This document shows, one piece after another, positions 1-64,000 of a stretch of DNA of 64,000 nt. A program made the position numbers and the translations under genes. Position 1 is the stretch's first letter, and every line of letters starts with the position of its first letter. The stretch lies in NCBI GenBank assembly GCA_903868145.1, contig CAIPTY010000015.1, forward strand, positions 62,001-126,000. Reading direction: 5' to 3'. This DNA comes from an uncultured Desulfuromonadales bacterium. GTDB lineage: Bacteria > Desulfobacterota > Desulfuromonadia > Geobacterales > Pseudopelobacteraceae. The notes under the pieces are model-generated. The model was not told the origin of the DNA and searched no databases. It saw only the letters and a list, made by a program, of their open reading frames with translations.

Positions 1-1568
1 AACAGTGCCAATCGGCCATTCTCCAGGGTGGTGGAGCCATCTTCATTCTCACGCTGAAAACCGGAGATGTAGTCATAGACCAGTTTGGATGTTGAGGTGT
101 TATTACAGACGACAATAAAGCAGGGGGGCACCTTGATACCGCTCTGCTCCCAGAGGTTGTAGGTCTTTTCATAATGGCCGTAGAGAGCCTCCAGTGCAGT
201 CTGGAGTTCGACGGGGATGCTTAATGGATCAAGAGCATTACCCTTGCCTCGCCCTTTCTTGGGCATCCGTTTACGAATATGTTCCCACAGATTACGGAAC
301 TTGGGCATATCGCCACCGGGTATGTTGTCAGCCACCGGGACACGGGGCAGTTTAACAATTCCGCATTCAATGGCATCCATCAGCGAGAAGTCGCTCATTG
401 TCCACGGAAAGAGCGTACCTTCGGCATAACCAGAACCGCGCAGGAAGAACGGTGTTGCTGACAGGTCTATAACTCGGGGAATTCCCAGCTTACGCTTAAC
501 AATCTCCAGACCGGAAATCCAGAGACGTGCAGCCTCGTTGTTCTTTTCGGCTTCCTTCCTGTCATCACCGGTCAGGTCATCATCTTCATCGTCAAGGGCG
601 GGCTTTTCGCGATAGCAATGGTGTGCTTCATCATTCAGGACCATGACGTTCTTCAGTCCCATCAGATCCGGCATTACCCGCTGGAGCATCTGACCTTCAG
701 TTTCCAGCGTGTTCAGCTCTTCGCCGCCACGCCCTTGGAGCAGCAGGCGGCCACCCTTGGATAACTCCATCCGCTCGCGCAGCTTGAACGCATGGTAATT
801 GGTGATAACGATCTTCGCCCGATCAAGGTCGTCCAGCATGTCACTGGGAACAATCTCACGGCTTTGATAATAGCTGTCAGGATCGTTGGGTTGCAGTACC
901 CGCAAACGATCACGGATTGTCAGGCCAGGGGCAACTATCAGAAACCCACGGGTGAAGCGCTTGCTGGTAGGACGTCGAACCGAGTTGATCGTCTGCCAGG
1001 CAATCAGCATGGCCATGACGGTAGTCTTACCTGCACCGGTAGCCAATTTCAGGGCCAGGCGCATTAACTCTGGGTTGGCGTCATTGTTGGCATTAGCCAG
1101 GTGTTCGATGAACTTCTTGCCGTCCTTCACATTGGGGGCAACCTCAGTCAACCAGATAGCAGTCTCGATAGCTTCCACCTGACAGAAAAACGGTTTTACG
1201 CCATTGAATTTATAGTGACGCCAGTGCTGCAACAGACGAACTGTTTCAGGAGTGACCTGCCAGTGATTGGGGTTGGGAATTGTGCGCCACTGATCAACAT
1301 GGCGGCGGAGTTCATTGATTATCGAGGTGGGGTCGTACTGCTGATCCTTTGTTGAAAGGCCTTTACCTTCGTCAAACACAAATCCTTGCTGGTCAGCAGG
1401 TGCTGCCCTGCGTTTTTTTGGTTTGGGTATCGGCGTGATGAATTCGGCACGGCGACGTTTATCAAGAATCTGCTGAGTCGGTTGGCCTGATGGATCCAGT
1501 TCCCAGTGGCGAGCGGGGTATTCATATGGGGAATTGAGGATTGGCTGTTCGAAGAAACGGTTATTCAT
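1..1568 (-). CDS. Type III-like restriction enzyme, helicase subunit (BPTD_3080-like), 3' end outside window
   Basis: This reading frame starts at an ATG at 1568 behind a GGAGG ribosome site and stays open to the window edge, so about 522 N-terminal residues are visible. The start (MNNRFFEQPILNSPYEYP) is characteristic, from memory, of a family of large restriction DEAD/DEAH helicases. A Walker A loop (ATGAGKTT, about residue 176), a DEAH box (NDEAHHCY, about residue 309) and an SATPF motif III (about residue 368) mark a superfamily 2 helicase core as in type III Res proteins. The nuclease domain would lie in the missing C-terminal part. It starts 37 bases after the OleA-like gene on the same strand. 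No modification methylase is visible, so any partner must lie beyond position 1. The helicase assignment is firm; the restriction role is inferred from family resemblance. Confidence 0.82.
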   Translation of the reverse strand, partial: MNNRFFEQPILNSPYEYPARHWELDPSGQPTQQILDKRRRAEFITPIPKPKKRRAAPADQQGFVFDEGKGLSTKDQQYDPTSIINELRRHVDQWRTIPNPNHWQVTPETVRLLQHWRHYKFNGVKPFFCQVEAIETAIWLTEVAPNVKDGKKFIEHLANANNDANPELMRLALKLATGAGKTTVMAMLIAWQTINSVRRPTSKRFTRGFLIVAPGLTIRDRLRVLQPNDPDSYYQSREIVPSDMLDDLDRAKIVITNYHAFKLRERMELSKGGRLLLQGRGGEELNTLETEGQMLQRVMPDLMGLKNVMVLNDEAHHCYREKPALDDEDDDLTGDDRKEAEKNNEAARLWISGLEIVKRKLGIPRVIDLSATPFFLRGSGYAEGTLFPWTMSDFSLMDAIECGIVKLPRVPVADNIPGGDMPKFRNLWEHIRKRMPKKGRGKGNALDPLSIPVELQTALEALYGHYEKTYNLWEQSGIKVPPCFIVVCNNTSTSKLVYDYISGFQRENEDGSTTLENGRLAL

Positions 1569-1605
1569 GTTTATGCCTCCTTCATCCAACCCTTTGAAAG
1601 ATGTT

Positions 1606-2649
1606 CTACCATTCCATCCCCAGCATGAGGCAGTTCAGCCCGCTGCCGATCCCGAGAAAAGCCACCCGGTCGCCCGCTTCCAGGATGTCCCGCTCATCGG
1701 CAATGGCTGCCGTCAGGGGCAGGGAGACGGTGCCCATGTTGCCCAGGTATTCGTAGGTGGTGAAATCTTTTTCAGGAGGGATGTCAAGGGTCTTTAGGAT
1801 CGCGCTCTGGTGGGCGGAACCGACCTGATGGCAGACCACCTGGTCAACATCCTCCGTGCGCCAGCCGACCTGCGGAAGAAAGACCTCCCAGGTGCGTCGC
1901 CCCAGTTCGACACCGTAGTTCATGACATTGACCCCATCCGTTGACATGGACTGAACATAGCCCCCCTTGCCGTCCGGGATGATGCCCCAGAGACAGAGAC
2001 GGTGGTGTTCCGGTGCCGCCAGGGTGATACCGCCCAGCAGACGACGCCGTGAGGCGCCGGAGAAGGAGCCGTCGGTCAGCAGAATTGCAACGGCGCCGGA
2101 ACCGCCGGTCAGGGTTGCCAGCGACGCGGCAAAGTGCTGCATGGTCCGTTCTTCAAGCATCCGGGCGATCATGATTTCATTGATTTCGCGTGCGCTCTCG
2201 CAGGAAACCACCAGGCCGGCCTTGATCTGTCCGAGCTCTATCCGGTTTGCCACATCCAGGATTCCGTTGAGAACGCCAAGACAGGCATTGGAGAGGTCAT
2301 ATACGGCGGCCTTGCCGCCGATACCGAGTTTTGCGGCAACACGACAGGCGGTGGCTGGTTCGAACTGTTCCCGACAGACACCGGTGTAGATCAGGGCTCC
2401 GATCTCATCCGGTGAGACACCGGTGGTTGACAATACTTTTCGTGCTGCTGCAATGGCGCCATTGGAAAGCGGATAGCCCGGCTCCCACCAGCGCCGCTCC
2501 CGAATCCCGGTCAGAGCCTGCAACTGGCCGGGCGCAATGCGCAGGTAACGGTATAACGACTCCAGGCGCGACTCCAGTTCGGCCGAGGTAACAACAACCG
2601 GTGCCAGTTCATAGCCGAGTGCCTCAATGGTAACTTTACGGTACTTCAT
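1606..2649 (-). CDS. OleA-like 3-oxoacyl-ACP synthase III (thiolase superfamily)
   Basis: This is a 347-residue KAS III-type condensing enzyme. The catalytic residues are visible: Cys123 in SNACLG, His274 in CHQVG and Asn304 in YLGNMGT. Glu97 (in QFEPAT) falls where OleA enzymes carry the glutamate that helps deprotonate the second acyl chain, and the C-terminus has the GIGSGLNC motif shared with OleA. OleA joins two long fatty acyl-CoAs head to head, giving a beta-keto acid that becomes a ketone or olefin. This protein resembles OleA more than housekeeping FabH, judged from memory and without an alignment program. Its ATG overlaps the stop of the upstream PfaC-like gene by four bases (ATGA), so it is translationally coupled to the synthase. 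No oleB, oleC or oleD lies nearby. A priming or chain-releasing KAS III is the main alternative. Confidence 0.85.
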   Translation of the reverse strand: MKYRKVTIEALGYELAPVVVTSAELESRLESLYRYLRIAPGQLQALTGIRERRWWEPGYPLSNGAIAAARKVLSTTGVSPDEIGALIYTGVCREQFEPATACRVAAKLGIGGKAAVYDLSNACLGVLNGILDVANRIELGQIKAGLVVSCESAREINEIMIARMLEERTMQHFAASLATLTGGSGAVAILLTDGSFSGASRRRLLGGITLAAPEHHRLCLWGIIPDGKGGYVQSMSTDGVNVMNYGVELGRRTWEVFLPQVGWRTEDVDQVVCHQVGSAHQSAILKTLDIPPEKDFTTYEYLGNMGTVSLPLTAAIADERDILEAGDRVAFLGIGSGLNCLMLGMEW

Positions 2650-5600
2650 AGTTTTGACTCCATCCTTACGGTAAAATCATTCATCTGGTAGATAAGCTTG
2701 CCATCAACGGCGAGGAAACCATCTGCCATCAAAATGCGTTCCTGTTCATCCACGGCCGTGACCCAGGCGCTCACCGTCACCCGGCTGTTGGACGGCACAA
2801 CCTGTCCGCGGTACAGCCAGCGGTGTTTCCGCTCCAGGGCCACGGCCGAGATGACATCGCCATGCTGGCAGCCCCAGCGCTCTACAGCCGCGAACTTCAG
2901 CAGCTGGATAAACGACTCCAGCCCCAGTGAACCGGGGGTGACCGGGTCTTCGTAGAAGTGCGCCTTGAAAAACCATTCATCGGGCTCGACGTCCTTGATG
3001 CCGCGAATGTAGCCCAGCCCGCACGGGCCCCCATCCGCCACGAACAACTCGATCCGGTCGATCATGCGCAGCTTCTTCTCCGGAAACGGGGCTGTATCCG
3101 GGTACGGGATGTTTCTGCCCCGCCCGGCCTCGTCCGCCGCTGGCTGATACGGCTTTGCATCGCGGATGCCGACCTGGTTCGCCAGGGCCTCCTTGGCAAA
3201 GAACCCGAACATGGTATCGCCTTCATAGATGATTCCAAGCCGGTCGGCAACAGTGAAGTCGTACTCCTGGATGATCATGCCGCCACTGGTGGCAACCTTT
3301 TTCATCGTTGCTGTTGCAGTCAGGGTGCCGCTGTCGGGAGTCACCAGGCGGTGCTGAACGGCAGTGCCGCCCAGATTGCGGAAGGATATATCGTTGGGAC
3401 TGGTCAGTGCCGAACCGACGTAGGCGGCCAGCCACCCGCAGGGCTGCAATGCTGCTTCCAGCAGGACGGAGAACGGCATGCGCGCCATACGTTCCGCGGA
3501 AAAAAACCAGGCGTCGGCCGACAGGTCATATTGGGCCTCAACCCTCGCTCCGGCGGTCATCTTACACGGCTCCCCGCTCACAGCGGTAACGCGATCCATA
3601 AACTGGAACGGCGGACCCGGCAGACGGGCGATCTTGCGCTCGGCGTCGAAGATACGATAAGGCTCGCCAAAGCCCTCGGATGGTTTTCCGTTGCTGTAGG
3701 CCAGGATCTGCTGCTTGGTATAGATGGCGGGCTTACGCACGTCTGCCCCATCCCCCTCCTGACCTCCCCCTTGAAAGGGGAGGAACTCACGTGTTCCCTC
3801 CCCTTCAAGGGGAGGGGTAGGGCGGGGATGGGGTAGAACTTGTCGATTCCACAGCGCTTCCAGCATCTCCCAGCTTGTTCCGGTCAGGCGGGCCGACATG
3901 CTGGTGATCTCGACGATCGGTTTGCCGTCGGCGTACATAAGGGCATCCACGATCGCATACGGTTCCGGTCGGTAGCCGATCTCGCGGATCGTAACCTCGT
4001 AGGTGACGATTCTCGTGGTTTCCAGCACCTGTCCCCGGCAGCAGAGTTTGCTGGAAACGCCGGGAACCGGCTCCCATACTGCGTCCTCCGTTTCGGCTAC
4101 CCAGCCCAAGCGTAGCAGGTAGATGCGCAGTGTGTGCATGCAGCACTCGTACATCAGGGTGCCGGGCATGACCCGGTCATCGACGAAATGGCAGGTGATA
4201 AACCAATCATCCGGGTGTATGTCGGCCTCGGCCCTGATGATGCCGATGCCGCAGCGACCGCCGTTGGGATCAATCTCGTTGACGCGGTGAACCAGGCGCA
4301 TCCTGCCGCCCGGAATCGTCAGCGGACAGGATAACGGCAGTCCAGCGAATGCCGGTCCGAAACAACCGGCCAGGTCGCCGTCCCGCAGGCGGTCCAACCT
4401 GTCTGAAGCGTACATCTCTCTCGCTATCGGTATCAGTTCCCGCCAGTCTGGCGGGCGTATACCGACCGTGGGACGCAGGTCCAGCACCGGACGCACGATA
4501 CCCTTGCCGGCATCCAGTTCCTGCTGACTGAAGAAACCGGCGCAGCCGTCGCGCATGGACAACAGCGGCCGGCCATCAACCGTGGCCTCGAAGAAGAATC
4601 GGAACAGCCAGGTATCACCCTGACGGAAGAAACGCTCGATATGGATATCATAATGGATGGTTTCGCCCGGTCCCGGCAACCCGCGATGAAAGGTCACCTC
4701 GGCATCGAGCAGTCGGTAGACCGCCAGACCACGGGTAATGAAGTCGATGCCGAGATAGCCGGAAAGGAACAGATCGGCCTGCCCCGCCTCCACGGCGATG
4801 CAGGTGGGTATGCATCCGCCATCCAGATACCAGGCGGTCGGGTGGATGTCATGTTCGGTGACAACACTGCCATGGGTCATGGAGCGCGGCTCTCCCTTGA
4901 CAGTCAGGATGCGGTCAACCAGCATCAGCGGTTCGTCCGGCAGTCTGACGCGGGTCGGGAAGTCGTCCACCTCGGCAAATTCCCGGCCAAGCATCCGTCC
5001 GACAGAGCCGCGGGCGAACTCCAGGCACATACTGCGGTTAAAGGCAACGGCACCATCTACCTCATCCCCGCCCCGACCCTCCCCGTGAAAGGGAGGGGGA
5101 ACAGGAGCATCATCACCCAGCGCCTCCCGCAGGGACATTTCCAGGGCGAGAGCCTGTGCCATGGAACGGGTTATCGTCTCGCTGACGGTCAGGAATGCCG
5201 CATGAGCCTCCGCATGGGTCTGCCGGGCACGGGCAAGCTCCTGGATTAAGGAGTCGCCTGAGAGCGGAGAAGTGGCGGCTGGTTTATCCGCAGGAGCTTG
5301 ACCCCCCTCAACTGCCGCCTTCTTTTGCCTTCCTGCCGGTGGCTGCGGCGGATTAAATGATACTCCTCCGGGAACGACCCGCAGCATCCCGGACGTTTTC
5401 AGGGATTCATCCTCGATCCGCGGAAGATCAAAAAGCGGCGACAGATCGACCGGCACCCCTTCGGCGATAAGGCTGGCTATCATTCTGAGTACAAGAGAAA
5501 CCGGATCCTGCCCGGCGTAACAGGCAGAACGTGCCAGGTGGGGACGATCACCGAGGATGCGACCGATCATGCGGCTGCATGAGGCGCCGGGCCCCATCTC

Positions 5601-8600
5601 CAGGAACAGCCGCACGCCGTCCTGATATGCCGCTTCGATAACGTTCGGATAATTGATGCCGTGCAGCGCCTGACCCAGGATCGAAGCTGCGGCGCTTTCC
5701 CGGTCCACCTTGTAGGAACCGCCCTTGACACCACTGTAGTACACAACTCCAGCAGGCGCTTCGGTCGGGTACAGATGCAGGTCATGATAGGGAGCTGCAA
5801 CCTGTTGTGCAACGTCGCAATGCACCGTGGTGACCCCTTGCAACGGGAAAAACCGGCCGTTGCATGACGTCACCAGGCGGGAAAGCTGTTCGGCATCACC
5901 GCCTATGACACATTCGTCCGGGGTGTTGACGATCAGAAGGTAGGTACGGGGAAATTCCGCAAGGGTACGTCGCACCTCATGTTCCGGTGCTGCGATTACT
6001 CCCAGGTTCCACTGTACGGTTTCATTATCACCCAATCCCCAGGCGCGTCGCGCCGCCCGACATTCGCCGGCCAGATCGTCGGTGAAGAGGGTCGACTCCT
6101 GCATGCGGGTATGCATGCCGTCCCGGTCCCGCCAGGCCCGCAGGGCAAACAGACCCGCGGATTCGCCCAGGCTGTAGCCGATGACGGCGGCAGGGTTGAC
6201 CTCGAAGCGCTGCACCAGATCGCTGACTGCGCATCCGGTGGCTACCTGCCCGAAAATAACCGCCCGATGATCATCGTTGATCAGCGCAGATGGTGCGCCG
6301 TTCCAGAACAGCTCAGGCTGAAACTGGGAACGGAGGCAGAGATTCTCCCGATCCTGGCGGCGTAGTATTTCCGGCCAGCGAGAGAACAGCTCCAGTCCCA
6401 TGCCGGCATAGTGATTTCCGGAACCGGGGAAGACAAAGGCGATTTTGCCCGTCAGACCAAGCGGCTGTGACGAATAGAACAGCCGGTCGCGCAGGGCCGG
6501 AACCGGATCGCTGATATCCCCCCCGTTGCACAGGGTTGCTCTCCCCAGTGCGATCAGCGCCGCCAGTTCGTCGCGGCCTCTGGCAACCATCGCCATGGCG
6601 TGCGCTTTTCCAGCAGTGGCCGCATAGTGTGCATACCGGTCGGGTGCCAGTTTGTTCCAGTCGCTATCCGGCAGGGAACGGAGCTTCGCTTCGAACTCAT
6701 CAAGCTCTGCCTGAAGGTCATCCGTGGTTTCGCCGGTAAAGGCAAACAGACATTCGGTTCCGGCACCCAGTGGCGCGGAGCCCTGCGAATCGTTTTTGTC
6801 CCATCCCTCCAGCACGACATGGCTGCAGGAACCATCGATGCCGCAAACACTGATCCCGGCGCGACGCGGGCCCTCCGACCGGTTGCGCAGCCAGTATCGC
6901 GGCGAGCCGGGAAAGTGGAGTGTCGAACATTCCACAGGAGCCGGGACAGGAGTTTCCACTCCCCGGCACCCGGGGATGATTTCATGGAACAGGGCCAGGC
7001 AGCCACGCACCAGCGAGGCCAGGCCCGAGGCTGCTCCGCTGTGACCGATGTCCCCTTTGACACTGCTGACAGCGCATGACCGGGCGGAGGAACTGCCGGA
7101 ATGGAAGAATGAGGTCAGCGCGGCGGCTTCTCGACGGTCGCTTTCCGGAGTTCCGTCGGCGCTGGCCTCAACAAAACCGATCGAAGCCGGATCAACCCCG
7201 GCATCAGCGTACGCCTTTTCAAGGGCCTGCAGATAGGCATCGTCCCCGAATGTGGCAATATCGCCGCCTGCGGTACCGATGCCCCTGATAACAGCGTAGA
7301 CCCGGTCACCATCCCGCTCGGCATCTTCAAGGCGTTTGAGAACAACGGCACAGGCGCCTTCTCCGATGATGGCTCCGTCTGCCGAAGAGTCAAAAGGAGC
7401 GCTGATCCCTGAAGGCGAAAAGGGATGCACAGCATGCCGGCCAAGGGCGGCACGCAGGTCTCCGGCCAGGTCAACTGCACCGACCAGCGCCTGATCCAGT
7501 TCACGGTTCTGTAACTGGCGAAGCGCCACTTCCAGAGCTCTGATGCCGGAGCTTTCCTCGCTGGAGATGGTAAAACCCGGACCGCCGATGCGGAATTCGC
7601 GGGCTATCCTGCTGGCCACGACACTTCCCAGTGCGCCCATGGTACGGTTGGCACTCAGAGGCGGGCCGACAGCGGTACGAAGCCGGGACGTCCACTCTGT
7701 CAGTTCTTCCGGCGTCAGATCCCGTCCCAGTTTTTGTGCCCAGCGAACGGCCTGTTCGGGTAATGACCAGCGCAGGCTGAAGTTGGTGCTGTTCAGGTCG
7801 AGGGCGATGCCGATAAACACACCGGTGGCGGGGTTATCGTCCTGCCCCGGTCCGGCATCGTGCAGCGCCTCTGCCGCAGTCTGCAGCATGAGCAACTGCT
7901 GGGGGAGCATTTCCTCCATCTCGCGCGGTGGAATTCGGAAACGGCTGGCTGGAAGCGCAACTTCGTTCAAATAGAAACCGTTGAAGGGGGTCCTGTCCCG
8001 TTCTTCCGTGCGGAACCAGTTGCTCTCCGCTGCACCATGCCAGGCCTCCGGAGGGTGGGGGAGTACAGCACCATCGCCCCCCAGCACCCGTTCCTGAAAT
8101 GCCTGCAGTGACTGCCAGGGACCGAAGCGGGCAGACATGCCTACGACTGCTATTTTTTCTCCACCCTTGTGGCGTAGAGAAGCTGTCTCTAAGCTTTTAG
8201 TCCCTTCCCCTTCAAGGGGAAGGTTAGGATGGGGATGGGTTTGATGTTGACTGGTTGCCGAAATGCCCGAATCTACCCCATCCCCTCCCCGGCCCTCCCC
8301 TTGAAGGGGAGGGAGAAAAACAGAGGAAATAGAGGACGGCAGCCACTCTTCAATAAGCAGGTGGGCGTTTATGCCGCCGAACCCGAAAGCACTGACGGCG
8401 GCACGCAGGGGGATACCGTCGCCTCGACGCTGCCAGGGATGTGGTGATTGCAGAATCCGGAAGGGACTGCTGTCAAGCTCCATGCCCGGTTGGGGGGTGG
8501 TGAAATTGGCCGTCGGGGGGAGCGTTTTCTGCTGCATGGCCAGCAGAACCTTGGTCAGGGCCGCTCCCCCCGCTGCGGTGAGAAGATGGCCGATGTTTGA

Positions 8601-9686
8601 TTTGACGGATCCGATGACGCAGCGCGCCCCATCATGCCCGGTTTCTCCCCACAACTGTCTGAGGCTCGCGACTTCCACTGCGTCACCGACCGGGGTGCCG
8701 GTGGCGTGACATTCGATCAGATCGACGTCATGCGGACTCCAGCCAGCCAGATTATATGCGGCACGCATGGCGCGCAGCTGACCTTCCGATGTGGGAGCCA
8801 GCAGGCTGCCCCCCACATCGTTGGAGAGGCCGACACCCCTGATTATCCCGTAGATCCGGTCGCCGTGGGTCAGAGCGTCTTCAACCCGCTTAAGCAGGAA
8901 CAGGCCGGCTCCTTCGCCAACCACCAGGCCGTCGCCTGCCGCGTCAAAGGGGGAACAGATGCCCCTCTTCGAGAGGGCGCGCAACTGGGAAAATCCCATC
9001 TGGGTAAAGAGCGGATCGGGGCGCGAAACCCCGCCGGACAACATGGCATCAGCCCTGCCGGACAGCAGCTCGTCCACGGCCAGCTTGATGGCATACAGCG
9101 ATGAGGCGCAGGCGGCGTCGAGTGTGCATCCGCCCCCTCCCAGGCCGAGGGAACGGGCCAGGATTCCGGCCGGGAGACCGGCGGGAAAGCGGTTGAGCGG
9201 CGATGTGGGAGTGGGTGGGGATGCTGATCCGAGCAGCTGCTCCTCGAAGGTTCGCCCCAGGGAGTTACGGGTCAGGAGGGCAGAGGTTTCGGTCGGTAGA
9301 GCCAGGTTTCCAATGATGACGCCAACCCGCGAGCGATCCAGCACAGTGGTCACGCCATCGTCGAAGGCGCGTTTTCCGGCGTGGATCAGAAGATGGAAGA
9401 GCGGATCGAGCCCGTCAAGGATGGCAGGATCTATGGCAAGGCCGGGGAGTGTGGCGGCCGACGGGAGCCGGTCGATGAAGCAGCCCTGCCGGGAATAGAC
9501 ACAATCGGCTTTCCCCGGCTCAGGATCGAATACGGCGTCTGTCGGAACTGTCCAGCGCCCGTCGGGAATCTCGCGGAACGCACTCCGGGAGGTGCGGATG
9601 TTCTCCCAGAAAGCAGCAAGGTCAGGCGCATCGGGAAAAATACCGCCGATACCGACAATGGCTACGGAAGAACGTGAGGGCGTCAT
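2646..9686 (-). CDS. pfaC: PfaC-like PUFA/secondary-lipid synthase subunit (KS-CLF-AT-DH-DH)
   Basis: This is a 2346-residue multidomain synthase. Domains in order: an active KS (about 5-450, Cys193 in DAACASS, later ECHATGT and SNIGH); a second KS-like domain without the cysteine (EESSG), hence a chain-length factor (about 505-920); an acyltransferase (about 1040-1370, Ser1172 in GYSLGES); then four FabA-like hot-dog folds that make two dehydratases (about 1560-2346). The second and fourth folds keep the catalytic histidine (CHFVDDRVMPG near 1832; AHFYEDPVTPG near 2243); the first and third lack it. Marine PfaC proteins lack the AT, which is normally on PfaB; the fused AT recalls myxobacterial Pfa3 proteins. 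The start used is the ATG whose A is the last base of the upstream TGA; an alternative upstream start at 9710 would overlap that gene. Three palindromic insertions sit in inter-domain linkers (see repeats). Confidence 0.9.
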   Translation of the reverse strand: MTPSRSSVAIVGIGGIFPDAPDLAAFWENIRTSRSAFREIPDGRWTVPTDAVFDPEPGKADCVYSRQGCFIDRLPSAATLPGLAIDPAILDGLDPLFHLLIHAGKRAFDDGVTTVLDRSRVGVIIGNLALPTETSALLTRNSLGRTFEEQLLGSASPPTPTSPLNRFPAGLPAGILARSLGLGGGGCTLDAACASSLYAIKLAVDELLSGRADAMLSGGVSRPDPLFTQMGFSQLRALSKRGICSPFDAAGDGLVVGEGAGLFLLKRVEDALTHGDRIYGIIRGVGLSNDVGGSLLAPTSEGQLRAMRAAYNLAGWSPHDVDLIECHATGTPVGDAVEVASLRQLWGETGHDGARCVIGSVKSNIGHLLTAAGGAALTKVLLAMQQKTLPPTANFTTPQPGMELDSSPFRILQSPHPWQRRGDGIPLRAAVSAFGFGGINAHLLIEEWLPSSISSVFLPPLQGEGRGGDGVDSGISATSQHQTHPHPNLPLEGEGTKSLETASLRHKGGEKIAVVGMSARFGPWQSLQAFQERVLGGDGAVLPHPPEAWHGAAESNWFRTEERDRTPFNGFYLNEVALPASRFRIPPREMEEMLPQQLLMLQTAAEALHDAGPGQDDNPATGVFIGIALDLNSTNFSLRWSLPEQAVRWAQKLGRDLTPEELTEWTSRLRTAVGPPLSANRTMGALGSVVASRIAREFRIGGPGFTISSEESSGIRALEVALRQLQNRELDQALVGAVDLAGDLRAALGRHAVHPFSPSGISAPFDSSADGAIIGEGACAVVLKRLEDAERDGDRVYAVIRGIGTAGGDIATFGDDAYLQALEKAYADAGVDPASIGFVEASADGTPESDRREAAALTSFFHSGSSSARSCAVSSVKGDIGHSGAASGLASLVRGCLALFHEIIPGCRGVETPVPAPVECSTLHFPGSPRYWLRNRSEGPRRAGISVCGIDGSCSHVVLEGWDKNDSQGSAPLGAGTECLFAFTGETTDDLQAELDEFEAKLRSLPDSDWNKLAPDRYAHYAATAGKAHAMAMVARGRDELAALIALGRATLCNGGDISDPVPALRDRLFYSSQPLGLTGKIAFVFPGSGNHYAGMGLELFSRWPEILRRQDRENLCLRSQFQPELFWNGAPSALINDDHRAVIFGQVATGCAVSDLVQRFEVNPAAVIGYSLGESAGLFALRAWRDRDGMHTRMQESTLFTDDLAGECRAARRAWGLGDNETVQWNLGVIAAPEHEVRRTLAEFPRTYLLIVNTPDECVIGGDAEQLSRLVTSCNGRFFPLQGVTTVHCDVAQQVAAPYHDLHLYPTEAPAGVVYYSGVKGGSYKVDRESAAASILGQALHGINYPNVIEAAYQDGVRLFLEMGPGASCSRMIGRILGDRPHLARSACYAGQDPVSLVLRMIASLIAEGVPVDLSPLFDLPRIEDESLKTSGMLRVVPGGVSFNPPQPPAGRQKKAAVEGGQAPADKPAATSPLSGDSLIQELARARQTHAEAHAAFLTVSETITRSMAQALALEMSLREALGDDAPVPPPFHGEGRGGDEVDGAVAFNRSMCLEFARGSVGRMLGREFAEVDDFPTRVRLPDEPLMLVDRILTVKGEPRSMTHGSVVTEHDIHPTAWYLDGGCIPTCIAVEAGQADLFLSGYLGIDFITRGLAVYRLLDAEVTFHRGLPGPGETIHYDIHIERFFRQGDTWLFRFFFEATVDGRPLLSMRDGCAGFFSQQELDAGKGIVRPVLDLRPTVGIRPPDWRELIPIAREMYASDRLDRLRDGDLAGCFGPAFAGLPLSCPLTIPGGRMRLVHRVNEIDPNGGRCGIGIIRAEADIHPDDWFITCHFVDDRVMPGTLMYECCMHTLRIYLLRLGWVAETEDAVWEPVPGVSSKLCCRGQVLETTRIVTYEVTIREIGYRPEPYAIVDALMYADGKPIVEITSMSARLTGTSWEMLEALWNRQVLPHPRPTPPLEGEGTREFLPFQGGGQEGDGADVRKPAIYTKQQILAYSNGKPSEGFGEPYRIFDAERKIARLPGPPFQFMDRVTAVSGEPCKMTAGARVEAQYDLSADAWFFSAERMARMPFSVLLEAALQPCGWLAAYVGSALTSPNDISFRNLGGTAVQHRLVTPDSGTLTATATMKKVATSGGMIIQEYDFTVADRLGIIYEGDTMFGFFAKEALANQVGIRDAKPYQPAADEAGRGRNIPYPDTAPFPEKKLRMIDRIELFVADGGPCGLGYIRGIKDVEPDEWFFKAHFYEDPVTPGSLGLESFIQLLKFAAVERWGCQHGDVISAVALERKHRWLYRGQVVPSNSRVTVSAWVTAVDEQERILMADGFLAVDGKLIYQMNDFTVRMESKL
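3746..3833. repeat. Paired palindromic element (REPIN-like) in a pfaC linker
   Basis: Two C/G-rich hairpins with cores CCCCCTTGAAAGGGG and CCCCTTCAAGGGG face each other. They are bounded by CCCCATCCCC on the left and GGGGATGGGG on the right, so the whole element is one inverted repeat of about 88 bases. It is translated in frame as a Gly/Glu/Pro-rich linker between the second and third hot-dog folds of the PfaC-like protein (PPLEGEGT and FQGGGQEGDG type peptides). Confidence 0.85.
5062..5100. repeat. Single palindromic element of the same family in a pfaC linker
   Basis: A lone copy (CATCCCCGCCCCGACC followed by CTCCCCGTGAAAGGGAGGGG) lies in frame between the acyltransferase and the first hot-dog fold. 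It encodes a PPPFHGEGRGGDE peptide. Sequence and reading frame match the elements at 3746 and 8200, but with only one arm. Confidence 0.78.
8200..8315. repeat. Paired palindromic element (REPIN-like) between KS and CLF of pfaC
   Basis: Two hairpins (CCCCTTCAAGGGG near 8207 and CCCCTTGAAGGGG near 8297) are separated by about 75 bases. Their GGGGATGGG and CCCCATCCCC arms point inward, the opposite arrangement to the 3746 copy. The element is translated in frame as the KS-CLF linker (PPLQGEGRGGDG and PNLPLEGEGT peptides). Confidence 0.85.
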
Positions 9687-12600
9687 CAGGCGGCTACCAG
9701 TTCTACACACCCCGGTTGCGTTATTTGGTTACGCTGGAAGGCCCGCTGCAGTGAGGGGTCAATAACACATTCGTACTCCTCAAGCCGCGCAATCAGCTTT
9801 CCGTTGTTCCGGTCAAGAAACTCGATGTCGGCGGTAGCGCCGTGACTCCGCTCCGAGGTGACCCGGATCACAATCTGGGCGCCATCCCGCGGGAAGCTGT
9901 CCTGATACTGGCGGTAGCACCCGGCAAATGAGGGGAGGGACCCGGATCCGGAACGCTCGAAACTCCACAGTATCATCAACTGGAAGGCGCAGTCCATAAC
10001 CAGCGGATCGGTAAGCCATAGATTTCGCAAGGGATGTTTGATCCAGCTTCCCGGCACCGGCGCAGCCTTTGTCTGCGCGGTGATTCCCTTGGGAGAACAG
10101 CCGCCAACCCGTTCGATACCCTGCAGGTCGGGACCGTGGAAGAGGTGCCCCTGACCGTAGATTGCGCCGTTGCCAGGGGCGTAGGGAGCGGTCGGCAGAT
10201 CCACGATGGATCGGATTCCTTCCGGCAGTTTTGTCGCCAGCACGATTTCGGCAGTGGCGTGCAGGATGCTCACTCCATCGCAGCTTTTTCCGGTCAGTTT
10301 CACGGCAACGATATGGAGGGAGTCATGTTTTTCTGCCCTGCCAGCCATGACGCTGAGGGTACAGGCGCTGTCCTGATCGAATATGACCCCTTTGCAGATG
10401 CGCAGGTTGTTGAAACCGTGGAATCGGAAACCGGGGTTGCCGTGCAGTGCGCCATGGGCCAGCCATTCAACGATCATGGCCATGGGAAGAACCGCCTTGC
10501 CGTCGATTATGTGGGAGCGGATGAAGGGATAATCCGCTACTGTCAGGGTAAGGCTGAATGCCTCGTTTAGAGGCTTGTCCGGCAGAGGTGACGCGGATGC
10601 AACGGATCCGGCCGTTCTGCCGGCCAGGGCAATAATCTCCACCGGATCACCGGCTGCGGCAATCTCGCGAACCAGAAACTCCCCGCCTTCATTCAGGCCG
10701 ATCAGGCCGATTCCTTCACCGGAAAAAACCTTTTTCAGAGCCGGGGTTACCATTCCGCCATCCCAGGGGCCCCAGTTTATACTGATGGTACGGCAGCTGT
10801 TTCGTCGCCTCGATTCTGTCTGGGCCAGCTTGTTGAGAACTTCATTGGCCACGGCGTAATCAACCTGCCCGCTGCGACCGTAACGCCCCGATGTGGAAGC
10901 AAACAGGACGATGATGCGCAGGTCGTCGGAGTCAGTCGCATCAAGCAGCGACCGCAATCCCCCCACCTTGGTCCCATACACAAGGGCAAACTGTTCCCTG
11001 GTCTTGTCGCTGATCAAACGGTCAGCCAGGACTCCGGCGCCATGCACAATGCCGCGGATCGGTCCATACTCCCGGCGTATGTCGGTCATAAGATCGGAGA
11101 CCGCTGCCGCGTCACGGATATCCACGGAGCGGTATACCGCTTGACCGCCGGCTTTTGTGACCCTCGACAGGGTTGTTCTCAGTTCCCGTCCGGCACTGAT
11201 GGTTCGATACTGCTCCTCAATCTCCCGCGGGTGAAGCTTCTCTGTTGCGTGCTCCAGTATGGCGCGCTTGATCTGGCTTTCCTCTGACAATGATTTCAGC
11301 CACTCCGGTTCCGGCTGCAGTTCGGGGCTGCGTCCCAGAAGGACCAGCAGCGGCTTGTACGCCTCCGCCAGGGCAACGGCAGCCGTTGTCGTCACTCCGC
11401 GACCACCACCGGTAATCACAACCACATCCCCGGCCTGCAGCGGCTCAGAGGAAGGGGCAGCAAGAGCCGGTAGATCAACCACTTCTATGGCAGTTCTGCC
11501 CGAGGGGGTCAGGCCGACCTCCAGTGGAGTGGACAGAAAGATCACATCTGCAACGGCACGCGCCTCTGCGTTCGTATCGGAAAAGAGCCCCAGATCCAGT
11601 GCCTTGCAGGACACTTCGCTCCATTCACGGGATGCGGTTTTTGCAAGTCCCGCCAGACCGCCTGAAAGCGGGTCCGTCAGTGTGGTTCTGCTTCCGCACC
11701 CGAAGGAGCCGTCCAGGCGCGAGACGGTTGCAAACAGTGCTCCGCCGTCCTCGCCGGCCCGGCGCAGTGATGGCGCAGAGCTTTTCAGGAGCAGGAATGC
11801 GTCTTCAAGGAAGGAGTCGTCGGTCCCGCCGAAGGGCGCGCAGATGATCAGCCCGCTGATTTCAGTTCCCGGCGCATCAAGAATAGCCTCTTCAATGTCT
11901 ACCATCTGTACGGTGTATCCGGAATCGCCGAGCAGGGAGCAGAGTTCTGCGGAAAACGGGGAACCGTCATCCGTAACCCAGACAAGCGCCCTGTCAGACA
12001 GCCTCAAAGTCTGTAAAACGTCGTTCAGGGGAACCGACATGATGGTGCTTCGATTGACCGGTGCTGCCGGAGCAGCTGAATGCCCGGAATCAGGCGATAG
12101 GGTAACGGCAGCTTCGGGCTGTGTGGCAGGTGCGGCTCCGGCACCCAGATGTCTGGCTATTTCTCCCAGGGTGTGGAGGCTTCCCATATGTTCGGGGCCG
12201 ATGACCGGTGAACCGGGGAGGCGCTCCTGAAGAGCCGACAGGATTTCGACACGCTTGATGGAGTCTATGCCCAGGTCGGAATCGAGCCCCATCTCCATCT
12301 CCAGCATTTCAACCGGATAACCGGTCTTCTCGCTGACCACCGCCAGGAGCGTCCCGGCGATCGTGCCGGACACGTCTGTCGTGTCAGACCGGTCAGGCGG
12401 AAAATTATCAGGTGCGGCACCGGCACCCAGATGTCTGGCTATTTCTCCCAGGGTGTGGAGGCTTCCCATATGTTCGGGGCCGATGACCGGTGAACCGGGG
12501 AGGCGCTCCTGAAGAGCCGACAGGATTTCGACACGCTTGATGGAGTCTATGCCCAGATCGGAATCGAGCCCCATCTCCATCTCCAGCATCTCAACCGGAT

Positions 12601-15600
12601 AACCGGTCTTCTCGCTGACTACCGCCAGCAGGGTCTCGGCGATCCGGTTTGACTGAGGTTGGGCAACCGGAAGCGGTTGGGGAACTGTGGACTGGACAGG
12701 TGCGGGGGTGAATGACGCGGTTGGCGCGGTTGGCGGTACAACGGCAGCCGTAGTCACCTGCGGCGGGGGTGAAACGTTGAAACCGCCCCCTTGAAGAATG
12801 CGCTGCTGTTGCTCCAGAAGGATCTGGATGGTCTTCCCTGCGGTGTCCTGTCCCTCCAGAAAGCGGCGGTGGAGTTGGGCGGTCTCGTCCTGCATGCGCA
12901 TCAGCGCCGCCATTCCTTCCCGGGTTACCCGCAGCGACTCTGTCAGGACGTCCCGTGACACCGCTGTCGGTGCTGGCTGGGCTGAAGCCGCATATGCCGG
13001 AGTGTCTGCTGTCGGCCGGGGGGGAGCAGCAGGACTTTTCACTTTTGGCTTTACGTAGTTCGCACCGCTCAGGTTGATCGTCAGAGCAGGTTTTTTTCCG
13101 GTAATCCGGGGAGTGGGGCAATAATCTGCATCCCACTGAGTGAGCCTGACATTATGACCGAGTGCAGCTAGTTGAGCCAGGCAGCGCGCCAGGTCAACGA
13201 TGCCGGAGCGTTTGCCTCCGGATGCATCGAGCGACATAACGGTATGCGGTCGGTCGGCAAGTATTGCAGAAACAAGCCCGCTCAGGCGTGCGCCGGGGCC
13301 AACCTCGATGAAGGAACGTATGCCGGAAGCGTACATGGCCTCGATCCCGGCAACGAACTCGACCGGTAGGGCCAACTGTCCGGCCAGCAGTTTTTTTGCC
13401 TCCCGGGCATCGCCTGGATAACAGGCGGCGGTGCTGTTGGCATAGACCGGCATCGATCCCGGTGCGATGGTTATGTCTGCAAGTGCATCAAGCAGCGGTG
13501 CTGCGGCGTCGGCAACCAGCGGACTATGGAAGGCTGCCGCTACCGGCAGGCGCTTGCAGGGCAGCTTGCGGGACCCACAGGCATCGGCGGCACGACTGAT
13601 CTCCGAACTGCTGCCGGAGAGGACGGCCTGGTTGGGCGCATTACGATTGGCGATGACCAGATCCAGTTTTTCCGAGTCGATCAGACGCTGTACGTCCGCC
13701 AAGGGCGCAGATACAGCCAGCATGCTGCCCCGGTCGCCCTCTCCGGCGGCCATCAGGTGACCACGCAGACGGGAAAGGGCGTGGAACGAGGTTTCGTCCA
13801 GGCGTCCGGCGGCGCACAGGGCGGTCAGTTCTCCATAACTGTGACCCGCAGTCGCATCCGCAACAAGGCCGAACGACTCCAGCAGACGCAGGGCGCCCAG
13901 GCTGACAGCTCCGATGGCGGGCTGGGCTGCGTCGGTGGCGCGCAAAGCCGCTTCCTGTGCATCACGGGCATCGTCACTGAATGCGGTTGGAGGGTAGATC
14001 AGGTCGGACAGACTGCTGCCATCGGCGGCGCAAAATCCCTTGTTTCCGGCATCAAGGCTCACCAGCATCTGCGGAAAACTACAGGCCAGATCGCGGAGCA
14101 TGCCGGTGTACTGGGCGCCCTGGCCCGGGAAGAGCATGCCAAGCTTGCCGGGTGTTGCACCACTGGCATACCAGGCACCGTCGGGAGTGCTCCAGGATGT
14201 GGTCGGCTGTTTGCGCAGCATGGTCAGGGCATTGCCGCAGAGCGTGTTGAGCGAGGTTTTGCCCTGTTCGATAACCAGCGCCAGGCGGCAGGGGGCGGCA
14301 GGGTCAAAGGAAGCGCGAAGATTCCCCGCATGGGCGCGGATTTCGTTCCAGCCTTCAAGATCGGCAATACCGGCAAGTGCATTTTCCAAAGCCGGGGTAT
14401 CGGAGGCGGAAAAGGGGAGAATCTGAACAGAACCGTCCCAGTCTGCTGCTGGTGCTGCGGGTGAATACTCTTCGAGTACGACATGGAAATTTGAGCCGCC
14501 AAAGCCGAGTGCGCTGACGGCTGCCCGGCGCGGCTGACCGTTACGGGAGAACCAGGGACGTTTATGGCTGGTGATGTAGAATGGTGACTGCCCGTCTGAA
14601 ACCTCACGCAGCGGCTGCTGGACCTTGATGGTGGGTGGAATCACCTTGTGATGAAGTGCCAGAGCGGCTTTGATCATCCCGGCTGCGCCTGCGGCCGCCT
14701 TGGTATGTCCGATCTGTGACTTGACCGAACCGAGGGCGCACCACGGTTTTTCGGATTGCCCGTAGATCTCGCGCAGGGCCGACACCTCCACCGCATCGCC
14801 GACCTTGGTGCCGGTGCCATGGGCTTCAACCAGGCCGATGCTGTCAGGGGTTATCCCTGCGCATTGGCAGGCGTCCCGGATGGCCTTTCTCTGACCCGAA
14901 GCGCTGGGGGTGTAGATTGCTTCACCCTTGCCGTCGCTGGAGGAGCCGACACCTTTAATCACGGCATAGATCCGGTCTCCGTCACGTTCCGCATCGGCCA
15001 GGCGTTTGATGACCATGATGCCGAGCCCTTCTCCCAGAATGGTGCCGTCGCCGGAGGCATCGAAAGGCCTGGCATCGCCGCTGGGCGAAAGCGCCGGTGT
15101 CTTGCTGAAACACATAAACATGAAGATGTCATTAAAGGTGTCGATGCCGCCGGTGACTACCATATCCGACTTGCCGGTGGACAGTTCCATAGCGGCAAGA
15201 TGCAGGGCGCCGAGGGAACTGGCGCACGCCGCATCAACAACACAGTTGGTTCCGCCCAGGTCATATTGTTTGCTTATCCTGCCCGCAACAACGTTGCCGA
15301 GAAGGCCGGGAAAGGAGTTTTCCTGCCAGGAAACGTAAGAGTCGGAAATGCGCTGCACAACATCATCGGCGGTCGCCTCATCAACACCCGCATCCTTGAG
15401 GGCTGTCCGCCAATGGGGATGGCCAAGGCGTGCAGCCAGGGGGATGACCAGCTCAAGGGTCCCGGTAACGCCCAGGATCACACTGACCCGGTCGCGGTCA
15501 AAGTTGCGGTCGGCGCCATAGCCGGCATCCTTCAAGGCCTGTCCGGTAGCCACGAGCCCCAGTAACTGTGAACTGTCGATCGCCTCCAGGGTGGCGGGGG

Positions 15601-15871
15601 GAATATTGTAGTCCATCGGGTTGAAGGGGATTTCGGAGAGAAAGCCGCCGCGTTTTCCGTACGTCATATCGGGGGATTTCGGGTCCAGGCGGTGATAATC
15701 CTCGACCCGCCAATGGGTTGCCGGGATGTCGCTGATGGCGTCGATTCCCTCGCGGATGTTGGCCCAGTAGGTGGTGCTGTCTTCGGCGCGGGGAAAGAGG
15801 CATCCGATTCCGATAATGGCCAGCGGCGTCCAACCGGCGGGGGGGGCACTGTTTGCACTGTTCTGTGTCAC
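9686..15871 (-). CDS. pfaA: PfaA-like PUFA/secondary-lipid synthase subunit (KS-AT-ACP-ACP-KR-DH)
   Basis: This is a 2061-residue multidomain subunit. The KS (about 14-450) has Cys216 in DAACASS, EAHGTGT and SQIGHTKAAAG. The AT (about 580-870) has GHSYGE near 676 and an AFHS motif typical of malonyl-CoA selection. Two tandem acyl carrier proteins carry the LGIDSIKR attachment motif at Ser1110 and Ser1204. A ketoreductase (about 1370-1700) has a GGGRG cofactor loop, STSGR and the QVDYAVAN Tyr/Asn pair. A C-terminal dehydratase-like hot-dog region has HIIDGKAVLP. This is the PfaA layout, with two ACPs where marine enzymes have about five to nine. The gene starts with GTG overlapping the pfaD stop (GTGA). 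The ACP serines need a phosphopantetheinyl transferase, and none is encoded in the window. Confidence 0.93.
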   Translation of the reverse strand: MTQNSANSAPPAGWTPLAIIGIGCLFPRAEDSTTYWANIREGIDAISDIPATHWRVEDYHRLDPKSPDMTYGKRGGFLSEIPFNPMDYNIPPATLEAIDSSQLLGLVATGQALKDAGYGADRNFDRDRVSVILGVTGTLELVIPLAARLGHPHWRTALKDAGVDEATADDVVQRISDSYVSWQENSFPGLLGNVVAGRISKQYDLGGTNCVVDAACASSLGALHLAAMELSTGKSDMVVTGGIDTFNDIFMFMCFSKTPALSPSGDARPFDASGDGTILGEGLGIMVIKRLADAERDGDRIYAVIKGVGSSSDGKGEAIYTPSASGQRKAIRDACQCAGITPDSIGLVEAHGTGTKVGDAVEVSALREIYGQSEKPWCALGSVKSQIGHTKAAAGAAGMIKAALALHHKVIPPTIKVQQPLREVSDGQSPFYITSHKRPWFSRNGQPRRAAVSALGFGGSNFHVVLEEYSPAAPAADWDGSVQILPFSASDTPALENALAGIADLEGWNEIRAHAGNLRASFDPAAPCRLALVIEQGKTSLNTLCGNALTMLRKQPTTSWSTPDGAWYASGATPGKLGMLFPGQGAQYTGMLRDLACSFPQMLVSLDAGNKGFCAADGSSLSDLIYPPTAFSDDARDAQEAALRATDAAQPAIGAVSLGALRLLESFGLVADATAGHSYGELTALCAAGRLDETSFHALSRLRGHLMAAGEGDRGSMLAVSAPLADVQRLIDSEKLDLVIANRNAPNQAVLSGSSSEISRAADACGSRKLPCKRLPVAAAFHSPLVADAAAPLLDALADITIAPGSMPVYANSTAACYPGDAREAKKLLAGQLALPVEFVAGIEAMYASGIRSFIEVGPGARLSGLVSAILADRPHTVMSLDASGGKRSGIVDLARCLAQLAALGHNVRLTQWDADYCPTPRITGKKPALTINLSGANYVKPKVKSPAAPPRPTADTPAYAASAQPAPTAVSRDVLTESLRVTREGMAALMRMQDETAQLHRRFLEGQDTAGKTIQILLEQQQRILQGGGFNVSPPPQVTTAAVVPPTAPTASFTPAPVQSTVPQPLPVAQPQSNRIAETLLAVVSEKTGYPVEMLEMEMGLDSDLGIDSIKRVEILSALQERLPGSPVIGPEHMGSLHTLGEIARHLGAGAAPDNFPPDRSDTTDVSGTIAGTLLAVVSEKTGYPVEMLEMEMGLDSDLGIDSIKRVEILSALQERLPGSPVIGPEHMGSLHTLGEIARHLGAGAAPATQPEAAVTLSPDSGHSAAPAAPVNRSTIMSVPLNDVLQTLRLSDRALVWVTDDGSPFSAELCSLLGDSGYTVQMVDIEEAILDAPGTEISGLIICAPFGGTDDSFLEDAFLLLKSSAPSLRRAGEDGGALFATVSRLDGSFGCGSRTTLTDPLSGGLAGLAKTASREWSEVSCKALDLGLFSDTNAEARAVADVIFLSTPLEVGLTPSGRTAIEVVDLPALAAPSSEPLQAGDVVVITGGGRGVTTTAAVALAEAYKPLLVLLGRSPELQPEPEWLKSLSEESQIKRAILEHATEKLHPREIEEQYRTISAGRELRTTLSRVTKAGGQAVYRSVDIRDAAAVSDLMTDIRREYGPIRGIVHGAGVLADRLISDKTREQFALVYGTKVGGLRSLLDATDSDDLRIIVLFASTSGRYGRSGQVDYAVANEVLNKLAQTESRRRNSCRTISINWGPWDGGMVTPALKKVFSGEGIGLIGLNEGGEFLVREIAAAGDPVEIIALAGRTAGSVASASPLPDKPLNEAFSLTLTVADYPFIRSHIIDGKAVLPMAMIVEWLAHGALHGNPGFRFHGFNNLRICKGVIFDQDSACTLSVMAGRAEKHDSLHIVAVKLTGKSCDGVSILHATAEIVLATKLPEGIRSIVDLPTAPYAPGNGAIYGQGHLFHGPDLQGIERVGGCSPKGITAQTKAAPVPGSWIKHPLRNLWLTDPLVMDCAFQLMILWSFERSGSGSLPSFAGCYRQYQDSFPRDGAQIVIRVTSERSHGATADIEFLDRNNGKLIARLEEYECVIDPSLQRAFQRNQITQPGCVELVAA
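12139..12643 (-). repeat. Near-identical tandem ACP coding repeat, period 282 bp
   Basis: The DNA for the two ACP domains of the pfaA-like gene repeats with a period of 282 bases (94 codons). For example, GTCTGGCTATTTCTCCCAGG occurs at 12151 and 12433. Over roughly 220 bases only a handful of changes are visible, such as CAGGTCGGA against CAGATCGGA. This points to a recent in-frame duplication or to ongoing gene conversion between the two carrier domains. Confidence 0.93.
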
Positions 15872-17391
15872 GCGAGGTACTCCTTGATCTGGGTGTCTTC
15901 AAGCGGTTCTATACGAAAATCGGCCGGGAGCCGGATGTTCTGGTAACGCAGGATGTTGGCGCGGGTGAGGACAGCCGCACCGAACAGGATATTGCGGCCA
16001 ACAGAGGCGACGCGGCGGCGCTCCGGCAACTCCAGAAAGCTGCCGGCTGTCCATTCGTTGAACGCTCCCATGGCCGGTCCGCACCATACCTGATAGTCCA
16101 TCGTCCGGGTGGGATCGCCATCCTTTGCCCAGTGGGCGGCCTGCCCCAGATACCAGCGGAAGACAAGCGCCATGCGATGTTTCTGATCCCGCTCGGCACG
16201 CTCTACCTGGTTCGGGTTACGCGTCAGAAAAAAGGCTCGGGTGTCCCGCCAGATGTCGGCAACAGGCGCCTTGAAAAAAGTCTTCTCAAGTTTGTCGCGT
16301 TCGGAGTCCGGGATGCTCTCCAGTCCGTCATATCTGCGGTAGAGCTCATACAGCTTCGCTGCCCGCATCGGGAACATGGTGCCACGCTTCAGCACCTGCA
16401 CCGTGACGCCCATTTCAAACATATCAGCCGCCGGCGCCATGGCCACATCGGCCTGGCGGGTTTCCGCAAGCATCCGGCGTACAGCCTCCGAAGTTCCCGA
16501 TTCCACACATGCCTGATTGACGGTGCCGGTCACAATGTACGCTGCTCCCATGGCATAGGCGGCGGCAGCGGCGACAGGTGTTGCAATGCCGCCGGCCAGT
16601 CCGACCCGCAGCCTGAAAGGATAGTCGCACTTCTGTTCCATTCTGGTTGCCAGGGCGGCAATGGTTGGAAACAGAGCCATGGCCGGGCGGTTGTCGGTAT
16701 GACCTCCTGAGTCGGCCTCGGCAGTAACCTCCTGTGCCATCGGTATTCTGGCGGCCAGGAGAGCCTGTTCAGCGCTGAGTGAACCCTCGGCCACGAGCTG
16801 CTGCAGGAATTTTTCCGGCGGCGGTGAAAAGAATTTTTCGGCCAGTTCTTCCCGTGAAACCTTGGCAATAATACGGTTCGGAAGAACAATCGTACCGTCT
16901 GCGGCCTGATGTATGCCGTGGGTGCGGTAGCGGACCAGCGGCAGCGTCAGAGCCAGAAAAGCGGAGGCCTCTACCAAACGCACGTTTTTGCGGATGTACA
17001 AACCGGCCAGAGCGGCCTCAAGATCAGGCTCGTGGGGTGAGTGAATCAGATTGAATCCACAGGGGAAATCAGCATCCGTCAGGCGATCCACCGCCGCTTC
17101 CACCTCGGAGAACGGCAGACCGGCGGCTCCGAAGAAACCGGCCATTCCTGCTCGTCCCAACTCCTCTACCATCTGAACGGAGCTGATCCCCTTGGCCATC
17201 GAACCACCAAGATAGGGGAACCGTATCCCGACGTCACGACAGAACTCCCGGTCACCAAGCTGCTCCGGCAGCAGCCGGGGAGCGAAAACATGGTGAGGCA
17301 GGTTGTCTGATCCGACGGCTGTTACCGTGACAGGTTGAGAAAGCTTTCGGAGCATTTCTCTCAGATTGAGCTCCGTATTTTCGATCTTCAA
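15868..17391 (-). CDS. pfaD: PfaD-like trans-acting enoyl reductase
   Basis: This 507-residue protein is of the PfaD family, FMN-dependent TIM-barrel enoyl reductases that act in trans on PUFA and polyketide synthases. Visible family features are the N-terminal GGSMAKGISS region, the AEADSGGHTDNRP flavin-site signature near residue 230, and the Gly-rich GLAGGIATP stretch that follows. It is the first gene of the operon; its TGA overlaps the GTG of the pfaA-like gene. The longest frame starts with TTG at 17391 and has no clear ribosome site. An ATG at 17355 (residue 13) is a reasonable alternative. The function, reducing enoyl-ACP intermediates on the megasynthase, follows from the family and the operon. 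Confidence 0.93.
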   Translation of the reverse strand: MKIENTELNLREMLRKLSQPVTVTAVGSDNLPHHVFAPRLLPEQLGDREFCRDVGIRFPYLGGSMAKGISSVQMVEELGRAGMAGFFGAAGLPFSEVEAAVDRLTDADFPCGFNLIHSPHEPDLEAALAGLYIRKNVRLVEASAFLALTLPLVRYRTHGIHQAADGTIVLPNRIIAKVSREELAEKFFSPPPEKFLQQLVAEGSLSAEQALLAARIPMAQEVTAEADSGGHTDNRPAMALFPTIAALATRMEQKCDYPFRLRVGLAGGIATPVAAAAAYAMGAAYIVTGTVNQACVESGTSEAVRRMLAETRQADVAMAPAADMFEMGVTVQVLKRGTMFPMRAAKLYELYRRYDGLESIPDSERDKLEKTFFKAPVADIWRDTRAFFLTRNPNQVERAERDQKHRMALVFRWYLGQAAHWAKDGDPTRTMDYQVWCGPAMGAFNEWTAGSFLELPERRRVASVGRNILFGAAVLTRANILRYQNIRLPADFRIEPLEDTQIKEYLA

Positions 17392-17675
17392 TTGAATTGA
17401 CTCATTTCTCAGGGTTCAATACCATGCCCGGCATGGCTTCCGGAGCTTTTCATGAAATAGTGCGTGTTGAAGGAATTTTTACACATATACGAATATGAGG
17501 CATCTTACAAGAAAATGACTCGCTTGAAGCGAAAAATGTTAAATTTTCTCCCTGAAATCCGCCCTGTCGCGGTAAGACTTCTCAAAACCACCGTCTCTCC
17601 GCTTTGATTTTATCTGATTTTCGCGTATAGTGCGTACCATCAGCATCAATTCCCCGATACAAGGGATACTACACC
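17392..17675. promoter_or_regulatory. Divergent control region between the pfa operon and argH
   Basis: This 284-base gene-free stretch separates pfaD (minus) from argH (plus). On the argH side a promoter-like pair TTGATT (17604) and TATAGT (17626), spaced by 16 bases, precedes the start. On the pfa side there are two perfect palindromes: CCATGCCCGGCATGG (17422-17436), about 31 bases before the pfaD start, and TCGCTTGAAGCGA (17520-17532). Either could be an operator or a leader hairpin. No clear minus-strand -35/-10 pair was found. Confidence 0.55.
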
Positions 17676-19052
17676 ATGTCAAAAGACAAGCTCTGGGGCG
17701 GTCGTTTTACCCAGCCCACCGACAAATTCGTGGAGGAGTTTACGGCCTCCATTACCTTCGACAAACGCCTGTACCATCAGGATATCCGCGGTTCCGTGGC
17801 CCATGCCCGCATGCTGGGGAAGCAGGGTATCATACCTCTGGATGATGTGGAGCAGATCGTTCATGGCCTTCAAAATATCCTTCAGCAGATCGAGGCTGGC
17901 GACTTCGATTTCTCCATCAGCCTTGAAGACATCCACATGAACATCGAGTCGCGCCTGTCGGCGGCCATCGGCGAAGCGGGCAAGCGCCTGCATACCGGCC
18001 GATCACGCAACGATCAGGTTGCCCTGGATATTCGCCTCTACCTGCGCGATGAGATCGTTGACATCTCAACCTATCTCGACCTGCTGATCGATGCCCTGCT
18101 GAATCAGGCAGAGGCCAACCTGGATACACTCATGCCGGGTTTCACCCATCTGCAGACTGCCCAGCCGATCCTGTTCGCCCACCACCTGATGGCATATGTG
18201 GAAATGTTCAAGCGCGACAAGGGGCGTCTGGAGGATTGTCTCAAGCGGCTCAACGTCATGCCACTGGGATCTGGTGCGCTGGCCGGGACGACGTTCCCCA
18301 TTGATCGGGAATACGTGGCCGAACAGCTCGATTTTCCGTCAATTACGCGCAATTCGCTGGATGGGGTATCGGACCGCGATTTTTCCCTGGAATTTCTGGC
18401 GGATGCTTCGATAATAATGATGCATCTGTCCCGTTTTTCTGAGGAGTTGATCCTCTGGTCCACCAGTTCATTCCAGTTCATCGAACTTTCGGACGGCTTC
18501 TGCACCGGTTCGTCGATTATGCCGCAGAAGAAGAACCCGGATGTGCCGGAGCTGGTGCGGGGCAAGACCGGGCGGGTATACGGCAATCTGATGGCGCTAC
18601 TGACCGTAATGAAATCCCTGCCGCTGGCCTATAATAAGGACATGCAGGAGGACAAGGAGCCACTCTTCGACACCATCGACACAGTTAAGGGGAGCCTGAA
18701 AATCTTCGCCGATATGATCCGTGAAATGCGTGTCAACAGGACGAGCATGCACCGGGCCGCCGGGCTGGGATTCTCTACGGCGACCGATGTGGCCGACTAC
18801 CTGGTGCGCAAAGGGCTGCCGTTCCGCGATGCCCACGAAGCGGTCGGCAGGGCTGTGGCCTATTGCGTGGAGAATGAAATGGATATAACTGCTCTTTCCC
18901 TGGCTGAGTGGCAGATTTTTTCAACCAGAATCGACAGCGATATCTTTGACTGCATTACGGTGGAGGCAAGCGTCAACGCCAGAAATATACCGGGCGGCAC
19001 GGCGCGGGCCGCCGTGGAGCATGAGATACAGAGAGTGCGTGAGGGTAAGTAG
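17676..19052 (+). CDS. argH: Argininosuccinate lyase
   Basis: This 458-residue enzyme cleaves argininosuccinate to arginine and fumarate, the last step of arginine synthesis, in the cytoplasm. The start (KLWGGRF) and the fumarase/aspartase superfamily signature [12 protein letters not shown] near residue 280 are diagnostic, and the length is normal. An AAGGGA ribosome site precedes the ATG. It is followed after six bases by the GspA-like ATPase gene, so the two are probably cotranscribed although functionally unrelated. Confidence 0.98.
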
Positions 19053-19058
19053 TTTACG

Positions 19059-19931
19059 ATGTACAGCGATTTTTTCGGTTTCAGTGAAAAACCGTTTACC
19101 ATTACCCCGAATCCCCGCTTCATCTACCTGAGCGGCAATCACCGCGAGGCCTTTGGTCGTTTGGTATACGGTGTAGACAACAGCGCCGGTTTTATTGTCA
19201 TGACCGGTGAGATCGGAACCGGCAAAACCACGGTGCTGCGAACCCTGCTGACGCGTCTTGATCCGGGAAAATACAGCAGCGCACTGATATTCAACCCCTG
19301 CGTATCGGGTGAACAGTTGCTTGCAAACATCTGCCGTGAATTCAATACGCATGAAACCGGTCAGCCGGATGACAGCAACCTGGATCAGTTAAACCGCTTT
19401 CTCCTGGAACAGCATACCGCGGGCCGCATCGTTGTCCTGGTAATAGACGAGGCTCAGAATCTTGCGCCGGATGTGCTTGAGCAACTGCGCATGATCTCGA
19501 ATCTGGAGACGGAGCAGCATAAGCTGATCCAGATCATACTGGCAGGACAACCCGAGCTTAATGATGTGCTTGGGCGGCACGATCTCCGCCAGCTGAATCA
19601 GCGTGTAGCGGTGCGTTGTCAGTTGACGCCGATGGATTTTCGGGATACCGGAGAATATATCAGTCACCGCCTGAAGGTCTCGGGATGTCGCATTCCGCAA
19701 CTCTTTTCCCGGGGCGCCGTCAGGAAGATTTACCGGTTTTCCCGCGGCACTCCCCGTCTGATTAACATAGTATGTGAACAGTCGCTGGTTCTGGCCTGGA
19801 CGCGGGAGAACCCGGAAATTACATCAACGATAGTCGAGACGGCTATCAGCGAAGCCGGGCCTGGGGCAGGGCACGGCGGGATAACGCGGCGGTTGCTGGC
19901 ATGGCTGCTGAGCGGGGTTGGCAGGGTATGA
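19059..19931 (+). CDS. GspA/ExeA-type AAA ATPase (short form)
   Basis: This 290-residue ATPase starts MYSDFFGFSEKPF, the classic opening of ExeA/GspA and MshM proteins. Walker A is GEIGTGKTT near residue 50 and Walker B is VLVIDEAQNL near residue 130. Long ExeA proteins add a membrane segment and a peptidoglycan-binding domain, both absent here. It overlaps the GspB-like gene by four bases (ATGA). GspA-GspB pairs help assemble the type II secretin or related envelope machines through the peptidoglycan. Which machine is served cannot be told, because no secretin gene is in the window. Confidence 0.9.
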   Translation: MYSDFFGFSEKPFTITPNPRFIYLSGNHREAFGRLVYGVDNSAGFIVMTGEIGTGKTTVLRTLLTRLDPGKYSSALIFNPCVSGEQLLANICREFNTHETGQPDDSNLDQLNRFLLEQHTAGRIVVLVIDEAQNLAPDVLEQLRMISNLETEQHKLIQIILAGQPELNDVLGRHDLRQLNQRVAVRCQLTPMDFRDTGEYISHRLKVSGCRIPQLFSRGAVRKIYRFSRGTPRLINIVCEQSLVLAWTRENPEITSTIVETAISEAGPGAGHGGITRRLLAWLLSGVGRV

Positions 19932-20614
19932 GCTATATTCTCGATGCACTTAAAAAACTGGAGCATGAAAAAATCCGGAAGGCTCGTGGAAACGGAATGT
20001 CCAGCATAACCGGAGAGCTGTTCAGTAATGACGAGCAACGTACTGACGGTGGAGGGATGGGGAAAATCCTGCTGATAGTGGTCTTCGTTGCGCTGGTGAC
20101 GTTCGGTGCGAGCTGGTTTTTTCTTAAACCGGGTAAACGCACAGAAATCGCCAAACCTGGCGCACCGGTTGCACAGCAGCAAGCCGCAGCCCCAGCTGGT
20201 GTTCAAACAGCAACCTCTATTGTCCGACCCGTGGCGCAGCCTGTGGCCGCACAAGTGCCATTGCCACCCCCGACAGTCGTGACGGTCGCCCCGAAACCGC
20301 CCGTTCTCAATAAGGAAGATGTGGCTGCGCAGGTTACCCCCAGGGAGGTGAGAAAACGGGTGAAAGCTGCACAGCAACAGCCTGCGCCGACCATGGCAAC
20401 TCCGCCAGGCATACAGCTTTCGGGAATCGCCTGGCAGGATGACCGCCGTGCCCGCAGAGCGGTCATTAACGGGTTTCTGGTACAGGAGGGGGCGATTATC
20501 TCGGGTTCAAAAGTTACGGAGATACTTCAGGATCGGGTCCGATTTACACTGTCAGGGAGTACCTTCGAGATTCCTCTTGCCATCTCAGCTGATTTGCCCC
20601 CTATGGGCAAGTGA
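19928..20614 (+). CDS. GspB-like type II secretion assembly protein
   Basis: The 228-residue product starts MSYILDALKKLEHEK, the typical N-terminus of GspB/PulB proteins. A single membrane segment (about residues 45-66) is followed by a Pro/Ala/Gln-rich periplasmic linker and a C-terminal T2SSB-like domain (IQLSGIAWQDDRRARRAVIN) that ends in a short beta-rich part. The start chosen overlaps the stop of the ATPase gene. An open frame nine codons longer exists but would begin inside that gene. The partnership with the upstream ATPase follows from family and coupling. Confidence 0.88.
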   Translation: MSYILDALKKLEHEKIRKARGNGMSSITGELFSNDEQRTDGGGMGKILLIVVFVALVTFGASWFFLKPGKRTEIAKPGAPVAQQQAAAPAGVQTATSIVRPVAQPVAAQVPLPPPTVVTVAPKPPVLNKEDVAAQVTPREVRKRVKAAQQQPAPTMATPPGIQLSGIAWQDDRRARRAVINGFLVQEGAIISGSKVTEILQDRVRFTLSGSTFEIPLAISADLPPMGK

Positions 20615-20646
20615 TAGAGCCACCCGGTTTAAGGAAAGGTCTGTCC

Positions 20647-21402
20647 ATGCGTATATATGCCGGTTTGTTTTTCGTAACTCTGATCCTCTCAGCCTGCGGT
20701 AAAAAGGGGCCCCTGGTCTATCCCGACATGCTGGTTCCGGCAGCGCCCGCAGCTGTCAGCGCGCAGCAGTCCGGCAATAATATCAGGTTGACCTTCGGCA
20801 TTCCTGTCAAAGACCGCTCTGGCCGTCCCCGTTCCGACGTTGCCGGGATCAAGATCTACAAGCGGGATTTAATGGCGGGTCAGGATAAGGGGTGTACCTC
20901 ATGCACCGCCGATTTCAACCTTTTCAGGACATGGTTTCTTGATGTTCCCGGAGAATCCCAGCGTTTTGGTGACCGCGTGGTGATTCTTGATGGAGGCGTG
21001 CAAAGCGGCAGGAGTTACACCTACTCATTCAGCGCTTTTGCACACGATGGCACAGAGGGAATCAGATCAGCGCCTGTCACGACCGACGTGGTCTTGCCGC
21101 CGTTGCCACCGGTTCTGAGGGCCGTCAGTTTACCGACCGAGGTCACTCTCGAATTTGTCGGCCTGCCGCTTGCGGGTGAATTTGCGGGTTATAGTCTGTA
21201 TCGGGTTGTGAAGGGTCAACCATTTCCCTACCGGCCATATATCTCATCACTGCTCAATGAAAACCGCTTTACTGATATGGGACTGGAGCGGGGAACCACA
21301 TATATGTACGCTGCCAGGATCGTCGTGCGCCTTTCAACGGGAGTCCTGGTTGAAAGCGGCCTGTCCGGTGAAGTTGAAGGTAAGTTGCAGGACGACGAAT
21401 AG
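20647..21402 (+). CDS. LptM-like lipoprotein with extended C-terminal region
   Basis: This is a 251-residue predicted lipoprotein. A signal peptide ends in the lipobox LSAC (Cys17). The next residues, GKKGPLVYP, resemble LptM/YifL, the small lipoprotein that aids LptD maturation and often lies next to argH and lysA. Unlike the short LptM, it continues for about 230 residues with fibronectin type III-like strands (for example SGRSYTYSFSAFAHDG and RGTTYMYAARIV). The ATG at 20647 has a good AGGAAAGG ribosome site. It is the last gene before the terminator. The lipoprotein call is firm; LptM kinship rests on the N-terminal motif and neighbourhood. Confidence 0.8.
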   Translation: MRIYAGLFFVTLILSACGKKGPLVYPDMLVPAAPAAVSAQQSGNNIRLTFGIPVKDRSGRPRSDVAGIKIYKRDLMAGQDKGCTSCTADFNLFRTWFLDVPGESQRFGDRVVILDGGVQSGRSYTYSFSAFAHDGTEGIRSAPVTTDVVLPPLPPVLRAVSLPTEVTLEFVGLPLAGEFAGYSLYRVVKGQPFPYRPYISSLLNENRFTDMGLERGTTYMYAARIVVRLSTGVLVESGLSGEVEGKLQDDE

Positions 21403-21420
21403 ACTGCGGTACCGGTTATG

Positions 21421-21465
21421 AATAACAAAAAAGGGCATCCCGATCGGGTGCCCTTTTTTGTTATT
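21421..21465. terminator. Bidirectional intrinsic terminator
   Basis: A stem of about 20 base pairs (AATAACAAAAAAGGGCA pairing with TGCCCTTTTTTGTTATT) has a short CGATC loop. The A-run before and the T-run after allow it to stop both the plus-strand argH group and the minus-strand atpE transcript. Confidence 0.93.
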
Positions 21466-21489
21466 CAATGTGCTGCCAGTCCGCTGAAA

Positions 21490-21765
21490 TTACTTGGCGC
21501 CCAGTTTTGCCAGCTCTTCAGCCAGTTTCGCATAGGGGTTCGCATACAGAATGATGATGCAGATAACCAGGGCATAGATCGCCAGAGACTCGATCATGGC
21601 CAGACCGATCAGCATGGTGGTCGTGATTTTGCCGGAAGCACCGGGGTTGCGGGAAACGCCTTCAACAGCGCTTTTTACTGCCAGACCCTGACCAATGCCG
21701 GTGCCCAGAGTTCCCAGAGCCATACCGATACCTGCTGCCAGAACGCACATCGTGAAAAAACTCAT
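21490..21765 (-). CDS. atpE: ATP synthase F0 subunit c
   Basis: This 91-residue hydrophobic hairpin protein forms the rotating c-ring of the ATP synthase. The carboxylate that carries the ion is Glu59 in MIESLAIY, and the loop is SRNPGASGK. Gln26 (GIGQG), Ser60 and Tyr64 match positions used for Na+ binding in some c-rings, but the usual Thr after Ser is Leu here, so the coupling ion is undecided. The gene is last in hemL-atpZ-atpI-atpB-atpE with an AGGAG ribosome site. Confidence 0.97.
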   Translation of the reverse strand: MSFFTMCVLAAGIGMALGTLGTGIGQGLAVKSAVEGVSRNPGASGKITTTMLIGLAMIESLAIYALVICIIILYANPYAKLAEELAKLGAK

Positions 21766-21829
21766 CTTTACTTCTCCTCTCTCATGGTGGTTGATATCCT
21801 AAACGGTATAGGATTTTAAAATATGGAAA

Positions 21830-22531
21830 TCAGTGAGCCTCTTCCAGAGAACCCTGAATGTAAATCATCGCCAGCAGCATGAAGACAAAGGCCTGAATGA
21901 AGGAGACCAGAATCCCCATCAGCATCATGGGAAGAGGAATGATCGGTACGAAGAACTTGATGCCCAGGAAAAAGAAACTCATCAAAACCATCTCGTGCCC
22001 GAACATGTTGCCGAAAAGACGCAGTGAAAGCGAAAGAACACGTGACAGATGGCTGACGACTTCAATGACGAGCATGAGGGGAGCCAGCCAGGCGATAGGC
22101 CCCATGAAATGCTTGATGTAGTGCGTGCCATGGTGCTTGATTCCAACCACATGGGTAGAGACAAACACAATGACTGCGCATGCCGCAGTTGTATTGATAT
22201 TGGCAGTCGGCGGAAAGAATCCGGGGATCAGGCCGATCAGGTTGGAGACCAGAATAAAGAGAGCCAGGGTTGCGATCAGCGGGAAGAAAGGCCGACCGTG
22301 CTCACCCATGGTCTGCACGATCATATTTTCAATGCCGTCAACCACAATTTCCATGAAATTTTGCAGGCCGCTCGGAATCGATGTAAGCGCTTTGGTGGCC
22401 AGAACGGACACAATCAGCAGAAGGCCGATAATGAGCCAGGTATAGGCTATGGCATCGGCGCTCGCATCGTTCAGGTGAAGTGGCGACAGCAGCTTGCGGA
22501 AAAATTCCAGAAACAGCAGTGGGTGAATCAT
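21830..22531 (-). CDS. atpB: ATP synthase F0 subunit a
   Basis: This 233-residue membrane protein forms the stator half-channels beside the c-ring. The essential arginine is Arg171 in SLSLRLFGN, followed by a long C-terminal hydrophobic hairpin that ends with IQGSLEEAH. The ATG at 22531 sits eight bases after a perfect AGGAGG; the open frame extends 15 codons further upstream but would overlap atpI. Confidence 0.97.
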
Positions 22532-22535
22532 GGAG

Positions 22536-22922
22536 CTAACCTCCTGCGCACAGGGCGCTGTATAGTGAAAGTGCAATTATGTTTGCTACGATTACGGAAA
22601 GCCCCACCAGAAGCCCAGCCACTGAAAACCACCCGGAAACAATCACCAGATACAGACACAAACCGGTGATGCAGAGACGTCCCACGAAACGGATTTGAGC
22701 GTACAGATTCGGTCGTGCCGGTAACAGACCGAGGATGCGTTGAAGAACGAGACGAATCCAGAGGAAGTTGACGATGGCGATAACGCCACCCGCCAGCACT
22801 CCCAGGCCGACCTTCGAGTTGAAAAGCGTGAAGCCGACACATACAAGAACCGCAAGCAGTCCCAGGCTTCCTTTGATGACGACGGCGATCAGGTTATCTT
22901 CGTTGATCGCTGCCATCTTCAT
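22536..22922 (-). CDS. atpI: ATP synthase subunit I (AtpI-like assembly factor)
   Basis: This 128-residue protein has four predicted membrane segments, typical of AtpI, which helps assemble the c-ring or supply Mg2+. The start at 22922 follows GGGAGAG and overlaps the end of atpZ by 29 bases; it ends four bases before the atpB start. Sequence conservation in this family is low, so the call rests on size, topology and position. Confidence 0.85.
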
Positions 22923-23136
22923 TTCGGCTCTCCCGGCGGGCAATCATATAGATATTCTTGAAACCGGCTGCGATGCCGATACAGAGAAAAATGAAAAAGA
23001 ACCAGGGTTTTGTGCCAAGCCATCCGTCAACTGTCAAGCCGAGCCAGACACCAATGGCTATCGCTATTGCCACCGAGATGCCCATGCTTGATACTATGGC
23101 CAGACTGCTCAGCAGCTCTTTTCTATCACGTTCCAT
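22894..23136 (-). CDS. atpZ: AtpZ/AtpI-family small membrane protein
   Basis: This 80-residue protein has two membrane segments. The arrangement (short charged N-terminus, AIAIGVWLGLTVDGWLGTKPW, then IGIAAGFKNIYMIAR) is characteristic of AtpZ, which lies at the head of atp operons and may form a Mg2+/Ca2+ path with AtpI. The ATG at 23136 gives the conserved length. The ribosome site is weak, so expression may depend on hemL read-through. Confidence 0.87.
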   Translation of the reverse strand: MERDRKELLSSLAIVSSMGISVAIAIAIGVWLGLTVDGWLGTKPWFFFIFLCIGIAAGFKNIYMIARRESRNEDGSDQRR

Positions 23137-23220
23137 CAAGTATTCACTGAGTGCAGGGGAGCAAAAAACCAGTACCACCTATCACAGTTACCGGGATCGT
23201 GTCAAATGAAATGAAACCGG

Positions 23221-24507
23221 TCATGCAATCAATCTGAAGCACTTCACCGCAGCGGCAATTGTTTTCTCGATATCAGCTTCGCTGTGGGCAGAAGAGACAA
23301 AGGCTGTCTCGAACTGAGAAGGGGCGAGGTAGATCCCCTCGTTCAACATGCCAAGGAAGTACCTGGCAAAAGCCGCGGTATCACACCGGGACGCAGTGGG
23401 CCAGTCATAAACCGCTTCCTTGCAGAAGAAGGCGCAGAACATGCTGCCGACACGGGTTGAATAGATCGGGTAACCGGCGCTCCTGGCCGCGTTGGCGATG
23501 CCTTCTGCCACCAGTCTGCTCCTGTCTTCGAGATTCTGGTAGAAAGCGGGTTGTCTGAGGATGTTAAGGGTGGCGATGCCGGCAGACATTGCAAGGGGAT
23601 TACCGGAAAGAGTCCCGGCTTGATAGACGCCCCCCGAGGGGGATAGTTTCTCCATGATCTCGCGTTTTCCCCCGAACGCCCCAACCGGCAGACCGCCGCC
23701 GATGATCTTGCCCAGGGTGGTCATGTCGGGGGTGACGCCATACAACTCCTGAGCCCCGCCGTAGGCAACGCGGAAGCCGGACATCACCTCATCAAAAATC
23801 AGGATTATACCCTCGTTGGTACAGATTTGCCGCAGTCCCTCCAGGAAGCCTTCCCGTGGCGGAACGGTACCCATGTTGCCAGCCACCGGCTCGATGATGA
23901 TGCAGGCGATCTGCCCCTTGTTCTGTTTCGCCAGTTCCCTGACCGATTCGAGAGAATTATACTCCCCGGTCAAAGTGTGTTTTGCAAAATCGGCTGGTAC
24001 GCCGGGCGAGTCGGGAACGCCGAAGGTGGCGGCACCGGACCCGGCTTTGACCAGGAGGGCGTCGGAGTGGCCGTGGTAGCAGCCGGAGAATTTGAGGATC
24101 TTGTCGCGTCCCGTGTATCCGCGTGCCAGACGGATGGCGCTCATGGTAGCTTCGGTTCCGGAACTGACCATTCGTACCATCTCGATGGAGGGAACCGCCT
24201 CGATGACCATATTGGCCAGGGTTATCTCCCGTTCTGTGGGCGCGCCGAAACTGGCGCCGTTTTCCACGGTCTGCTTGACGGCGGTCACGACATCGGGGTG
24301 ACAATGTCCCGCTATCATGGGCCCCCAGGATCCAACGTAGTCTACGAAGTCGTTGCCGTCCTCATCATAGATATGGCTGCCGGCCGCCTTTTTAATGAAT
24401 AACGGATCGGCGCCTACAGACTTGAAAGCCCTGACAGGGCTGTTAACCCCCCCAGGGATGGAGATTCTGGCCTGCTGGAAGAGCAGGCTGGAGCGTTCGT
24501 GGTTCAT
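23221..24507 (-). CDS. hemL: Glutamate-1-semialdehyde 2,1-aminomutase
   Basis: This 428-residue PLP enzyme converts glutamate-1-semialdehyde to 5-aminolevulinate, the start of haem synthesis by the C5 route. Visible family features are [11 protein letters not shown] at the N-terminus, the PLP aspartate in [10 protein letters not shown], and the catalytic lysine in [12 protein letters not shown] near residue 265. The length is normal. It heads the atpZIBE group, an order known in Geobacter, and is transcribed away from nuo. An AGAGG ribosome site precedes the ATG. Confidence 0.98.
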
Positions 24508-24765
24508 ATTCGTGACCTCTGGGCTGGAAGGGAGAATTCCTAAGTTAATGGCCAGTATACCGCAGTCTGGTTAGCATACTGTATGCATCTGTGTCAATGG
24601 TAAAGATTCAATATTGTTTATTATTTTGATGGTTATATGCCATGCTTCCCTTTTTCAGGCTGGATAAAAATAAACGGCAAAAACTGCTTGACAAAGCTGG
24701 ACAGATACCCTATTTTTGCTCCGTTTTGTATACAGTATACTGAAATCGGATGAGGAGGGCATTCA
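24508..24765. promoter_or_regulatory. Divergent hemL/nuoA control region with promoter and two palindromes
   Basis: For nuo there is a strong sigma-70-type promoter: TTGACA at 24688 and TATTTT at 24711 with a 17-base spacer, about 50 bases before the nuoA ATG. Two related palindromes are present: GCATACTGTATGC (24574-24586) on the hemL side and GTATACAGTATAC (24728-24740) just downstream of the nuo promoter. Both share the ATACWGTAT core, about 154 bases apart. This suggests one regulator acting on both directions. Confidence 0.7.
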
Positions 24766-25122
24766 ATGCTCGGCGCATATCTACCCATACTGCTGCTGGT
24801 TCTTGTGGCGCTCGGTTTCGGCGCCGTTTCTCTGGTGATGTCGTCGCTGATTGGCCAGAAGAAGTACTCGGCTGTCAAGATGGCTCCCTACGAGAGCGGC
24901 TGCGAACCGGTCGGAACCGCCCGGGAGCGTTTCTCGATCAAATTCTACGTAATCGCAATGCTGTTTATCCTGTTCGATATTGAGGCCGTGTTCCTCTATC
25001 CCTGGGCGATACTCTACAAAAAGCTCGGTCTTTTCGGTCTGGTGGAAATGGGGGTATTCATCGTGATCCTCTTTGTCGGTTACATTTATGTATGGAAAAA
25101 AGGAGCACTGGAATGGGAGTAG
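24766..25122 (+). CDS. nuoA: NADH-quinone oxidoreductase subunit A
   Basis: This 118-residue membrane protein is the first gene of the complex I operon. It has three transmembrane segments and the conserved [10 protein letters not shown] and [12 protein letters not shown] motifs; the cysteine-bearing loop lies at the quinone-site junction. An AGGAGGG ribosome site precedes the ATG. It overlaps nuoB by ten bases. Confidence 0.98.
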
Positions 25123-25628
25123 ACAATCCGCTTGGCGAAAACATCATCACCACGTCCCTGGACGCGCTCGTCAACTGGTCCCGCAAATCGTCGATCTGGC
25201 CTATGACCTTTGGCCTGGCGTGCTGTGCCATTGAGATGATGGCCACGGGAGCTTCGCACCACGACCTGGATCGTTTCGGGATAATCTTCCGCGCCTCTCC
25301 CCGCCAGTCCGACTGTATCATCATTGCAGGAACGGTCACTAAAAAGATGCTGCCTGTCATCAAAACCGTGTACGAGCAGATGCCGGAGCCGAAATGGGTT
25401 ATTGCCATGGGTGCCTGTGCATGCTCTGGGGGTATATTCGATACCTATAGTGTTATTCAGGGTATTGACGAAGCCCTGCCGGTTGATGTCTACATCCCCG
25501 GTTGCCCTCCACGCCCCGAAGCGCTCCTGTTCGGACTGATGAAACTTCAGGACAAGATCATGAGGGAGAAAAACTCGTTCGGTTCGGCGATCGGCCTGGG
25601 CGACAGGTATGATTCGGCTGCTGCGTAG
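25113..25628 (+). CDS. nuoB: NADH-quinone oxidoreductase subunit B
   Basis: This 171-residue peripheral subunit holds cluster N2, the last iron-sulfur centre before quinone. The four cluster cysteines are visible in [16 protein letters not shown] and PGCPPRPE. The start at 25113 follows an AGGAG site and lies inside the end of nuoA, so the two are coupled; a start seven codons earlier is possible but has no better ribosome site. Confidence 0.98.
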
Positions 25629-25704
25629 TACGATTTTTATGTTGCTTTCCAAGTAGTTGCTACTTTAATCACGATAATCAATTCCCAGAAAAGGGTTGGA
25701 TGCC

Positions 25705-26193
25705 ATGGCAGAAAACAATCGCGCAGTAGTCAAGCTGAAGGAAAAATTCGCCGCTTCCATTATTGACGTTGTTGAGTTTCGCGGTGAAGTAACCGTGACG
25801 GTCAAGCAGGAAGATATCCTGGAGATCCTGACTTTTCTCAAACAGTCGCTTCTGTACAACCTGCTCACCGATCTTACGGCGGTTGACTATCTGGGAAAGA
25901 AGGAAGAACGTTTCATGCTGGTGTATCAGCTTTTTTCCATCGCCAACAAGGATCGGTTGCGTATCAAGGCGCCGTTGACTGAGGCAGACGGCCACATTCA
26001 GAGCGCAACCCAGGTATGGGCCACCGCAAACTGGCTTGAGCGCGAGGTGTTTGACCTGTTTGGCATTGTATTCCAGAACCATCCCGATCTGCGTCGCATT
26101 CTGATGACAGATGACTGGGTGGGGCATCCGTTGCGCAAGGACTACCCGCTTCAGGGGCCTGACCGGGAACCTTATAAGGGACGCCTGTCGTAG
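25705..26193 (+). CDS. nuoC: NADH-quinone oxidoreductase subunit C
   Basis: This 162-residue peripheral subunit (30-kDa family) keeps the signature region EREVFDLFGIVFQNHPDLRRIL and the C-terminal GHPLRKDYPL. NuoC and NuoD are separate genes here, unlike the fused NuoCD of Escherichia coli. The ATG at 25705 is used; an in-frame TTG three codons earlier is less likely. Confidence 0.98.
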   Translation: MAENNRAVVKLKEKFAASIIDVVEFRGEVTVTVKQEDILEILTFLKQSLLYNLLTDLTAVDYLGKKEERFMLVYQLFSIANKDRLRIKAPLTEADGHIQSATQVWATANWLEREVFDLFGIVFQNHPDLRRILMTDDWVGHPLRKDYPLQGPDREPYKGRLS

Positions 26194-26246
26194 ATAATCT
26201 GTTTCATTCCACCACTAGTGCATTTTGATCATAGAAGAGGCGATAC

Positions 26247-27419
26247 ATGGCAACTACGGAAAAAATGACATTGAACATGGGACCGCAACACCCCAGTACC
26301 CACGGTGTTCTCAGGCTTGTTCTCGAGTTGGATGGGGAGATCATCACAAAGATCACGCCCGATATCGGCTACCTGCACCGCGGCATCGAAAAGCTCTCCG
26401 AGTACCGCACCTATCATCAGATACTCCCGTTGACCGACCGTCTTGACTACCTGGCTCCCATGAGCAACAACCTGGGATATATTTTGGCTGTTGAAAAGCT
26501 GCTGGACATCGAAGTACCCGAACGGGCCCAGACGATCCGGGTTATCATGGCTGAAATGACTCGTCTGGAATCGCACCTTGTCTGGCTGGCCTGCCATGCC
26601 TTGGACATCGGTGCCATGACCGTCTTTCTGTACGCATTCCGCGAGCGTGAAGTGGTAATGGAGACATACGAATTGATCTCCGGCGCCCGCATGACCTCAA
26701 ACTTCTTCCGGGCCGGCGGACTTTCCATGGACGTGCCGCCGGAGTTTGAAAAGAAGGTGCGCGATTTCGTCGAATCCATGCCGGGCTATCTGGATACCTA
26801 CGAAGGTCTCCTGACCACCAATCCCATCTGGCTCATGCGCACCGTTGGCAATGGAGTGATCTCCGCCGAGAATGCTATTGATATCGGCCTGACAGGCCCT
26901 GCTCTTCGCGGGTCCGGGGTTGATTGGGATATGCGCCGAGACAACTCCTACAGTGGATATGAAAACTACCAGTTCAAGGTGCCGGTAGGCGAGAACTGTG
27001 ACACCTTTGACCGCTACAAGGTTCGCCTGGTTGAGATGCGCGAGGCCTGCAAGATCATCAATCAGGCCCTTGACCGCTTGAAGCCCGGCCCCGTGCTGGC
27101 AGACTGTCCCCAGATCTGCTACCCGCCCAAGGAAAGTGTCTATAACTCCATTGAAGGACTGATCCACCACTTCAAGATAGCTTCGGAAGGATACCCGGTG
27201 CCCGAAGGTGAGGTTTATCAGGGGGTTGAGGCTCCGAAGGGTGAACTGGGGTATTACATCGTCAGCGACGGCAGCAGCAAGCCGTATCGCTTGAGGATCC
27301 GGCCCCCTTCATTTGTCAATCTGCAGGCCATCGAGCAGATGTCAACGGGGACCATGATTGCCGATCTGGTGGCTGTAATCGGAACACTTGACATCGTTCT
27401 TGGTGAAATTGATAGATAA
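26247..27419 (+). CDS. nuoD: NADH-quinone oxidoreductase subunit D
   Basis: This 390-residue subunit (49-kDa family, related to the large subunit of [NiFe] hydrogenases) lines the quinone pocket together with NuoB. GPQHPSTHGVLR at the N-terminus and the C-terminal ADLVAVIGTLDIVLGEIDR are diagnostic. The nickel-binding cysteines of hydrogenases are absent, as expected. GAAGAGG precedes the ATG. Confidence 0.98.
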   Translation: MATTEKMTLNMGPQHPSTHGVLRLVLELDGEIITKITPDIGYLHRGIEKLSEYRTYHQILPLTDRLDYLAPMSNNLGYILAVEKLLDIEVPERAQTIRVIMAEMTRLESHLVWLACHALDIGAMTVFLYAFREREVVMETYELISGARMTSNFFRAGGLSMDVPPEFEKKVRDFVESMPGYLDTYEGLLTTNPIWLMRTVGNGVISAENAIDIGLTGPALRGSGVDWDMRRDNSYSGYENYQFKVPVGENCDTFDRYKVRLVEMREACKIINQALDRLKPGPVLADCPQICYPPKESVYNSIEGLIHHFKIASEGYPVPEGEVYQGVEAPKGELGYYIVSDGSSKPYRLRIRPPSFVNLQAIEQMSTGTMIADLVAVIGTLDIVLGEIDR

Positions 27420-27450
27420 CTCCCGCATCGATTCAAAGGAGATGGCGCGC

Positions 27451-27960
27451 ATGAGTGAAGTAGTGGCGCAGCAGGCTGAAGAAGAGGAAGTCGTCGTAGA
27501 TCTTGCCATTGCTGATAAGGTAATAGATAAATATATTGATATTCCCGGCAACCTGATGCCGGTTCTGCAGGGCGTCCAGGACGAGTACGGATATGTTCCG
27601 CGTGTGGTTGCCGAACATGTGGCCGAGCGCCTGAATGTATATCCCAGCCAGATCTATGGTGTGCTGACCTTTTATGCCCAGTTTCATCTCAAGCCGCGTG
27701 GCCGCTTTATAATTCGTGTCTGCGTCGGCACCGCCTGCCATGTTCAGGGTGCAACCCGCATAGTTGAGACCTTCTTTGACAAGCTGCATATCGGGCATGC
27801 CGAAACCACACCGGACCTTCGCTATACGTTTGAGAAGGTTGCCTGTCTGGGGGCCTGTGGAATGGCGCCGCTGGCGATGGTGAATGATGCCACCTACGGT
27901 GGCATGACCGTACAGAAAGTCGATGAAATCGTAACCGATTACAACCAGAGGCCGATATAA
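27451..27960 (+). CDS. nuoE: NADH-quinone oxidoreductase subunit E
   Basis: This 169-residue thioredoxin-like [2Fe-2S] subunit belongs to the NADH dehydrogenase module. The ligands are in CVGTACHVQG and CLGACGMAP. The N-terminus has an unusual acidic stretch (AEEEEVVVD). The start at 27451 is best placed relative to the AAAGGAG site; ATG 27442 is too close to it. Confidence 0.96.
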   Translation: MSEVVAQQAEEEEVVVDLAIADKVIDKYIDIPGNLMPVLQGVQDEYGYVPRVVAEHVAERLNVYPSQIYGVLTFYAQFHLKPRGRFIIRVCVGTACHVQGATRIVETFFDKLHIGHAETTPDLRYTFEKVACLGACGMAPLAMVNDATYGGMTVQKVDEIVTDYNQRPI

Positions 27961-28003
27961 GTAGCATGTAGCTCGAAACTATCCAGCAGGGGACAATTGA
28001 GTC

Positions 28004-29785
28004 ATGAGCGAACACGCAGGAATACAGATTCTTATCTGTCAGGGAACTGGCGGAATTTCAATGGGTGCCAAAGAAGTTGAGGCGGCTTTCGCAAAGCATC
28101 TCTCGGAAAAGGGTCTGAGCGCTGTCGTCGGCAAACGTTGCGATGTTATCAAGACAGGCTGTCGCGGATTATGCGCCAACGACGTTCTGGTCGACATCAT
28201 TACGCCCGATCAGGGACGTGTTACCTACGATTTTGTCAAGCCCGAAGAGGTAGAGAAGATCATCGACGAACACATTGTCAACAAGACGACAATGGAAAAA
28301 AGAAAGGCCAAGCCCTACTATAACCAGTTTGTTGATGCCCAGATGCGGGTCGTTATGACCGGCTGCGGCCAGATTGATCCTGACAGTATTGACGCCTACA
28401 AAGAGGAAGATGGATTTAAGGCGATCGAAAAGTGTATCAAGAGCATGAAGCCGGAAGAGGTTATTGACGAGGTCAAAAAATCGGGTCTGCGCGGACGCGG
28501 CGGCGGCGGATTCCCTACCGGCATGAAATGGTCCTTCTGCAAGGCTTCTCCGGGTAATCACAAATATCTGATCTGCAACGCCGATGAAGGTGACCCCGGC
28601 GCATTCATGGATCGTTCGCTGCTCGAAGGCGACCCTTTCTGCATTATTGAAGGGATGATGATTGCGGCATATGCCATCGGTTGCGACTTTGGTTATGTGT
28701 ACGTGCGCGCCGAGTATCCGCTGGCGGTGCAACGTCTCCAGCACGCCATCGATGTCTGCTACGAAAAAGGGTATCTGGGTAAGAATATTCAGGGTTGGGG
28801 GCTGGATTTCGACATGCGCATCAAGATGGGTGCTGGTGCTTTCGTCTGTGGCGAGGAGACTGCGCTGATGGCATCCATCGAAGGCCATCGCGGCATGAGC
28901 CGCCCGCGCCCCCCGTTTCCGGCAGTCCGGGGCCTCTGGGGATATCCGACCAACATCAACAATGTTGAGACCTTTGGCAACGTCAGGCACATCATCAACA
29001 AGGGTGGCGACTGGTATGCCTCATTGGGGACCGAAACAACCAAAGGCACAAAGATTTTTGCCGTTACCGGCAAGGTAAAACATACCGGTCTGGTTGAAGT
29101 ACCTGCCGGCATGAAGGTGCGTGAAGTTATCTATGATGTCTGCGGCGGCATAGCCAATAACCGGAAGTTCAAAGCGGTTCAGGCCGGCGGACCTTCCGGA
29201 GGATGTATTCCTGCCGATATTCTTGATACGCCGGTTGATTATGACTCCCTGATCAAGGCCGGCGCAATGATGGGCTCCGGTGGTCTGGTAGTTATGGATG
29301 AAACAACCTGCATGGTTGACGTCTCACGGTTTTTCCTCAATTTTACCCGGATGGAATCCTGCGGCAAATGTGTCCCGTGCCGTATCGGGCTGAAGGTCAT
29401 GCTTGACATCCTGGAGCGTATTACCGAAGGGCGCGGAGAACCGTCTGATATTGAAACTCTGCAGGATCTGGGTATCGCTATAAAGAAAGCGTCTCTCTGC
29501 GGCCTGGGGCAAACGGCACCTAACCCGATTCTGTCCACGATCAACTATTTCCGTCACGAGTACGAAGCGCACATCAACGACAAGCGCTGCCCGTCAAACT
29601 GCTGCAAGGAACTGTTGCTGTGGCAGGTTGTCGAAGATAAGTGCGTCAAGTGCGGGGCCTGCAAGAAGGCTTGTCCGGTTGAAGCTATCGTATGGGAAAA
29701 AGGCCAGTTGGCCTGGCTGGACAAGGAAAAGTGCACCAAATGCAAGTCCTGTTATGACGCCTGCCGCTTTATGGCTCTCGAATAG
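28004..29785 (+). CDS. nuoF: NADH-quinone oxidoreductase subunit F, extended with extra Fe-S domains
   Basis: This 593-residue subunit carries FMN, the NADH site and cluster N3. The core has the Gly-rich SGLRGRGGGGFPTG, NADEGDPGAFMDR and, for N3, ESCGKCVPCRIG. It is about 150 residues longer than the E. coli protein. A thioredoxin-like N-terminal domain carries Cys12, Cys46, Cys53 and Cys57, and a C-terminal ferredoxin domain holds two [4Fe-4S] motifs (CVKCGACKKACP and CTKCKSCYDACR). This build is found in HydB/NfnB-type and Geobacter NuoF proteins and may allow electron exchange with ferredoxin; that last point is inference. Confidence 0.97.
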   Translation: MSEHAGIQILICQGTGGISMGAKEVEAAFAKHLSEKGLSAVVGKRCDVIKTGCRGLCANDVLVDIITPDQGRVTYDFVKPEEVEKIIDEHIVNKTTMEKRKAKPYYNQFVDAQMRVVMTGCGQIDPDSIDAYKEEDGFKAIEKCIKSMKPEEVIDEVKKSGLRGRGGGGFPTGMKWSFCKASPGNHKYLICNADEGDPGAFMDRSLLEGDPFCIIEGMMIAAYAIGCDFGYVYVRAEYPLAVQRLQHAIDVCYEKGYLGKNIQGWGLDFDMRIKMGAGAFVCGEETALMASIEGHRGMSRPRPPFPAVRGLWGYPTNINNVETFGNVRHIINKGGDWYASLGTETTKGTKIFAVTGKVKHTGLVEVPAGMKVREVIYDVCGGIANNRKFKAVQAGGPSGGCIPADILDTPVDYDSLIKAGAMMGSGGLVVMDETTCMVDVSRFFLNFTRMESCGKCVPCRIGLKVMLDILERITEGRGEPSDIETLQDLGIAIKKASLCGLGQTAPNPILSTINYFRHEYEAHINDKRCPSNCCKELLLWQVVEDKCVKCGACKKACPVEAIVWEKGQLAWLDKEKCTKCKSCYDACRFMALE

Positions 29786-29839
29786 AATAAAGATCTTCGC
29801 TCCGCGAACGCACGGTCAAACACACTGACAGAGGTTGAG

Positions 29840-32314
29840 ATGCTTAATCTGACGATAGACGACAAACAGGTAACTGCCCCCAAAAACTCCACCATTTACG
29901 ATGCCGCCAAGCTGAACGGGATCAAGATACCCATTCTGTGCCATGACAAGAAACTCAAGCCGTTTGGTGCCTGTCGCATGTGCCTGGTTGAAGTGGAACA
30001 GATGAAAGGCCGCCAGATCCCCGCCTGTACGACGCCTGTAACCGAAGGGATGATCATCCGCACCGCTACACCCGATATTATCAAGGCCCGCAAGATGGTA
30101 CTCGAACTGCTGCTGCTCAATCATCCCATCGATTGCCCGATCTGCGACAAGGCCGGCGACTGCGATCTGCAGAATCTGACCTACGAGTACAAGGTCGATG
30201 CCAACCGCTTTACCGACGAAAAATTCCAGCATGAAATCGACTATAATAATCCGCTGATCGAGCGGGATATGAACCGCTGCGTTTTATGCGGCAAGTGTGC
30301 CCGTATCTGCGACGAGATCGTCGGCTTCGGCGCATTGACCTTCATCAGTCGCGGCATAGAGACCAAGATCGGCTGTGAATTCGACGAGGCACTCAATTGT
30401 GAGTTCTGCGGTTCATGCGTATCGGTCTGTCCGGTGGGCTCTCTGCTGGCCCGCCCTTTCAAATTCAAGGCTCGCTTCTGGTCGCTTACCAAGCAGAAAT
30501 CCGTTTGCGGTTACTGCGGCACCGGCTGTAACCTGACCCTTGGTGTCAAGGACAATAAAGTGTTGACGACACTGTATGACGAAAATCAGGGTTTCCACAA
30601 CGGCCAGCTCTGCTGCCGGGGGCGTTTCGGCTACCAGTTCATCAACAGCGATAAGCGGCTGACGAAACCGCTGGTTCGCAAAAACGGTGTACTGGTGGAG
30701 TCAACCTGGGACGAGGCTCTGGATGCCGTGGCTGCACGACTGAAGGGTGCCGGCTCATCTGTCGCCGCGCTTGCAACACCACGACTCACGAACGAAGAAC
30801 TGCTGCTTTTCAAAAAGCTGATGGTTGCATCCGGGTCGAATAATTTTGATCATTCAGCCGGATATGCCCACGCTGCACTGACGGCCGGTTTTGCCCGCAG
30901 TTTCGGATCAACAGCCGCCCCCTCGACAATTCTCGATATCCAGAAGAGCAGCCTGCTACTGGTGATCAAGACGGATGCCTACGAAACCCATCCGGTGGTC
31001 GGTTTCGAGATCAACATGGCGGTAAAAAACCGCGAAGCCAGGTTGAGCATCCTGTCCGACAAGCGCGGCAAGCTTTCCAAACTTCCCGATGCAAAAACTC
31101 TGGTTCATGTTCCGGGGACTGAAATTGCCGTTCTCAACTCTCTTGCCAGGATCATTCTGGACGATAAACTCACTGTTGACTCTGCCGCAGCCCTCCCCGG
31201 CTATGCAGAACTGGTTTCATCGCTGGCGCCCTTTACGCCTGAGGCGGTTGAGAGCCAGAGCGGTATTTCCGCAGCCGATCTCAGGCAACTTGCCACCACA
31301 TATGCCACAACCGAAAAGGCGCTGATAATATTTCCCATCGGCCAGGCATACCCCGGCCACAACGCCGCGCTTGCAACAGCCGTGGCCAATCTGGCGATCC
31401 TGACGGGCAAACTGGGGACAGAGGGGGCGGGTGTTCTCTGCCTGTCCGAGAAGAACAATAGCCAGGGTGCGGTGGACATGGGCTTCTACCCTGTTGATGG
31501 CGGTTCTGACGCGTCACTGATACTTGACGGTTGCAGCGCAGGATCGATCAAGACTTTGTTCGTCGCCGGTGAAAACCCGCTGATCTCGTACCCCGATCAC
31601 GCCAGAGTCAAATCGGCGCTGGACAAGGTGGAATGCCTGATTGTCTCGGATCTTTTCCTGACCGAGACCGCGGCCATGGCCGATGTAGTCCTGCCTGCCT
31701 GCTCCTTTGCTGAAAAGGAAGGCACGTTTACCGCCACTGATCGCCGTATCCAGCATATCAAGCCTGCCATCAGGAAGGTTGGTCAGAGTCGCTCCGATTT
31801 TGATATTTTCTCCGCTCTGATCACACGACTGGGGGGGGAGGCGCCGGCAACTCCTTCGGCTTTGTTCGCCGAAATTGCTGCCTCCGTTCCCGGATATGCC
31901 GGCATGAGCTACATCACTCTCGGTGAGGAAGGCAGCTTTGCACCGGTCGAGGTAAAACCGGTACTGACAGCGGCAACTGCTGCCACGATGCCTGCCTGCG
32001 CGGCGGGAACATTCGCCCTGCTGACCGGCAGCGCCCTGTACCATAACGGCACGCTGTCCCAATACGGTGAGGGGCCGATGCACGTCTGTCCGGAAGGGTA
32101 TCTGGAAATCTCCCGCGGCGACGCGGCCACCATGAAAATCGGAGAAAATGACCTGCTGACGGTAACCTCCGACACCGGAAACATGAAACTCAAGGCTCGC
32201 ATCACTCCGCGCATGCCGCAGGGGGTTGTCTTCACCCCCTATCACTTCAGTGGTAATCCCGTTAACCGGATCTGGAGCGGAGCCGCTGTCACCGGCGTAA
32301 CGCTGGCGAAGTAA
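29840..32314 (+). CDS. nuoG: NADH-quinone oxidoreductase subunit G
   Basis: This 824-residue subunit is the largest of the electron-input arm. In order there are an N-terminal [2Fe-2S] domain (CHDKKLKPFGACRMC), a His-coordinated [4Fe-4S] site (NHPIDCPICDKAGDC), two ferredoxin-like motifs (CVLCGKCARIC; CEFCGSCVSVC), a further CGYCGTGC motif that would bind the remote N7 cluster, and a molybdopterin-oxidoreductase-like C-terminal part. It starts after GAGGTTGAG and follows nuoF by 54 bases. Confidence 0.97.
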   Translation: MLNLTIDDKQVTAPKNSTIYDAAKLNGIKIPILCHDKKLKPFGACRMCLVEVEQMKGRQIPACTTPVTEGMIIRTATPDIIKARKMVLELLLLNHPIDCPICDKAGDCDLQNLTYEYKVDANRFTDEKFQHEIDYNNPLIERDMNRCVLCGKCARICDEIVGFGALTFISRGIETKIGCEFDEALNCEFCGSCVSVCPVGSLLARPFKFKARFWSLTKQKSVCGYCGTGCNLTLGVKDNKVLTTLYDENQGFHNGQLCCRGRFGYQFINSDKRLTKPLVRKNGVLVESTWDEALDAVAARLKGAGSSVAALATPRLTNEELLLFKKLMVASGSNNFDHSAGYAHAALTAGFARSFGSTAAPSTILDIQKSSLLLVIKTDAYETHPVVGFEINMAVKNREARLSILSDKRGKLSKLPDAKTLVHVPGTEIAVLNSLARIILDDKLTVDSAAALPGYAELVSSLAPFTPEAVESQSGISAADLRQLATTYATTEKALIIFPIGQAYPGHNAALATAVANLAILTGKLGTEGAGVLCLSEKNNSQGAVDMGFYPVDGGSDASLILDGCSAGSIKTLFVAGENPLISYPDHARVKSALDKVECLIVSDLFLTETAAMADVVLPACSFAEKEGTFTATDRRIQHIKPAIRKVGQSRSDFDIFSALITRLGGEAPATPSALFAEIAASVPGYAGMSYITLGEEGSFAPVEVKPVLTAATAATMPACAAGTFALLTGSALYHNGTLSQYGEGPMHVCPEGYLEISRGDAATMKIGENDLLTVTSDTGNMKLKARITPRMPQGVVFTPYHFSGNPVNRIWSGAAVTGVTLAK

Positions 32315-32364
32315 TCTAACGCAATGTTCTCGGATTATTTTATAAACCAAGGAAAGAGGGACAG

Positions 32365-33432
32365 ATGGATATCGTGATATTAGGACTGCCGATGATGTAT
32401 TACATCGCCATGGTTGCCAAGGTCCTGGTGGCGTTTGTCTTCGTGCTGCTGACCGTGGCCTACGCCACCTACGCCGAACGAAAGATCATTGGACATATGC
32501 AGGTACGTCTGGGGCCCATGCGCACCGGCTGGCATGGCTTGCTACAGCCGATCGCCGACGGGGTGAAACTCTTTTTCAAGGAAGAGATTGTCCCTTCGCA
32601 GGCCAGCACCTTTGCGTTTCTGGTCGCTCCACTGATCGCCCTCATCCCCGCCTTTATCACCTTCGCAGTCATTCCGTTCGGCGGCGTGATCGAGGTGGCT
32701 GGCTACAAGATTCCTCTTCAGATTGCCGCCTATTTTGATACGACCGCAGGCAAGGTTTTTGATGTAAATGTGGGCGTGCTGTATATCCTGGCCATGTCGT
32801 CTCTGGGCGTGTACGGTATTGTGCTTGCCGGTTGGGCATCCAACAGCAAATATTCGCTGCTGGGTGGTCTGAGAGCCTCGGCCCAGATGATCTCCTACGA
32901 GTTGTCGGCCGGTCTGTCGATCGTTGCGGTTTTCATGCTCTCGGGAACCCTGTCTATGAACGAGATAGTCAAGCTTCAATCCGGTCTTGGCGGTTTTGAA
33001 TGGTACGTATTCAAGCAGCCGCTTGCCTTCGTCATGTTCTTCATCTGCTCGATTGCGGAGATCAATCGAACCCCCTTCGACCTTCCCGAGGCTGAAACCG
33101 AACTGGTATCAGGTTTTTGCACCGAGTATTCGAGCATGAAATACGCCATGTTCTTCATGGCTGAATACGCCAACATGGTTACCGTATGCGCCCTGACCAC
33201 CACCCTGTTCCTGGGGGGCTGGAATGGCCCGCTGGCAACAACGATACCACTGCTTGGCCCGGTCTATTTCGTGGCCAAGGTGTACTTCCTTATTTTCTTC
33301 TGCATGTGGCTGCGTGCAACGGTACCCCGATACCGCTACGACCAGTTGATGCACCTCGGCTGGAAGGTGTTTATACCTCTGGCACTGCTCAACATAGTCG
33401 TCACCGGTATCTGGAACTTTATCATTCAGTAA
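32365..33432 (+). CDS. nuoH: NADH-quinone oxidoreductase subunit H
   Basis: This 355-residue membrane subunit has about eight transmembrane segments and forms part of the quinone cavity. AERKIIGHMQVRLGP near the start and the loop EINRTPFDLPEAETELVSGF are conserved NuoH signatures. A strong AAGGAAAGAGGG leader precedes the ATG. Confidence 0.98.
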   Translation: MDIVILGLPMMYYIAMVAKVLVAFVFVLLTVAYATYAERKIIGHMQVRLGPMRTGWHGLLQPIADGVKLFFKEEIVPSQASTFAFLVAPLIALIPAFITFAVIPFGGVIEVAGYKIPLQIAAYFDTTAGKVFDVNVGVLYILAMSSLGVYGIVLAGWASNSKYSLLGGLRASAQMISYELSAGLSIVAVFMLSGTLSMNEIVKLQSGLGGFEWYVFKQPLAFVMFFICSIAEINRTPFDLPEAETELVSGFCTEYSSMKYAMFFMAEYANMVTVCALTTTLFLGGWNGPLATTIPLLGPVYFVAKVYFLIFFCMWLRATVPRYRYDQLMHLGWKVFIPLALLNIVVTGIWNFIIQ

Positions 33433-33469
33433 GGTCAGAACCACGTAATCCAAGAACAAGGACGGAATC

Positions 33470-33883
33470 ATGAATCCGATCAAAACGTTTGTGCCGATCA
33501 TTAACGGCCTTAAAATCACGCTGGGACATATGTTCAAGAAGCCGATCACCCTTCAGTACCCGGATGAGAGGCCCAAGGTTGCAACCAGGTTCAGGGGTCT
33601 GCATGCGTTGAATGTTTCCCACAACAAGGCGAAATGTGTGGCGTGCTATCTCTGCCCCACGGTCTGTCCGGCTAAGTGCATTACCGTTGAGGCTGGCGAG
33701 GACGCTAACCATGACAAGTTTGCCTCCGTGTACGAGATCGATATGCTGCGTTGCATCTTCTGCGGCTACTGTGTCGAGGCCTGCCCGGTTGACGCAATCA
33801 AAATGACGGGAGAGTTTGAGCTGGCAAACTATCGCCGCGAAGATTTTGTCTACTCCAAGGAACGTCTCTTAGAAAAGAAATAA
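33470..33883 (+). CDS. nuoI: NADH-quinone oxidoreductase subunit I
   Basis: This 137-residue ferredoxin-like subunit binds clusters N6a and N6b through CYLCPTVCPAKC and CIFCGYCVEACP. It is short but complete. AAGGAC precedes the ATG, and the gene lies 11 bases before nuoJ. Confidence 0.97.
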   Translation: MNPIKTFVPIINGLKITLGHMFKKPITLQYPDERPKVATRFRGLHALNVSHNKAKCVACYLCPTVCPAKCITVEAGEDANHDKFASVYEIDMLRCIFCGYCVEACPVDAIKMTGEFELANYRREDFVYSKERLLEKK

Positions 33884-33894
33884 AGGAGCAGTAC

Positions 33895-34398
33895 ATGGAA
33901 ACACTTTTCTTTGCATTTATCTCGCTGGTGGCGATAGTGTCGGCGATACTGGTGGTCGGCTGCAGAAATCCGATCAACAGCGCGCTGGCACTGGTTATGA
34001 CCTTCTTCTGTCTGGCGACCTACTATGTCATGCTTGATGCGCCGTTCATGGCCGCCGTTCAGGTAATGGTCTATGCCGGCGCCATCATGGTACTGATAGT
34101 CTTCACCATCATGCTGCTCAACATCAGGGTCAACGCCTCCAAGATCGCCACGCACAAGCTGGTGCTTGGTTCAGCTATCGGATTTTTCACCCTGCTTAAT
34201 ACGATCGTCATCATTCTCAAAAGTCGTGCGGCACTTCCCAATGGCCCCTACAGTTCCACCGTCATCAAGCAGGTTGGTCACACGGAACTGATCGGTCGCG
34301 AGATGTTCACCAACTTCCTGCTGCCGTTCGAGATCACATCGATCCTGTTGCTGGTGGCCATTGTTGGCGCTGTTATTCTGGCCAAGAAAAAAATCTAG
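33895..34398 (+). CDS. nuoJ: NADH-quinone oxidoreductase subunit J
   Basis: This 167-residue protein has five predicted membrane segments and the conserved VMVYAGAIMVLIVF stretch of the third helix, important in proton transfer. AAAGGAG precedes the ATG. Confidence 0.96.
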   Translation: METLFFAFISLVAIVSAILVVGCRNPINSALALVMTFFCLATYYVMLDAPFMAAVQVMVYAGAIMVLIVFTIMLLNIRVNASKIATHKLVLGSAIGFFTLLNTIVIILKSRAALPNGPYSSTVIKQVGHTELIGREMFTNFLLPFEITSILLLVAIVGAVILAKKKI

Positions 34399-34416
34399 AC
34401 TGAGGGATATACAATT

Positions 34417-34719
34417 ATGGAAAACCTGAACGGTTATCTCATCATCAGCGCGATCCTCTTCTCCATCGGCACGGTTGGCGTACTTGTGCGCAAAAATGCC
34501 ATCGTCATCTTCATGTGCATCGAAATGATGCTGAATGCGGTCAACCTGACGTTTGTGGCGTTGTCCCGGCACCTGGGCAATCTTGACGGCCAGGTCTTCG
34601 TCTTTTTCATCATGACGGTGGCAGCTGCCGAAGCCGCCGTCGGCCTTGCTCTGATGATCGCATTCTACAACAACAAAGAGTCGATTGATGTCGATGACAT
34701 GAATCTGATGAAGTGGTAA
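34417..34719 (+). CDS. nuoK: NADH-quinone oxidoreductase subunit K
   Basis: This 100-residue protein has three transmembrane helices and the conserved glutamates of the family: [12 protein letters not shown] in the second helix and [11 protein letters not shown] in the third. GAGGGATA precedes the ATG. Confidence 0.97.
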
Positions 34720-34771
34720 TTTTCAACAGTCTCTACAGACAACGTTTAGTGATTGAATAAAGGAGTCTCAC

Positions 34772-36766
34772 ATGCTTGACAACGTATGGCTGATCCCGCT
34801 CTTCCCGCTTATCGGATTCCTGATCAACGGATTCTTCGGGAAGAAGATCAAGAACGAGGCTGTTATCGGCGGCATCGGTACGCTGGCGATCTTCGCGTCA
34901 TTCCTGGTGTCATGCGGCATCCTGCTGCAGATGATCGGGCTCCCCCCCGAGCAGAGGGTATTTGAAAAAGTGCTCTTTCCGTGGATCCATTCCGGTGCTT
35001 TCAAGGCCGACATGGCTTTCCTGGTTGATCCGCTCTCCTGCGTCATGATCATGGTCGTAACCGGTGTCGGTTCCTTGATACATCTGTATTCCATCGGCTA
35101 CATGCATGGCGAGGAGGGTTTCTACCGCTTCTTTGCCTATCTGAACCTGTTCTGCATGTCCATGCTGCTGCTGGTGCTGGGTAACAACATGCTCGTCATG
35201 TTCATCGGATGGGAAGGGGTCGGCCTCTGTTCCTACCTGCTGATCGGCTACTATTTCCACAAAAAATCCGCCGGTGACGCTGCCAAGAAGGCCTTTGTCA
35301 TGAACCGCGTCGGCGACTTCGGGTTTCTGATCGGTCTGTTTACTCTCTACTGGTGGCTCGGAAGCAACCACAACATCTGGACCATCAACTTCACCGAGAT
35401 CAAGGCGGCATCCAACCTGCTCCCCTACGGTGGTGTCGTGACCGTGGCAACCCTCTGCTTTTTTGTCGGAGCAACCGGTAAATCAGCCCAGATACCGCTT
35501 TTTACCTGGCTGCCTGACGCCATGGAAGGCCCGACTCCGGTATCAGCCCTGATCCACGCGGCCACAATGGTAACTGCCGGTGTCTACATGATCGCACGCA
35601 TGAGCTTTGTCTTTATCAAGGCACCGGAAACCATGATGATTGTTGCATGCGTCGGTGCCGCAACCGCGATTTTTGCAGCAACTATCGGCACGGCACAGAA
35701 CGACATCAAGCGTGTACTGGCATATTCGACAGTGTCGCAACTCGGCTTCATGTTTCTTGCCATGGGTGTCGGAGCTTTTACCGCCGGTATCTTCCATCTC
35801 ATGACCCATGCTTTCTTCAAGGCCTGCCTGTTCCTCGGTTCCGGTTCGGTCATCCACGCCATGCATTATGCCCTGCACAAAGGTCACCTCCATGACGACG
35901 CCCAGGACATGCGAAACATGGGTGGTTTGAAAAAAGCGATGCCGATCACCTTTCTGACGTTCTTTGTATCAACCATTGCCATCGCAGGTATCCCGGGCTT
36001 CTCAGGCTTTTTCTCGAAAGACGAGATTCTCTGGCAGGCCTTTGCAAATCCCTTCCACGGCGGACTCAATATCATCCTCTGGGGTATCGGCGCAGTCGCG
36101 GCGTGCTTCACCGCCTTCTACATGTTCCGCCTGGTATTCATGACCTTTTTCGGCGAGTGCCGCATCAACGCCAAAGTCAAGGACCATCTGCACGAATCGC
36201 CGCTGGTCATCACCATCCCACTGATGGTTCTCGGTTTCCTGGCCGTAGTCGGCGGTTACATCGGCATGCCCAAACTGCTGGGAATGCTCCCCAACTACTT
36301 TGAACACTGGCTTGAGCCGGTCTTCGCACTTGCCAATGAATACGGGGCTAAATATGCTCACAGCGGCGGACATCACAATCCTGCTCTTGAATGGGGCTTG
36401 ATGGGTCTGTCCGTTGTCATCGCGCTGGTAGGTATATCCATCGCCTTCACCATGTATGTCAAAAATACCGAACTGCCCGGAAAATTCACCGCTACCTTCC
36501 CCGCGCTGCACCGAGCGGTTTACAACAAATGGTATGTGGATGAACTGTACGACTACCTGTTTGTCAACCCCTGCAAAGCGTTCGGACAGTTTCTCTGGAA
36601 AGGTTTTGACGTCATCGTCATAGATGGTGCAGTAAACGGTGTCGCAGGCGTAGTGATGGCCTTCAGCGGGGTCTTCCGGTATATCCAGTCAGGACTTATC
36701 CACAACTATGCCTGGTCCATGGCCTTTGGTGTGGTTGTGATGCTGGGCTACTACGTTTTCAAGTAA
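34772..36766 (+). CDS. nuoL: NADH-quinone oxidoreductase subunit L
   Basis: This 664-residue antiporter-like proton pump subunit has about 16 transmembrane segments and the long amphipathic lateral helix at the C-terminus. FIGWEGVGLCSYLLIG and the lysine-bearing GATGKSAQIPLFTWLPDAMEG are diagnostic. AAAGGAG precedes the ATG. Confidence 0.98.
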   Translation: MLDNVWLIPLFPLIGFLINGFFGKKIKNEAVIGGIGTLAIFASFLVSCGILLQMIGLPPEQRVFEKVLFPWIHSGAFKADMAFLVDPLSCVMIMVVTGVGSLIHLYSIGYMHGEEGFYRFFAYLNLFCMSMLLLVLGNNMLVMFIGWEGVGLCSYLLIGYYFHKKSAGDAAKKAFVMNRVGDFGFLIGLFTLYWWLGSNHNIWTINFTEIKAASNLLPYGGVVTVATLCFFVGATGKSAQIPLFTWLPDAMEGPTPVSALIHAATMVTAGVYMIARMSFVFIKAPETMMIVACVGAATAIFAATIGTAQNDIKRVLAYSTVSQLGFMFLAMGVGAFTAGIFHLMTHAFFKACLFLGSGSVIHAMHYALHKGHLHDDAQDMRNMGGLKKAMPITFLTFFVSTIAIAGIPGFSGFFSKDEILWQAFANPFHGGLNIILWGIGAVAACFTAFYMFRLVFMTFFGECRINAKVKDHLHESPLVITIPLMVLGFLAVVGGYIGMPKLLGMLPNYFEHWLEPVFALANEYGAKYAHSGGHHNPALEWGLMGLSVVIALVGISIAFTMYVKNTELPGKFTATFPALHRAVYNKWYVDELYDYLFVNPCKAFGQFLWKGFDVIVIDGAVNGVAGVVMAFSGVFRYIQSGLIHNYAWSMAFGVVVMLGYYVFK

Positions 36767-36803
36767 ATGATACTCTGCAATTTGCATAAAGGAGCATGAA
36801 TTC

Positions 36804-38417
36804 ATGAGTAACCTATTAAGCCTGACGACATTCCTGCCGGTACTGGGTGTCCTGCTGCTGCTGTTCATCCCCAAGGACAGCAAGGGAACGTTGCGTAATG
36901 TGACTTTCGCTACAACAGTAGTGACCTTCCTGGTATCGCTGCCGATTATGTTTGGCTTCCAGACCAACGCTGAATTCCAGTTTGTAGAGAATGTACCCTG
37001 GATCGCAGCCGGGCCATTTAAAATGCGCTACTTCATCGGTATCGACGGCATCAGCCTCTGGCTTGTCATGCTTACGACCTTCATCATGCCGATTGCCGTA
37101 CTTTCCACCTACACCGCCGTCGAGGAGAAGGTGAAAGAGTACATGATACTGCTGTTGCTGCTTGAAACCGGCATGCTGGGCGCATTCATATCCCTCGACA
37201 TGTTCCTCTTCTACATTTTCTGGGAAGTCATGCTGATTCCCATGTACTTCATGATCGGCATCTGGGGTGGCAAGAACAGAATCTACGCCGCTGTAAAGTT
37301 CTTCATTTACACAATGGTCGGCTCCTTGCTGATGCTGGTAGCCCTTATGTACCTTTACTTCAAAGGGCTTGAAGCCGGGTTTACCAATTTTGGCCTGCTG
37401 CAGTTTTTCAACCTGAACCTTCCACTGTCAACGCAGACCTGGCTGTTCCTGGCATTCGCTTTGGCGTTTGCCATCAAGGTTCCCATGTTTCCCCTCCATA
37501 CCTGGTTGCCGGATGCCCATACCGAAGCGCCAACGGCCGGTTCCGTGATCCTGGCTGCAATACTCCTGAAAATGGGCACCTACGGCTATGTCCGTTTTGC
37601 CATACCACTGTTTCCTGAAGCGGCTCACAAATTTGCGCCCCTGATTGCCACTCTGGCCGTCATCGGCATCATCTACGCCGCGCTTGTAGCCATGGTACAG
37701 GAGGATGTCAAGAAGCTCGTAGCCTATTCATCAGTGGCTCATCTCGGCTTCGTCATGCTGGGTGTCTTCGCTTTCAATGTTGAAGGAATAACCGGCGGCA
37801 TGCTTCAGATGATCAACCACGGCATCTCCACCGGAGCGCTCTTTCTTATCGTCGGTTTCATTTACGAACGACGGCATACCCGCCTGATTACCGATTTCGG
37901 CGGACTCTCCAAACAGATGCCGGTCTTTGCCACCATTTTCATGATTGTCACGTTTTCCTCAATCGGGCTCCCAGGAACAAACGGATTTGTCGGCGAGTTC
38001 CTTGTTTTGATCGGCGCGTTTGAAAGCCAGTTGCGCTGGTGGACGGTTATCGCCTCCAGTGGTGTGATTCTGTCGGCGGTTTACATGCTCTGGGTCTTCC
38101 AGAGAGTCATGTTTGGCGAGTTGGATAACCCGAAAAACCAAAAACTGGCAGATTTGAATGCCCGCGAAATCAGCATAATGGTTCCGCTGATCATCATGAT
38201 CTTTGTTATGGGAATCTATCCGAAGCCCTTTATCGATACGATGGAACCGGCGATAAAAAAGCTGGTTTCCCAGGTGCGGACGACCAGAATGTCAGCCCGG
38301 AGTGATTCTCTGCCTGCAATTCCGGCAGGGCATCCCGGAATGCCTGCGGCGCCCGCTTCAGCTCCATTGCCTGAAGGGCACGCGCCGTCAGCAGTGAATC
38401 CTCATCATCCCCAGTGA
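36804..38417 (+). CDS. nuoM: NADH-quinone oxidoreductase subunit M with extended tail
   Basis: This 537-residue antiporter-like subunit has YIFWEVMLIPMYFMIG (with the key glutamate) and KVPMFPLHTWLPDAHTEAPT. The last 45 or so residues form a hydrophilic Pro/Ala/His-rich tail after the final helix, longer than I recall for NuoM elsewhere. AAAGGAG precedes the ATG. Confidence 0.97.
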   Translation: MSNLLSLTTFLPVLGVLLLLFIPKDSKGTLRNVTFATTVVTFLVSLPIMFGFQTNAEFQFVENVPWIAAGPFKMRYFIGIDGISLWLVMLTTFIMPIAVLSTYTAVEEKVKEYMILLLLLETGMLGAFISLDMFLFYIFWEVMLIPMYFMIGIWGGKNRIYAAVKFFIYTMVGSLLMLVALMYLYFKGLEAGFTNFGLLQFFNLNLPLSTQTWLFLAFALAFAIKVPMFPLHTWLPDAHTEAPTAGSVILAAILLKMGTYGYVRFAIPLFPEAAHKFAPLIATLAVIGIIYAALVAMVQEDVKKLVAYSSVAHLGFVMLGVFAFNVEGITGGMLQMINHGISTGALFLIVGFIYERRHTRLITDFGGLSKQMPVFATIFMIVTFSSIGLPGTNGFVGEFLVLIGAFESQLRWWTVIASSGVILSAVYMLWVFQRVMFGELDNPKNQKLADLNAREISIMVPLIIMIFVMGIYPKPFIDTMEPAIKKLVSQVRTTRMSARSDSLPAIPAGHPGMPAAPASAPLPEGHAPSAVNPHHPQ

Positions 38418-38458
38418 TTACAACAGACACGAGTCAATACGACCGGAGGATATTTTAG

Positions 38459-39940
38459 ATGGAAGCACTTTCGTTCCAGCAAGCTCTTCAGCAGTCAATA
38501 CTATCTGCCAACCTGATTCCGATCCTTCCGGAGATACTTCTCTCCGTACTCGCCATGGTTCTGCTGCTCGTCAATGTATTCGCGCCGGCCGGCCAGAAAT
38601 CGTATCTGAACTACATCAGTTTCTTCGGGATAGTGGTCACAGGCATACTGGTGGCGGTCGGCTGGGGAGGGCACATTGAGAGCTTCAGCGGTTCGGTTGT
38701 CCTGGACAACTTTGCCACGTTCTTCAAATTAATCTTTCTGGTTTCGGCCGGACTCGCCATTCTCATAGCAGACCAGTACATGGAGCGCGAAGGTTGTAAT
38801 CACGGGGAACTCTACCCGCTGATTCTCTTCACGGTTGTCGGAATGATGCTGATGGCATCGGGCACCGATCTGATGACCATATTCCTTGGTCTCGAGGTCA
38901 TGTCCGTTTCACTGTACGTGCTGGCAGGTTTCAACCGGGGCAGCATCAAATCAAATGAGGCCGGTCTCAAATACTTCCTTCTGGGCGCTTTCTCCACCGG
39001 CTTTCTCCTGTACGGCATGGCGCTGATCTATGGCGCTACCGGCACGACCCGTATCGCCAAAATTGCTGTGCAGGTTGGACAGATGAGTCTTCCTTCCGCC
39101 AATATCATGCTCCTGGCTGGCATGCTGCTGATGCTGACAGGCTTTGCCTTTAAGGTGGCGGCAGCTCCGTTCCATATGTGGACCCCCGATGTGTATGAAG
39201 GAGCACCAACACCAATTACCGCATTTATGTCGGCCGGCCCGAAGGCCGCAGGGTTCGCGGCAGCGTTGCGGATATTTCTGGTCGCCCTCCCCACCATGCA
39301 GGTAGAGTGGAGTCAGGTGTTCTGGGTTCTGGCCGTTCTGACCATGACGGTCGGAAACATAACCGCGCTCCGCCAGGATAACATCAAGCGCATGCTGGCC
39401 TATTCATCAATTGCCCATGCCGGTTATGCACTGGTGGGCTTTGCCGCCGGTAACCCCACCGGTACCGCAGGCATACTGTTCTACATGCTCTCATATTCAT
39501 TCATGAACATCGGCGCATTTGCCATCATTATTCTGGTAGGTAAAAAGGGTGAGTCAAACGGAACCGTTCAGGATTTTGCCGGTTTTGGAGTCAAGCACCC
39601 TGTCCTGGCGGTTGCCATGTCGATCTTTCTGTTTTCACTGGCAGGCATGCCACCAACGGCTGGTTTTATCGGCAAATTCTACCTGTTCTCCGGCGCAGTA
39701 CAGAAGGGCTATATCTGGCTTGCTATTATCGGTGTACTCAATAGCGCAGCTTCGGTCTACTACTACCTGCGGGTAATGGTCTATATGTACATGAAGGATT
39801 CGACCGAGGAGTTTGACTGGATGCAGCTGACAGTTCCCATGGCGCTCTGCGTCGCAATTGCTGTTGCCGGCTCCCTGATACCCGGTATCGTACCATCGTT
39901 CATTCTGCAGTTTGCACAGCAGGCGGTACGTTTGATTTGA
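38459..39940 (+). CDS. nuoN: NADH-quinone oxidoreductase subunit N
   Basis: This 493-residue antiporter-like subunit ends the operon. LGLEVMSVSLYVLAG and FKVAAAPFHMWTPDVYEGAPTP are family signatures. GGAGG precedes the ATG, and a terminator follows 25 bases after the stop. Confidence 0.98.
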   Translation: MEALSFQQALQQSILSANLIPILPEILLSVLAMVLLLVNVFAPAGQKSYLNYISFFGIVVTGILVAVGWGGHIESFSGSVVLDNFATFFKLIFLVSAGLAILIADQYMEREGCNHGELYPLILFTVVGMMLMASGTDLMTIFLGLEVMSVSLYVLAGFNRGSIKSNEAGLKYFLLGAFSTGFLLYGMALIYGATGTTRIAKIAVQVGQMSLPSANIMLLAGMLLMLTGFAFKVAAAPFHMWTPDVYEGAPTPITAFMSAGPKAAGFAAALRIFLVALPTMQVEWSQVFWVLAVLTMTVGNITALRQDNIKRMLAYSSIAHAGYALVGFAAGNPTGTAGILFYMLSYSFMNIGAFAIIILVGKKGESNGTVQDFAGFGVKHPVLAVAMSIFLFSLAGMPPTAGFIGKFYLFSGAVQKGYIWLAIIGVLNSAASVYYYLRVMVYMYMKDSTEEFDWMQLTVPMALCVAIAVAGSLIPGIVPSFILQFAQQAVRLI

Positions 39941-39964
39941 TTGCGGCCGCTCCAATCCGAAATG

Positions 39965-39997
39965 AAAAGGGCATCTCCGACGGGGATGCCCTTTTTT
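39965..39997 (+). terminator. Intrinsic terminator of the nuo operon
   Basis: AAAAGGGCATC pairs with GATGCCCTTTT, extended inward by a few more pairs around a GAC loop and followed by T residues. It lies 25 bases after nuoN and before the convergent DUF2288 gene, and could work on both strands. Confidence 0.92.
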
Positions 39998-40029
39998 CGA
40001 GTAAAGTTTTTGCCGCGCCAGAATAAAGC

Positions 40030-40332
40030 TCAATGAAAAGTGGGAGTTCGCTCCTGAATCAAAACGTACGGGCTGACAATCAGCATGGAAAACTTCTTCT
40101 GCCCCTGGTCATCCCAATGACGGATTTGAGAGCCTGAAGGCTTGCCGATCTTGCCACGGTTGATCCACTCCTGAATGACATCCGTATCGTCATGTGCGAC
40201 TTTTAGCGCCGCCTCTGCCAGATCAATACTGTCATCAATCAGAACCAGAGCACCACGTTCCAGGTGAGCCCTCAGCCAGCTCCATTCCGCTTCATCTACG
40301 GCCAACGCCAGTTCTTCTTTCTCCGGTATCAT
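40030..40332 (-). CDS. DUF2288 family protein
   Basis: This 100-residue acidic cytoplasmic protein has no known function. The pattern EAEWSWLRAHLERGALVLIDDSIDLAEAA, then IQEWINRGKI and a C-terminal VSPYVLIQER, matches my memory of the DUF2288 family. The ATG at 40332 follows AGGAGACTCC; the open frame runs 30 codons further into the upstream glycosyltransferase gene and that part is ignored. It lies 40 bases after that gene on the same strand, so cotranscription is likely. Confidence 0.8.
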   Translation of the reverse strand: MIPEKEELALAVDEAEWSWLRAHLERGALVLIDDSIDLAEAALKVAHDDTDVIQEWINRGKIGKPSGSQIRHWDDQGQKKFSMLIVSPYVLIQERTPTFH

Positions 40333-40372
40333 GGAGTCTCCTCTGTGAATACATTCAGGATAATCGGATGTA

Positions 40373-41383
40373 TCAGGAAACACAGATAAAGTCGAGCCCT
40401 TCCTGAAGCCCGTGGTGAGCAATCAGGGTCCTGAACTGTTCTCGGGCCCCGCGTACACCGATGGCGACCAGAATTTTGTCCTCAAGAGCCCCAATCATGT
40501 CTGGATGGACAACCGCGGCTCCATGGAGATTTCTCCCCACTTTTCGAGGATCAACGTCAAGCCAGGCGGAAACGCCGATATTCTCATCTCTGAGCAGGCG
40601 CTGCCAGGCCCGCCCTTCCTGCCCGGCGCCCGCAATGACAACACGGTCAACATCTGAAAGAAAACTATTTTTCAGATGGTACATTTTGCAGTTCCTGAAT
40701 GCGACAGCAGAATACTCATCCATTGTTCGCGTCGCGCGTTCAGGATGATCCCGCCAGAAAAAAAGGACCTCGGGCAATCTGGCGAAACGGATGCCGGCCC
40801 GGGCCAATCGTAACCAGAGATCGTAATCCTCTGCCCAGCCGCAATTGCGGTAACCCCCCACCTGCTCCAGCAGATCTCTGCGGCAGACGATACTGGGATG
40901 GACGAACGGCGATTCCACACACAGGTCCCGCATGATACTGTCATGACAGTCAAGAGCATTCTGCCAGGTTTCGTAGGCAATCATGCCCGGTCTGAGCCTC
41001 CTGCGGGGAAAATGACGGAAATTGCAGGCAACCAGGCCCACCTCGGGGTGACTGTCAAGGTATGCGACCTGGAGTTCCAGACGCCGCGGGTGGCAGACAT
41101 CGTCACCGTCCATGCGCGCCACCAGAGGGGCTCTACAGACTGCCAGCCCGGCAGCCAGAGCCGGCACCAATCCCCTGTCGGCGGGGCGAAGTACCCGAAC
41201 CCGAGAATCCCGATGTCCGGCGGCGGCGAGGATCGCAGGCGATGCGTCACTCGAAGCATCATCGACTGCAATCAGTTCCCACTCTGAGAAGGTTTGTTGA
41301 AAAAGTGACGCCAATGCAGCGGGAAGAAACTGCTCCTCATTGCGAACCGGCATAATAATTGAGACGCGGGGTTGAGCGTGCAT
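40373..41383 (-). CDS. Family 2 glycosyltransferase with C-terminal nucleotide-binding-like domain
   Basis: This is a 336-residue protein. Residues 1-220 form a GT-A fold glycosyltransferase: VSIIMPVRNEEQFLPAAL at the start, the UDP-site VDDASSD, and the metal-binding MDGDD. From about residue 245 a second part begins with VVIAGAGQEGRAWQRLL, a Rossmann-like glycine loop as in CoA- or nucleotide-binding domains of sugar acyltransferases. The sugar and acceptor are unknown. It lies 12 bases after the TSUP gene; an LPS or exopolysaccharide role is only inferred. Confidence 0.85.
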   Translation of the reverse strand: MHAQPRVSIIMPVRNEEQFLPAALASLFQQTFSEWELIAVDDASSDASPAILAAAGHRDSRVRVLRPADRGLVPALAAGLAVCRAPLVARMDGDDVCHPRRLELQVAYLDSHPEVGLVACNFRHFPRRRLRPGMIAYETWQNALDCHDSIMRDLCVESPFVHPSIVCRRDLLEQVGGYRNCGWAEDYDLWLRLARAGIRFARLPEVLFFWRDHPERATRTMDEYSAVAFRNCKMYHLKNSFLSDVDRVVIAGAGQEGRAWQRLLRDENIGVSAWLDVDPRKVGRNLHGAAVVHPDMIGALEDKILVAIGVRGAREQFRTLIAHHGLQEGLDFICVS

Positions 41384-41394
41384 GAGGCACCCGA

Positions 41395-42156
41395 TCAGCG
41401 GAAATTCTGCCAGATCAGCCTGGCAGTGATGAGCAGCACCATGGTAATGAATACCGGACGGATAAAGCGGGTTCCTCTATTGACCACCAGCCGGGCGCCA
41501 ATACGGGCTCCAATGAACTGGCCGATTCCCATCACCAGACCTTCGCGCCAGAGGACCGAACCACCGATGCTGAAAAAGAGCAGCGAGATGAAGTTACTGG
41601 TGAAATTCATCACCTTGGTGTAACCGGTCGCCTTAGTCATGTTAAACCCCAGGCCGAGCATAAGCGCCATAACCCAGAATGAACCGGTGCCGGGTCCGAA
41701 GAAGCCATCGTAGAAACCAAGGGTACTGCCTGCAAGAAAAAAGAACAGGAGTGGCCCCATCCGGGGATGAATGTCATGCAGGCCGAGGCGGGGCGTCAAC
41801 AGGGTGTAGACCACAATTGCCAGCAGCAGCCAGGGAATGACAAGTCTCAGAAATCCGGGATCCAGCAACTGAACAACCCAGGTGCCGAAGCCGGCTCCCA
41901 GGGCAGTGAAGGCGATGCCTGTCCTGCATTCACCCAGCCTGACGGTCCCGGCCCGGATAAAGGTCAGCATGGCGCTGCCCGAACCGAAGCTGGCCTGAAG
42001 CTTGTTGGTACCCAAGGCCACCTGTGGCGGCAGACCTATGCCCAGCAGTACGGGAATGGTAATCAGGCCTCCTCCGCCCGCTATTGCATCCACCAGACCG
42101 GCTGTAAGACCGGCGACGAAGAGAAGTGGAAATAACAGTATGTGCTGATGCATCAT
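41395..42156 (-). CDS. TSUP family (TauE/SafE-like) membrane exporter
   Basis: This 253-residue protein has about eight membrane segments. The duplicated glycine-rich pattern, GLVDAIAGGGGLITIPVLL at the N-terminus and GFYDGFFGPGTGSFWVMAL in the middle, is the hallmark of the sulfite/organosulfonate exporter family. The substrate cannot be told. A GGGAGGAGAGA site precedes the ATG. Confidence 0.9.
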   Translation of the reverse strand: MMHQHILLFPLLFVAGLTAGLVDAIAGGGGLITIPVLLGIGLPPQVALGTNKLQASFGSGSAMLTFIRAGTVRLGECRTGIAFTALGAGFGTWVVQLLDPGFLRLVIPWLLLAIVVYTLLTPRLGLHDIHPRMGPLLFFFLAGSTLGFYDGFFGPGTGSFWVMALMLGLGFNMTKATGYTKVMNFTSNFISLLFFSIGGSVLWREGLVMGIGQFIGARIGARLVVNRGTRFIRPVFITMVLLITARLIWQNFR

Positions 42157-42287
42157 TCTCTCCTCCCGGTCACCGGCTTTCGACCTTCGAGAGAGACCGA
42201 CGACGGAAAAACGGCGGAACAGGAATTCGCTTGACTATAGTCGGAAAAATCAACGAGGATGCGGAATAAACGTATAGGACACTACGA

Positions 42288-42947
42288 GTGAACAGTCAAT
42301 CATTCCACAAAAACTCCACCCTTGCAGCTATTGCGGACCGGCTTGAACGCCTCCAGCATCATGAATGTAGCGGAACAGACCGCACCCGCGCGGCCGTGGC
42401 CATGATTCTGCGAGAGGCGGGAGGTGATCTGGAGATACTCTTTATTGAGCGGGCTCGAGATGAGAGGGATCCCTGGTCCGGTCATCTGGCATTTCCGGGA
42501 GGCAAGGTAGAGCAGGGCGAGAACCCCCGTCAAGCCGCAGAGCGCGAAACATGGGAAGAGATTGGTCTTGATCTGCAGTCAGCCTCTTTTCTGGGTCAGT
42601 TCCCTGATATTGTCGGGGCTAACCTGCCGGTCAGGGTTTCATGTTTTGTCTACGGGATCAACACCGCGCCGCTTGATATGGTGGCAAACGCAGAGGTGCA
42701 CGATATGTTCTGGGTCAGTCTGGCTGAAATAGCTGATACGGAACGACATTTGACGACGATGGTCGGATTTTCCGGAACATCAATGGAGGTTCCGGCCATA
42801 ATCCTTCCGCAACCGGACAAACCGGTGCTCTGGGGCATAACCTACCGTCTGGTGATGTATCTCCTGGAGGAGACGTCCGGGAGTGCCTCCTCAGAGCCTC
42901 TTCCCGATCCGTTTAAGCAGCAGGGAATTCAGCACAACCGAAACTGA
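42288..42947 (+). CDS. NUDIX hydrolase (CoA pyrophosphatase-like)
   Basis: This 219-residue protein has a perfect NUDIX box: GGKVEQGENPRQAAERETWEEIG. The preceding SGHLAFPGG resembles the coenzyme A pyrophosphatase subgroup, so CoA or a related dinucleotide is a possible substrate, but this is weak. The start is GTG with AGGA about eight bases upstream. The last 57 bases overlap the end of the convergent copper ATPase gene. Confidence 0.87.
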   Translation: MNSQSFHKNSTLAAIADRLERLQHHECSGTDRTRAAVAMILREAGGDLEILFIERARDERDPWSGHLAFPGGKVEQGENPRQAAERETWEEIGLDLQSASFLGQFPDIVGANLPVRVSCFVYGINTAPLDMVANAEVHDMFWVSLAEIADTERHLTTMVGFSGTSMEVPAIILPQPDKPVLWGITYRLVMYLLEETSGSASSEPLPDPFKQQGIQHNRN

Positions 42948-45122
42948 TGAAAGAGCCATGGCCAGCCCCGCATATTCAGGTTTGAGGATGAAACCGTAGC
43001 GCGCCAGCATTCCTGCGGCTACCGGTATGCCGAGGATGTTGTAGAAAAGCGCCCAGAACAGGTTCTGCTTGACCTTTGACAGGGTCGCGCGCCCGATTTT
43101 AATTGCCCTGCACACATCCATCAGATCGTCGCGCATGAGGATGATATCACCGGTCTCCCTGGCCACATCCGTGCCGCCGCCAATGGCAATGCCGATCTCG
43201 GCCTGAGCCAGGGCAGGGGCATCGTTGATGCCGTCACCAACCATACCGGTGATCATCTTGCGCTGCTGGTATTCCTTGACAACTTTCTGCTTGCGTTCCG
43301 GCAGAACCTCGGCTTCATAGGTGTCAACACCGGCCTGTTGTGCAACCATGGCTGCAACGTCAGCATGGTCGCCGGTGATCATGCAGGTCTTGATTCCCAT
43401 GCGCTTGATCTCGCTGATGGCAGCGGCGGAATTGGGTTTGAGTGTATCAGCGAAGGCAGCAATGCCGACCAGGGTCGTTCCGGCAGCCACGTACATAAGT
43501 GATTTGCCCGACTCAGCCAGAGCTGCCGCCTTGTCCGCCAGCGGAGCCAGCGAGATTCCTTCCTCTTCCAGCAGCCGTTCATTGCCGACCGCCAGACGAA
43601 ACCCCCCGTAGTTGCAGGTTATGCCATAGCCACCACGCTCTTCATAGTCATCCGCTTCACCGGCCTTGATTCCTGCCTTTTCAGCCGCCGTCATGGCCGC
43701 TTTCGCAAGCGGATGCGTCGAATGGGCCTCGGCGGTGGCCAGGCATTCCAGCAGGCGACTGGGGTCAACATGACGGCTCACCGGGATCAGGTCTGTCATT
43801 GTCGGCGTGCCGGTTGTCAAGGTGCCGGTCTTGTCAATCAGCAGTACCTGAAGGCGGGAGATAATCTCCAGAGCAGACCCTTTTTTTACCAGAATTCCCC
43901 GGTTCAGGGCAACCGCGCTACCGACCATGATGGCCGTCGGCGTTGCCAGTCCCATGGCGCAGGGGCATGAGATGACGATTACCGTCACGGCAAACCTGAA
44001 AGCGGTCAGAAAATCGGAATGGAGGACGAAGAACCAGCAGATGAATGTAGCCACAGCAAGAATGATGACGGTCGGTACAAACCAGGCCGATACCCTGTCT
44101 GCAAAGCGCTGGATGGGCGCCTTGTCCGCCTGCGCTTCGCGTACCATCCTGACGATCTGTGACAGCAGGGTGGCCTCGCCGACCCGCGTGGCTCGAATCT
44201 TCAGCACGCCACTCTTGCTGATAGTGGCTCCGATAACTGCATCGCCGACATTTTTCATCACCGGCATCGCTTCACCGCTGACCATGGCCTCGTTTACGGC
44301 GCTGCTGCCTTCAATGACCTCGCCATCCACCGGTATGGTTTCACCGGGACGCACCAGCACCACATCATCCACGCGGAGAATGGAAGCCGGCACCTCTTTT
44401 TCAGCAGTTCCTGTCACCAGTCGGGCCCTGTCGGTCTGGAGGCGCAGCAGGTGATGCAGGGTCTCTGTTGCCTTGCCGCGTGCGCGGGTCTCCAGGTATT
44501 TACCCAGACTGATGAAGGCTATCAGCATGGCCGAAGTCTCGAAAAACACTTCCCGGCCGGGTCCGAGAAAACCGGTATACGCCAGAAGTGAGTAGAAATA
44601 GGCGGCCGATGTTCCCAATGCAACCAGCACATCCATGTTGGCGCTGCGATTCCTGAGCGCGTTCAGCGCCCCCCGGTAAAACGTCAGGCCGGCCGAGAAC
44701 TGAACCAGTGTGGCCAGGACGAAATTGAGCTGCATTATGGCCCGGTTGCCGTGCATGCCCATGGTGAACATGATGGGTAACGAGGCCGCCAGCGCAAAGA
44801 TGAACCAGTTACGCTGAATGCGTGTGTCATTGACGGTTGCCGACTCCGCATCCCGCAATTCAACCGGCGTGTAACCGGCTGAATGCACCAGACCGAAAAC
44901 ATTTGAGACCGTCAGGCGTTGGGGATCGAAACGGACAAAAGCTGATTCTGTAGTCAGGTTGACGATGGCGGTGCTGACGGCGGGATGAGCCAGCAGTTTT
45001 TTCTCCAGCGTGTTGACACAGGCCGCGCAGTGCAGGCCGCGCACTCCGAAGATGGTTTCGGCGGTGGGCTCAGGGGGGATGTCTATAAGGTCCGATGTCA
45101 CGGATTCGTGTTGTTCACTCAA
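42891..45122 (-). CDS. copA: Cu+-exporting P1B-type ATPase
   Basis: This 743-residue pump moves Cu+ from the cytoplasm outward. It has a single N-terminal metal-binding domain (GLHCAAC, Cys32/Cys35), the membrane CPC motif (SCPCAMGLATP, about residue 386), the phosphorylation site DKTGT (about residue 434), MVGDGINDAPAL, and the YN and MALSS signatures in the last two helices that mark the Cu+ subgroup. The start chosen is TTG at 45122, after GGAGA and overlapping the stop of the upstream AI-2E gene; a GTG at 45155 is an alternative giving 754 residues. Confidence 0.95.
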   Translation of the reverse strand: MSEQHESVTSDLIDIPPEPTAETIFGVRGLHCAACVNTLEKKLLAHPAVSTAIVNLTTESAFVRFDPQRLTVSNVFGLVHSAGYTPVELRDAESATVNDTRIQRNWFIFALAASLPIMFTMGMHGNRAIMQLNFVLATLVQFSAGLTFYRGALNALRNRSANMDVLVALGTSAAYFYSLLAYTGFLGPGREVFFETSAMLIAFISLGKYLETRARGKATETLHHLLRLQTDRARLVTGTAEKEVPASILRVDDVVLVRPGETIPVDGEVIEGSSAVNEAMVSGEAMPVMKNVGDAVIGATISKSGVLKIRATRVGEATLLSQIVRMVREAQADKAPIQRFADRVSAWFVPTVIILAVATFICWFFVLHSDFLTAFRFAVTVIVISCPCAMGLATPTAIMVGSAVALNRGILVKKGSALEIISRLQVLLIDKTGTLTTGTPTMTDLIPVSRHVDPSRLLECLATAEAHSTHPLAKAAMTAAEKAGIKAGEADDYEERGGYGITCNYGGFRLAVGNERLLEEEGISLAPLADKAAALAESGKSLMYVAAGTTLVGIAAFADTLKPNSAAAISEIKRMGIKTCMITGDHADVAAMVAQQAGVDTYEAEVLPERKQKVVKEYQQRKMITGMVGDGINDAPALAQAEIGIAIGGGTDVARETGDIILMRDDLMDVCRAIKIGRATLSKVKQNLFWALFYNILGIPVAAGMLARYGFILKPEYAGLAMALSSVSVVLNSLLLKRIGKRL

Positions 45123-46180
45123 TGTCTGAAATCTCCATTGATAAAATGTCCCCACGCAATCTTCATTGCGGATGCGATGGGGAGAGCAAGCAGGATACCC
45201 CAGAATCCCAGGAGTTCACCAAGGGCCATCACCATGATGATGGTCACCAGCGGATTGAGATTCATGGATTTTTTGAATACCAGCGGCTTAACGATATAGC
45301 CTTCAAGGAAGTAGATCACTCCGAAAACAAAGCCGATCTTTACCAGAATACCCACGGTCTGGTACTTGAACCACGCGAAGAACAGTGCCGGAAGGACGGC
45401 TATGATCACCCCGATAAAGGGCATGATCGAAGCTGCCCCCGCGAAGATGCCGCAGAAGAGCGGGTGGGGTATGTCCATGACATAGAGTGCCGGAGAGGCA
45501 AGCACTGCCACAATGATTGACACGATCACCTGGCCCCGGAGATAACCGCCGATGCTGCTGTTTACCTCATTGCCGATGCCGGTCAGGATGTCGCGGCGAT
45601 GTTCGGGGAGCCATGAGGAGACCGTCTTCATAATGAGCCGTTTGTAGTACAGCATGAAGAAGACCAGGATCGGTGAGAGCACAATGTTGAAAATGTTGAA
45701 GAAGATGCGGGTGCCAAACGTATAGACCATTGCGCCCGCCTGTTCCGCCGCCTTGTCCACATTACCCGAGAACGTGTCGATCAGCCACTGGATCTCCTCA
45801 GAGCCGTGCTGTGACGGCAGTCGTGTTTTCCAGTCAAGCGCGATCAGCTTGATCTTCTGGATATACAGCGGGAGATCCCGAATGAAGCTGTCCCAGTTGA
45901 TCGTAATCATCGGAACCATGAACGTCAGAAAAAAAACCGTCATAATGCCCAGAACTATGTACAGGAAAATCAGGACGTAGATGCGCCTGACGCCACGTTC
46001 CTCGGCTTTCAGCACGATCGGATCCAGCAGGTAGGCGATGACCCACGAGAGCAGAAAACAGGAGATGGTGTGCTGCAGGGCGTAGCCTGCCGCCGTCAGC
46101 AGGCAGAGAACCAGTATTGCGGCGATCAAACCACCGTAATTGCTCCGCGAGTGGTGCTGTCCGAGCGGCGAGTGGTGCAT
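45119..46180 (-). CDS. AI-2E family transporter (PerM-like permease)
   Basis: This 353-residue membrane protein has about eight transmembrane segments. The long soluble loop between helices 3 and 4 and the C-terminal GYIVKPLVFKKSMNLNPL with a helix-breaking LGFWGILLALPIA are typical. Members export autoinducer-2 or act in Na+/H+ exchange; the substrate here is unknown. It starts after GAGGCG seven bases from the UPF0158 gene and is coupled to copA by overlap. Confidence 0.9.
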   Translation of the reverse strand: MHHSPLGQHHSRSNYGGLIAAILVLCLLTAAGYALQHTISCFLLSWVIAYLLDPIVLKAEERGVRRIYVLIFLYIVLGIMTVFFLTFMVPMITINWDSFIRDLPLYIQKIKLIALDWKTRLPSQHGSEEIQWLIDTFSGNVDKAAEQAGAMVYTFGTRIFFNIFNIVLSPILVFFMLYYKRLIMKTVSSWLPEHRRDILTGIGNEVNSSIGGYLRGQVIVSIIVAVLASPALYVMDIPHPLFCGIFAGAASIMPFIGVIIAVLPALFFAWFKYQTVGILVKIGFVFGVIYFLEGYIVKPLVFKKSMNLNPLVTIIMVMALGELLGFWGILLALPIASAMKIAWGHFINGDFRH

Positions 46181-46187
46181 AGGCGCC

Positions 46188-46643
46188 TCAAATCTGAACG
46201 GTCAGCATTGATTTTGTCTCCATTGTGAACAGGTCATGCTCTTCGAGCCAGTGTTTGACTCTACTGGTGAAAAAATCATCCTTCATTTCCATAAGTTTTT
46301 CGTGTTCATCCGGATAAAAGGAGAGAACATCGTTGAAATTTGCGTACGGCCTCCGCCCGGCCAGGGAATTCCTCAAGAGCGCCTGGAGTTCCCTGTCTTC
46401 CATCGATGCGACAAAATCCAGCAGAAGCTGCCGTTCGATGCCGTAGTCAAATCGCGGGATCTCCAGAAACCGCTCCTGATTGTTCTCCATCTGCCGCCAG
46501 AAGTTGTCGTCTTCCATCGCGGCCGGTACGAAAAAAATCTCGCCGGTGAATCGGTCGAGAAAATACACCCGGTCACCCTTACCGCTGGTAAAAGCGTCCA
46601 TCAGCTCTCCCCAGACTATTTCCACGTTATGTATGAAAGCCAT
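46188..46643 (-). CDS. UPF0158 family protein
   Basis: This 151-residue soluble acidic protein has no known role. The pattern IVWGELMDAFTSG followed by RVYFLDRFTGEIFFV, and the IPRFDYGIERQLLLDFV block, match the UPF0158 family. The ATG at 46643 has AGAGAGG upstream; a longer frame to 46694 lacks a ribosome site. It lies divergent from lpxH-like, with only 59 bases between. Confidence 0.82.
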   Translation of the reverse strand: MAFIHNVEIVWGELMDAFTSGKGDRVYFLDRFTGEIFFVPAAMEDDNFWRQMENNQERFLEIPRFDYGIERQLLLDFVASMEDRELQALLRNSLAGRRPYANFNDVLSFYPDEHEKLMEMKDDFFTSRVKHWLEEHDLFTMETKSMLTVQI

Positions 46644-46702
46644 GGCGGCGACCTCTCTCTTCTCTATTGACTTCTTCGGGGAGTGACAGCACAATCCCGT
46701 TC

Positions 46703-47431
46703 ATGCGTACGATCTTGCTTGCCGATGCCCATCTGGTATCGCCGGATGACCACAACTACCAGCTTCTCCTGCGTTTTCTGCGCGAGCGGGAAGCCGATAC
46801 GGAAACCCTCTTCATTATGGGGGACCTGTTTGATTTCTGGATGGGCTTCCCCTCAAATCCCTTCAGTCAGTATGCTCCCGTTATAGACGCGCTCGAAAGA
46901 CTGAAACAAAGCGGCTGCCGACTGGTGTATTTTGAGGGCAACCATGATTTCCACCTGGGCACTGTCTTCAGCAGCCGTCTGGGGGCAGAGATCCATACCG
47001 CCCCGAAAATCATGACGATCCAGGGGAAGCGTTTTTTGCTCTGTCACGGAGATCAGATAAACAGGTCGGATTACGGGTATCGACTGCTACGGCTGTTGCT
47101 GCATAATCGTCTTGCGCATGCCGCAGTCAACTTTTTCCCCCCTGCCCTGGCACTGCGGATCAGGGATCGGCTCCAGCACACCAGCCGGGCCAGCTATCAG
47201 GTCAACAGCGGTCGTTGGGATTATCAGGCCATCATCTGCGATTTTGCCGCTTCCGTAAAAGAGCAGGGCTGCGACGGCCTGATAACTGGCCACTTCCATC
47301 TGGCATTCCGCGAAGAACTGCAGCAAGCACCTTTCGTGATTCTCTCCCTGGGTGACTGGATGGACCAGTTCACCTTTGGCGAACTGGTTGCTGGTGAACT
47401 GCAGCTGCACACCTACGCGCCTAGCGCCTGA
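46703..47431 (+). CDS. LpxH-like UDP-2,3-diacylglucosamine diphosphatase
   Basis: This 242-residue metallophosphoesterase keeps all five motif blocks: LADAHL, MGDLFDFW, FEGNHDFHLG, CHGDQIN and TGHFHL. This LpxH-type arrangement removes UMP from UDP-diacylglucosamine in lipid A synthesis, at the inner face of the cytoplasmic membrane. The ATG at 46703 is used, since the residues before it are not conserved-looking. Its stop overlaps the convergent penicillin-binding protein gene by 11 bases. Confidence 0.85.
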   Translation: MRTILLADAHLVSPDDHNYQLLLRFLREREADTETLFIMGDLFDFWMGFPSNPFSQYAPVIDALERLKQSGCRLVYFEGNHDFHLGTVFSSRLGAEIHTAPKIMTIQGKRFLLCHGDQINRSDYGYRLLRLLLHNRLAHAAVNFFPPALALRIRDRLQHTSRASYQVNSGRWDYQAIICDFAASVKEQGCDGLITGHFHLAFREELQQAPFVILSLGDWMDQFTFGELVAGELQLHTYAPSA

Positions 47432-48785
47432 AAAACTCCTCCAGCGCCTGTTCCCCCACCTGGGACGACTTTATTTTCCATTTATCATGATTGATGACCA
47501 GCGCCACCAGGGCGATCTTCGGATTGTTCGCAGGGGCAAATGCTGCAAACCAGGAATAATGGCCGCGCGGGTCGCTGCCGTTGATGGATCCGGTTTTAGC
47601 GGCGATCTCCACATTGAGTAGTGGGCGGCCACGCCGGTCATGAAAGGCCTTTCGAGATGTTCCGCTGGTGACGGTACTGGAGAGCATGCGCCTGAGCGAT
47701 ACCGCTGTCTCGGGAGTAACCAGGCGGCGTACCTCCCGGAGGGTGAAGGTCTCCTGCTGCGTCCCTCGTGCGTCAGTTATGCTGTCGACCAGGCCGGGCG
47801 CCATCATCATCCCGCCATTGGCTATGGCAGCCATCATAACGGCGGCGTGCAGGGGTGATATTTTTACCTCCCGGTCGAGCCCTGCACCCATCAGCATCAA
47901 CTCCAGGCTGCCCTGGGGTTCGGCAGCCCTGCTTTCCCTGGCTGGCGTCCCCGGCAGGAGCGTCTGGTTAAAACCGAACCGGTTGACGCACTCCATGACG
48001 GAAGCTTTGCCGACGATATCACAGGCCAGGCGACCGTAAACCGGATTGATGGATTTGCCCATGGCGAATGTCACATCCATACGGTTATTTTTACCCCTGG
48101 GGGTTGCGGCCCATTTACGGGGATTCTCCGAGTAGGAGTTGCCACGGAACTCGATCACGGTTTCGGGCGTTATTTTTTTAGCCTCCAGGGCGGCCGAGGC
48201 GATAATGATCTTGAAGAGAGAGGCCATGGGGTAGAGTTCAAAAAAAGAACCCTGAGACCACGAGGGATCTGCGGATGAGTGGGACGTCATGGCCAGAATA
48301 CGTCCTGTCGCCGGCTCGATTGCCACAAATGCACCGTAGGGAACCTGGCTCTCCGCCAGAAAATCGTGGACACGTTTCTGCAAACCACCATTGATCGTGT
48401 AATGAAGCACCTGGCCATCCGCCGTCTTCGCCGTCAATTGATCAGAAGAACCTGTAGCACTTCCAAGGAGGTTACTGGCTGCTTCAAAGGTGCTGACCGG
48501 TGGGGCTTTTGCCGCCTCAGCTACAGAGCGAACCCATGAAGTGGCCCCCTTAACGGCTTTGGGAGTTTTCTGAAAGACGTAAACAGAGCATGGTGTCAGC
48601 GCCAGCACAACAGCAACAAACAGAAGGAGATACTTGAGCTGCTCGCGACGCTTGCCGGTGGGCATGGACAAACGCGGGAAAAATCGTCCCCCCGGGCGCT
48701 TGATTTTTCTATTTCCGTTACCGTATCGGGAAAAAGCGGTTTCGGGGGCACGTTTTCTTGAGGATAGATGTTTAAGTTCCTGCAT
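47421..48785 (-). CDS. Penicillin-binding protein (transpeptidase), membrane anchored
   Basis: This 454-residue protein has a basic N-terminus, one membrane segment (about residues 50-70), and a periplasmic penicillin-binding transpeptidase domain. The three active-site motifs are visible: SLFK (about 191), SIN (about 246) and KTG (about 392). There is no glycosyltransferase or large dimerisation domain, so it is a minimal class B-like enzyme that cross-links peptidoglycan. It lies 74 bases after the LOG gene on the same strand. Confidence 0.9.
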   Translation of the reverse strand: MQELKHLSSRKRAPETAFSRYGNGNRKIKRPGGRFFPRLSMPTGKRREQLKYLLLFVAVVLALTPCSVYVFQKTPKAVKGATSWVRSVAEAAKAPPVSTFEAASNLLGSATGSSDQLTAKTADGQVLHYTINGGLQKRVHDFLAESQVPYGAFVAIEPATGRILAMTSHSSADPSWSQGSFFELYPMASLFKIIIASAALEAKKITPETVIEFRGNSYSENPRKWAATPRGKNNRMDVTFAMGKSINPVYGRLACDIVGKASVMECVNRFGFNQTLLPGTPARESRAAEPQGSLELMLMGAGLDREVKISPLHAAVMMAAIANGGMMMAPGLVDSITDARGTQQETFTLREVRRLVTPETAVSLRRMLSSTVTSGTSRKAFHDRRGRPLLNVEIAAKTGSINGSDPRGHYSWFAAFAPANNPKIALVALVINHDKWKIKSSQVGEQALEEFFRR

Positions 48786-48859
48786 GGCATTCCGAGGTGT
48801 ACATGATGAGTTGAACTATACAGACAAGTCAGAGACTTTGTCAATCAATGAGGGCTTTG

Positions 48860-49888
48860 TCAGAACGTGTTAATTCGGTTGATAAATGCCATCAGCAGGC
48901 CGTAGTGGTGATGGTCGAAGAGCATGGAGATGCGTGGGAGCGCCACCAGATCAGGTTCGTCGAGCTCTTCGGGAAAGGCTTCGCAGGAGCGGATACCCTC
49001 TTTTCCCACCCGCAGCTCAGGGAACTCGTCTTCCAGCGTGGCGATATTCTGCGGCGAAAGCGGCGTATTGAGCCGGATCACCAGGCGGCGATCGATAAAT
49101 CGCATGGAGTGATAGACCCGGTAGAAGGTGTCGATGACCTCCACGGCCTCCTGCTCATTCTTGGTGATGGTGAAAAGTGAAAAGTCCTCACCCGAGATGA
49201 ATCCCTTGACCAGCAGGCTCTCCTTTATAAAATCGCAAAAACGCTCCCAGTACCCATCGGCGTCATCTATCAAAATCAAGGGTTTTGGTGATGTCTTGCC
49301 GGTCTGTATGAGCGTAAAGACTTCCATGGCCTCGTCCAGAGTGCCGAATCCCCCCGGAAAAACCGTTACGGCATCGGCCTCCTTGACGAAGGCGACCTTA
49401 CGGTTGAAGAAGTACTTGTAGGTCAGCAGTCGGGGATTTCGCATCATGACCGGATTGGGTTTCTGCTCAAAGGGAAGACGGATATTGACGGCGAACGAAT
49501 TCTCGCTCCCCGCCCCCTCGTTACCGGCCTGCATGATACCGGGGCCGCCGCCCGTAATGATCATGTATCCCTTATCCGCCAGGCTCTTGCTGAACCGGAT
49601 GCATTTCAGATACATTTCATCGTCTGGTCTGGTGCGCGCCGAGCCGAAAATGGTAACTTTTTTACGGTCACGGTACGGACCGAACACCCGTGCGGTGAAG
49701 CGCATCTCCCGCAGTGTGCGGTTGATCAGTTTCAGGTCGGCCAGATAATCGGTTTCCTGTCCTGTTTTAAGGGTGGAAAGCAGCATTTCACGGATGATCT
49801 GTGGCTGATGGATGTTGCCCGCAGTTTCGATCAGGCGGGTTATAAGTTCATCAATCGTCTGATTGTCGTGGGAGAAACTAGTCTCCAT
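48860..49888 (-). CDS. LOG family protein (Rossmann fold, lysine decarboxylase-like)
   Basis: This 342-residue protein has the LOG-family phosphate-binding motifs GGGPGIMQAGNEGA and PGGFGTLDE, found in cytokinin-activating phosphoribohydrolases and bacterial nucleotide 5'-monophosphate nucleosidases such as PpnN. Extra N- and C-terminal parts make it longer than plant-type LOG proteins. The ATG at 49888 follows GAGGTGG. Substrate use is inferred. Confidence 0.88.
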   Translation of the reverse strand: METSFSHDNQTIDELITRLIETAGNIHQPQIIREMLLSTLKTGQETDYLADLKLINRTLREMRFTARVFGPYRDRKKVTIFGSARTRPDDEMYLKCIRFSKSLADKGYMIITGGGPGIMQAGNEGAGSENSFAVNIRLPFEQKPNPVMMRNPRLLTYKYFFNRKVAFVKEADAVTVFPGGFGTLDEAMEVFTLIQTGKTSPKPLILIDDADGYWERFCDFIKESLLVKGFISGEDFSLFTITKNEQEAVEVIDTFYRVYHSMRFIDRRLVIRLNTPLSPQNIATLEDEFPELRVGKEGIRSCEAFPEELDEPDLVALPRISMLFDHHHYGLLMAFINRINTF

Positions 49889-50164
49889 TGACGCCACCTC
49901 AATGTTCTTGCTGGACTTGATTGGAGCGCTAAAGGTATCACAGGTTGCCTGCCATTGCAAATGCGGTGGAATCAAGAGATTTCGCTTTCGGTGGATCAAG
50001 CACTGTTTTTGATTTTATAAGTTGTTTGTGTCTACTCTACCCAGGAGCTAACCCTGCTTAAAACAAGCGCTTGCATTCGATCCTGACGTATAGTAGTATC
50101 CGCCTTCACGCCGCCTGTAGCGGCGTTTTACATGGAAATCACCTGGGTAAGGAGCTTCTCTGTC
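49889..50164. promoter_or_regulatory. Divergent intergenic region with leader hairpin before the PpiD-like gene
   Basis: This 276-base stretch has no gene. On the plus side a TATAGT box (50089) has no convincing -35. Downstream, ACGCCGC and GCGGCGT (50108-50126) form a seven-pair hairpin followed by TTTTA, in the leader before the start at 50165. It could act as an attenuator, or just as a weak remnant terminator. Confidence 0.4.
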
Positions 50165-51754
50165 ATGCTGGATGTCATGCGCAAGCAAAAAAACTCGATC
50201 ATCATCAAGGTTGTCTTTGTCATTATCGTTCTGTCGTTTGTCGGCACCATGTTCCTTGTATGGGGTGAGGGAAGAAGCGGCATGCGGGGAGGCAGTCTCG
50301 GGTATGCCGCCAAGGTCGACGGCAGCAAGATCACCCTGGAAGAATACCAGAGTTCCTATCAGCGTATCCGCAACATCTACCAGCAGATTTATGGTCAATC
50401 CCTGCCGGCCGATATGGAGAAGACGCTGGGGCTGAGAAAAATGGCGCTCGACAGCCTGATCGACAACTTTCTGGTCAGGAAGGAAGCCAAGACCATGGGG
50501 ATTACGGTTTCCAAGGAAGATGTGTCGAACGCCATTGCCGCCATGCCCACATTCCAGAAAGACGGCGCCTTCAGTTTTGATCTCTATATCCAGTTATTGA
50601 AAAGCAACCGCATGACCCCAAAGGATTTTGAGGTGGGGCAGAAGGATGAACTCATCCTCAAGAAGGCCCGCCAGGCCATAAAGGACAAGGCAACTGTCAG
50701 TGATGAAGAGGCTCTGGCTCGCTTCAAAAGGGATAACGACAAGGTAGAGCTTGAGTATGCCGCATTTGCCCCCATGGATGTGATTGGGGAGGTAAAGCTG
50801 ACCGATGCCGACCTGAATGACTATCTGCAAAAGAATCAGGCCGAATTCAAGACACCCGAGAAGGTCTCTGTTTCCTACATTCTGCTTGATCCCGCGAGCC
50901 AGGCGTCCAAACTGACGGTGACGGAAGATGAGATTCAGACCTACTACCAGAAAAACATCGACAAGTTCCAGGGTAAGGATGGCATCCAGCCGCTGAAGGA
51001 CGTCAAGGAGAGAGCCAGGGCGGAAGCACTGAAGCAGAAGGGCGCCAAGCAGGCTTTTGAGCTGGCCGCCGACACCCTGTACAAGAATATCAAGTCCGGT
51101 GATCTGAATCTGATAGCCGGACAGCTCAAGCTGAAAATCCAGGAGACCCCCGTCTTTGCAGCAGCGAACCCTGCCGAGTCTCTGGCCGGAGAGGCCGCCG
51201 TTATCAAGAAGGCCTTTGAACTGAAACAAGGTGAACTTGGCGGACCGGTAGAGACTGCCAAAGGTATATACATCCTTAAGATAAAAGAGCGCAAAGAGGC
51301 CGTTGTGCCCCCGTTGTCCGAGATCAAGGCTGCCGTAGAGCAGAAAGCCAGAGGGGTGAAGTCTGTGGAGCTGGCTCAGAAAAAGACTGAAGATGCCGCC
51401 AGACAGCTTGTATCAAAGGCGACCATCAAGACGCAACCTACCGGTAGTTTTGCTTATTCAGCTCAAGGCGATGTACCGGGCATCGGCAATTCCCCCGATT
51501 TGATGGAAGCCGCCTTCAAGCTGACCCCGGCCTCTCCCGCAGCCGCAACCCCCTTCAAGGTCGGAGGTCGCTGGTATGCCGTGCGCCTCAAACAGCGTAC
51601 TGAGGCTCCCAAGGCGGATTTCGACAAGACCCGTGAAGAGCTGAAAAAGAAAATGCTCCCCAGGAAGCAGGAAGAAACTCTGGAAAATTGGATCAAGGAT
51701 CTCAGAACAAAGGTAAAAATCGAAATCAACCAGGCGCTTATCGCGGATAAATAG
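50165..51754 (+). CDS. PpiD/SurA-like membrane-anchored folding protein
   Basis: This 529-residue protein has a short cytoplasmic start ([10 protein letters not shown]), one membrane segment (about 12-32) and a large periplasmic part. A SurA_N-like region (about 55-215) is followed by a parvulin-like region that seems interrupted by a Lys/Ala-rich coiled stretch (about 290-340). This is the PpiD layout: a chaperone near the SecYEG exit helping new envelope proteins. Whether isomerase activity remains is unclear. The ATG at 50165 follows AAGGAG; purC begins 11 bases after its stop. Confidence 0.85.
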
Positions 51755-51764
51755 GAGGATTAAT

Positions 51765-52655
51765 ATGTCACAACTTGTCATGCAGACAGATTTTCCCGGC
51801 CTTAACCTGACCGCCCGTGGCAAGGTGCGAGACATCTACGATCTGGGCGATACCCTGCTAATGGTCACGACTGATCGCATCTCGGCCTTTGATGTCATCA
51901 TGAATGAGCCAATCCCGGACAAGGGCTTTGTACTGACCCAGATTTCGGCTTTCTGGTTCCGCCAGATGGCGGATATTGTCCCCAATCACATCATCTCGAC
52001 CGATGTGGCCGAGTATCCTGCCGTGTGTCAACCCTACGCGGAGGTGCTGAAGGGTCGCTCAATGTGGGTGAGGAAGGCACAACCGCTGGCTGCCGAGTGC
52101 ATCGTGCGCGGGTACGTGTCCGGTTCCGGCTGGAAGGATTATAAGGCAAACGGATCCATCTGCGGCATTCAACTACCGTCGGGACTCAAGGAGTCCGACC
52201 GTCTGGCGGAACCTATATTCACGCCATCAACCAAGGCCGAACTCGGCACCCATGACGAGAATATCTCTTTTGATCAGATGGTTGCGCAGTGTGGTCGCGA
52301 TCTGGCTGAGCAGGCGCGTGACTACACCCTGAAGATCTATTCCCGTGCCCGTGACCTGGCTGCCGGGAAGGGGATCATCATCGCCGATACCAAGTTCGAG
52401 TTTGGCGTTTTTGAAGACAGGCTGATCATTATCGATGAGTGCATGACCCCGGACTCCAGCCGTTTCTGGCCGCAGGATCAGTATCAGCCAGGGGGGGCGC
52501 AGCCCAGTTTTGACAAGCAGTTCCTGCGGGACTATCTGGAAACCCTCGACTGGGGCAAGACCGCTCCGGCGCCTCCGCTGCCGGCCGAGATTATTGAAAA
52601 GACCGCCCAGAAATACCGGGAGGCGCTGCACCGTATTGCCGGAATAACGGTTTAG
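51765..52655 (+). CDS. purC: Phosphoribosylaminoimidazole-succinocarboxamide synthase
   Basis: This 296-residue SAICAR synthetase condenses CAIR with aspartate in purine synthesis, using [14 protein letters not shown] at the start, [32 protein letters not shown] and the C-terminal [13 protein letters not shown] are diagnostic. It is the long yeast-type form rather than the 240-residue E. coli type. A strong AGGAGG precedes the ATG. Confidence 0.98.
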
Positions 52656-52720
52656 CCTGAAAAGAGGTGCGTGCTGCCGCGTGCACCAGCGCTGTTTTTG
52701 AGAAAATTATTCTGCCGCGC

Positions 52721-52748
52721 TGGAAAATTCAAAACCCTGTGTTATACT
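52721..52748 (+). promoter_or_regulatory. Candidate promoter for the SAP mini-protein
   Basis: TGGAAA (52721) and TATACT (52743) lie 16 bases apart, about 58 bases before the ATG of the small SAP gene. The -10 box is close to consensus and the -35 is moderate. Confidence 0.5.
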
Positions 52749-52806
52749 TCCGTTGTGCAGCGCAGATGCCTGCATCGACCTTACAGGGAGAGGAAGGGAC
52801 AGCGAC

Positions 52807-52986
52807 ATGAAACTGGACCAGATAAAGGTAATCGCCGCCCAGCATGGTATCAAGGCGGGGAAGATGAAGAAAGCAGATCTGGTGCGAGCCATTCAGCAGG
52901 CCGAAAAAAACGATTCCTGCTTTGATACGGGCCAGGCAGGCAGTTGCGGGCAGGACGCTTGCCTGTGGCGCGAGGACTGCGGCTGA
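52807..52986 (+). CDS. SAP-domain mini-protein with a C-terminal cysteine motif
   Basis: This 59-residue protein combines a SAP/Rho-N-like helical nucleic-acid-binding motif (residues 1-33, VIAAQHGIKAGKMKKADLVRAI) with a cysteine cluster, Cys38, Cys47, Cys52 and Cys58 (spacing C-x8-C-x4-C-x5-C), that could bind zinc or another metal. GAGAGGAAGGGA precedes the ATG. Similar small proteins occur, from memory, in other Geobacter genomes; the function is unknown. Confidence 0.82.
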   Translation: MKLDQIKVIAAQHGIKAGKMKKADLVRAIQQAEKNDSCFDTGQAGSCGQDACLWREDCG

Positions 52987-53121
52987 GCAGTGAATTGCTG
53001 AACCAAATTTCCTGAAACGACAGCGTCAGACAGCAGCCTGTTTTTCCGCGCACCCAGGCACCTTCTGCGGTTCAACTCCTGTTTGGGTCGTAGAAGACGA
53101 TCCTTTCTGCCACATCGCCCG

Positions 53122-55554
53122 TCACTTGCCATCTGCAGCCTTGCGCGATTTTGTCCTGTGCCCGTCCTCCTCAGCCTGCATACATTCCGACATCGTTTTT
53201 AATCGTTCATCAACCAGATGGAAGATGCTCTTTTTGGGGAACTTGCCGCGTTTGTCGAGTTGCCCTGCTTTGACGCCCGTCAGGATTTCGATCCCCTGCT
53301 CGATAGTCTCCACACTCCAGACATGAAACTTCCCGCCTGCAACAGCCTCTTGCACTTCATCATTCAGCATAAGGTGCCGCTCATTGGCCTTGGGAATAAT
53401 AACCCCCTGGTGACCGGTCAGCCCCTGTGCGGAACAGACGGCAAAGAAACCTTCTATCTTGAAATTTACGCCCCCGATCGGTTGTATCATGCCGCGCTGG
53501 TTGACACTGCCGGTTACGGCAATGTCCTGTCTGATCGGCACACCTGAAAGCGCCGACAGCAGGGCGTACAGCTCGGTGGATGAGGCGCTGTCCCCCTCGA
53601 TGCCGTCGTATGACTGCTCGAAACAGATGGAAGCGGACAGCGACAGGGGGCGCTCTGTGGCGAAGGTGCCCCCCAGAAAACCCGTAAGTATCATCACCCC
53701 CTTGTCATGGATCGGCCCGGAGAGTTTAACTTCGCGCTCGATATTGACCATGCCGGCCTGGCCGGTATAGACCCGTGCGGTGATGCGGGATGGACGCCCG
53801 AAGGTATGATCCCCCAGAGTGATCACCGAAAGACCGTTGATCTGGCCGACCACCGTGCCATCCGTATCAACCATGATCGTACCGTCTTCGAACAGTTCGT
53901 GCATGCGCTCCTCGATGCGGTTGACCCGGTACTCCTTTTCCTCGACTGCCCTGAGCACATCAGTCCCCGTCACCAGGGCATGGCCGTCCTTCCTGGCCCA
54001 GAAACTTGCTTCGCGTATGAAATCGGCAATTTCCATGAAGTGTGAGGAAAATTTATGCTGGTCCTCCACCATGCGTGAGGTCTGCTCCAGCAGGCGGGAG
54101 ACGCCGCTGCGGTCGAAGTGCAAAAGATTCTCGCTGCGGCAGAGCGTGGCAACGAACAGGGCGTAGTCACGCATGATCTCGGGGGTGCGGGTAAGGCGGC
54201 TGTCAAATTCCGCTTTGACCTTGAAGAACTTGCGATAATCCGGATCGCGGTGGAACAGCAGGTAATAGATCCAGGGCGTTCCGATCAGGATTATCTTGGT
54301 TTGCAGCGGAACGGCCTCAGGTTTGAGTGTCACCATCGTCATGAAGCGGTACTGTTCCAGAACATCCTCGATCCTGATCTCGCCGGTGCGGATGCAGCGT
54401 TTGAGAGCGTCCCAAACGTACGGATTGATCAAAACCTCGTGGGCGTCGATCACCAGATATCCACCATTGGCGCGGTGCAGCGCACCGGCCCGGATCATTG
54501 TGAAATCGGTCACTGCCGCTCCGCCATACTGCATGGCATGTTCGATGCGGCCAAACAGGTTATTATAGGTGGGGTTCGATTCAAACACCACCGGGGATCC
54601 GGCAGTCTCCCTGTTGTCGACCAGCACGTTGACGTCGAAACGCTCGAAGGTCGGTTCCTGGCGGGCCATCTTGATGCCCGGAATCTGTGGCTGGTTGGCC
54701 TGCGGCTTAAAATCGTCCAGGCTGTTCAGTATGTCCTCCTGAACGGCCTCCAGATAGGATATTACCTTGTCCAGACCGGCGTATTTTTTCCGGAGCGGAT
54801 CCAGGCGGTGCCCCAGGCAGGACATCCCCAGATCACGATCCGCCTTGAAAAGCGCTTCCTTGGTCTCCTTCTCGTTGTCACGGACATTTCTCAGTACCTC
54901 ATTCAGCTTTTCGGACAGCTTTTTACCGGTCAGGTCCAGCTTTTCCCGTTTTTTCTCCGTCAGCGCATCGTATTCCTCCTGGGTGTAGTTGCGACCACTC
55001 TTCAGGGGGACAATCACCAACCCTGAAACCGTTCGCTGCAGGGCGAACCCCTGTTGCTCAGCATTCTTTTCCAACTCGTGGAACAGGTCGTTGTTGCATT
55101 TCTGGTTCTCGTTCAGGATTTCTGAACGGTGCGACTCGTAATCAGGGCTTTCCAGGGCCTTGGGAATATCCTTTTTGAAAGCCTCCACCAGTTCCTTCAT
55201 GTCTGTTGCGAGTTCGCCACCCATCCCGGCCGGAAGCGAGAGGGAAACTGATGAGTCACTGTCCTTAAAGTTGTTGACGTAGAGCCAGTCGCATGGTTTT
55301 GGTTCGTCAGCGGCACGTTTCTGGAGAATATTGCGGATGGTGGAGGTGCGGCTGGTTCCGGTCTCACCGGCAATGTAGAGGTTAAAGCCGGTTTCCTCCA
55401 TCCCCAGGCCGAACTCGATGGCACGCAGCGCGCGCTTCTGGCCGATGGCACAGTCCAGGTCGGGCAGTTCCTCAGTGGTCTCAAAGTCGAACAGGTCAGT
55501 GTCACAGGTCCAGCAGAGGTTTTCCACAGGTATGCAGCAGTTCTTGAGTGCCAT
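53122..55554 (-). CDS. Lon-related AAA protease (LonB/LonC-like) with altered Walker A
   Basis: This 810-residue protein of the Lon-related group (COG1067 type) has an AAA-like region in two parts split by a coiled-coil insertion (about 150-280) and a C-terminal Ser-Lys protease domain. The catalytic serine is in EGDSASSTE (about residue 652) and the lysine in NFKIEGFF (about 698). The Walker A loop reads GETGTSRT (63-70): the usual Gly-Lys is Ser-Arg. ATP use may therefore be weak or absent, or arginine may be tolerated in this group. The ATG at 55554 follows GAAGGAG. Confidence 0.9.
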   Translation of the reverse strand: MALKNCCIPVENLCWTCDTDLFDFETTEELPDLDCAIGQKRALRAIEFGLGMEETGFNLYIAGETGTSRTSTIRNILQKRAADEPKPCDWLYVNNFKDSDSSVSLSLPAGMGGELATDMKELVEAFKKDIPKALESPDYESHRSEILNENQKCNNDLFHELEKNAEQQGFALQRTVSGLVIVPLKSGRNYTQEEYDALTEKKREKLDLTGKKLSEKLNEVLRNVRDNEKETKEALFKADRDLGMSCLGHRLDPLRKKYAGLDKVISYLEAVQEDILNSLDDFKPQANQPQIPGIKMARQEPTFERFDVNVLVDNRETAGSPVVFESNPTYNNLFGRIEHAMQYGGAAVTDFTMIRAGALHRANGGYLVIDAHEVLINPYVWDALKRCIRTGEIRIEDVLEQYRFMTMVTLKPEAVPLQTKIILIGTPWIYYLLFHRDPDYRKFFKVKAEFDSRLTRTPEIMRDYALFVATLCRSENLLHFDRSGVSRLLEQTSRMVEDQHKFSSHFMEIADFIREASFWARKDGHALVTGTDVLRAVEEKEYRVNRIEERMHELFEDGTIMVDTDGTVVGQINGLSVITLGDHTFGRPSRITARVYTGQAGMVNIEREVKLSGPIHDKGVMILTGFLGGTFATERPLSLSASICFEQSYDGIEGDSASSTELYALLSALSGVPIRQDIAVTGSVNQRGMIQPIGGVNFKIEGFFAVCSAQGLTGHQGVIIPKANERHLMLNDEVQEAVAGGKFHVWSVETIEQGIEILTGVKAGQLDKRGKFPKKSIFHLVDERLKTMSECMQAEEDGHRTKSRKAADGK

Positions 55555-55637
55555 CAAAGACTCCTTCAAATAATTAGTGACTCCCTGGTTTTAGGCGAGG
55601 TCGCCCCGGTTTTAGTTGCTTTGTGAATCCAGATTCA

Positions 55638-56438
55638 TCACGCGATACAACTGCCGTTGTCCGCATGTCGGTCGATTGTCGCGACAGCCAGCGCTAGGGC
55701 CTCTGCAGCCGCCTCGTCGACGGGAATCGTCGCTGCCAGGGCTGCGATATGACCGCGTTGCTGCAACAGGCGGTAGGATGAGCGGAAGTTCAGATCATAG
55801 ACCCAGGATATTTGCAGCAGCTTGAAATCGTTCAGCGTCCTGACATCCTCCAGGCGGATGACCCGACCGGCGGCAAGCTCGCTGACACAGGCCGGAGTCA
55901 CCTCGGGGAGATCGGAAAAACCGAGCGTTACCGCCGATGGGCGCAGGTTATCCGGCTGACGGAAGTAATCCAGAAAAACCCGCCAGATGTCCAGTTTGTC
56001 GGCATCGCGTATCAGGCGGATAAAGAGCGGTGTCGGCGATCTGAAACGAAGCGGCAGCGCCAGCAGATTGTGAAAGCGGATCGCTTCTTCGATCAGCAGC
56101 CGTTCAGCAGGCGAGAGTCCTTTGAGAATATCCTGTTTGCGAAGCACCTCTATTCCAAGGCGTGCATGGTTGTCGGAATCACTGTCGCGGAATGTTCGCC
56201 AGCGTCGAAACTGGGGAAAGCGCCCCACATCGTGCAGCAGCGCGACCGCATCGGCGATTCGGGCCTCGTCAGCTCCCACTTCCTCACCTGCCGCCAGGAG
56301 CCCCATAACCTCGCATACCTTGCGGGTGTGTTCCATCTTGAGCAGGATGTTTCTGTGCCCTTCCTCGTCGATATCATCAAAGGTCTGGACGTAGGTGTCA
56401 AACCAGTGGTGGAGTCTGTCCAGTTGCGTTTGATCCAT
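55638..56438 (-). CDS. HD domain phosphohydrolase
   Basis: This 266-residue protein has an HD-type metal-dependent phosphohydrolase domain: His37 in KMEHTRKV, His69-Asp70 in LLHDVGRFPQF, a downstream IRFHNLLALPL and a later RDADKLDIWR. No partner domain is visible and the substrate (nucleotide or second messenger) is unknown. The ATG at 56438 has AGGAAC six bases upstream. It is divergent from ligA. Confidence 0.85.
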   Translation of the reverse strand: MDQTQLDRLHHWFDTYVQTFDDIDEEGHRNILLKMEHTRKVCEVMGLLAAGEEVGADEARIADAVALLHDVGRFPQFRRWRTFRDSDSDNHARLGIEVLRKQDILKGLSPAERLLIEEAIRFHNLLALPLRFRSPTPLFIRLIRDADKLDIWRVFLDYFRQPDNLRPSAVTLGFSDLPEVTPACVSELAAGRVIRLEDVRTLNDFKLLQISWVYDLNFRSSYRLLQQRGHIAALAATIPVDEAAAEALALAVATIDRHADNGSCIA

Positions 56439-56479
56439 GGCTGTTCCTGGTAAGGGGATGATTGAAATTATGCGCATAA

Positions 56480-58561
<2,082 letters not shown>

Positions 58562-58602
58562 TACTAAAACAGTTTGACTGTTGAAACAGAAAGGAACGGT
58601 GC

Positions 58603-59505
58603 TTGGACAAGGCAGCGATGATGATCAAGGCCAGAAGGCTGGTCAGGGATGTGGACGATCTCCCTACTATCCCGGTGATTGTTTCAAAGATAATCGGCAT
58701 GCTTGATGAAGGCGATGCCGATTCCGATGCGATTGCTGATCTGATGCTCTCGGATCAGGTGCTGGCGGCCCGTATTGTCCGCCTGGTAAACTCTCCACTG
58801 TACCGCCCCGCCTCGGAGATAACCTCGGTAAAGAGGGCGTTGATGTACCTGGGTTTCAAAAGCGTGCGCGAGATGCTTCAGACCAGCTACTTTGTCAACG
58901 CCTTCAAGGGTCGCAAAGAGGCCTTTGACATCAGAATCTTCTGGATCCACTCATTTACCGTTGGAGCCATCTCCCGGCGTATCGCCGGCAAGGTGGGCTA
59001 TCACGACGACGAAAAAGCCCATCTTGTGGGGATCATCCACGATATCGGCAAGGTATTCCTTGGCCATTACTGCACGGATGAATATGCCGCCATGCTTGAA
59101 ACGATCCGCGAGCGGCCTGTTACGACGTATCAGGCGGAGATCGAGGCCTTCGGCACCAGTCATTGCGAAGTAGGGCTCTGTCTTGCCCAGCGCTGGGGTT
59201 TTCCACCGGTCTACACTGATATTATTTCACACCACCACAACTCGGTAATGGCCACGGAGGATCCGCTCCTGACCGCGGTCGTCACCCTGGCCGATTATTG
59301 CAGCCTGATCCGCACACCCGCGAGCGGTATTGCCCAGGCCACAGAAGCCGGCCATTCGGAGGAGAGCGCCTGGTCTGTCCTCAGACAGTTGAGCAACAAG
59401 CCGTTGCCTGGGGATTTCAAGGATTTCATGCTACAGCTTGATGGCGATTTTGAGGCGACGTCAAATGAGGTCAGGCAACTGTTTGACAGTATGGCCGTAC
59501 GTTAA
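58603..59505 (+). CDS. HDOD domain protein
   Basis: This 300-residue protein consists mostly of an HDOD domain, a non-hydrolytic relative of HD used in bacterial signalling. VDDLPTIPVIVSKIIGML and the later LVGIIHDIGKVFLGHYC followed by ISHHHN are typical, and the VLAARIVRLVNSPLY helix is conserved. The start is TTG at 58603, eight bases after AAAGGAA. No attached sensor domain is present. It lies 41 bases after ligA and 17 before the DUF1847 gene. Confidence 0.87.
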   Translation: MDKAAMMIKARRLVRDVDDLPTIPVIVSKIIGMLDEGDADSDAIADLMLSDQVLAARIVRLVNSPLYRPASEITSVKRALMYLGFKSVREMLQTSYFVNAFKGRKEAFDIRIFWIHSFTVGAISRRIAGKVGYHDDEKAHLVGIIHDIGKVFLGHYCTDEYAAMLETIRERPVTTYQAEIEAFGTSHCEVGLCLAQRWGFPPVYTDIISHHHNSVMATEDPLLTAVVTLADYCSLIRTPASGIAQATEAGHSEESAWSVLRQLSNKPLPGDFKDFMLQLDGDFEATSNEVRQLFDSMAVR

Positions 59506-59522
59506 TTTTACGGGAGGTAATC

Positions 59523-60248
59523 ATGTCGGAAGAATCATCAGTGTCCTGCTCACAATGCGCCACAGTCTGGCAAAAATGCGGAACGACGAACTGCTGGAGC
59601 GGTGATCCCGATACGGCACCCCCCAAGCCGGGCTATTGCCCTTCTGAAAATTATGGTGACGTGGTCACCGACAGTTTCAATGAATACCGGGGCGACAGTG
59701 AGGATGCCCGCATCGCCTTTGTCGCAGCAAAGGTTGAAGGGCTCTGTTATCAGCCGGTACCGGGCAGTGATGCCGTAAATGCACGCTGGACCCGTGTGGA
59801 GGATACCATCGCCTTTGCCAGGTTGATGGGGTACAAAAAAATCGGCATGGCAACCTGTATCGGCCTGCTGGACGAGGCCGAACGGCTGGCGGCCATCCTG
59901 CGTGCCCAGGGTTTTGAGCCCCAGAGCGTCTGCTGCAAGGCCGGCAGTATCGATAAACTGGAACTGGGGCTTGCCGAAACCGACAAGGTCAGGCCGGGCA
60001 CTTTCGAGCCGGCCTGCAACCCGATTGCCCAAGCGGAGATCTGCAACCGCCTGGAGACCGACATGAATATCATCGTCGGGCTGTGTGTCGGCCACGACAT
60101 GCTGTTCAACAAGCATTCCAAAGCCCCGGTTACGACGCTGATCGTCAAGGATCGGGTTACCGGGCACAACCCCATCGCCGTGTTGTACGGTCAGAATTTT
60201 TATTACAAGCGTTTGCAGAAACAGCTGGTGCTGCCTGAGAACGCCTAA
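59523..60248 (+). CDS. DUF1847 family cysteine-rich protein
   Basis: This 241-residue soluble protein has an N-terminal cysteine cluster (CSQCATVWQKC, TTNCWS, GYC) and further paired cysteines (SVCCKAG, VGLCVGHD). This matches my memory of DUF1847, found mostly in anaerobes and thought to bind metal or iron-sulfur. The function is unknown. GGGAGG precedes the ATG. Confidence 0.85.
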   Translation: MSEESSVSCSQCATVWQKCGTTNCWSGDPDTAPPKPGYCPSENYGDVVTDSFNEYRGDSEDARIAFVAAKVEGLCYQPVPGSDAVNARWTRVEDTIAFARLMGYKKIGMATCIGLLDEAERLAAILRAQGFEPQSVCCKAGSIDKLELGLAETDKVRPGTFEPACNPIAQAEICNRLETDMNIIVGLCVGHDMLFNKHSKAPVTTLIVKDRVTGHNPIAVLYGQNFYYKRLQKQLVLPENA

Positions 60249-60259
60249 CATCCCCCCCC

Positions 60260-60291
60260 TTGACATCTGAAAAATCGTCATTATTTTTCAG
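60260..60291 (+). promoter_or_regulatory. Inverted repeat and TTGACA upstream of hsp20
   Basis: A perfect nine-base inverted repeat, CTGAAAAAT (60267-60275) and ATTTTTCAG (60283-60291) with a seven-base spacer, lies directly behind a TTGACA (60260). It is AT-rich and lacks a GC stem, so it looks like a protein binding site rather than a terminator. It could control the heat-shock gene that starts 53 bases later. Confidence 0.5.
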
Positions 60292-60343
60292 GTATAGACG
60301 GGCTTAGCGCCCCAAAATCTCGTGATGCAGGGAGGAAACGGCC

Positions 60344-60796
60344 ATGGCACTCGTAAAGTACAGCCCATTGAGAGAACTGCGCACCATGCAGGAGCAGATG
60401 AACCGGCTCCTGAACGTGTCCTGGAACCACGATATTCCAGGCGAGGACATGAAGGATGGGATCTGGCAGCCGTCAGTCGACATCTATGAAACGGCTGATT
60501 CCATCGTGATCAAGGCGGAGTTGCCGGATGTGGATCAGAAGGATATTGATGTCCGCATCGAAGACAACACCCTGACGCTTAAGGGTGAGCGCAAACACGA
60601 AGGGGAGGTTAAGAAGGAGAACTACCACCGCATCGAGCGATATTTCGGCACGTTCCAGCGCAGCTTCAGCCTGCCGGCAACGGTCGATCAGGAAAATGTC
60701 GGTGCTGTCTGTGAAAAAGGGGTTTTGACCATAACGCTTCCGAAAAAGGAAGAGACCAAACCCAAACAGATCAATGTTGCCGTCAAACAGGCCTGA
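60344..60796 (+). CDS. Small heat shock protein, Hsp20/alpha-crystallin family
   Basis: This 150-residue protein holds unfolded proteins in a refoldable state. The alpha-crystallin domain (about 40-140) shows WQPSVDIYETADSIVIKAELPDV, the loop GERKHEGEVKKENYHRIER and the GVLTITLPK motif. GGGAGGAAA precedes the ATG. The gene stands alone between a candidate operator and a terminator. Confidence 0.96.
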   Translation: MALVKYSPLRELRTMQEQMNRLLNVSWNHDIPGEDMKDGIWQPSVDIYETADSIVIKAELPDVDQKDIDVRIEDNTLTLKGERKHEGEVKKENYHRIERYFGTFQRSFSLPATVDQENVGAVCEKGVLTITLPKKEETKPKQINVAVKQA

Positions 60797-60799
60797 ATG

Positions 60800-60827
60800 A
60801 AAAGAGCCGGGGAAACCCGGCTCTTTT
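60800..60827 (+). terminator. Intrinsic terminator after hsp20
   Basis: AAAAGAGCCGGG and CCCGGCTCTTTT form a perfect 12-pair stem around a GAAA tetraloop. It lies just after the hsp20 stop and before the convergent tatA-like gene, and could serve both. Confidence 0.95.
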
Positions 60828-60853
60828 CGTAACGTTCGTGCCCATCTGAAAAA

Positions 60854-61147
60854 TCAGGAAGAATGGGGGGTGTCCTTTTTCTCTTCAGTATGCAGTGGCG
60901 TCTGTGCGGCGGGGTATATGTGCTCATCGTGCGCTGTTGTTGAGACCTGACCGGGGGGAGTTGCACTCTTCTCCTCGGTCTTGCGGGACTCTTCCTGAAC
61001 GTTGCGCTGAAAGTCCTCGGAAGCTTTTTTGAATTCTGCCAGACCTTTCCCCAGAGACCGTGCCAGATCGGGAAGCTTTTGAGGACCGATCACCAGCAGG
61101 GCAATGACAAGTATTATGATGAGTTCAGGCACACCTATTCCAAACAT
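60854..61147 (-). CDS. tatA: Twin-arginine translocase subunit TatA/TatE
   Basis: This 97-residue protein has a single N-terminal membrane helix, the [21 protein letters not shown] stretch ending in the conserved Gly-Pro hinge, followed by the amphipathic helix [19 protein letters not shown] and an acidic hydrophilic tail. It belongs to the pore-forming part of the Tat export system. GAAGGAGG precedes the ATG at 61147. TatB is related, but the short form fits TatA better. tatC is not in the window. Confidence 0.92.
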
Positions 61148-61231
61148 GAACAACCTCCTTCACCACAGCATGGTGTCCGGGCATTAAAACGGTAAATCGT
61201 CTGCTTGGCAATAAAAATCGTATTTTTCCGC

Positions 61232-61259
61232 TTGCCATTTTATTCCCCTGTGCTACTAT
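61232..61259 (+). promoter_or_regulatory. Candidate promoter for dusB-ntrB-ntrC
   Basis: TTGCCA (61232) and TACTAT (61254) are spaced by 16 bases, about 65 bases before the dusB ATG. This is the best sigma-70-like pair in the 176-base gap between the divergent tatA and dusB genes; nothing else stands out there. Confidence 0.5.
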
Positions 61260-61323
61260 GCACAAAAATTAGGCATAAACACGCAGTTTTCCAGCCCATC
61301 CCCCGCATGTCGTATCGCTGATA

Positions 61324-62313
61324 ATGTTGAAATCATTGAAAATAGCTGGCCTGATCCTGCCGCACAATGTGGTGCTTGCTCCTCTGGCTGGAATCACCAA
61401 TCTGCCCTTCCGCATCCTCTGCCGCCGTGAAGGCGCTGCTTTGGCCTATACGGAAATGGTCAGCGTCAATGGCCTGGTGCGTGATGGAGCGAATACGTTG
61501 GCGCTCCTGAAAAGTCTGCCCGAAGACAGACCGCTTGCTATCCAGCTCTTTGGTGATACGCCGCAACATCTGGCAGAGGCTGCTCGAATGGTTGAAGGGC
61601 ACGGTGACCTGCTGGACATCAACATGGGATGTCCCGTACGCAAGGTAGTCAATACCGGCGCAGGAAGCGCCCTGCTGAAGGAACCTGCGAAAATCGCGGA
61701 GATTGTCCGGGCGGTTCGGGCGGTTACCCCGCTACCCCTGACAATCAAGATCCGCTCCGGATGGCAGTGTGGCGACGACACCTTCCGTGAGGTAGGGAAG
61801 ATCGCCGAGTCGGAAGGATGTGACGCCATCACCCTGCATCCACGCAGCCGTTCCCAGATGTTCTCGGGCCGGGCCGCATGGGATCAGCTTGCGGAACTCA
61901 AGCAGCGTGTCTCCATCCCCGTGATCGGCAGCGGAGACCTTTTTGATGCCGGGGACTGTCTCCGCATGCTGCGGGAAACCGGCTGCGATGGTGTGATGAT
62001 CGCTCGCGGCGCGCTGGGGGCTCCCTGGATCTTCCGGCAGGTGAGGGAACTGGCTGAAAGCGGGTCTGTAACCGCCGTAACCGGTTTTCAGAGAGCCGAG
62101 GCGATGCGGAAACACCTGCGCCTGTTTTGCGATGAATCGGGAGAGATTGTTGCCGTGCGCGAGATGAAAAAACATGTCGGCTGGTACGCCCGGGGATTCG
62201 CAGGTGCGGCCGATATCCGACGATCCGCCAATACTGCCCGCAATCTTGAAGATCTCATGAATTTGATTGAAAGGATTGCCGCGGTTTCCCATGAGCATTA
62301 TGACCACATCTGA
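61324..62313 (+). CDS. dusB: tRNA-dihydrouridine synthase
   Basis: This 329-residue FMN enzyme reduces uridine in the tRNA D-loop. APLAGITNLPFR, QLFGDTP, DINMGCPVRKVVNTGAGSALL (with the catalytic Cys) and GVMIARGALGAPWIF are DusB/NifR3 family signatures. The ribosome site before the ATG is weak. The gene overlaps the histidine kinase gene by 23 bases; a nifR3-ntrB-ntrC order is known in other proteobacteria. Confidence 0.95.
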   Translation: MLKSLKIAGLILPHNVVLAPLAGITNLPFRILCRREGAALAYTEMVSVNGLVRDGANTLALLKSLPEDRPLAIQLFGDTPQHLAEAARMVEGHGDLLDINMGCPVRKVVNTGAGSALLKEPAKIAEIVRAVRAVTPLPLTIKIRSGWQCGDDTFREVGKIAESEGCDAITLHPRSRSQMFSGRAAWDQLAELKQRVSIPVIGSGDLFDAGDCLRMLRETGCDGVMIARGALGAPWIFRQVRELAESGSVTAVTGFQRAEAMRKHLRLFCDESGEIVAVREMKKHVGWYARGFAGAADIRRSANTARNLEDLMNLIERIAAVSHEHYDHI

Positions 62314-63409
62314 TCACGTTCCTGAAATGCCTGGATTTCCCGGTGACTATGTTACCACCGTCATCGACAGTGTCGGTGATGGTGTGATTGTTGTGGGCAG
62401 TGACGGAGTGATTACCCTCTACAATCCGGCAGCGGAGGAGATTACCGGTTTTTCCCGGCGCCATGCCCTGGGAACAGCCTTTGAGAAACTCTTCTCGCTG
62501 GAGACGACGCTCCTTGATGTGGTTACCAAGACTCTCCGCACGGGCATTACCATTTCGGATCACGAGAATGTGGTTGTCCGTTCCACCGGCAAGGTCAAAC
62601 CGGTTGCAGTGACCTGCTACCCGCTTGTACTGGCTGATGGAGAACATATCGGCGCCATTCTGACCATCAAGGATATCACCTATATTCGTGAGCTTGAAGC
62701 TGCCGTGCGCCAGGCGGACCGGCTCTCGACCCTTGGCACCCTGGCGGCCGGTCTGGCCCACGAGGTCAAGAACCCGCTGGGCGGCATCAAGGGTGCGGCG
62801 CAACTGCTGGAACAGGAATTAACGCCCGATAGCGAGATGCGGGAGTATACCCGGGTCATGATCCGCGAAACCGAACGGATTGACCGTATTATGAGGGAAC
62901 TGCTGGATCTGGCGTCACCCCGGGGGTTGAAACTCTCACCCGTCAACCTGCACAAGGTGCTGGGTGATATTATGCTCCTGCAGAAACAGGCGATCGGTTC
63001 CCGGGATATCACCTTTTTCAAACAGTTTGATCCGAGCATACCGCCGATCATGGCCGATGAAGAGATGTTGATCAGGCTGTTTCTCAACCTGGTGCGCAAC
63101 TCCATAGATGCCATGGGGGAGACCGGCAGTCTTACCGTGGTGAGTCGCGTGCTCTCTGACTACAGCATGTCGCAGAATGATCGCCGCTCCCGCATGGTGG
63201 CGGTGGAGGTAATTGATGACGGACCCGGCATTCCGCCTGAAGACCTGGAGAATATCTGGACGCCGTTTTTCAGCAGCAAACCCACCGGTACCGGCCTGGG
63301 TCTGACCATCTGTCACAAGATCGTTGCGGAACACCGTGGCATGATCAAGGTTGAGTCGGATATGGGACATGGAACCAGGTTCACCGTGCTGTTGCCGCTT
63401 GTGCAGTAA
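62291..63409 (+). CDS. NtrB-like PAS sensor histidine kinase
   Basis: This 372-residue cytoplasmic kinase has no membrane segment. A PAS domain (about 25-130) is followed by the H-box [15 protein letters not shown] (His157), the N-box [11 protein letters not shown], and the ATP-site motifs [20 protein letters not shown] and GTRFTVLLP. The build and downstream partner resemble NtrB, the nitrogen sensor. The signal is not shown by the sequence. The start is uncertain (ATG at 62291 or 62300). Confidence 0.9.
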
Positions 63410-63429
63410 TAATAGAGAGAGGTTTCAAA

Positions 63430-64000
63430 ATGTCATTAAGACGAATACTGGTGGCCGATGATGAAGAGAGTATGCGCTGGGTTTTGTCCAAGGCGCTCAA
63501 GCGCAAAGGGTTCAGCGTCGATCTGGCCCATGACGGTCGTCAGGCTCTGGCCCTGATCCAGGACAACAGCTATGACCTGGCGATTCTTGACATCAAGATG
63601 CCGGGGATAAATGGTCTCGACCTGCTTGATAAGGTTTGCGAACTGAAAAAAGAGCTGCTGGTGGTGATTATGACCGCCGAGGCCAGCATGAAAAATGCCG
63701 TTGAGGCCATGAAACGGGGCGCATACGACTATATCACCAAGCCCTTTGATCTGGATGTGATCGACGCAATCATTGAGAAGGTTACCCGTGCCCGGGATAT
63801 TGCCGGGCAGGTTACCATGCTCAAGCATGAACTCAAGGAACGCTATCAGGTTGAGAAGAACATCATCGGCAACTCGGCAGCCATGCGTGAAGTTTATAAA
63901 ACCATCGGCAAGGTTGCTGCCAGTGATGTGACCGTCCTGGTTCAGGGCGAATCCGGAACCGGGAAGGAGCTGGTTGCGCGGGCGGTTCATTTCAACTCCG
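63430..64000 (+). CDS. NtrC-family sigma-54 response regulator, 3' end outside window
   Basis: About 190 residues are visible. The receiver domain (1-120) has the acidic pair DDEE at 10-13, the phosphorylated Asp54 in LDIKMPG, and the KPFD lysine. The sigma-54 interaction domain then begins ([19 protein letters not shown]) with Walker [19 protein letters not shown] at the window edge. AGAGAGG precedes the ATG. It pairs with the kinase 20 bases upstream and would activate sigma-54 promoters. Confidence 0.95.

Follow-up and report, generated by a model that had tools for sequence, protein, structure and literature searches.

Gene content and layout of the operon

The locus analyzed here is, in all likelihood, a polyunsaturated-hydrocarbon operon of the order pfaD-pfaA-pfaBC-oleA-oleB-oleC-oleD, which was interrupted between oleA and oleB by an acquired Type III restriction-modification (RM) island and whose likeliest product is C31:9. 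The window, i.e., the whole stretch of 64,000 nucleotides that was analyzed, comprises positions 62001 to 126000 of contig C15, a contig of 143 kb in an assembly of 103 contigs. The initial annotation had described four overlapping genes from 17391 to 1606, and these are indeed present on the minus strand as pfaD, pfaA, a pfaBC-like gene and oleA (Table 1). With the listed start codons, the overlaps amount to 4 nt (pfaD/pfaA), 25 nt (pfaA/pfaBC) and 4 nt (pfaBC/oleA, ATGA). An alternative ATG at codon 9 of pfaBC would reduce the pfaA/pfaBC overlap to 1 nt. Genes, gene order and catalytic motifs are seen directly in the DNA. The full-length proteins match curated models and the gene order recurs in relatives, which rules out chance or a frame artefact for the operon genes.

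Table 1. Features of the operon and the start of the island. Positions refer to the window unless contig C15 is named.
Feature	Position	Strand	Description	Evidence
BPTD_3080-family restriction endonuclease gene	1..1589	-	5' part, first island gene	NF046055 1398.8 bits, cut-off 800
oleA	1606..2649	-	347 aa; predicted head-to-head Claisen-condensing thiolase	NF006720, PDB matches, residues, tree
pfaBC fusion	2646..9710	-	2354 aa; KS, chain-length-factor-like KS without Cys, AT, FabA-like dehydratases	Pfam domains
REP-like palindromic element	3742..3842	.	in-frame, between pfaBC domains	inverted arms 3742-3786/3793-3837
Second REP-like palindromic element	8200..8314	.	in-frame in pfaBC	repeat search
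pfaA	9686..15871	-	2061 aa; KS, MAT, two ACPs, KR, PS-DH	TIGR02813 1490.6 bits, cut-off 1010.1; domains and motifs
Tandem duplication	12127..12644	-	282 bp, spans both pfaA ACP domains	TRF 1.8 copies, 97% matches
pfaD	15868..17391	-	507 aa; operon gene 1, enoyl reductase of PUFA synthase	TIGR02814 605.6 bits, cut-off 449.25
oleB	C15:52853-51957	-	alpha/beta hydrolase	VHDWGG motif; no match to OleB-specific model
oleC	C15:51960-50323	-		NF006754 730.8 bits, cut-off 478; OleC-family gene located at C15:50326-51948; TSGSTG motif
oleD	about C15:50326-49325	-		NF042422 (OleD model) 461.5 bits, below cut-off 580; YPATK motif

The pfaBC protein contains two ketosynthase regions, an acyltransferase and four FabA-like stretches, a content that corresponds to a pfaB-pfaC fusion. 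The first ketosynthase carries the motif DAACASS at 198, and SSEESSG at 716 replaces the active-site Cys motif of the second. The pfaB model reaches 108.3 bits on this protein and stays under its cut-off of 144.3. By its domain content, the protein shows the pfaBC fusion that characterizes the Type I secondary lipid synthase of Shulse and Allen. The REP-like repeats of pfaBC are translated between domains as HPRPTPPLEGEG-type peptides, and a lone REP-like arm is located at 5056-5098. The motif DLGIDSIK occurs twice in pfaA, at residues 1105 and 1199. Among relatives in which ACP motifs were found, their number varies from 1 to 3, compared with the two ACPs of the window's pfaA.

Downstream ole genes and the proposed pathway

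The genes oleB, oleC and oleD are located on the same contig and strand as oleA, 10.75 kb past it and beyond the edge of the window. The gene order past oleA (C15:44000-63999) is restriction endonuclease, DUF4062/HATPase gene, Type III methyltransferase, IS200-like transposase, UvrD-type helicase, oleB, oleC, oleD and glgA. The operon looked incomplete because the island pushes oleBCD past the window edge, and the window covers just 1.6 kb downstream of oleA. The initial annotation had stated that no oleBCD lies nearby, which is wrong, and the search elsewhere in the genome that it suggested leads to the same contig. A false lead, an OleA without partners, is thereby removed; it had arisen from the position of the window edge. 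The three genes are assigned by family, order and motifs, because the models specific to Xanthomonas and Shewanella do not reach their cut-offs with OleC and OleD, and no OleB-specific model matches OleB. We take VHDWGG, TSGSTG and YPATK to be the functional motifs of OleB, OleC and OleD, respectively. On this basis, the oleBCD genes of the OleABCD pathway are present. No pfaE was found after oleD, where glgA follows; phosphopantetheinyl transferases (PPTases) are encoded elsewhere in the genome on contigs C4 and C96.

In the OleABCD pathway, condensation by OleA is followed by reduction by OleD and by the formation of a beta-lactone by OleC, which OleB decarboxylates to yield an internal alkene. 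Going by the named protein families, a polyunsaturated acyl chain would be assembled by the PUFA-synthase-like proteins while bound to the PfaA ACPs, and OleA would condense two of these chains head to head. OleD would then reduce the beta-keto acid, OleC would close the beta-lactone and OleB would remove CO2, which would yield a long polyene hydrocarbon with an internal double bond. By analogy with Geobacter bemidjiensis, the likeliest product is hentriacontanonaene (C31:9) or a closely related compound; chain length and unsaturation are not readable from sequence. The earlier proposal of a dedicated lipid made from synthase-bound chains holds insofar as PUFA-synthase-like chain building and head-to-head condensation are combined in one operon. 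Its argument for the release of a ketone falls, because it presupposed that oleBCD are missing.

A ketone could also be released for another reason. The island may uncouple oleA from oleBCD and leave oleBCD silent, in which case a long polyunsaturated ketone (31:8-type) would be set free, as guessed initially. A 31:8 ketone is described for E. coli carrying the Shewanella pfa operon and OleA without OleBCD (PMC6463001), and the island disrupts the tight oleA-oleB spacing of relatives. However, oleB, oleC and oleD all have open reading frames and retain the motifs named above. Read-through into oleBCD is plausible, because the five annotated island genes are co-directional with the operon and the last one ends 52 bp before oleB. 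We therefore regard uncoupling as unlikely and presume that oleBCD continue to be expressed behind the island. A promoter scan of the island (8 found, shuffle mean 11.3) gave no information, and a terminator scan (14 found, shuffle mean 14.1) was not above chance and argues neither way. The interrupted operon represents a natural experiment: if oleBCD are uncoupled, more long-chain ketone relative to hydrocarbon would be expected than in congeners free of the island.

Comparison with known systems

The genus Geobacter presumably belongs to the same bacterial order as the organism of the window. For G. bemidjiensis, the genes pfaD, A, B, C, oleA, B, C, D and pfaE are described in tandem together with the production of C31:9 (PMC4882568). 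The same paper calls it unproven what role C31:9 plays in strict anaerobes. A supply of olefin synthesis by this cluster type was proposed in 2011 (PMC3098273, section 10). The pfa-ole layout is thus already published (PMC4882568, PMC3098273) and the locus is ordinary in kind, contrary to the novelty that the initial annotation implied for pfa genes and OleA in one operon. The G. bemidjiensis Bem tandem cluster (PMC4882568; Type I secondary lipid synthase of PMC3098273) has the same genes in the same order, from pfaD through oleD, as the window's operon, which differs by the 10.75-kb Type III RM island between oleA and oleB and by the lack of pfaE after oleD. In the Shewanella pathway to hentriacontanonaene, a PUFA synthase likewise feeds chains to OleA-D, but the pfa and ole genes are described as separate operons (PMC6463001), whereas here pfaD opens a single operon that contains both sets and in which pfaB and pfaC are fused. 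In Photobacterium profundum SS9, the two operons are reported to be separate but adjacent (PMC6463001).

Layout in related genomes

Using the window's own OleA as query, 132 relatives were found, and the loci of the best 80 were analyzed, a sample in which close relatives are over-represented. The flanks comprised up to 10 kb, so that pfaD was out of reach. A pfaBC gene is located upstream of oleA in 69 of these 80 loci, in 67 of them within 300 bp. Among the 11 loci without it, one has less than 1 kb of upstream sequence and the rest have 3 to 10 kb. The position of oleB downstream of oleA was measurable in 77 of the 80 loci, with a gap of at most 300 bp in 75 and of 344 and 548 bp in the others. 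Within the stretch covered, oleC was found in 56 and oleD in 47 loci. In many of the 24 loci where oleC was not found, the contig or flank ends; no oleC was found over about 9 kb beyond oleB in L020, L021, L038, L047, L052 and L056. Many of the relatives found thus share the complete layout of seven genes, but not all of them do.

The inserted restriction-modification island

The island, measured between the stop codon of oleA and the start codon of oleB, has 10,752 bp and continues outside the window to C15:52854. Its GC content is 49.7%; that of the surrounding pfa-oleA and oleBCD parts is 60.9% and 59.7%, respectively, and that of the whole window 56.0%. Methyltransferase and restriction endonuclease genes (Mod and Res) occur in one locus, as in Type III RM systems, with one DUF4062 gene between them. 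The methyltransferase matches PDLC03632 (MTase_III) with 1368.6 bits and the endonuclease the BPTD_3080 family (Table 1). The window's copy differs from systems of this kind by its position within a lipid operon. The intervening gene (DUF4062 and HATPase_c_4, L081:15083-16519) has no match in the four other copies read (L109-L112).

Both the island and its absence from relatives are observed directly. An empty site is present in the three congeners listed, with oleA-oleB gaps of 2 bp (G066), 165 bp (G067) and 142 bp (G068), and no restriction gene was found in these genomes at E 1e-50. G066 is the genome of locus L002 and G067 that of L018 (identical sequence); G068 is that of L010. The five island proteins have no match in any of the best 80 of the 132 OleA relatives. 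Of the 141 genomes of the order that were searched, a set including the own genome, 22 hold a relative of the restriction gene with an E-value no higher than 1e-50. The gene is 97% identical in G101 and G123, both from other genera, and no pfa or ole match was found near it in the stretches read. In G123, it is accompanied by a methyltransferase (78%) and a helicase (95%). In both genomes, oleB directly follows oleA, on contigs other than that of the restriction gene. No convincing target-site duplication was detected at the island ends, where the longest shared word has 9 nt and overlaps the start-codon contexts. On the sequence evidence, the island appears to be a horizontally acquired Type III RM insertion between oleA and oleB.

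The separation of oleA and oleB could also be an assembly error without any real insertion, since the assembly consists of many contigs and other genomes contain almost identical copies of island genes. We consider this very improbable: both island ends lie inside one 143-kb contig, and the restriction gene is present in a single copy in the genome. Furthermore, the spacer of about 20 bp before oleB resembles those of L014 and of the congener L010 (82% and 76%, respectively, over 66 bp including the oleB start).

OleA identity of the KAS III

The KAS III of the operon is firmly assigned by its sequence to the OleA type and not to the FabH type. It reaches 500.3 bits with NF006720 (cut-off 285), which we take to be the OleA model on account of the best PDB matches. 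The nearest solved structures are 3fk5, 3row and 3s21 (193-196 bits), presumably all OleA of Xanthomonas campestris. Further chains of this kind score 188-191 bits, whereas 69.5 bits is the highest score of any other kind of chain. The window OleA and the Xanthomonas enzyme (3fk5, 3row) share 36% identity (122 of 336 aligned). The residues Glu97, Cys123, His274 and Asn304, which had been named initially as OleA-type, all align with the catalytic set of 3fk5 (E97, C123, H265, N295). We assume that E97, C123, H265 and N295 of 3fk5 are E117, C143, H285 and N315 of the full-length enzyme. The set Cys143, Glu117-Pro, His285 and Asn315 (Xanthomonas numbering) is complete in the window OleA. To our knowledge, no pfa genes are located alongside oleA in Xanthomonas. 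In full-length numbering, E117(-Pro) and C143 are named in PMC7064751, and Xanthomonas OleA is described there as condensing ordinary fatty acyl chains, in which it differs from the enzyme proposed here.

A tree of 49 proteins was calculated. The window OleA groups with Xanthomonas OleA, which has a long branch, and with OleA from 43 other loci (support 100/100), apart from the genome's own four KAS III-type paralogs, which fall outside the OleA clade. The 43 loci were taken from the best 80 as every third locus plus those numbered 56 or higher, and rows with stops were excluded. The reading in which a FabH-type KAS III serves the PUFA synthase as starter enzyme, with oleBCD as an unrelated neighbour, is scarcely credible and is ruled out by model scores, residues and tree: it would agree with the KAS III fold and with a weak match to the curated FabH model TIGR00747 (83.6 bits, under the cut-off of 292.1), but the OleA model scores 500 bits, the OleA Glu-Pro motif is present, putative FabH-like paralogs on C1 and C100 lie outside the OleA clade and oleB directly follows oleA in relatives. 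No second close copy of OleA was found in the assembly (next match E 5e-12). A plasmid search with the window OleA returned 202 records, every one with less than 60% identity. The paralogs L083 (C71:91.7-92.6 kb) and L084 (C37:24.1-25.0 kb) closely resemble each other; each has about 650 aa and combines an N-terminal part of about 300 aa with a KAS III-like domain.

Inserts at the oleB-oleC junction

Among the best 80 relatives, inserts of more than 300 bp occur at the oleB-oleC junction in 13 of 56 measurable loci. At the other junctions, they were found in 0 of 51 (pfaA-pfaBC), 2 of 69 (pfaBC-oleA) and 2 of 77 loci (oleA-oleB). Toxin-antitoxin-type genes are present in 6 of the 13 oleB-oleC inserts (6 of the 56 measurable loci), namely PIN (L001), TumE (L002), HigB with HTH (L011), TumE with an HVO_A0114 helix protein (L014), Phd with ParE (L041) and a nucleotidyltransferase with HEPN (L060). 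Among the ORFs scanned, other inserts encode a GGDEF protein (L010), a beta-eliminating lyase (L018), a TetR regulator (L022) and an MFS transporter (L043). In L026 and L071, nothing matched among the ORFs scanned. The scan covered one of four ORFs in L018, one of nine in L022, one of two each in L026 and L071, two of four in L043 and none in L039.

Clusters of oleABCD with 0 to 3 intermediate genes have been described (PMC7064751). A literature search combining the ole genes with toxin-antitoxin or restriction-modification systems, judged by title and the start of the abstract, returned no description of such inserts, and no mention of BPTD_3080 was found in the literature searched. The new details are the interrupting island and the tendency of the oleB-oleC junction toward toxin-antitoxin-type genes, neither of which was found in that literature. 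As a tentative lead that we hold to be possible but doubtful, the comparison with the three other junctions may mean that defence and addiction cassettes repeatedly insert among the ole genes of these operons, most of all between oleB and oleC. If so, the cassettes may, through addiction, keep the hydrocarbon genes in the host, or they may shift the ratio of ketone to hydrocarbon. The 13 oleB-oleC inserts require at least 12 changes on a tree of OleA and OleB, which is of a quick kind and cannot separate gain from loss. The Type III RM island at the oleA-oleB junction is the largest insert measured.
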